Below, piece by piece: positions 1 to 29,384 of a stretch of DNA of 29,384 nucleotides. The first letter of the stretch is position 1; the number at the start of each line of letters is the position of its first letter. The DNA comes from a virus. Below the pieces are notes generated by a model, which ran no database searches, was not told the DNA's origin, and saw nothing but the letters and a program-made list of their open reading frames with translations. Made by a program: the position numbers and the translations under genes. Location of the stretch: positions 1-29,384 of the IMG/VR virus record IMGVR_UViG_3300017710_000037; one strand, 5' to 3'.

Positions 1-258
1 AAACATCGTGAATGGCAACGTGAGAATGGTATGCCCTTACCCTATGATCTAAACTTCCTCTGGGGTACACTACATGCTATGACTCGTTTCACACAGGCTT
101 ACAAACAGTATGAGGGTTCAAAGCTCACGCTTACAAAAGAAGAACCCAGTTTAGAACCGGAATGGCGTTGGATACCACCAGCACTTAACCTAAACATACA
201 CAAGTATACACATACAAATCTATTGATGCAGGTAACAGATGAAAAGATTTGCCCATAA
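1..258 (+). CDS. 3' end of an unrecognised gene, cut by the window edge
   Basis: The reading frame is open from base 1 (it begins KHREWQREN before the first Met) and ends at TAA 256-258, so this is the last 85 codons of a longer gene that starts outside the window. The visible part is rich in Trp, Tyr and Pro (for example EPEWRWIPP), with no motif I can assign. The next plus-strand gene starts inside it at 239, a 20-base overlap, which suggests the two are co-transcribed and translationally coupled. The overlap and the codon-rich open frame support a real gene; the function is unknown. An internal Met at base 31 exists, but nothing shows that it is the start. Confidence 0.6.
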   Translation, partial: KHREWQRENGMPLPYDLNFLWGTLHAMTRFTQAYKQYEGSKLTLTKEEPSLEPEWRWIPPALNLNIHKYTHTNLLMQVTDEKICP

Positions 259-1198
259 ATGTCAGCGTATAGCCATATGTTTCTATGGTCAGTATCGTGC
301 GGGTGACTACTTAGCAGATTACTTTCAGCAAATAGCTGATGCCGCGGGCTGTACAGTGGACTTCTTCTGTAGTAGTAAGCGTATTGCAACCTATGAGTTT
401 TCAAAATCTGCAGAAGCACAGGGTAAAAATGCCGCTGAGTATGTGGATGCATCTGATCTAGAATCTAAACTATGGAACAAGTGGCGAGCTAAATCAGTTA
501 ACATAATACCAGATTCAGTGGATGCTACCTTTAAGGAGCGTGACTGTCCTCGCAATGGTATATTCTATTCAATGAGCGACAGCATAAGACTAAAGACTGA
601 GTATGAGAACGCTAACCACTTTGTGTATGACCTAGTCTTGCTAACACGTTATGATGTACTGCTTTCACCAGGTAATATGCTGAATTACCTAAGACGCTGG
701 TACAATGACATTGGTCTAGTTGAGTTCGAACAGACTATGGGCTATCCGCTGTATAATAATTGGCTAATGGTGCAACCCCTATACACAAAGGACTGGGGTA
801 CCTGGGGACTACAGGATATAGTTGTGGTGGGTTCAAGTTATAGTATGGATGCTCTAGCAACAGAACTACAGTTCATTATGTATGGAAACCTAGAACAATT
901 TGCTAGTAAGTCACCCATAGTACATACAATGTGTGGGCACACCAGTCTATTAACTGCCGCAAGATCTGCTGGCTTGTGTTGTACTGCAAAATATCCGTTT
1001 GTGGATATACGAACTGATAAACTTACATATGATGAAAGTGTGCCACGCGATAAGCGTAAGCCCGCTATAGAGTTTAGTCTATTACGTGATACCTGGGATC
1101 TAGATAAGTTAACAGCAGAATGCCCTGTGGATTCACACAAGGCAGTAAGGTTCTACACTAGACAATGGATACAGGATCGTATAAAGATTAAGTTATAA
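239..1198 (+). CDS. Glycosyltransferase/capsule-type conserved protein (putative)
   Basis: This is a 319-residue protein. The start at 239 is preceded by AGGT eight bases upstream and overlaps the previous gene by 20 bases. Near the N-terminus IAICFYGQYRAGDY resembles the opening beta strand and loop (IALCFSGQ.R type) of uncharacterised capsular-polysaccharide and glycan proteins. In the middle, VLLTRYDVLLSP resembles the lRyDv strand-and-acid segment seen in the same proteins. No signal peptide or membrane segment is evident. Family knowledge points to sugar transfer or polysaccharide synthesis; the substrate is unknown. It is transcribed against the large minus-strand modification operon and overlaps its last gene by 11 bases at the 3' ends. 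A role in glycan decoration would fit that operon, but this is inference. Confidence 0.6.
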   Translation: MKRFAHKCQRIAICFYGQYRAGDYLADYFQQIADAAGCTVDFFCSSKRIATYEFSKSAEAQGKNAAEYVDASDLESKLWNKWRAKSVNIIPDSVDATFKERDCPRNGIFYSMSDSIRLKTEYENANHFVYDLVLLTRYDVLLSPGNMLNYLRRWYNDIGLVEFEQTMGYPLYNNWLMVQPLYTKDWGTWGLQDIVVVGSSYSMDALATELQFIMYGNLEQFASKSPIVHTMCGHTSLLTAARSAGLCCTAKYPFVDIRTDKLTYDESVPRDKRKPAIEFSLLRDTWDLDKLTAECPVDSHKAVRFYTRQWIQDRIKIKL

Positions 1199-2099
1199 GA
1201 TCTACGCTTAACCAAGTCTGCGTTGTCCATACGTTAAACCAATCCTGTTCAGTTAAATTTGCATGTTGTGCATTTGCATAAGCAAGTACTGGTGCAGTAC
1301 TGTAACAGTGTACAGGATCATCAGCTGATACATACGCTTCAAGTTTGTTTTTGAGTATCCATCTAGCCTGCTGTTGGTACTGAGCGAGGTTGTGTCGTTG
1401 TACGTCTGATGGTGTGCGTGGCGTAAAACTGGGTTGTTGTCTAAATAAAACCTGTGTGTATATATGTTTCTGTGGACGTAGCATACCATCTTTTACAACC
1501 TGTACGTCATCTGTCCATACACAATGTCCCAGATGCTTGCCCAGTGTAGCATACCCCAACAGCAAAGCCACAGGATTCTGTTGTTCATAGTATGCTTCCT
1601 GAAACCAAGTTCTCTCTTCTAGTTCTATATCACGCTGTATCTCAAGTTCAGTTGCTTGTGTACCAAAATCAAGTACAGCATAATTAACAGGATCATTTAT
1701 CCTACTCCACATGATCTGTTCCATCTGGTGAACGTATTGGTTTATCTGCTGTAGTGTATCATGTGCAGACTGTGGTAACTCATCTTTATGCAGTTCTTCT
1801 TTTGCATGAAACTGTTGATGCAGGGTATTAAGTTTCTCCTGTGTAACTGTATCTATATCCTCTGGCCAATCCAAATAAAAATCATACTGTTCCATTTGTT
1901 TAACGTTGTGCAATATGTTTGTGTTGCACTCTGTTATATCACGAAAGCGTGGGAAGTCAGGCTCCATACTTATACGTGGTGTTAACTCTTCTCGGCTTTG
2001 TTTTAATTGCATCTGTTGCCACCATGCATCTGCTACAGGTGCATCAACTAAATCAAATAATATTTCTGTGTTTGTAAAATTAAAACTAATTTGTTTCAT
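1188..2099 (-). CDS. Uncharacterised Gln-rich protein, partner candidate of radical SAM enzyme
   Basis: This is a 303-residue protein with no recognised domain. It is unusually rich in Gln (34 residues by my count, about 11%) and in Trp and His, and has only two Cys. It opens with a beta-like segment ISFNFTNTEILFDL and has a segment LNTLHQQFHAKEE near residue 90 in a predicted helical region. Similar short LNxLHxxF segments occur, from memory and unverified, in uncharacterised marine-phage proteins. The start codon lies 14 bases inside the end of the radical SAM gene and has a GAGGT ribosome site, so translation is probably coupled. It is the last gene of the minus-strand operon. It could be a substrate carrier, an adaptor or an enzyme of unknown fold. 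Confidence 0.7.
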   Translation of the reverse strand: MKQISFNFTNTEILFDLVDAPVADAWWQQMQLKQSREELTPRISMEPDFPRFRDITECNTNILHNVKQMEQYDFYLDWPEDIDTVTQEKLNTLHQQFHAKEELHKDELPQSAHDTLQQINQYVHQMEQIMWSRINDPVNYAVLDFGTQATELEIQRDIELEERTWFQEAYYEQQNPVALLLGYATLGKHLGHCVWTDDVQVVKDGMLRPQKHIYTQVLFRQQPSFTPRTPSDVQRHNLAQYQQQARWILKNKLEAYVSADDPVHCYSTAPVLAYANAQHANLTEQDWFNVWTTQTWLSVDLIT

Positions 2100-3207
2100 A
2101 TATTACCTCATATAATTCTGGATTAACACTTCGTAAATCTGTATCTCGAACTGCGTCCAACTTCTCATTATAATATTTAAACTGTCCTATTAGTTCTTCT
2201 TTATTGTCTGGTTCTTCAAATAGTATATTGCGTAGGTGTTCTATGCCCTTGCTGTCTTCAAACTGTTCTAAATTTAATTTTTTTAATAATTGTTCTTTAT
2301 ATCCACTTGGTAATAGATTAATATTTAAAAAGTTTGGTGTGCGTAATACATTAAAGTAGTAGATGTCTGCAACACCTATATGCTTTAGATGTTCTATAGT
2401 TTTATCCAGTTCGTGTATTGTTAATATACTTGTGGTTATGTTTGCCTGTACTCTATGGTATTCTGCTAAACGTTTAATATTGTTTTCAAGTGTTTGCCAC
2501 ACTGTACCAGTTCTTGCATACTCTGCTAGTTCACCAACTGCATCCACGCTTACAGCAACACTTAACCTAGTGAACTTCTCCCACATATCCAGAGCGTCCA
2601 TACCTTTATACTGTGTCTTCATTAGATTAGTATTGTATCTAACATGTACGTCCCACATCTCATTATCATAAAGTGTTTTTAATATATCCCAATGTGTGTT
2701 ATTAATAAGTGGTTCACCACCTGCAAAGTAAACTGATTTACAATGCTGTAGGTTTTCCTTAAATGCTTCTATAGTGTTTGTCTTTGTGCCTTGAACTATT
2801 GTGTCGCTTATGGGCATGTGATAGTATAGACTGTCTTCTTTATGTTTAAGAGCCTCACTATTCCACATACTGCTACTGTATGGTCCGCATATCCTACATG
2901 CCATGTTACATAGGTTATCATCTCTAATATCCCAATGACTTAGATGATTGCTGTCTTCATGCATTGCACTAAAGCGTGTGCGAGGACTATCTAATCCTGC
3001 ATCCTCACTTAGCCAACATATCTTACAACTTGAGTCTTTAATATCATTTGCTAGGTTATCTCTTACACGTTTAAACTGTGGACTTGCGTATGCTTGTTGT
3101 AGCGTATGGTCTTTAGCATTTAGTCCAAGGCTTGCTTGATCACAACACATTGTAATGTCGCCATTGGGTCTTACATGTATTCCACTATCTGCTAGTACGC
3201 AACGCAT
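2086..3207 (-). CDS. Radical SAM protein with N-terminal twitch domain
   Basis: This is a 373-residue radical SAM enzyme. The SAM-binding [4Fe-4S] motif is C100-x3-C104-x2-C107 (LCNMACRICGP), followed by the GGEP motif at 163-166, which contacts the SAM amino group in this superfamily. Ahead of the barrel, residues 11-64 carry VRPNGDITMCC and a later CKIC, the pattern of an auxiliary-cluster twitch (half-SPASM) domain placed at the N-terminus. This is the layout of the N-twitch radical SAM family. Such enzymes make carbon-centred radicals on peptides, sugars or other small substrates; the substrate here is unknown. The start overlaps the sulfotransferase-like gene by 23 bases, and an AAGAG precedes it. 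A second enzyme of the same layout lies at 5526-7061. Confidence 0.9.
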   Translation of the reverse strand: MRCVLADSGIHVRPNGDITMCCDQASLGLNAKDHTLQQAYASPQFKRVRDNLANDIKDSSCKICWLSEDAGLDSPRTRFSAMHEDSNHLSHWDIRDDNLCNMACRICGPYSSSMWNSEALKHKEDSLYYHMPISDTIVQGTKTNTIEAFKENLQHCKSVYFAGGEPLINNTHWDILKTLYDNEMWDVHVRYNTNLMKTQYKGMDALDMWEKFTRLSVAVSVDAVGELAEYARTGTVWQTLENNIKRLAEYHRVQANITTSILTIHELDKTIEHLKHIGVADIYYFNVLRTPNFLNINLLPSGYKEQLLKKLNLEQFEDSKGIEHLRNILFEEPDNKEELIGQFKYYNEKLDAVRDTDLRSVNPELYEVIYETN

Positions 3208-3844
3208 TATATAACTCTTTTAGTTCGTCGTAGTTTGTAACTACGCTTTGTTTGTCTGGACTCATTTCTATTGGATTGTCTATTAACTTAATGGGCTCAG
3301 TGCCTGTAAGCATACTCCAAATACTATTGGGATTGCTAGGCAGTTCTTCTGTGTACAATACAGTATCAGCTTTTACATAATCTATTATTCTATTTGTGTT
3401 ATCTATTGTTCCTCCGTACTCACGTTCAAAGAAACTTTCCCTAATAGTTATGGGTATGCTATCCTGATTATTAATAAATTGCTTTTTTTGTTTTGCAATG
3501 CATAAACTTAATGTTGCTTCAAATAAATCTTTTCTTGTTAATACTATATTGTAGTCACACATATCATAAAATACTTTATCTATACTATGTGCTTGCAAGT
3601 GTCTTAGATCTATACTGTGTAACTTTGCTAACCAATTTGGTTCTCTCTTAAACGCTTGTAGCATAGCAGTGTAATCTTCTTTAGTAGTTCTAAATGGTTC
3701 ACTTCCTCTGTGTAAATTATTAAATAGTGTATTAAAATTATTGTAATTATTCCTTAAATGTTTCTTTAACCCAGTATATAAAAAACTACTTCCACTTCTA
3801 GGCACTGCCCATATACATATTCTTTTACTTGCTGGTGTAAGCAT
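3185..3844 (-). CDS. Sulfotransferase-like protein
   Basis: This is a 219-residue protein. Residues 12-21 (WAVPRSGSSF) match the P-loop-like 5'-phosphosulfate-binding loop of PAPS-dependent sulfotransferases (PxSGTT/S type). Residues 100-113 (IVLTRKDLFEATLS) match the 3'-phosphate-binding strand-helix with its conserved Arg and Ser. Family knowledge: the sulfuryl group of PAPS is moved to a hydroxyl or amine, often on a sugar. The protein is short for the family (usually 250-350 residues), so it may be a minimal version. It starts with a one-base TAATG overlap with the preceding gene and a GAGGT ribosome site. Placed between an unknown gene and a radical SAM gene, it probably acts on a product of this operon; the acceptor is unknown. 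Confidence 0.8.
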   Translation of the reverse strand: MLTPASKRICIWAVPRSGSSFLYTGLKKHLRNNYNNFNTLFNNLHRGSEPFRTTKEDYTAMLQAFKREPNWLAKLHSIDLRHLQAHSIDKVFYDMCDYNIVLTRKDLFEATLSLCIAKQKKQFINNQDSIPITIRESFFEREYGGTIDNTNRIIDYVKADTVLYTEELPSNPNSIWSMLTGTEPIKLIDNPIEMSPDKQSVVTNYDELKELYNALRTSR

Positions 3845-4653
3845 TAGGACCTCTGTGTTCTGCCCTGTCTAAACTCCTCTAGGTTTTTATACATTGTCAT
3901 CTTTTCAAATTTAAATATTTCACCTTTATATTCGCTAATTGTTACACGATCATTGTCTATTGTAAACATATGATTATCGTTTATAAAGAAATCACCATTT
4001 ACGTATTTGCATTCTATAGAACCTGGAAGTTCAAACCTATGTCCAAATCCTTCATCTAGCTCACGTATTTCCCAATAGGGTTGATCAAATGTTCTCATAC
4101 GTACACCAGTATAGTATAGGTTTGGATTAGCAATTAGTTCATCTGTAAGTAAAGGTAATCTTTCCCAACAGTCTGAATAATCACTTAATACTACTTGCAT
4201 TGGCATATGTCCTTTGTCAAAGGCAACAAGACTTAATCTGCCATAACCTGGATGAAACTTATTATCCCACCTTTGCCTCCAATGTGCATGTGCAGGAGTT
4301 ACAAACTCTTCTACAGCATGAAGCCTGTGTACATCATATACCCAATTAATAAAAAAATTTCCTGTCTTTGATATTAGATAGTTTGCATTACTATCAAAAC
4401 TTTCTACATTAAATAGTTCTGATAATTGTTTGGGTAACCAATAATTTGTAAATTCTTCTTTGGATACAAAATAGCATTGAAATATATCAACACATTGTTG
4501 TACAGTCTTATACATTACTCTAAATTTAAAATTGTGTTTATCCTGTATGCGATTTAATTCTGTAATAATTTCTTCGTTATTATTACTAGTAAAACCATAG
4601 GACCTACCAGTTACATCATATAAGTCAAAGTCTAGTTCTTTTTTATATTTCAT
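3844..4653 (-). CDS. Uncharacterised protein in modification operon
   Basis: This is a 269-residue protein with no family I recognise. It looks soluble, aromatic-rich and probably alpha/beta in the first half. The last third (about 195-255) is beta-rich with short strands (VNGDFFINDNHMFTID, VTISEYKGEIFKFE), possibly a small barrel or sandwich. There is an HRLHAVEEFVTPAHAHWRQ stretch near residues 108-126 with several His, and a Cys-poor sequence overall. The start overlaps the SGNH-like gene by 11 bases with AAGGT upstream. Position between the SGNH-like and sulfotransferase-like genes suggests a step in the same pathway, either catalytic or as a carrier. No function can be assigned. Confidence 0.7.
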   Translation of the reverse strand: MKYKKELDFDLYDVTGRSYGFTSNNNEEIITELNRIQDKHNFKFRVMYKTVQQCVDIFQCYFVSKEEFTNYWLPKQLSELFNVESFDSNANYLISKTGNFFINWVYDVHRLHAVEEFVTPAHAHWRQRWDNKFHPGYGRLSLVAFDKGHMPMQVVLSDYSDCWERLPLLTDELIANPNLYYTGVRMRTFDQPYWEIRELDEGFGHRFELPGSIECKYVNGDFFINDNHMFTIDNDRVTISEYKGEIFKFEKMTMYKNLEEFRQGRTQRS

Positions 4654-5533
4654 TTAGTAGTACCTTATCAACATATCTTTCATATGTGTATTTACTATAG
4701 TGTCCGTTAATACATTGTATGGGGTTACCATCTGCTGTAACTTCTTCAAATACTTCACTAATACCATATACAAATAGACTTTTAAATTGTTCTTCTAGCC
4801 AATACAAAAGTTCTGGGTGTGGATAAGTTTGTTTAAAAGTTTTTAAGTCCTCTTGTGATTGATCACTCCAGCGTCTTACATAGTTCCAAGGAACATCTGG
4901 ATGGTATTTGTTATCACAAAAATTATGAAATGGATCTATAAACAGTACCGGACATGGACTAATACTTTTTGCACTAGTAACAAAACTATACGTCTGTAAT
5001 ACTCTTGCAGTTGCATCATCACCATATAGTAGATCAAGTTCCTCAAACTTACCGTAGCCTGGTTCTGCTGTTACGTCTGACCAACAACTTGTAACGTGGT
5101 TTACAGGATGTCTATCTATCCACTGTTCATAATAAGTTTTTCTATTTGGTACTGATAAACCAAACAACACCAGAGAATCTGATGTCATCTTTGGTATACA
5201 ATCTATAAATGTTTTGTAAATGGCATTGTTACTGTTACCACTTGTTGCTTGCATATCGTATTCACAATTAAGTTTGCGAGCTAGTATTGCACCCATGCTG
5301 TAGTAGTTTGGATGGATACTAGAACGTTTTATAGAGCCATTAATAAATTTTATGTATTTGTCTCGTTGTGTGTCCGTAAATGGTTTTGTTGGAACGCCAT
5401 GGTGATCAAGTTCAATCTTTGTACCCACTGCATCACTTGCGTCCTTTAGGAACTCTGCCTCATCAAACTCATGCTGGTGTGACTCTTCACCATACATAAA
5501 ACTATCACCAAAGATAAAAATTTTATCAGGCAT
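4643..5533 (-). CDS. SGNH/GDSL hydrolase-like protein
   Basis: From the start at 5533 this is a 296-residue protein. Block I is FIFGDSFMYG with the nucleophile Ser at residue 11. A block III-like GNSNN at 99-103 follows ATS. Near the C-terminus INGHYSKYTYERY offers the His of block V, but the usual Asp three residues before it is replaced by Ile, so a catalytic dyad or a diverged site is likely. SGNH proteins are esterases or O-acetyl transfer or removal enzymes, often on polysaccharides. I chose this start and not the one eight codons upstream because it places GDS at the usual distance from the N-terminus and gives an ATGCCTGA overlap of 8 bases with the radical SAM stop. It fits acyl editing of a glycan in this operon (inference). 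Confidence 0.8.
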   Translation of the reverse strand: MPDKIFIFGDSFMYGEESHQHEFDEAEFLKDASDAVGTKIELDHHGVPTKPFTDTQRDKYIKFINGSIKRSSIHPNYYSMGAILARKLNCEYDMQATSGNSNNAIYKTFIDCIPKMTSDSLVLFGLSVPNRKTYYEQWIDRHPVNHVTSCWSDVTAEPGYGKFEELDLLYGDDATARVLQTYSFVTSAKSISPCPVLFIDPFHNFCDNKYHPDVPWNYVRRWSDQSQEDLKTFKQTYPHPELLYWLEEQFKSLFVYGISEVFEEVTADGNPIQCINGHYSKYTYERYVDKVLLNEI

Positions 5534-7061
5534 CTGCACACTCCTTACATACAGCAAGGTATTCTTTTAGCTCAGGGAATACAGATTCAAAATCATATCC
5601 TCTACGTAACTTGTATTCATTTACAAACTGATAAAAACGTTTTCTATTCTGTTTTACTGTAAGGCTATCATCATAACGTACATGAATAACCAGATCAAGT
5701 ACAATGCGTTTAAGTTTATCAATTTCACCAGGCTCAAACGCTAGGTTCTCATTCCAACCTGGGTATACACAATTATTAACCATGAAGTCCAAGCAGGGTA
5801 CTAGGTAATCTTCAACTACTTGTTTTGTTAGGTTACGTGCATCTAAAAACTCTGGCGAACGTACATAGGGTATATCAATGTATACTCTTTTAAAACTTTT
5901 CTTTGTGGGTCTGGTTGTTTGTGGATTTGTAATAGATGAGAACTTGCCTAAGTCAACTACTGTATCGTCCTTTACCCAATATTGCATGTCGCAACTATTG
6001 TATTCACGTTTTAGTGATAACACATATTTTAAGAATCCCAAAAAGGATGGAGCACTTAATAAATTAAATGCACTCATGAATGTTACTTTTGTATCAGGTG
6101 TATTGTCAAGGAAGTATGTAATATTATTTTTAAACTGGTTCCAGTTCATTCCATCTCTAATAAACTCACATTGTTTACCAGTTGCTTCAGCACTTGTGAA
6201 TAACGTAAAGTTCTTAACACATTTCTTTTCCTGTAGTTCTTTAATCTTTACTACAAACTTTTTCCATAACTTATCAGGTACATTACCATTACTGTTAATT
6301 GCAAACTCTAATTCAGGATTAGGTTCTGCTATTAACTGATCTATAACTTTAAATGTGTGCTTGCTTAGTAACGGCTCACCACCTGTAATTCTAAATGTGT
6401 GCATGTTGTCTTTGGCTTTGGGGAACCATTTCCAAAATGCATCTGTATATGGATTGTCTTCTTTGTTCTTAACTTGTGATACAACATCACTACCACCATT
6501 AAAAAGCATCTCGTCTAGTTTATAAGGACCATGTTCCTTAATTTCTTCTACCCACTTACTACTGAAGTTAGGTCCACAGTATGCACATTTAAAGTTACAC
6601 ACATTACTAAAACTTACTTCCACATAACGTGGAAAGATATTCTCACTGCCATCTGCTTTTACAATCTCATCATAGTCATCAAAACTATATGGATCAATGC
6701 TTTTATATATTCTATCACTAAAACTGCCAGTGTCACCATCTTCAACTCGCCAGCAGTAATCACACTCTTTGGGTCTTTCACCACAGAGCATTTGCCTACG
6801 TTGTTCTTTTTTATGCTTGGTATTGTGCAATGCACCAGGATTCTTTTCTAATTCTTCTAATGGAATCCTATGTGGAGTAGGGTGGTGACAACTATGTGTA
6901 AGTCCTGTCCCCAAATGCATTGTAACTTGTGTCCACTTAGCCAGACAGAATCCAGGACCTTTGCTATCCAAAAGGTCCTTCATTTGATTCATATTGTTTG
7001 GTGAAAGTTTTCTATTGCCCCAGGAAGTTTTTTCCCACTGCAAGTCGTTTATTTTTTTCAT
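5526..7061 (-). CDS. Radical SAM protein with N-terminal twitch-like domain and C-terminal extension
   Basis: This is a 511-residue enzyme. The SAM cluster motif is C155-x3-C159-x2-C162 (VCNFKCAYCGP), with GGEP at 227-230. The N-terminal part has Cys at 39, 58, 93, 100 and 103, including SCHHPTPHR and ECDYCW, a twitch-type auxiliary cluster region ahead of the barrel. It is about 140 residues longer than the second copy at 2086-3207, mostly through inserts and a long C-terminal part (about 390-511) that ends in CKECADA, with extra Cys in PCLDFMVNNC. The start is in a 4-base ATGA overlap with thyX. The reaction is a radical chemistry step on an unknown substrate. The two copies are clearly diverged, so they probably carry out different steps. 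Confidence 0.9.
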   Translation of the reverse strand: MKKINDLQWEKTSWGNRKLSPNNMNQMKDLLDSKGPGFCLAKWTQVTMHLGTGLTHSCHHPTPHRIPLEELEKNPGALHNTKHKKEQRRQMLCGERPKECDYCWRVEDGDTGSFSDRIYKSIDPYSFDDYDEIVKADGSENIFPRYVEVSFSNVCNFKCAYCGPNFSSKWVEEIKEHGPYKLDEMLFNGGSDVVSQVKNKEDNPYTDAFWKWFPKAKDNMHTFRITGGEPLLSKHTFKVIDQLIAEPNPELEFAINSNGNVPDKLWKKFVVKIKELQEKKCVKNFTLFTSAEATGKQCEFIRDGMNWNQFKNNITYFLDNTPDTKVTFMSAFNLLSAPSFLGFLKYVLSLKREYNSCDMQYWVKDDTVVDLGKFSSITNPQTTRPTKKSFKRVYIDIPYVRSPEFLDARNLTKQVVEDYLVPCLDFMVNNCVYPGWNENLAFEPGEIDKLKRIVLDLVIHVRYDDSLTVKQNRKRFYQFVNEYKLRRGYDFESVFPELKEYLAVCKECADA

Positions 7062-7720
7062 AAATCATTTGCAAGTGGAAATATCTCTGCAATAACTTTA
7101 CTACATGCATGTGCGATATCCATATGTTCCTTCTGTGTACCATTAGCACCACGAAGTTCGATATAGTGAATCCAGCTACGCAAAGTTCCATTCATATACA
7201 ATCTTGTTTTTGTGTTGCCTTCTGGTAGAACAACACGAGCCTGTTCCTTTGCAATACCATTTGCAATAGCCCATTCATATACTTCTTTGGCTTTTTCAAT
7301 TACTGATTCCTGTTTCATTTGCCATTCGTAATGCAAATCACTTTCAGTATCAATCTCTACGCTATTCTGTCTGTTCTTTAGATCCTGTAGTCGTGCTTCA
7401 CGTGTTACAAACTGATTACCAAATTCTGCAGGGTCTGCATAACGTTGACTAAACTCCTGGAAAGCAAATGAACGGTGACGTACAATTTGATGTGCAATGT
7501 CACGAGTTGTGTTGATCTCCAGACAAGCACTTACCATTTCCAATGGCGACCAGTGTGCATGTTTAATTAGATACTTAATAAGTTTCTCGCTAGTTTCACT
7601 ATTCATTTGATTGCTAGGGTTGCTTACCCTTGCACAAAATGCAATAAGGTCCTGTACATTATCCAAGCCTTCTGCTTGAAAGTGTTCACTAGGTTTACTG
7701 TAACTTACTAATTTAATCAT
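7058..7720 (-). CDS. thyX: Flavin-dependent thymidylate synthase ThyX
   Basis: This 220-residue protein has the diagnostic ThyX motif RHR-x7-S at residues 81-91 (RHRSFAFQEFS), preceded by HWSPLE (56-61), and the C-terminal block ARVVLP...RSWIHYIELR. It makes dTMP from dUMP using FAD, NADPH and methylenetetrahydrofolate, and so supplies dTTP for phage DNA replication. Length matches the family. It overlaps both neighbours by 4 bases (ATGA) and has a GGAGG about 12 bases before the start. It is a nucleotide-metabolism gene placed inside what otherwise looks like a glycan/radical SAM operon. No key residue appears to be missing. Confidence 0.96.
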   Translation of the reverse strand: MIKLVSYSKPSEHFQAEGLDNVQDLIAFCARVSNPSNQMNSETSEKLIKYLIKHAHWSPLEMVSACLEINTTRDIAHQIVRHRSFAFQEFSQRYADPAEFGNQFVTREARLQDLKNRQNSVEIDTESDLHYEWQMKQESVIEKAKEVYEWAIANGIAKEQARVVLPEGNTKTRLYMNGTLRSWIHYIELRGANGTQKEHMDIAHACSKVIAEIFPLANDL

Positions 7721-8697
7721 TCTAATGTGTCCTCCACTTGATCTTCACGAACTTGTGCTCCAAGTCTACTTGGATTAATATATACTTCTTTAAAGAAGGC
7801 ACTGCCTTCTACTCCCATGTCTGCGATTTTAAGTTGTAGTTGCTTACGCAGATCATATCCCAATTCTACAGTCTTATCCTTCAGCTTCGTTTTATCCCAA
7901 CGCATACCTGTGTTAATACAAAGTTCATCACCACCTTCAAACTGTGGAAACAATTCATCTTCAAAGAACTTTGTAAGCCAGCGGAAGTCACGTACATTTT
8001 TCCAATCCCAGTCTTCTCTGGTTACGTTAGTCATATGACAACCAAGTCTAGCGCCGTACACTGCCCATAGTCCATTAACAACATCTTCTCCTACACTCAT
8101 CCAAGTAAGTAATCGTTTAAAGTTTTTGTCATGTATTAGATGTAACTTCTCTGGTGGTATAACATCACCGTCTGCTAATCCCATTTTAACACCTTCTCTA
8201 AATCCTGCACGCCACGCTTGCAGTGGCGATCCATTGTTCATTACTTGGCAGTAGATGTTATTCATTTGTACGTAATGTATATTCCAACAAAAGTCTACCT
8301 GGGCTCGCTTATCATTTTCAGGTGCCGCTTCATGTGTACGCATACTCATTACCACATCCTTAGGCCAACATTTAATTCCACCGTTGCCATAAACAAGTCC
8401 ATTAACTTCGTTTTTTCCTGCCCAACTAATCACATCCATGTCTCTAATCTTAGACATGTCTAGTTCACAGTTAAAAAATTCTGGATCAACAATATTATCT
8501 GCATCAACAGTTATAAACCTATCTGTGTCTGCAATCTGTGCCGCCGCCTTATGTGCGGCATCTGATCCAAATACACCATGACTTCGCTTTGCCCATGGAC
8601 ATTTGTCTACAAGGTCTGCATAGTTATTGTCTGCGTTTGGCTCATCGAACGATATAAAAACTATATCAAATTCATTTACGCTAGTTAGTTCTGCCAT
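7717..8697 (-). CDS. Glycosyltransferase-like protein (GT-A type)
   Basis: This is a 326-residue protein. The N-terminus has the DIVFISFDEPNAD strand-loop of a nucleotide-sugar-binding Rossmann half. A DxD-like motif lies in ITVDADNIVDP (Asp 65 and Asp 67), the metal and sugar-nucleotide site of GT-A transferases. Later NGNGGIKCWP resembles the acceptor-side loop of these enzymes. A strong AGGAG lies six bases before the start at 8697. The start overlaps the previous gene by 17 bases and the end overlaps thyX by 4 bases. It is probably a sugar transferase acting on a virion protein or host glycan; donor and acceptor are unknown. This type of protein is common in T4-like marine phages. Confidence 0.82.
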   Translation of the reverse strand: MAELTSVNEFDIVFISFDEPNADNNYADLVDKCPWAKRSHGVFGSDAAHKAAAQIADTDRFITVDADNIVDPEFFNCELDMSKIRDMDVISWAGKNEVNGLVYGNGGIKCWPKDVVMSMRTHEAAPENDKRAQVDFCWNIHYVQMNNIYCQVMNNGSPLQAWRAGFREGVKMGLADGDVIPPEKLHLIHDKNFKRLLTWMSVGEDVVNGLWAVYGARLGCHMTNVTREDWDWKNVRDFRWLTKFFEDELFPQFEGGDELCINTGMRWDKTKLKDKTVELGYDLRKQLQLKIADMGVEGSAFFKEVYINPSRLGAQVREDQVEDTLE

Positions 8698-9667
8698 ATG
8701 TGTCTCCTAAATAATTTGCTACAAGTCCTTTTGACCTGTATACAATAAGCGGCTGTCTTGGCCATTTAAAATCTATATCTACTTCAAACGATTCACCTGA
8801 ATACAAAGAAGGTGTGCTTACAAGAAACGAACCAACAGGAGCATCTATTTCTCCATCACACACAACAAACCTTACATTTTTAGTACGGGGTGCGGTGTTA
8901 TCCATTTCTACTACAAAACTTTGTATCTTTACAGTATCACCATGATTCATTATCATAACATGGCAGGTATCAGAAGTACCTGCTACCTGTAAAACTTGTT
9001 GTTTGTTCATATAGTAGTCCGACTCAACAAGCCTGTCAAGTACCTGTAATCCATAGCTATGAAAAATCGGTCTAGTAAATATACTTATGTTATCTAAATC
9101 TGCATGTTTTGTAATATCACTTGATAAACTATACTTTAGTTTTTTATTGTGTAACAGTATCATAGGATCAACCTGTACACTTTCTATAAGATAATCTGGA
9201 TCACCTTTCTTTGTAAAGTAAAGGTTAAGTAAACTATTATCAGATGACTTACTTATATCAGCAATATCAGCTAGGTTCATATTCTTTTTAATAACATGAT
9301 AGTTTGCTACAATTTCTAGTTGTAAGTTTTCTTTAAATAATTGTATTCCAATATCAACGTTTGTATTTGCTTTTTCGTTTGTAACTTCTAATAGACGACT
9401 GCTTAGTTCTTTAATTATAAGTACATTACTCTTTGCACCTATATCCCATGTACGGTTTTCAATATCAAATACTGGACCGATTGTGCGGCGGCTACGTTTA
9501 CCACTAAGTACTTCACGAGCCATACTATTATAAGTCTCTATCACAATGATATCTTCCTCTTCCTCATCCGGAATAGGAGTCATTGACATCTGTAATATTT
9601 TACCTGTATTACTGTTGAACTTGACGTAATAACTTGGATTGTAATCTGTAACTGTCTCGTTGTCCAT
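8681..9667 (-). CDS. Conserved phage protein of unknown function with acidic patch
   Basis: This is a 328-residue protein. It opens with YYVKFNSNTGKILQMSMTP, a short beta-hairpin pattern seen in uncharacterised T4-like marine phage proteins (recollection, unverified), followed by an acidic run PDEEEEDIIVIE at about 33-44 and SGKRSRR at 55-61. The rest looks beta-rich and ends in FKWPRQPLIVYRSKGL, which is sandwich-like. It sits between two glycosyltransferase-like genes. The annotated start lies 59 bases inside the upstream gene, with an AGAAG about 9-10 bases before it. A shorter start at Met27 (9589) would remove the overlap but has no visible ribosome site. It may be structural or an acceptor or adaptor for the glycosyltransferases; I cannot decide. 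Confidence 0.65.
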   Translation of the reverse strand: MDNETVTDYNPSYYVKFNSNTGKILQMSMTPIPDEEEEDIIVIETYNSMAREVLSGKRSRRTIGPVFDIENRTWDIGAKSNVLIIKELSSRLLEVTNEKANTNVDIGIQLFKENLQLEIVANYHVIKKNMNLADIADISKSSDNSLLNLYFTKKGDPDYLIESVQVDPMILLHNKKLKYSLSSDITKHADLDNISIFTRPIFHSYGLQVLDRLVESDYYMNKQQVLQVAGTSDTCHVMIMNHGDTVKIQSFVVEMDNTAPRTKNVRFVVCDGEIDAPVGSFLVSTPSLYSGESFEVDIDFKWPRQPLIVYRSKGLVANYLGDTYGRTN

Positions 9668-10457
9668 TAAATATATCTTCTGTTAGAAAGTCAGGCTCTT
9701 TATAGTAAAGTATACCAGTGGTTGCATAGTTTTGTATTTTTACTGTGCCACCTTCTCTTACCCAAACGTTTAAATAGTCTGTCCATTTTTCTGCTCTTTG
9801 TTTGTAATATGTGTTAGCAATGTCCATATCAATATAAAATAGCATATCGTCTGTAACATTCTCTAATGCCATATCATTAATAATAATTCCGTGCATAACA
9901 TCTGAACTATAATTATCTGGCAGGTGCTGTGGCAAAAACTTGTGCTTAAACAGTTCATGGTAGTTTTGCATATATGGATCAGCAAGTTTAAAGTAATCCA
10001 TTGATGCATCTGTTTTCTTAAAATAAAACCAAGCACTGTATACAGGCATAAGTTTATATTCATCTAACCATTCATGTCTTCTATCTGAATCTACAAGTAA
10101 ATGTCTAAAATCTTTTATCATGCCTGGAAAGCATATCTCATAATTAGCTGATAGATAATCCCATACTGTATCCAAATTACTATTCACAATAGATGCACAA
10201 TCCATTACAATAGTTTCTTCATATGGTGTTACCCACCAAGACTGCCAATCATTTATTCTTGGGTTAATTTTATTAGCAAAAGGATACTCAACAATATTAT
10301 CAAATGGCTCTTCATGCCAAGTTTCAATATCATCTAAGTTACCACAAACAAGTGACACACTTGCTTCAGGGTTATTAGTCTTAATACTGAATCCTAATGC
10401 AACGGCTTGTTTGCGTTCATCTTCTGTTTGTGCTTGGATTAAATAACCCTGGCTCAT
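9609..10457 (-). CDS. Glycosyltransferase-like protein
   Basis: This is a 282-residue protein. The N-terminal half has the alternating strands of a GT-A fold (YLIQAQ, ASVSLVCGN). The metal-site position reads IVMDCASIV (Asp86), where a DxD would be expected, so the acidic pair is reduced to a single Asp. The protein is Trp- and Tyr-rich (WQSWWVTPYEE) like its neighbour at 10457-11341, and the two may be diverged paralogues. The start shares one base with the previous stop (TAATG) and has AGGAG upstream. It is probably a sugar transferase in a pathway with its neighbours. The loss of a clean DxD makes catalysis less certain. Confidence 0.65.
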   Translation of the reverse strand: MSQGYLIQAQTEDERKQAVALGFSIKTNNPEASVSLVCGNLDDIETWHEEPFDNIVEYPFANKINPRINDWQSWWVTPYEETIVMDCASIVNSNLDTVWDYLSANYEICFPGMIKDFRHLLVDSDRRHEWLDEYKLMPVYSAWFYFKKTDASMDYFKLADPYMQNYHELFKHKFLPQHLPDNYSSDVMHGIIINDMALENVTDDMLFYIDMDIANTYYKQRAEKWTDYLNVWVREGGTVKIQNYATTGILYYKEPDFLTEDIFNGQRDSYRLQSKLLRQVQQ

Positions 10458-11341
10458 TAAGAATGCTCCTTTAAAATATCACCAGCATTTCTACTTAACG
10501 CTCGTTTATTCATACAGTGTATATCAATATCTTTTACATTGCTTAAAATATTTTTCCATTCTTCTCTCCTGTTGTTTACAAGAAAGATCCATTCAGTTTC
10601 TCTAACTTCAACTAAATCATCCTGTTGTAACATATTCACAATAGGTATCCCACCAAAGTTACCAATTGTATCTCCTTCAACCATTCCATTTAGAATATGA
10701 ACTGCTATACTAACGCAATAGTCTGTTCTAAATAAAGTTCCTGGAAAATTATAAATGTATTGATAAAAACTATAGTTCTCTGCTATATGTGACCATGTAT
10801 CAAAAAATAATTGTGTAAGTTCACTTCTATCAAACATAATTACAGTACTCCACCACATGGGGATACCTGCATCATATAGTAACCTTTCACGATGGTGCAT
10901 GTTACCATTTCTTAAGTCTTGTGAAGTGTTAAACATATTGAGTCCTGGGTGTTCCCAGAACTTTGATAAAAAGTCAGTACGAATCATATAGTCAATATCA
11001 ATTAACAATGTTTGATGATAGGGACTATACTCGTAAATCTTATGTTTGTTATTGTTTGTGAACTGTGCAACAAAGGTTGCATACGGACTGTCGTAATGTT
11101 TACGTTTATTATTAACTTGTTCTTCTTGTGTAATTACAACTTCATCTATGTATTTGTCAACAAGATCTTGTCCATGGCTTTGTGTTAGGTAAGCCCATGT
11201 TCCTTCATCTGTTATTAGACATACTGGTACGTCTAAATGTTTCTTTGCTTGTTTTGCCGCTAGTAAACTAAAATATCCATAATCAAGTTGTTCATTATTA
11301 TAGGCAAACATGCAAACGCCACGCTTTGCACTATACTCCAT
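10457..11341 (-). CDS. Glycosyltransferase-like protein (DxD type)
   Basis: This is a 294-residue protein. LLIDIDYMI (Asp115 and Asp117) is a clear DxD motif at the end of a hydrophobic strand, as in GT-A fold sugar transferases of the GT8-like sort. The N-terminal VCMFAYNNEQ and VPVCLITDEG strands fit the donor-binding half, and WWSTVIMFDRS fits the acceptor-side strand. There is no membrane segment. It directly follows the 115-residue gene (TAA then ATG with no gap) and shares one base with the next start. It is the first enzyme gene after the sigma70-type promoter at 11713-11741. Donor and acceptor are unknown; a role in virion or surface glycosylation is inferred. Confidence 0.82.
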   Translation of the reverse strand: MEYSAKRGVCMFAYNNEQLDYGYFSLLAAKQAKKHLDVPVCLITDEGTWAYLTQSHGQDLVDKYIDEVVITQEEQVNNKRKHYDSPYATFVAQFTNNNKHKIYEYSPYHQTLLIDIDYMIRTDFLSKFWEHPGLNMFNTSQDLRNGNMHHRERLLYDAGIPMWWSTVIMFDRSELTQLFFDTWSHIAENYSFYQYIYNFPGTLFRTDYCVSIAVHILNGMVEGDTIGNFGGIPIVNMLQQDDLVEVRETEWIFLVNNRREEWKNILSNVKDIDIHCMNKRALSRNAGDILKEHS

Positions 11342-11689
11342 TTACCAATCCATAATTTTCTTGATGCTTCTCATCTTTTTTAGTTTATTGTATTCAACAT
11401 CATATTCATTAGTTGCACTTGTGTATGCACTAATAAGGTCGTCAAAGAATCCTTGTAGGTTTTTAATTTCAACTGGGTTGTCTTTACTATCAATTATTAC
11501 TGCTTCAGTTTTACCAATATCCAGTAATGTCTTTACAAAACTTATTAGACTAGGTTCAGAACTAAAACTACCACCATTTGTGTGTACAAGTTTTAGTTGG
11601 TTTACTCTATTCCTAATATTTTGTTTTTGATTTGTGAAAGTAAGATTGTAGTTCGAGAACTCCAGAGCTTTCTGTAGACGTTCGTCCAT
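11342..11689 (-). CDS. Small conserved phage protein, first gene of the modification operon
   Basis: This is a 115-residue protein that looks mainly helical: an N-terminal amphipathic helix (ERLQKALEF), then a central VKTLLDIGKTEAVIIDSKDNP strand-turn, and a C-terminal helix rich in Lys (EYNKLKKMRSIKKIMDW). From memory, proteins of this pattern occur in T4-like marine phages next to tail-fibre genes, but no function is established. AGGAG lies seven bases before the start (11697-11701), and a perfect sigma70-type promoter precedes it, giving a predicted 5' leader of only about 17 bases. It could be a chaperone or a regulator of the downstream enzymes; this is speculation. Confidence 0.75.
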   Translation of the reverse strand: MDERLQKALEFSNYNLTFTNQKQNIRNRVNQLKLVHTNGGSFSSEPSLISFVKTLLDIGKTEAVIIDSKDNPVEIKNLQGFFDDLISAYTSATNEYDVEYNKLKKMRSIKKIMDW

Positions 11690-11696
11690 CTGTTTA

Positions 11697-11701
11697 CTCC
11701 T
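11697..11701 (-). promoter_or_regulatory. Ribosome binding site AGGAG
   Basis: On the minus strand AGGAG lies seven bases before the ATG at 11689, an optimal spacing that supports this start. Confidence 0.75.
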
Positions 11702-11712
11702 ATAGTTTAGTA

Positions 11713-11741
11713 ATTATATATGTATTTATTAAGGATGTCAA
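11713..11741 (-). promoter_or_regulatory. Perfect sigma70 consensus promoter (TTGACA-N17-TATAAT)
   Basis: On the minus strand TTGACA lies at 11736-11741 and TATAAT at 11713-11718, with exactly 17 bases between. Both hexamers match the bacterial sigma70 consensus in full. It falls in the 59-base gap between the last fibre gene and the 115-residue gene, so transcription would begin near 11706 and run through the modification operon towards position 1188. Use by the host polymerase, possibly early in infection, follows from the consensus; the timing is inferred. Confidence 0.85.
11723..11730 (-). promoter_or_regulatory. Possible late promoter AATAAATA
   Basis: The minus strand reads AATAAATA inside the spacer of the sigma70-type promoter. 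It matches the NATAAATA form reported for T4-like cyanophage late promoters (established from memory). It may let the same operon be expressed late as well, but an 8-base AT motif can arise by chance. Confidence 0.35.
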
Positions 11742-11748
11742 GCACTAA

Positions 11749-12867
11749 TTATGGGTTAGGTGTCCAATTTTGTTCTGTAATTATTGTTGGAACCTTTGCA
11801 ATTCTAGTTTGAAATATGTATGCTGTACCATCAACTTTGTGTACTGAACCATTACTAGAACCTAACCAACCTGTATCAGGTGCATCTTGTGCTACTCTAT
11901 AACCAGTGTTAAGAGTAATGTTTGCATCTACTTGTGCAACATCATCAGCGTCTTCTGTAAGTTCTGTCTTGAGCCACAAGCAAAAATTTGTACCGTCCAT
12001 ACCTATTTTTGCATATACGGTTACTTCTCTACCACCATACTGTGCGTAACCTTCTCCAGATACATACACACCAGAATACGTATATTGTCCCGCGTATGCT
12101 CCTAAATCACCAGTATCAAATCCTTGTGCGTTAAAGATTTGTTGGTAGGTGTCATCAAATTCATAAAAACTTTTTATTCCTGTTCCGTTTGCGCCACCTT
12201 TTGTAGTTTGTTTGGCACCAACGTATATGGTATCTATTTGGTCAAATATATAATCCCATTCATTATGTCCAAAGGATCCGCCTATGGCTTCTAAATCAAT
12301 TATAATTTGGCCACCACTATTAAAGAAGTGTCTAGCGTCATTGTAGTCTGTCCATGTGTACTTTTGTATTGTAGTTAATGTACCTCTTGTAAGGGCACTG
12401 GCCGCATCATTTGTACCCCATGCTACGCCACCGTTGGAGTGTGCATGTGTTTCAATTAACTCTCCTGTTGCACCAAGATCAAACTTTGCATCAGTGTTTT
12501 CATAGGATGTCATTACTGCTTCTAATGGATTCATATCACTTGCTAGTACTACGTCAACGTTTTGTGTTACGTAGTTATTAATTGTCATAGAGGAATCTTC
12601 TCTATGGTATTCGCCACTATTAACGTGAGCCGCTAGTAGGTTATAATGCTTCGCTTCAATAAGTGTGTTGGCTGTCACTGTCATATTATTTGATGGTTGT
12701 CCCCAACCTAACCTTCTTAATACTTCACTTTTGTGTAAGCTAATATCATAGGTGTAGGCTATTGGATCACCATTACTGTCTTTTGGATCTTGCCACAGTA
12801 CATTCCAACGATCTACGACCGTGTTAAATGAAACTGCGGTAATTGTGTCACCAACATTACGAGGCAT
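11749..12867 (-). CDS. Tail fibre-like structural protein
   Basis: This is a 372-residue protein. The N-terminal part begins RNVGDTITAVSFNTVVDRWN and has a GWGQPSNN segment; repeated short Gly/Asn-rich segments follow. ETHAHSNGG holds an HxH pair like the iron-binding HxH motifs at the tips of T4-type fibres (only one is seen here). YNDARHFFNSGGQI is a phrase I associate with structural proteins of T4-like marine phages. The C-terminal VTVYAKIGMDGTNFCLWLK is a beta-strand pattern. It shares one base with the preceding stop (TAATG). As the last gene of the tail operon, it is probably a receptor-binding or fibre component; the exact role is inferred. Confidence 0.75.
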   Translation of the reverse strand: MPRNVGDTITAVSFNTVVDRWNVLWQDPKDSNGDPIAYTYDISLHKSEVLRRLGWGQPSNNMTVTANTLIEAKHYNLLAAHVNSGEYHREDSSMTINNYVTQNVDVVLASDMNPLEAVMTSYENTDAKFDLGATGELIETHAHSNGGVAWGTNDAASALTRGTLTTIQKYTWTDYNDARHFFNSGGQIIIDLEAIGGSFGHNEWDYIFDQIDTIYVGAKQTTKGGANGTGIKSFYEFDDTYQQIFNAQGFDTGDLGAYAGQYTYSGVYVSGEGYAQYGGREVTVYAKIGMDGTNFCLWLKTELTEDADDVAQVDANITLNTGYRVAQDAPDTGWLGSSNGSVHKVDGTAYIFQTRIAKVPTIITEQNWTPNP

Positions 12868-13778
12868 TATTTTGTTCCTACTACGACTTCAATTAATTCT
12901 ATGCCTTCGCTGTCCTTGTCTGCTAACGCTCTGCCGACAATGCGATACCAATCGAGTGCTTCTTGCTTCTCGTAATCTGAGACTGCTCGAGCAGTTCCTG
13001 GTTCTTCACTGCTTACAAGTCTTTGACCTTTACGTACTGGACCAATTACTTTACAAGGTACACGACCTTCTAATGCAACCGCCACTGTTGTACCTTCCAT
13101 TGCACTATTCATTAAGTACGCTGGATTTGAAGATACAATACCGAAAACCTCAGAGCTAAATGCTTCTGTTGTTTGTGTGACTTCTGCTTCACCACCTATC
13201 ATAAGAACTGTACCTGGATCATATTCCTGATCGCTTGAATAAAGTTCTGCTAAGTCAGCGTATAACGCTCTGGTTGCTGTACCGTGATAAAAGAAATCTG
13301 TACCTGTGCCTGTAGTTGGGTTTAGGTTGTAACCTTTACTAATTGTAGTAAATATTGCCTGTACCGCCGCTGATGGAGTATGAGTTGTGCTAACTGTAAA
13401 TGGTTCATGTGAACTAATTACTGCAATAATACTTCCACCTGCTTTCATGATAATAACTTGCTTATCATTACCTAGGTTATCTTGAATGGTATGTAGCTCG
13501 CTACCACCTCCCATGCTAACCCAGTTTGCACCATCATAGTATTTCATTTCTTTATCTGCGGCTGTATTGTCAAACCAAATTTGTCCTTCTGAAGGATTAC
13601 TTGGTGCAGTACCGCCAGCAAAATGTTCTAATAGATGTAATAGGTTTTCAGCAATAACTTCACCATAGCCGTAGTAGTTTTTACCTACTAAACTTAGGCT
13701 AGTTTCAATATTAAGTGTTCCGTCATTGACTGTAATGGCAGTTTTTGTGCCGTCAGAATAATCAACTGTATAAGCCAT
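12867..13778 (-). CDS. Tail fibre/baseplate protein with Peptidase_G2-like C-terminal region
   Basis: This is a 303-residue protein. Residues 35-71 (YYGYGEVIAENLLHLLEHF, then GGTAPSNPSEGQIWFDN) match the N-terminal module shared by many cyanophage-type tail proteins. The C-terminal part (about 160-303) has ADLAELYSSDQEYDPGTVL, a GIVSSNPAYLMN loop and VPCKVIGPVRKGQRLVSS. This pattern is like the Peptidase_G2 or intramolecular chaperone regions that fold and may autocleave fibre proteins. Whether the catalytic residues are intact cannot be judged by eye. The ribosome site GGGAG lies in the end of the upstream gene. It is expected at the distal baseplate or fibre tip. Confidence 0.8.
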   Translation of the reverse strand: MAYTVDYSDGTKTAITVNDGTLNIETSLSLVGKNYYGYGEVIAENLLHLLEHFAGGTAPSNPSEGQIWFDNTAADKEMKYYDGANWVSMGGGSELHTIQDNLGNDKQVIIMKAGGSIIAVISSHEPFTVSTTHTPSAAVQAIFTTISKGYNLNPTTGTGTDFFYHGTATRALYADLAELYSSDQEYDPGTVLMIGGEAEVTQTTEAFSSEVFGIVSSNPAYLMNSAMEGTTVAVALEGRVPCKVIGPVRKGQRLVSSEEPGTARAVSDYEKQEALDWYRIVGRALADKDSEGIELIEVVVGTK

Positions 13779-13780
13779 TT

Positions 13781-14380
13781 TTAACTCCCTGCCTGTATTC
13801 TAATTGTATAGATCACTTGGATCTTTCTGTTTGCACTCTTTTCAATAGGGTGGAAACAGATGTGACTTAACCTTGTATCAGCCGCTGTCTGCAGGGCTAC
13901 TTCATCAAAGGTAAAGTTTCCGTTCATTGATGTTGTATTGTCTGTTGTCTCTTGGCCTGCTGGCTCCGCATAATCTAGAGTAGCAGTAACAACAACATCC
14001 GAATATGGTTGTCCGTCATAAGGCTGGATCTCCACTTTATTATTTGTGGTATCTGTGTTAGCCGGATCGTCTACATCAACAATCTTTGTATATGTTTGGT
14101 TATATAGATCACCTAGTTTGGTGTCTGTGTTTGTGGATCTGTATTCAACGTTTCCTACTGCGTCAATAACGGTTCCACCGTTGCCAAATTTCATTTGTAC
14201 AACTTGGAATCCTTGACCGGAAACAGTTGTTCCACTTAATAGACTAGCAATAGCAACACTAAAGTTTTCATAGTTAATTGCATTGTGTTTGTCTAGTAGA
14301 ACTTCATTTGTATCGTAATCTCGTATTAGCACATGTCCATCGACGAATGCTAAGGTACGATCAGCAAAATTAGTGTTCAT
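13781..14380 (-). CDS. Virion structural (baseplate/tail) protein
   Basis: This is a 199-residue, beta-rich protein. It has DGHVLIRDYDTNEVLLDKHNAI at residues 14-35, a typical opening of small T4-like marine phage structural proteins, and the C-terminal block HICFHPIEKSANRKIQVIY with TIRI, which I recognise from the same group. AGGAG lies six bases before the start (14387-14391). It lies between the giant baseplate-like gene and the fibre gene, in the place where T4 carries its gp8/gp9-type wedge and connector proteins, but I see no specific similarity to those. Baseplate or fibre-connector role is inferred. Confidence 0.75.
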   Translation of the reverse strand: MNTNFADRTLAFVDGHVLIRDYDTNEVLLDKHNAINYENFSVAIASLLSGTTVSGQGFQVVQMKFGNGGTVIDAVGNVEYRSTNTDTKLGDLYNQTYTKIVDVDDPANTDTTNNKVEIQPYDGQPYSDVVVTATLDYAEPAGQETTDNTTSMNGNFTFDEVALQTAADTRLSHICFHPIEKSANRKIQVIYTIRIQAGS

Positions 14381-14386
14381 TGTATT

Positions 14387-14391
14387 CTCCT
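14387..14391 (-). promoter_or_regulatory. Ribosome binding site AGGAG
   Basis: Minus-strand AGGAG six bases before the ATG at 14380 supports this start. A GCTAAATACT just upstream (about 14394-14403) is one base from the NATAAATA late pattern and is too weak to call a promoter. Confidence 0.7.
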
Positions 14392-14405
14392 AGTAGTATT
14401 TAGCA

Positions 14406-17400
14406 TCATAAATCAATGCCCTGTGTGCCTGCCTGCAATTTTGCAGACAATAATCCAGTACCGGATAGTATTGACGTTGCTTCCCATTCCAATGTACCAG
14501 AGTTCTTGGCAATGTCATTAATTTTGTTCTCGTCAACGTACTCGTTGCTTGAGTTAGTGACACCTTTTATAGTGCCGTTCCAGACGCCTGCGTCTGTAAT
14601 ATCTACAATAGTGCTACCACTTGCATGTGCCTTTTGTGAGGCATATCCACGGTATGCTACTGTAATCGTATTGTTATCTGCTGTGCTATATTCAAGTACT
14701 TCACCATTAATGTAAGCAAAGCCACCTGACTTGTTAAAGTTAGCAGAACTTGTTACAGGTATTGTTGTATCAATGTTTGTAATAGCCGCAGTAGTTGTTG
14801 TACTCTTTGCTTGTTCAAGTATATCAATTAGTGCGTTTAGTTTTCCATCCTGTCTGTAAACAAATGTTCTTGAATCTGCATTAACTGTATCACCACTTGT
14901 ATTAGTTTGTATAGTAATTGTTAAGTCTTCAGCAGTATCTAGTTGTGCCAAACTGTTTCTATTATTGTCATTACCTGTGTAGTTGTATAGCTCAGGTTCA
15001 ATGAAGCTACCACCATTAACTATATCAGCTGGTGTACTTGTATCAGTAAATGCCTGTGATGTATATGTATCTGTAAATGATGCTGTATCAAATGCACTAC
15101 TTAGAATATCATTCTTATATGTGTTTGCTTTTAGAGCATTGTTTAGATAATCATTACCTTCTTGGTTAGTACTGAACTGGTTTAGTTTAATTGTTGTATC
15201 AGTTGTATATGATTCAGTAATACCTATTGGCGCATCTTCTGTAATAGTAGTTGCGTCTATAATGTTTCTTATCTTAGTATGGAAAGGTTTAACATCATTA
15301 ATGTAACCTAGTAAAGAATTAATGGTTCCTTTCTTATACTTATTAGTTGTACTATTTGCTGGTGTTGTAACTTCCAATTGAATATACGTTGTTTTATGCA
15401 CCCAGTCAACCTGTTTCTGTGTTGCTAAACAATGTCTAACTATGCAGAAGAAAAACTTATTAAAGTTATCTACATGCTGTTCAATAAAGATATCATGTCT
15501 TAGTGCATATACTAGGTAATGCCAGAATACCTGCTTGTTACCGTCCCAAGCAAGACTATCCCAACCATTTTTATCCCATGCATCTATTCTGTTACTATCA
15601 ACTAACCAGTCAGCAAATTGTATTGTACCGTTTTTCTTATGCTGTACAATCCACTGTTCACCGTTCCATTTTACAATTTCAGTTCTATCATATCCATCTG
15701 GGTCAACCATATTAACACCCACGACTCTGTGTTTAGATATATCAATATTAGCAAGATCGGTCTTCTTGTTAATTGTTATTGTAGGCTGTTCGTTTGTAAG
15801 CCTGTCAACATGGCTGTAGTCTGCGTAATCCCACATTTCTGTAAAGTCATATAAACTCGCATATCTCATCCATGTTTGATTATTTTTAAATGCTTGATAA
15901 CTGCTAGTACCACTTGTGTGTGCTTTTCTAGCATAATATATTTTCTTGTTAAACTTAACAAGTGTACCAACTGTATATGCAGTATTTGGAGCCCACGCAT
16001 CTAAGTTACTAAAGTCTACATTAATATCAATTACTTCTTTTTCTATGCCAATTGTTCTATCCCATTTGTCTGCTAAATCAGATACAAGGTTTATATTTGT
16101 TAGGTGCTTATTAATACAAGCAAGTGCTTCTTGTCTAGCCATGTTTGTATTATAAAACCAGCCTTGTCCTATCGCTCTGTCATCGCCAAATCTATTATAA
16201 ATGTGTAGGTCTCTATTAGGAAACTCTTTACCACTTGTTGCTTGGAATCCTGTTAAGTTATCAAGCACACCTCTATACCAGTATTCAGGAATAAGACCTC
16301 TGCCCTCTTGCATAACTGTCCAGCTATTGTGTGATGGCTTAGCAAGCTCTTTATTAATTTGTAATACTGATTTATGATCTGTTACATACTGCGTATTAGC
16401 CAAGAGGATTTCAATATCACTAATTGGTGCAATCCAACTAATACCATTTGCGGTAGGATCTCTAATTATTTCTGCAAGATTTTTTACAGGCATTGTTCTA
16501 TTTGGTGAAGATTTATATGAGGTTTTGTTTTTAACCCAGAAGTAATATACTTTATCATATGTATTAGTCTTAGCATTGTAATCTTCATCTTCAGTATAGT
16601 AATAAATCTTTTCACCACTGTTTCTATCAACTATGCTATATGGTTCACCAGTAGCAACATTACCAAACATTTCTACTTTGGATGGAGTGTCTGCAAATTG
16701 GACACTAGCACTTATTGCTGGTGTGTTTGTAATATCTACCTTAACAAGTGTTTGGTTAACTTGTATTGCTTCATATTCATCTGGTGGTACAGTAGACTTT
16801 GACCATTCATAAACATCAATGCTTCCACCTTCCCAAAGTTTACCATAGTAATCTCTTTTGTATTCTGCAGAGCCTTGACTATAATCATAATAAATTGCGT
16901 TTGTTAAATCCCACCAAACTTTTCCTAGTTCTGCTTCGCCCCATGCTGTACCTGTGTTAAGTAAAATAGGCTCATTTAAATCTGTACTGTGGGTGTATCC
17001 GGCGGCATCAACAAATGATCTAAAGTCAATTTGCACGTTAGCAATACCTGGTATTGCACCAAGTACAGGATCAAATACTTCCAACTCTAACTCTGTGACT
17101 CTTCCGTTTCTACTACCATCATATATAAGTCCATGTGATATTGTATCTTTACCTACTGCTCTGGACGTTACAGATCTAGCACTGTCGTATACAAACTCAG
17201 TACCATTATGTGTGTAAACATATGTACCTCTGTTTGAAGGAGTATTATTCATATGATAGTTTGTCCAAACAGTATCGCCTGATTTCCAGTTATATCTGCC
17301 ATCACCATTACCAATTGCACCAACTGTGTATTGTGGGTTGTTTGCTATTTGATCAATAGCGGCTCCAATATTACCTAAGCCCTCATCAATATCTTTGTTG

Positions 17401-20400
17401 TTTACGTTAGTCTTAAGTATGTCATCATAGTCATCAAATCTACAATTACGTAATACATAAACCTGTGGTGCATCACCACATTCCTCAATAAACATATCTA
17501 TGAAAAACTTCCTAGGCTCAGCCACTGAACCCAAGTTTGTTACTTTGTGTATACCATCTACACTTGGTTTACTTGTACTATTAACAATCATCACGTAATC
17601 ACCTATTTCTAAATTATGATCTACGTTAACGTTAACACAAGCATCATTTCCATCTTCAGTTGCTGTACCAGCACAAACTGAACATGTAGTTGTTAATGTA
17701 CCATTCTCATCAGCAACCTCGCTGTATAGTCCTAAGTTTTGTACTTGGAAAACATTCCAACCATTGAATACGCTTTGTGTTGATGTTGGTATTGAAGTTG
17801 AACCTATACCAGGAACAACCGCTGTTGGTCCTGAAGTAGTACCATCCACGTTGTCCGGATTGTCGTCTTGGACCACTTGTATTTTAAATAGTGCAGGATC
17901 ATCATCACTTATATCTCCCCACTGGCTTGAGTTAAATGTATTTGCAACCACAGTTGCTTGTGTTGCTCTAACACCTGTAGGTAATCCTGCTCTTGTATTC
18001 ATATCTCTTGCTGGGCTTATGCCACCTAAATCAATACTTGAGTTTGTACTTGTAATAAGCAATCTTTGGTTTGCATCAACTGATGCAGTCACACCTGAGA
18101 TACCTGCTTCATTAATTTTATCACGTGCATTTTGCACAGTTTGTGGATTGATAGGAACTTGTGAACCCGTCATTGTCTGGGCACGTTGGTTTGCAGGAAA
18201 TAGTGAAGTTGAAATACTGCCTGTCAAAGTAAGTGAACTTGAAGTGCTTGATGTTGATGTAGGTGTTTTTGTTAGTATTACAAAGTTACCAGATACAGCC
18301 GCACTAACATCACCAGGCTTATCTGGGTGTGCATTAATTTTAGAAACAAGTGTAGCATTATCCATATTCTGTGCTACATAAGTGTCGCTTCTACTTGGCC
18401 TGTACGTGCCAGGTGCAATGTTTAAATCATTGTTTGCTGTACCATTACCAATAACCATTGTACCATTTACATCATTACCTACATCATACCAGATAATAAT
18501 ATTTCCGTTTAGTTCCTGGCACTTAAGGTTATTATCTGCTGTGCTATCAATAATAGTAGCAACATCTGTTTTATCTAATGCAGTACCTGCTGGAAATCCT
18601 AATGTTGTATTGACTAATGGAATAGTTGCGCCATTAATAATTACATTTTCACCTGTATTATCTGCAATAACTGGATCAGTAACTGAATTTAGTTGGCATA
18701 TAAAATATGGGTTACCCTCATCTATATAGTTAATACTTTGATCACCAGTTGAATCGATTACAGTGGTTAACACAAGATTTTGTAATGTCAACGTTCTGTT
18801 ATATCCATTAGGACCAGTATCAGCAATACCTAATATACTTCCACTTGGTATTGAGTTAGCCGGTATGTCAGCATCAACATTTGCTGTAGCAACAATATTA
18901 TTAAACTGTGTTTGTGTTTCATCAAACCAAACTGGCGTACCATCAATTACTGCACTAGCGGCGTCACCATTTGCTTGGGTTACATAATTAAATACAGGCT
19001 CAATTGCTGTGCCAGTAAACGTTAGTCCTGTTGATTGTGTACTAAATCCAATTGATGCTACATCACATCTTAGTAATCTACCTTTATATCTAACCTTATC
19101 ACCACGCTTATAACTTTGCGTTCCGCTCCAAGTTTCAATGGTTGCGTATTCTGCTGTACTATCAAATACAGACTTCATATCCTGTAATGTTTTTACAATA
19201 TTGTTATCGTTTTCATCTACATCTATAACTTCACCTGCTGTCCTAAGACGTGATGGTCTATCTAAAAATGTTGCTGAGTCTTCAGTGTTAAAACGTATTG
19301 TGCTATCACCATTGACATATTCAAGCTGGCTGGTTAGTCTTACGTCTAAAATCTCAACATTGTTATCAACTAATGTTGGATTATTTGGATCGGGGCTAAG
19401 TCTAATTTCAGTTGCATTTACGTTTGTGTTATCACCATAGTAACTATGTCTGAACATCCATTCTTCGTAAATGCTTGCTGTACTTGTACCTTCATTTAAC
19501 ATTGAACTTCTGTTAAATGGTTTCATAACATTGCTTGTGCCTTTTGCTTTTATCATACCCTGATAAAACTTTGCAAAAGTTTGATCATTTATAAATGTAT
19601 CGTTAACCCAGTCCTTATTATAATTTCCTATTGTAATGTTCTGTGCTTTTCTGTATGTTGGATTTACGTTTTCAATATTATAATCGTAAAGTGTGTTAAG
19701 TGTTTCAACACTGGTATCAAAGTTTTCAACAATTTTGTTTTCAAATACAAGGTATCCAGGAGCTCTAATGTTACCGTCCCAGTCTATTGTTCTGTGTCCT
19801 TGCATTAATAATCTATGGTGTCTCTGGTTTGTTACATCATTAAATAATGTATCATTAAACTGTGTAGTGTTATCAAATTCAACTACGTGTTCAAAATCTA
19901 CTTCAGCAAACGTAACGCTTCCAAATTCTTTAGCAAGCGGAGAATTAATACTTACAATAGCAGTCTTCTCTAATCTATCAACGCTTACTTCTTTTGGATT
20001 AAGTATTTTTCCTTTTGTATCTAATGGGCTATTCATACCACCTGGTAGTGTACCAAACTCTACAAGTCTACCTGTTTGTCCAGTATAATTAATCGTATCA
20101 CCAAGAGCAAGTCTTGTTGTATTACCTACTTCATTGCCAATAGCAAATACTGCTCCGTTTGTTGCTTGAGCATTACCATTTGCCTGTGGTACAACACCGT
20201 TATAGTTTAGGTATTCATAATATCCTCTAATAAAATCGTATAGGTCCTGTACTTTCGCTACAACAGCACCATACTCAATACTACTAACTCTACTATAATC
20301 AAAATCATTATATCTTCTTACGATAGCATTTTCTACTAGTTCTAAATTAGTAAAGTTATCTGTTTTTCTAAGAGGCTCATAAAAGTAAAACTTTTGCTTA

Positions 20401-23400
20401 CCAAGTCCATATCCATCAACCTTTATACCACCTAGTTGTTTTTTCAAGTTCATCACACTTGCGTTTACAATCTTTCTTGGTGGGCCTTTATATAAAAATA
20501 CATTGTAGTCATTTGTGTCAACTTTGTATTTGCCGTTTGCTCCTGACTCAGTATAAAAATCAACGAGGTTTTCAGATGTAAAGCCGCCTACTTTTTGTAC
20601 AAGTTTAGTATCAATTGGTTCGTACACTTCACGCATACTAATGTCTTTATAGCCACGTAGTAAGTTGTTATCTAATACCTTGTTAAGACCATGTCCATGA
20701 TAAATTGCATTACCCATAATAAATTCAATATCAACTATTGCGTCCTGATCATAACCAGTGCCTTGATTTGTAATATCAAAAATAGGTACTTCTCTATATC
20801 CGTATGTTCCTTTAGTAATTGTAATACTGCTAATTGTACCTGTACTATCTACATCAATTACAGCCTCGCCTACTCTTGCTGAATCAGTTGGAGAGAATAA
20901 ATCAATTTTACTTGTTGATCCCCAACCAGTGCTTGAGCTACGAACATTAATACGTTTTACTTTTTTATGGCTGGCATTGTTATTGTATAAAATATTATTA
21001 GGTGATATAGCAGACCTTGAGTATGCGTTAATTAATTTGTTGCTACTAAAAATATTACCTTCATTAAATAATCCTGGTTGGAAAAACTCTGTCCATGCTT
21101 TTGCAGGTAATAATTTTACTATTGCATCTAGTAATGCACTTTGACCTAAAGCACTTCCTCTCCAAGCAATCTCAATAGGACCATAGTCACCAAATACAAA
21201 ATCCTGTGCTCTGTTCACAGCAGACGGTATACCAAGCACTTCGTATCTTGGTACAAGGTTTCCTGCTGTATCAACTGGGTAGTTGTTTGTCCAGTCCCAA
21301 TTATGTCTTGCATAACGTAGTTCTGATTTTGTATAGTTCACATGATCACGTGTATTACTTACGTAGCCATTTGTTAATGCTTCAATTAATGCTGTACGTT
21401 TAGCATCTGATCCACCGTTTGCAGTATCTTTCCAACTATATACATCGTCCCACCAATCTGGTTTTTTGCTTTTTCCTAGCATATGCCATGGTGTTAAATC
21501 AGGTCTATGTGTACCAAACAAGTATTGATACGCACCTTTCCAATGTCCTGGCCAGTTACCCATTGAACTGTAATTCCATGTTGTGCCGTCATTGCTTCCA
21601 GGATAGTTTGTTCCATCATAGTAGTTACTGGAATTGAAAACTTCTACACCAATCTTTGCTTGGTAATCTCTGTATAGTTGTTCTGTATAATTATCTAACT
21701 TTTCTTTTGTATACCAAGTTTCAAAATGTGGTGCCGGCAGAAATGCATTAGGACTTCTTGTATTATCCAAGTCAACTATACCTGCCCAAATTCTTTTGTC
21801 TAAGTCTAATAAACAGGCATTTACAACATCATAGTTTGATTTTGTTGGGTCATATAAATTGTTTGTGTTATTCCAAACTAGTTCTGTTCCATCATGTAAT
21901 GTGATTATATCTGTTTCAACTGTAGGTGGTGTTCCATATGCAAGCCCTAGTTTTACCATGCTTTCAGGTATATAACTATTGTTCTCTCTATCAATAAATT
22001 GTATTGTAAGAAATGCTGGCTCAGTAGTACTTACAGCGGTTGTTAAATTTTTAAGTGTAATAGTACTGCCTGCAAGAGTATAATCAACATCTTTAACAAG
22101 TAATCTTTCATAATATTCATTACTGCCATTGTTTTCTGACAAATACAAATAAGCATGATCCATTATATTAAAGTCAGTGTTTATTGATATACTTGGATAG
22201 ATTTTTGTTTGACTTGCTGTAAGATCATATCTCTGTTCTCTCTTATCTTGGAAGTAAACCATATTTGAATCAGCATATAAATCTGTTCCTTTTTTGGTTT
22301 CAGTGATTGCTTTAAGTGCATCACGTACAATGTCCCTTGTTTTCACATATCCATTTGATTTGTATAGTCTAATTACTTGAGCTCTAAATCTATCTCTAAA
22401 TCCATGAAAGTCACGTGCTTGTGCAAACAGAGCTTCTCTTGCATCAAATGCAGTATTGGCATATGTGTAATCGTGCATGATACTAATATCATCATACATA
22501 TATATTGTACCACCAGTGTTATGCAATTTAACATCTTTGTGGTAACTATTAATACCAAAACTTTGCCCTGTTAAGTTTGGTGACTTATATATAATATCGT
22601 TCCAATGGTCAAATGTTTCACTAATAGTAAATTCAAGTAATTGCTTGTTAGTTGCATTATGTTCAAGTACATCAGGTATGCTGTATACTTTTGCATCATT
22701 TGTTGCATCTACTTCTCTAAATTCTAAATCAATAATACTATTTTCTTCTACAAGGTCTGCTGGTACAACTATTGAGTCTGTATTAATTGTATACTCTTCT
22801 TGTCTAATACGCTTGCCGTCAATATATAGATCATGATATAGATAGTCATCATTATCTAAAATAACAATACGTGCCTTATTAGTAGCTGAATAACCATAGT
22901 ATAATATTCCAGCAGTATTTGGCATTACTATTGTTGTTACATTTCCACTTGATGTAACATTTGTTGTATGTGCAGTGCCAGCAAAATCGCTATAGAAATT
23001 TATATTATTTTTACTAATGTTAATAAAGTTATAAGTTTCACCTGCTTTGACTGTTAGTGTAGGCTTACCTTCTTTACGTTCATTAAAAATACCAAATGCA
23101 AAGTTTTCAGTAACAGTAAAGTCTATATTAGGACCATATGTATGTACAACAAATTCTCTTGCAGATTTAAAACTATCTGTGCCGTATGGGATAGTTTGTG
23201 CTGAAGTTGCATCAGTAACAATCTGTTGATACTTTTCTTTTGCACCACGCATTACATTGCCAGGAACATAAGCGTTCTTTACAATTCCTTTTTGCTTATA
23301 ACTGTAGTAGCCTTTAATTGTATCTGTATCTACAAGTCCACCATCAGGAGTTATTAGACTAAATGTAAATTTATCTTTATCCTGATAGTTTACAAATTCG

Positions 23401-25346
23401 TATTCTGCTCTATGGCCCATATCTTTAAGACTTACGACCATGTCAAGTTCAGGATCAATTGTTGTACCTGAACCTATCTTATATCCAAATAATTTAGATC
23501 CACCTCTTTCGCCATCAGCATCTTTCACATACCTAAATGTACTATTAGGATATTTTGTTATATCGTCTAATCTTGTGTTTTGTCTTTCATCGTCAAACAA
23601 ATAATATAACGGTGGATGATTGACACGATCCTTTGTATATCCCACCATAGTCTGTGGTGTGTCGCTAACCCACAAGTCCTGTCTAATATAACTTGACTGT
23701 AATGTTGCTGTGTCTGCTGTACTTGTTCCAAGAGCATTTCTTATAATGAATGTATCACCTACTGTAAGAGTTTTGTAAACTGGATCTGTACTTTGTGTGG
23801 CATCACGTGTGTATGATGTTGCAACATTTTCTACTATGTAGGTTGTGCCATTTTGTAGTTGACTTGCTAGACTTGCATCTCTTAATATAAAGTCTATAGG
23901 TCCTTGAAATTTCTGTACTGTGCTATCATTACTATGTTTGATAAGATGTATACCACCTTCAAATTCAATGATAGGACGCTTTGCTTGATTATCAAGAGTA
24001 GTGAAATTTTCTGCATCCATAAATGGATTCATGTCTGCCAATTTAAAAATTGTATCTCTGTGAATCCAGTGATTGGATCTACTCCATGCTGTAGCAATAG
24101 GATCATCTCTGTTAATAACAATATAATCTTTTAATGCTGTTGGTGTATACCATGTATCCCAATTTGTATTACTATCCCATGTATGTTCTAAGTAGGATTG
24201 AGCTTTTGCTATTTTATCTGGTGTTCTATTTGTTGTTACTACTTCCTGTGTAATTTCAGTTCCTGAAACTGATGCCCTAATAATATCTTTGAATATTACA
24301 TTGCCACTTGTATCAACTTCTACCCAGTATATTGAATGTTGTTCTTCTGTTGTTAATCCGGGCCAACCCGTGCCAAACCTTACTACCATACCATTCGCTA
24401 GGTAAATCTTTCTGTCATTACCAGAGTAAAACCATAATGCAGGTGCAGTATTAGTATTTGGATCTGCTAAATCTGCATTGTATGCTTGCATTATTGTAAT
24501 AGGTGAGTTACCACGTGCGTCTGCTATATTGCCTTTTTTGTAGGTAATATCCAATACATCTATACTATCCCAATATCCTTTTGTATGATTTGTGTAAGTA
24601 TTTTCATCTGTCCAAATAGGGTATGGGCGTTTATTAGTAGTACCAAAAACTGTACGTTGCTCATTGTAAAGACGTAAGTTAATTTCCTTGCCAACACCTG
24701 TTACAAGATAAATGTTGTTGCTTAAAGAACCATAACCCAGTTCTAACTTAATACGCATTCCGTCTTCTAAATCAAAACTGTTATTATCATCTACAAATGT
24801 ATGTGTTACTTTTCCGTTAATATCTGTAATAGGATCTACTGCATATGTTGCTGTGCCATTTGTATTATCACTTTCATATACAGGTAAGTTTGGAACCCAA
24901 TAGTAACTTGTAAAGTTAAAAAACTTATCTACATCAATTGGCGGCTGATATACATAACCCTGGGTAGTGTATGCCGAATTATAATTATAGTCATCGAAGT
25001 ATTGTTCAACTGCCTGGGCCACATCGTCAAATGTAATACGTGTATCACTAACGATTGTAGGAGAAAGTTGTACATTATTATTTTTTGTATCTAAGTATTT
25101 TGTTTGTTCTGTTTCAGTTCTAGACTTGCCTGACTTATCACCAACATAAGCATCAATATCTTCTAGCATACCTTTAGATACTAGTTGATCAAATGTACTA
25201 TCAAGCCACTGCTTATTAATTCTAGTTTGAAAGGCGAATGGGAGGTAATCACTACTCTTTACATTTACTGTAGGGTAGTTACCAATCTTTCTTTTGTTCT
25301 TGCTCTTTTTGGTTTTAGAGCTCTTGTAATCTTTATAATCGGCCAT
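14406..25346 (-). CDS. Giant baseplate wedge-like structural protein (gp7-position)
   Basis: This is a 3646-residue protein following gp6 with a one-base TAATG overlap. T4 gp7, the wedge protein in this position, is about 1030 residues. It opens with a Lys-rich tail (eight Lys in the first 20 residues), then DYLPFAFQTRINKQWLDSTFDQLVSKG, a start I associate with the large gp7-like proteins of T4-like marine phages. Visible modules: a degenerate cupredoxin/YHYH-like segment at about 766-818 (VKAGETYNF to YYGYSA); an SxG-rich aromatic segment W2073 to about 2097; three Flagellin_IN-like units at about 2230-2440; a Ser/Thr run at 2359-2381; a Cys group C2555, C2558, C2570; and a second W-Y-G-V-Y module at 3118-3147. 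It is most likely a scaffold of the wedge with inserted surface domains. The gp7 link rests on position and the N-terminus. Confidence 0.8.
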   Translation of the reverse strand: MADYKDYKSSKTKKSKNKRKIGNYPTVNVKSSDYLPFAFQTRINKQWLDSTFDQLVSKGMLEDIDAYVGDKSGKSRTETEQTKYLDTKNNNVQLSPTIVSDTRITFDDVAQAVEQYFDDYNYNSAYTTQGYVYQPPIDVDKFFNFTSYYWVPNLPVYESDNTNGTATYAVDPITDINGKVTHTFVDDNNSFDLEDGMRIKLELGYGSLSNNIYLVTGVGKEINLRLYNEQRTVFGTTNKRPYPIWTDENTYTNHTKGYWDSIDVLDITYKKGNIADARGNSPITIMQAYNADLADPNTNTAPALWFYSGNDRKIYLANGMVVRFGTGWPGLTTEEQHSIYWVEVDTSGNVIFKDIIRASVSGTEITQEVVTTNRTPDKIAKAQSYLEHTWDSNTNWDTWYTPTALKDYIVINRDDPIATAWSRSNHWIHRDTIFKLADMNPFMDAENFTTLDNQAKRPIIEFEGGIHLIKHSNDSTVQKFQGPIDFILRDASLASQLQNGTTYIVENVATSYTRDATQSTDPVYKTLTVGDTFIIRNALGTSTADTATLQSSYIRQDLWVSDTPQTMVGYTKDRVNHPPLYYLFDDERQNTRLDDITKYPNSTFRYVKDADGERGGSKLFGYKIGSGTTIDPELDMVVSLKDMGHRAEYEFVNYQDKDKFTFSLITPDGGLVDTDTIKGYYSYKQKGIVKNAYVPGNVMRGAKEKYQQIVTDATSAQTIPYGTDSFKSAREFVVHTYGPNIDFTVTENFAFGIFNERKEGKPTLTVKAGETYNFINISKNNINFYSDFAGTAHTTNVTSSGNVTTIVMPNTAGILYYGYSATNKARIVILDNDDYLYHDLYIDGKRIRQEEYTINTDSIVVPADLVEENSIIDLEFREVDATNDAKVYSIPDVLEHNATNKQLLEFTISETFDHWNDIIYKSPNLTGQSFGINSYHKDVKLHNTGGTIYMYDDISIMHDYTYANTAFDAREALFAQARDFHGFRDRFRAQVIRLYKSNGYVKTRDIVRDALKAITETKKGTDLYADSNMVYFQDKREQRYDLTASQTKIYPSISINTDFNIMDHAYLYLSENNGSNEYYERLLVKDVDYTLAGSTITLKNLTTAVSTTEPAFLTIQFIDRENNSYIPESMVKLGLAYGTPPTVETDIITLHDGTELVWNNTNNLYDPTKSNYDVVNACLLDLDKRIWAGIVDLDNTRSPNAFLPAPHFETWYTKEKLDNYTEQLYRDYQAKIGVEVFNSSNYYDGTNYPGSNDGTTWNYSSMGNWPGHWKGAYQYLFGTHRPDLTPWHMLGKSKKPDWWDDVYSWKDTANGGSDAKRTALIEALTNGYVSNTRDHVNYTKSELRYARHNWDWTNNYPVDTAGNLVPRYEVLGIPSAVNRAQDFVFGDYGPIEIAWRGSALGQSALLDAIVKLLPAKAWTEFFQPGLFNEGNIFSSNKLINAYSRSAISPNNILYNNNASHKKVKRINVRSSSTGWGSTSKIDLFSPTDSARVGEAVIDVDSTGTISSITITKGTYGYREVPIFDITNQGTGYDQDAIVDIEFIMGNAIYHGHGLNKVLDNNLLRGYKDISMREVYEPIDTKLVQKVGGFTSENLVDFYTESGANGKYKVDTNDYNVFLYKGPPRKIVNASVMNLKKQLGGIKVDGYGLGKQKFYFYEPLRKTDNFTNLELVENAIVRRYNDFDYSRVSSIEYGAVVAKVQDLYDFIRGYYEYLNYNGVVPQANGNAQATNGAVFAIGNEVGNTTRLALGDTINYTGQTGRLVEFGTLPGGMNSPLDTKGKILNPKEVSVDRLEKTAIVSINSPLAKEFGSVTFAEVDFEHVVEFDNTTQFNDTLFNDVTNQRHHRLLMQGHRTIDWDGNIRAPGYLVFENKIVENFDTSVETLNTLYDYNIENVNPTYRKAQNITIGNYNKDWVNDTFINDQTFAKFYQGMIKAKGTSNVMKPFNRSSMLNEGTSTASIYEEWMFRHSYYGDNTNVNATEIRLSPDPNNPTLVDNNVEILDVRLTSQLEYVNGDSTIRFNTEDSATFLDRPSRLRTAGEVIDVDENDNNIVKTLQDMKSVFDSTAEYATIETWSGTQSYKRGDKVRYKGRLLRCDVASIGFSTQSTGLTFTGTAIEPVFNYVTQANGDAASAVIDGTPVWFDETQTQFNNIVATANVDADIPANSIPSGSILGIADTGPNGYNRTLTLQNLVLTTVIDSTGDQSINYIDEGNPYFICQLNSVTDPVIADNTGENVIINGATIPLVNTTLGFPAGTALDKTDVATIIDSTADNNLKCQELNGNIIIWYDVGNDVNGTMVIGNGTANNDLNIAPGTYRPSRSDTYVAQNMDNATLVSKINAHPDKPGDVSAAVSGNFVILTKTPTSTSSTSSSLTLTGSISTSLFPANQRAQTMTGSQVPINPQTVQNARDKINEAGISGVTASVDANQRLLITSTNSSIDLGGISPARDMNTRAGLPTGVRATQATVVANTFNSSQWGDISDDDPALFKIQVVQDDNPDNVDGTTSGPTAVVPGIGSTSIPTSTQSVFNGWNVFQVQNLGLYSEVADENGTLTTTCSVCAGTATEDGNDACVNVNVDHNLEIGDYVMIVNSTSKPSVDGIHKVTNLGSVAEPRKFFIDMFIEECGDAPQVYVLRNCRFDDYDDILKTNVNNKDIDEGLGNIGAAIDQIANNPQYTVGAIGNGDGRYNWKSGDTVWTNYHMNNTPSNRGTYVYTHNGTEFVYDSARSVTSRAVGKDTISHGLIYDGSRNGRVTELELEVFDPVLGAIPGIANVQIDFRSFVDAAGYTHSTDLNEPILLNTGTAWGEAELGKVWWDLTNAIYYDYSQGSAEYKRDYYGKLWEGGSIDVYEWSKSTVPPDEYEAIQVNQTLVKVDITNTPAISASVQFADTPSKVEMFGNVATGEPYSIVDRNSGEKIYYYTEDEDYNAKTNTYDKVYYFWVKNKTSYKSSPNRTMPVKNLAEIIRDPTANGISWIAPISDIEILLANTQYVTDHKSVLQINKELAKPSHNSWTVMQEGRGLIPEYWYRGVLDNLTGFQATSGKEFPNRDLHIYNRFGDDRAIGQGWFYNTNMARQEALACINKHLTNINLVSDLADKWDRTIGIEKEVIDINVDFSNLDAWAPNTAYTVGTLVKFNKKIYYARKAHTSGTSSYQAFKNNQTWMRYASLYDFTEMWDYADYSHVDRLTNEQPTITINKKTDLANIDISKHRVVGVNMVDPDGYDRTEIVKWNGEQWIVQHKKNGTIQFADWLVDSNRIDAWDKNGWDSLAWDGNKQVFWHYLVYALRHDIFIEQHVDNFNKFFFCIVRHCLATQKQVDWVHKTTYIQLEVTTPANSTTNKYKKGTINSLLGYINDVKPFHTKIRNIIDATTITEDAPIGITESYTTDTTIKLNQFSTNQEGNDYLNNALKANTYKNDILSSAFDTASFTDTYTSQAFTDTSTPADIVNGGSFIEPELYNYTGNDNNRNSLAQLDTAEDLTITIQTNTSGDTVNADSRTFVYRQDGKLNALIDILEQAKSTTTTAAITNIDTTIPVTSSANFNKSGGFAYINGEVLEYSTADNNTITVAYRGYASQKAHASGSTIVDITDAGVWNGTIKGVTNSSNEYVDENKINDIAKNSGTLEWEATSILSGTGLLSAKLQAGTQGIDL

Positions 25347-28300
25347 TAATAAGAGCCCTGTGCTAAGTTAATATTTGCCTGTGTCAGGCCTGAAATAATA
25401 TCAATGTCAGTAATACTTATGTCAGGAATAAGTAGCTGATCTTTGAATGGAGTAATCTGGAATAGATCACCAAATACTGCATTTGTGCCTAATGGAACAA
25501 TTACAAAACTACTAATTACACCTGCAAGTTCTTTATGTACATAAGCCGCAAGTTCTGTGAAGTAAAAACTTTCACCGAACTCCCAATTAGCAGGATTAAA
25601 ATATTCTTCAATTACATTTACAACTTGGTTTTTGATTTCATTATCTGTAAACTTTACGCCTGCCATTTTAATAATTCTAAACTTAGCTCTAAACTCTGTA
25701 TCCGATTTAGGACCAAATATAACTTTATAGTTTGCAGGCCTGTATACAATACTATCACTCATTGCTTTACGCTCTGTTTGATCATCAAAGGCACTACGTA
25801 AACTTGTAACTGTATCTGCTACTGGCATACCAGCTTGGCCTGTTGTATCTTTGAGGTAAGCTCTAAACTTTGTATCATATGTTGTTGATAATGTAAACAC
25901 ATCAATTAAGTTTGTAAATGATGGATCAATAAGTTCATTATGATCAGGAACATGTGTCCATTCATATCTTAAATTTTCTTTACCAAACACAGTATCCAAG
26001 TCACCATCATTATCAATATCAATGTCTATTTCATTTGTGCCAACTACATCTGAAAACGCTTCAGGATTATCTGGTCTATCATTATCATCTGCATCAACAC
26101 TTGCAAGGATAACTTTTGTAGGATCATATACACCTGACTTATCACCATCAGTTTTAAAATCATATCCCCAAATGTAAAATGTTGTACTTGGAAATCCTGC
26201 TGTTGATGTGTCAGTAACTAATACTTTATCTCTTTTCTTCTTGCGTGATTCGCCGTCCATAAAGAATTCATTTGTAATATTACTAAATTCCATTTGATCA
26301 GTTGTAAGTTCGTATCTTAATACTCGCTGTACGATTGACCACTTATCAACATTGTTACTTGATTCATAACTTATATGTATAAGCCAGTTATTATCTTTTG
26401 TGCTACTTGCAACACCAGTACCAGTACCTGGACCAGTTGCTATGAAGTTTGTGCCTACAGTATTTGCACCAGCACCAATTAATGTAAAGTCTGTATTACC
26501 TAGACTTTGTATTTTATATTCAAGTCCAGTAATATATTGTCCTGCAGTTACATTAAGATTTGTACTAAACTCTGTTGGAAATGTTATATTGCTACCTGTT
26601 GGTAGTGGACTACGCTCTACTATTTCCCACGCATTATTAATGTAGTCATACTTTAATGCAAAAGTTTGTTTTGCTTTTATATAATCAATTACAGTATTGC
26701 GTTCTGTTTTTGTAAACTGTCTGCTTATTGCTGGGTAAATTGTTTCCAGTGTTGCGTTTGAAGGTATTGCTACATCAAGGCTAATTGCACCCTGATCATC
26801 AGGTGTAATACCTGTAGGATCACCACTTGTATTATCAACACCTAATCCATTATTATAAATTCTTTTTACTTGTGCCCAATACTCTGTGCCACCATATGTA
26901 AACTTTAGCATAGCACCAGTTCTAATTAGTTGCAAATATGAAGATTGATTTTCACCAACACCATGAATTGTTGTACCATTTAGAAAATATCCTGTAAGTG
27001 GATACTGTGTACTTTGTGCCCAACTAAATGAATTTAAACTGTATGTGGATTTTAGATCTACAAATGTAGTTGCAAATTTATTGTAATATAAATTAATGAG
27101 CTCATCATCACTTACAAACCTTTTGATATAAGAATCAAAAACTTGTGCCGCAGATATATCACTTGCAATGGTTGTCTTTCTTTTATTGCAACTATATAAC
27201 TTTCCATCAGTTCCAAATAATCTTAAATTACTATATGCACCTGTTGGGTCTTTTAAGTCCACATATCTACTAAAGCCACTGTGCGTTCTATTCACAGCCT
27301 TAATTTTTTTCATGTTATCACTAGTGCTACCGAGAAAACCGTTATAGTCACTTGCTGTAATCATTCTATTCTGGCTTGCATAACTTTGTGGTGCTGAGAC
27401 TCTTATGTCATCTATACTCTCTGCACTACTTGCACTGTTCACTGTACTCTTAAGTTGAACAACAAATGTTGCTGTATATGTATTGTTGTCAGCACCTTTG
27501 TATGTCATGTTAATACGCTTTAGGCCAATGTCATCGGGACGTAACGTATATGTTTCGTCAAGGCTTGATCTAAACCATACTCTTATAATTCCGTTAGGTA
27601 AGTTGCCAAATGAACTGTCTGCAAACTGTATGCTTATTCTATTGTCTACTAATGACTTTACACTAAAGATATCTCTTATTCCATTTGAAAGATTATTGAA
27701 TATAACATTTGTTCCAAATACTTCATTAACCTTAGTCCAGTTTTTAATTACTGTTCCATCTTGATTAATGGTTTGTACCCAAACGTCTGTTTGGTTTATA
27801 TTCTCTGCGTCTACATCAAGTGTGATACCACTAACTGCATCTTGTACGTTAAAGTCTTGAAAGTCTAAGTTGCCTTCCTTTAAGCCAAAGAAGAAACCTG
27901 TATTATTACTTAATACACCCTGCCCATCATTTTTATATAGGATACTAAAAGCACTTTGTGGATCAGGAGACTTTTCTTCATAGCGTAATGTGTCTGTATT
28001 GTAATCTGAACTATATGCATTAAATGTAGTTTGTGTGCCTTGTGCTATACCAGTAAAATTAAAAGCAACTTGGTTTTCTGTATTGTTGAAGTTGTAAAAC
28101 TGGTTTACAACATTATCAACTGTAACCTGTTTGCGTGGTGAGCCAAATGGATTTGTGCTTGCAAATACAGCATTCATAATATTAATAAAGTTATCTAAAT
28201 TATCTGCTGATGTACTATTTTCAAAGTTAAACTCTTGTCCAGATAAAGTTGTACCGTTATTTCCAATTATATCTTCATTTGTTTTGACTGAAACAACTTT

Positions 28301-28654
28301 TACAAAACCACTTGCTGTTGTGTTTCTTCTTGGTGTATAGCCTAAGAAGTTTGCAAGTTTATAAACAGAGTCTGTTCTTTCTGCTGTGCTGATAAAGTTA
28401 TTACGAGCATTAATATCAATTCGGAAGGCAAGGGCATGACCAAAACGTGCGACAACGTCTAATAGGCTTACAAATTCTGCTGACTCTACCCAGTCATTGT
28501 AACTTTCTGGATAGTTTTCTCTGATGTATGATACCATGCTATCACGTATCGTATCAAAATCATATGCCTGTAAGTTTGCATTTATGTATGATTCATATAC
28601 CGCTGTATAATCTTCAGCCGCAAACAGTTTGGTTTGTCGTTGTGCCTGTGCCAT
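25346..28654 (-). CDS. 6: Baseplate wedge protein gp6 (gpJ-like)
   Basis: This is a 1102-residue protein, longer than T4 gp6 (660). The N-terminus carries the gp6 hallmark FGHALAFRIDINARNNF and TAERTDSVYKLANFLGYTPRR at about 70-115. The gpJ-type core has APQSYASQNRMITASDYNGF at about 418-436, and the C-terminus FRAKFRIIKMAGVKFTDNEI is the family's dimer region, followed by PANWEFGESF. An insertion at 710-747 is a small repeat-like domain (GLEYKIQSLGNTDFTLIGAG and onward). At 854-887 two Asp/Asn-rich loops (DADDNDRPDN and DIDNDGDLD) look like Ca-binding EF-hand or thrombospondin-type-3 loops. It forms the baseplate wedge ring that controls sheath contraction. GAGGA precedes the start, which shares one base with the gp25 stop. 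Confidence 0.93.
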   Translation of the reverse strand: MAQAQRQTKLFAAEDYTAVYESYINANLQAYDFDTIRDSMVSYIRENYPESYNDWVESAEFVSLLDVVARFGHALAFRIDINARNNFISTAERTDSVYKLANFLGYTPRRNTTASGFVKVVSVKTNEDIIGNNGTTLSGQEFNFENSTSADNLDNFINIMNAVFASTNPFGSPRKQVTVDNVVNQFYNFNNTENQVAFNFTGIAQGTQTTFNAYSSDYNTDTLRYEEKSPDPQSAFSILYKNDGQGVLSNNTGFFFGLKEGNLDFQDFNVQDAVSGITLDVDAENINQTDVWVQTINQDGTVIKNWTKVNEVFGTNVIFNNLSNGIRDIFSVKSLVDNRISIQFADSSFGNLPNGIIRVWFRSSLDETYTLRPDDIGLKRINMTYKGADNNTYTATFVVQLKSTVNSASSAESIDDIRVSAPQSYASQNRMITASDYNGFLGSTSDNMKKIKAVNRTHSGFSRYVDLKDPTGAYSNLRLFGTDGKLYSCNKRKTTIASDISAAQVFDSYIKRFVSDDELINLYYNKFATTFVDLKSTYSLNSFSWAQSTQYPLTGYFLNGTTIHGVGENQSSYLQLIRTGAMLKFTYGGTEYWAQVKRIYNNGLGVDNTSGDPTGITPDDQGAISLDVAIPSNATLETIYPAISRQFTKTERNTVIDYIKAKQTFALKYDYINNAWEIVERSPLPTGSNITFPTEFSTNLNVTAGQYITGLEYKIQSLGNTDFTLIGAGANTVGTNFIATGPGTGTGVASSTKDNNWLIHISYESSNNVDKWSIVQRVLRYELTTDQMEFSNITNEFFMDGESRKKKRDKVLVTDTSTAGFPSTTFYIWGYDFKTDGDKSGVYDPTKVILASVDADDNDRPDNPEAFSDVVGTNEIDIDIDNDGDLDTVFGKENLRYEWTHVPDHNELIDPSFTNLIDVFTLSTTYDTKFRAYLKDTTGQAGMPVADTVTSLRSAFDDQTERKAMSDSIVYRPANYKVIFGPKSDTEFRAKFRIIKMAGVKFTDNEIKNQVVNVIEEYFNPANWEFGESFYFTELAAYVHKELAGVISSFVIVPLGTNAVFGDLFQITPFKDQLLIPDISITDIDIISGLTQANINLAQGSY

Positions 28655-29028
28655 TATAGTTCCTCAAATTCTCTATCAAATTTAAGTTCCAGTACTACTG
28701 GTGTTGAAGTGGGTATGTAGTTTAGTGTCGCATTTACCTCAATCTTTGATTCGTCAAAGTCAACTAAAATTGTATTCTTCTCAATACTGAAACGTGGATC
28801 ATAACTGATTACATCAAGAACATCCTGCTTGACTAAGTCAACTGTGATATTATCAAGGGGTTCCATGACATAAAATGGTAGCATACTACCAAAGTTTGGA
28901 TTTGTCCACTTCTCTCCTTTGCGAATCTGGAAGTGATTCTCAAGGTCACGCTTTGCTAATGCAACTCCTGTGAGTTGTTTAGGCGTCATGGACTGGTCAA
29001 TCGTGCTATATCCGTAAATTTTTTCCAT
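28654..29028 (-). CDS. 25: Baseplate wedge protein gp25
   Basis: This is a 124-residue protein, close to T4 gp25 (132). DLENHFQIRKGEKWTNPNFG, then MLPFYVMEPLDN, LVKQDVLDVISYDPR and the C-terminal VVLELKFDREF fit the gp25/GpW baseplate wedge family that links the wedge to the tail sheath initiator. No ribosome binding site precedes the ATG, while a TATAAATA promoter element ends only five bases before it. The next gene, gp6, begins with a TAATG overlap, as expected for wedge proteins made together. An internal Met14 is a poorer start, with no ribosome site either. Confidence 0.92.
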   Translation of the reverse strand: MEKIYGYSTIDQSMTPKQLTGVALAKRDLENHFQIRKGEKWTNPNFGSMLPFYVMEPLDNITVDLVKQDVLDVISYDPRFSIEKNTILVDFDESKIEVNATLNYIPTSTPVVLELKFDREFEEL

Positions 29029-29033
29029 ACTAA

Positions 29034-29041
29034 TATTTATA
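29034..29041 (-). promoter_or_regulatory. T4-type late promoter TATAAATA
   Basis: The minus strand reads TATAAATA, the exact T4 late promoter element recognised by the phage sigma factor gp55. Taking the element to span -13 to -6, transcription would start at about 29028, the first base of the gp25 start codon. It stands directly after the T-run of the HNH terminator. The motif match is seen; use and exact start are inferred. Confidence 0.8.
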
Positions 29042-29042
29042 C

Positions 29043-29070
29043 AAAAAAACCGCCCTATTTAGGCGGCTTT
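29043..29070 (-). terminator. Intrinsic terminator of the HNH gene
   Basis: A perfect 5-bp CCGCC/GGCGG stem (29062-29066 with 29050-29054) around a 7-base loop is followed on the minus strand by seven T (29043-29049). A G.T wobble and A-T pairs extend the base. The hairpin contains the HNH stop codon at 29059-29061. The plus strand also ends with a T-rich tail, so some two-way activity is possible. Confidence 0.9.
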
Positions 29071-29384
29071 GTTTTTGACAATAATTAATTCATCTGGCCA
29101 ACTAATATAAGTTTTCCAGGATAGATCTGATATATGTATGGGGATATTTTTAAATTTATGGTTTAATTCGTGATATGTTGGCTTTATAGGCTTTACTTTA
29201 GGGCGTTCCAACTTGTTGCCTTTGTTCCAGTTGCAGGTCTTACAGGCAGTAGTGCAGTTTTCCCAACTACTTACCCCGCCCAAGTACCGGGGGAGAACAT
29301 GATCCACGGTGAGTTCCTGCTGTGGAAACTCTTCTAAACAATATTGACAGGTGAACTTATCACGTATAAACATATTTCTACGTG
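29059..29384 (-). CDS. HNH endonuclease, 5' end outside the window
   Basis: The first in-window Met gives 104 residues, but the frame stays open upstream (RRN just before it) to the window edge. RRN-MFIRDKFTCQYC is the usual middle of bacterial HNH endonucleases of about 170-190 residues, so the true start is probably outside. Numbering from that Met: C9-x2-C12, the catalytic DH at 24-25, N39, then C44-x2-C47-N48, with K51, i.e. a treble-clef zinc site and HNH active site. It cuts double-stranded DNA. It could be a free-standing homing-type nuclease or a phage packaging or exclusion nuclease. The stop lies in the terminator that separates it from the baseplate operon. Confidence 0.9.
   Translation of the reverse strand, partial: RRNMFIRDKFTCQYCLEEFPQQELTVDHVLPRYLGGVSSWENCTTACKTCNWNKGNKLERPKVKPIKPTYHELNHKFKNIPIHISDLSWKTYISWPDELIIVKNKAA

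Follow-up and report, generated by a model that had tools for sequence, protein, structure and literature searches.

A conserved glycosyltransferase core behind the tail genes of uncultured T4-like phages, with exchangeable radical-SAM cassettes and a possible role in tail-fibre glycosylation

The closest described system is the host-recognition cluster of pelagimyophages, in which tail-adjacent glycosyltransferases, a UDP-glucose dehydrogenase and radical-SAM cassettes have been reported (PMC7029224). Like the locus analysed here, this hypervariable cluster combines tail fibres, GT8-type glycosyltransferases and sugar-nucleotide genes, with the UDP-glucose dehydrogenase among LPS-type genes, and its radical-SAM gene cassettes vary between relatives. 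It differs in that its description gives no fixed core (sm-GT3-GT2-U3-GT1, see the feature list), promoter of its own or order of tailoring, no sulfotransferase is mentioned, and the cluster is interpreted as modifying the host O-chain (PMC7029224). The statement of the first-pass annotation that no described phage pathway has such a gene set was thus too strong. As far as found in the literature, the conserved core, its promoter and its breadth are undescribed, tail-linked glycosyltransferase and radical-SAM cassettes having already been reported.

Other T4-like genomes carry many radical-SAM genes as exchangeable modules: 12 in the marine T4-like TARA_ERS488813_N000010 (PMC5332604) and 11–12 in the Campylobacter phages CP220 and CPt10 (PMC2853527). 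In the available parts of these sources, however, the genes are not tied to glycosyltransferases or tail genes; Fe-S assembly genes, which are encoded in records related to our locus, also occur in the marine genome (PMC5332604). Soluble glycosylation of virion proteins by virus-encoded enzymes is established for chloroviruses, whose glycosyltransferases lack ER signals, act on virion proteins outside the host pathway and are accompanied by sugar-nucleotide enzymes, but these are eukaryotic viruses and the target is the capsid (PMC7019647). Capsid glycans are also reported for mycobacteriophages Che8 and Rita (cited in PMC11256854), which have a few glycosyltransferases together with glycans on virion proteins; the target there is the capsid, and no radical-SAM, SGNH or sulfotransferase gene is known to take part. 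Among isolates, Vibrio phages K566 and K567 provide the sole matches to rSAM1 and rSAM2 (22–26% identity, several adjacent radical-SAM copies) and are without matches to GT3, GT1, sm or SULT, none of which is matched anywhere among 50,697 isolate records. The Che8 and Rita transferases are from different families, and we know of no radical-SAM tailoring in chlorovirus glycosylation.

The window, i.e. the whole stretch of 29,384 nucleotides that was analysed, comes from a T4-superfamily phage (gp25 and gp6 lie in it); gp23 was found in six of six related records, including a near-identical 70-kb record. The features of the island and its surroundings are the following.

29034..29041, minus strand: TATAAATA, late promoter motif of the T4 type ahead of gp25 and the tail module; no other lies on that strand
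12867..14380, minus strand: S2 and S3, virion/tail-fibre genes before S1 (PHROGs tail fibre, virion structural, unknown)
11749..12867, minus strand: S1, virion gene of tail/fibre type immediately upstream of the island
11713..11741, minus strand: island promoter, TTGACA-N17-TATAAT, perfect sigma70 consensus, in the S1-sm gap
11342..11689, minus strand: sm, conserved first gene of the island, 115 aa
10457..11341, minus strand: GT3, GT-A glycosyltransferase, GT8-like; invariant D115xD117 and H275
9609..10457, minus strand: GT2, GT8-type glycosyltransferase
8681..9667, minus strand: U3, core gene, non-enzyme-like, several beta-sandwich (FN3/Ig-like) domains
7717..8697, minus strand: GT1, probable GT-A glycosyltransferase, most conserved core gene; invariant D65xD67
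7058..7720, minus strand: ThyX, FAD-dependent thymidylate synthase (151.4 bits, cut-off 87.9)
5526..7061, minus strand: rSAM2, N-twitch radical SAM, 511 aa; C155xxxC159xxC162, GGE; N-terminal C39, C58, C100, C103
4643..5557, minus strand: SGNH-hydrolase-like; GDS, GxSN, GHYS; TTG start doubtful, ATG about 9 codons downstream
3844..4653, minus strand: U2, seen only in this virus and in two records near-identical to it
3185..3844, minus strand: SULT, probable sulfotransferase; PRSGSSF loop; invariant R16, R104, S113
2086..3207, minus strand: rSAM1, N-twitch radical SAM, 373 aa; C100xxxC104xxC107, GGE; N-terminal C3, C21, C22, C64
1188..2099, minus strand: U1, accessory; conserved LNxLHxxFH and INxxVHxxE

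In the gene map of the window, 11 minus-strand genes are joined without gaps from 1188 to 11341, which bears out the compact operon proposed in the first-pass annotation. Overlaps range from 1 to 59 bases (GT3/GT2 1, GT2/U3 59, U3/GT1 17, GT1/ThyX 4, ThyX/rSAM2 4, rSAM2/SGNH 32, SGNH/U2 11, U2/SULT 1, SULT/rSAM1 23 and rSAM1/U1 14), with TAATG and ATGA forms among the junctions. The operon had been started one gene too late, at 11341: sm, which abuts GT3 with 0 bases between, is a twelfth member behind the perfect sigma70-type promoter. Three genes rather than two are uncharacterised (U1, U2 and U3), and one is a thymidylate synthase, ThyX, which bears no relation to glycans. The order is repeated in hundreds of independent contigs, which argues against chance.

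Across related loci, the sm-GT3-GT2-U3-GT1 core keeps a fixed order directly behind tail genes. These lie upstream in all 69 of the GT3-found loci with at least three upstream genes and in 60 of 61 GT1-found loci, and the linkage holds at identities down to about 30%. Of the 76 GT3-found loci having an upstream gene, 73 have sm directly 5' of GT3, and GT1 is present in every GT3-found locus with 6 kb downstream (52/52). Since radical-SAM genes follow the core in only 40 of 52 GT3-found and 38 of 61 GT1-found loci, they can be called accessory; the core also occurs in a minimal form that lacks them, and minimal islands end after GT1-GT1. The region after GT1 turns over quickly, pairs whose GT1 are 75–85% identical sharing 29% of their downstream genes. 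The closest cousin is collinear to ThyX, after which two unrelated radical-SAM genes replace rSAM2-SGNH-U2-SULT-rSAM1-U1. Scans with S3 and rSAM1 as single proteins found three loci each, among them the L211 cousin, in which the fast-diverging S1 stands at 49% and S3 at 86%. A second, unrelated core, in which GT7 is fused to laminin-G domains, carries the same radical-SAM family and, by inspection, also lies behind fibre-like and laminin-G genes. Hundreds of uncultured phages share the arrangement, which is absent from the isolated phages searched.

Radical-SAM, SULT, SGNH, U1, U2 and ThyX genes are thus exchangeable between islands, and this cassette exchange leads us to reject one indivisible eleven-gene pathway. 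The joint pathway first proposed is supported for the core, which stands in order behind tail genes and mostly has at least one radical-SAM gene after it, but not for the whole, as accessory genes are swapped, radical-SAM-free islands exist and ThyX is a nucleotide gene. Unrelated contexts without co-occurrence, which the first-pass annotation had named as the outcome that would speak against a joint pathway, were not seen in the related loci whose gene order was checked.

The individual assignments differ in strength. Both radical-SAM genes match the whole NCBIfam model N_Twi_rSAM (NF033640) with 282.8 and 294.8 bits, above its curated cut-off of 170 bits, and keep CxxxCxxC, all cluster cysteines and GGE, which confirms them as N-twitch enzymes. 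A PDB sequence search with rSAM2 gave no match at the limits used; Foldseek gave radical-SAM matches at barrel level only, the best being SuiB, a peptide-modifying SPASM enzyme. As far as a barrel-level match goes, it counts against a sugar substrate. The three glycosyltransferase-like genes stand unequally: by glycogenin/GT8 similarity and DxD motif, the GT2 profile qualifies as GT8 (glycogenin-1, E=1.3e-7), GT3, with its invariant DxD, matches glycogenin weakly (E=0.055), and GT1 is probably a GT-A enzyme by its DxD motif. U3, whose AF2 model has a pLDDT of 89.4, is possibly a glycan acceptor or scaffold.

SULT is probably a PAPS-dependent sulfotransferase, mostly by its conserved PAPS-site motifs: the PRSGSSF-type 5'-phosphosulfate loop has an invariant R16, and the 3'-phosphate residues R104 and S113 are invariant in seven sequences, whereas the Pfam scores fall below cut-off (PF13469 E=0.014 in the window; PF13469 E=0.005 and PF00685 E=0.012 in L084). 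Its relatives are confined to this island type; a PDB sequence search gave nothing at the limits used, and a later profile gave insignificant matches only. The annotated SGNH hydrolase retains the GDS serine (D18, S19), GxSN (G107, S109) and the block-V histidine (H286), but the block-V DxxH aspartate is replaced in the window and in relatives, and the protein has neither a Pfam match nor a PDB sequence match at the limits used. U1 usually directly follows a radical-SAM gene and is fused to a methyltransferase domain in L093; searches with it returned insignificant matches only. ThyX is a passenger, its slot being occupied by DHFR-ThyA in L007, L008 and L015.

The island promoter is a 12/12 match to the sigma70 consensus. 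A match of at least 11/12 occurs in the S1-sm gap of 29 of 68 nonredundant loci versus 0.4% of Markov controls, and in none of 80 sites before GT3 or 104 before S1. Inside the promoter spacer lies AATAAATA, close to the T4 late motif, and ATAAATA is found within 60 nt in 34 of 75 loci (control, 5%). With its own sigma70-type promoter and an overlapping late-type motif, the island might have its enzymes ready ahead of tail assembly and keep them available while it proceeds. Early expression, as the sigma70-type promoter suggests, would be no less suitable for enzymes that act on the host.

Taken as a whole, the locus can be read as follows, a reading to which we give an even chance: the island would glycosylate a tail-fibre or adhesin protein in the cytosol, and the radical-SAM, sulfotransferase and SGNH enzymes would edit the glycan. 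Using host nucleotide sugars as donors, sm, the two GT8-type transferases, U3 and GT1 would build an oligosaccharide on a virion protein, the likeliest acceptor being the candidate S1 or the beta-sandwich protein U3. The exchangeable cassette behind GT1 would act afterwards: the two N-twitch enzymes may perform C-H chemistry on the sugar (epimerisation, dehydrogenation or deoxygenation), SULT may transfer sulfate from PAPS, the SGNH protein may remove or move acyl groups, and U1 and U2 may be helpers. The product might serve receptor contact or hide the fibres from host or competitors. The glycosyltransferases of these islands are cytosolic (non-membrane) and linked to virion genes, and relatives encode UDP-glucose dehydrogenase, NAD epimerase, RmlC, nucleotidyltransferases and a carbamoyltransferase, i.e. 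sugar chemistry. Near radical-SAM genes of Bdellovibrionota, glycosyltransferases and epimerases are only slightly enriched; because these neighbourhoods are mixed, this context is not counted as proof of sugar chemistry.

The target might instead be the host surface, which we consider unlikely, although it is the strongest of the alternatives. Soluble transferases would cap or rebuild, at the cytosolic face, the LPS core of the host or some other lipid-linked glycan; host exporters would bring the product to the outside, and the surface so changed would block competing phages or re-adsorption of progeny. The strong early-type promoter, the LPS-type GT8 family, a rapid gene exchange resembling that of O-antigen loci and a weak match of the SULT profile to an LPS sulfotransferase (E=0.84) all point this way, and such a role has been proposed for pelagimyophage glycosyltransferases (PMC7029224). 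Yet no flippase, polymerase, GtrA/GtrB-like or lipid-carrier enzyme occurs among 1609 island genes, the late-type motif overlaps the promoter, and the beta-sandwich U3 and the transferase-laminin-G fusions would be odd for LPS synthesis. None of these 1609 genes (not dereplicated) has four or more hydrophobic segments and those of the window have none; the few with one to three are for the most part unannotated, desaturase-like genes from the rSAM-free subclade. An O-antigen conversion of the gtrABC type, with multi-span GtrA, Gtr(type) and GtrB, is therefore rejected, while LPS as a target stays compatible with the missing membrane proteins because core lipopolysaccharide transferases are also cytosolic. 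Tail adjacency alone is also compatible with receptor modification. The gtr genes of P22 lie near its tailspike gene.

It is considerably less probable that the radical-SAM chemistry is directed at amino acids of a virion protein and that the residues so altered serve as substrates for the glycosyltransferases. SuiB as closest fold, large virion proteins adjoining the island and single loci with as many as seven or eight different radical-SAM genes in an array would fit, but there is no precursor-peptide gene and sugar-nucleotide genes abound instead. In the window operon, no intergenic gap between sm and U1 could hold such a gene; a RiPP maturation cluster was rejected, no small precursor-peptide gene lying there beside the radical-SAM genes.

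A very improbable alternative is DNA hypermodification, in which transferases and radical-SAM enzymes would act on modified bases with a thymidylate synthase from the same operon. ThyX or DHFR-ThyA does lie between GT1 and rSAM2 in several loci, behind an early-type promoter. Of six related records searched for TET/JBP or pyrimidine hydroxymethylase genes, three have PF00303 matches. However, the six gave no TET/JBP (PF12851) match in a search without a positive control, the ThyA of L015 reads as an ordinary thymidylate synthase, either synthase is missing from most islands, and tail linkage and laminin-G fusions would be left unexplained. Least credible of all is the absence of a joint function, with metabolic genes gathering in a plastic, hypervariable stretch after the tail genes. 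Fast cassette turnover and the passenger ThyX would suit it, but the strict order and overlapping junctions of the core in essentially all loci examined, and the conserved promoter, speak against it.

Tail-fibre glycosylation can tentatively be extended to a wider proposal, possible if somewhat doubtful: in a widespread group of uncultured T4-like phages, a conserved soluble core would glycosylate the phage's own tail fibres, and swaps of radical-SAM and sulfotransferase cassettes would diversify the product. The analysis defines a minimal core of five or six genes and, for the uncharacterised N-twitch radical-SAM family, offers sugar editing as a context that can be tested. If the proposal is true, radical chemistry varies the sugar coat of phage adhesins, a recognition layer outside the fibre sequence; host recognition or stealth in a large share of uncultured T4-like phages would then depend on a phage-made glycan, and fibre sequence alone would be insufficient to predict host range.

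The window is a 29,384-base fragment from IMG/VR. Its island is a gapless run of 11 minus-strand genes, preceded by the small gene sm:
11342–11689, minus strand: sm (115 aa), first gene of the island
1188–11341, minus strand, in operon order: GT3, GT2 (GT8-type), U3, GT1, ThyX, rSAM2, SGNH-like, U2, SULT, rSAM1, U1

The first-pass annotation was right about this gene list in outline, except that ThyX is a nucleotide enzyme and that three genes (U1–U3) rather than two are uncharacterised; its sulfotransferase (SULT) and SGNH calls are supported by motifs more than by curated family scores. Both radical-SAM genes are intact members of NF033640 with all cluster cysteines present. U1 (1188–2099, minus strand) has conserved LNxLHxxFH and INxxVHxxE motifs, which suggest a helical metal-binding protein paired with the radical-SAM genes. 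GTx (239–1198, plus strand), a convergent gene facing the island, has no Pfam match but is probably glycan-related; its family (39 members) also occurs within relatives' islands, often in tandem.

Related loci were ascertained with rSAM2 (best 80 of 196 loci), GT3 (best 80 of at least 589 relatives) and GT1 (best 80 of 597 relatives, 73 of the 80 being newly analysed); these samples partly overlap and retain the most query-like loci. In the best 80 GT3-found loci, tail genes lie upstream in 69/69 of those having at least three upstream genes, sm immediately precedes GT3 in 73/76, and GT1 and U3-like genes are found within 6 kb of GT3 in 52/52 and 50/52, respectively, with a radical-SAM gene in 40/52. 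Likewise, in the best 80 GT1-found loci, GT3 or GT2 is upstream in 61/61 and tail genes in 60/61, and a radical-SAM gene lies within 4 kb of GT1 in 38/61. Two island types lack any radical-SAM gene, one of them being a minimal island (sm-GT3-GT2-U3-GT1-GT1, then a convergent ThyX). The core therefore appears self-sufficient, radical-SAM, SULT and SGNH genes being additions. The joint pathway proposed at first is partly supported by gene order in relatives, which upholds a fixed core but not one indivisible set.

The cassette downstream of GT1 turns over rapidly: among the first eight genes after GT1, 29% have counterparts where GT1 is 75–85% identical and 18% where it is 65–75% identical. The closest cousin, L211 (tail gene S3 86% and GT1 90% identical), is collinear through ThyX, beyond which an unknown gene and a different pair of radical-SAM genes replace the window cassette; the most diverged gene is S1 (49%), the tail gene adjoining the island. 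The ThyX slot (7058–7720, between GT1 and rSAM2) is filled by DHFR and ThyA in L007, L008 and L015; judging from these loci, thymidylate synthases of different families replace each other at one locus.

The genes upstream of the island on its strand are gp25, gp6, one for a 3646-aa virion protein, then S3, S2 and S1. This is a T4-superfamily phage: gp23 is present in a related 70-kb record (99.9% identity across the compared 17-kb stretch) and in five other related records. By gp6, it comes closest among isolates to jumbo phages such as PA5oct and Atu_ph07 (32–37% identity). The 3646-aa protein (14406–25346, minus strand) has CBM_5_12 (chitin-binding type) modules near residue 3117. An HNH endonuclease gene (29059–29373, minus strand) lies directly upstream of gp25; after it come a GC-rich hairpin, a T7 run and a late promoter of the T4 type.

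Near the operon there is a single non-coding gap, between S1 and sm; it contains a perfect TTGACA-N17-TATAAT (11741–11713). At least 11 of the 12 consensus positions are matched there in 29/68 nonredundant relatives vs 0.4% of Markov controls, the -35 element mostly starting 48–58 bases ahead of the sm start codon; such matches occur in 0/80 cases before GT3 and 0/104 before S1. The S1-sm gap is also enriched in ATAAATA, the T4 late-promoter core (34/75 loci vs 5% in controls). The spacer of the window's sigma70-type promoter includes AATAAATA, and the full TATAAATA has a single copy on this strand of the window, at 29041, before gp25. The sigma70 consensus together with the enriched ATAAATA argues that the island from sm onward forms a separate transcription unit; it would have an early-type start and probably also a late-type one, the terms early and late being borrowed from T4.

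Relatives' cassettes encode UDP-glucose dehydrogenase, NAD epimerase, RmlC, carbamoyltransferase, nucleotidyltransferases, a GatZ/KbaZ-like aldolase, shikimate-dehydrogenase-like and SGNH-like proteins, a predicted repertoire of sugar-nucleotide and sugar-decoration chemistry. Among six related records, three encode A-type Fe-S carriers and one IscU, in agreement with PMC5332604. The AlphaFold model of U3 (mean pLDDT 89.4) has several beta-sandwich domains matching FN3/Ig-type chains (PDB) and uncultured-phage proteins (BFVD), with low whole-chain TM-scores. U3 thus looks like a protein for binding or structure, and its place locked between two transferases suggests a scaffold or acceptor. A second core type (L043, L045, L047, L080 and similar) reads c22-c20-GT7, GT7 being fused to laminin-G domains, with fibre-like and laminin-G proteins just upstream; downstream come laminin-G proteins and radical-SAM genes of the same family. 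L039 has a further sulfotransferase-like gene (12547–13299).

With middling confidence, we propose that the island would act in the cytosol, glycosylating a tail-fibre or adhesin protein, with the glycan then being edited by exchangeable enzymes. Gene order, linkage, promoter, motif integrity, exchange and the lack of membrane machinery are the observations behind it: no multi-span transporter, polymerase or lipid-linked transferase was found among 1609 island genes (near-duplicates included). Acceptor, substrate, timing and purpose we infer. The strongest rival, remodelling of LPS from the cytosolic face, is favoured by the early-type promoter and has been published as the interpretation for pelagimyophages (PMC7029224); we consider it the less probable of the two. 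Modification of amino acids by the radical-SAM enzymes is less likely; the window operon has no place for a precursor-peptide gene, because no gap separates its genes. DNA hypermodification is also less likely.

The ingredients are known separately (PMC7029224, PMC5332604, PMC2853527, PMC7019647 and PMC11256854). In the literature searched, mostly outside subscription papers, no description was found of the fixed core, the conserved promoter or the minimal form, nor of two core types with one common radical-SAM family or of the sulfotransferase subtype.

In species genomes, rSAM2 relatives (L164–L197) are nearly all from Bdellovibrionota, a predatory lineage, often as arrays; the family cut-off is exceeded in 41/144 sampled Bdellovibrionota genomes vs 0/14 named controls. 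Three genome matches (L174, L187, L191) contain phage-type islands; the three are probably phage contigs that were misbinned. The concentration in Bdellovibrionota, together with the intermixing of phage and bacterial copies in the tree, points to repeated radical-SAM gene exchange between phages and Bdellovibrionota, which are possibly hosts or gene-exchange partners of such phages. Among isolates, Vibrio phage K566 carries five radical-SAM genes that match the family. They sit among hypothetical genes, close to annotations for nicotinamide phosphoribosyltransferase and PagP, and the phage could be a culturable partial model of the radical-SAM part.
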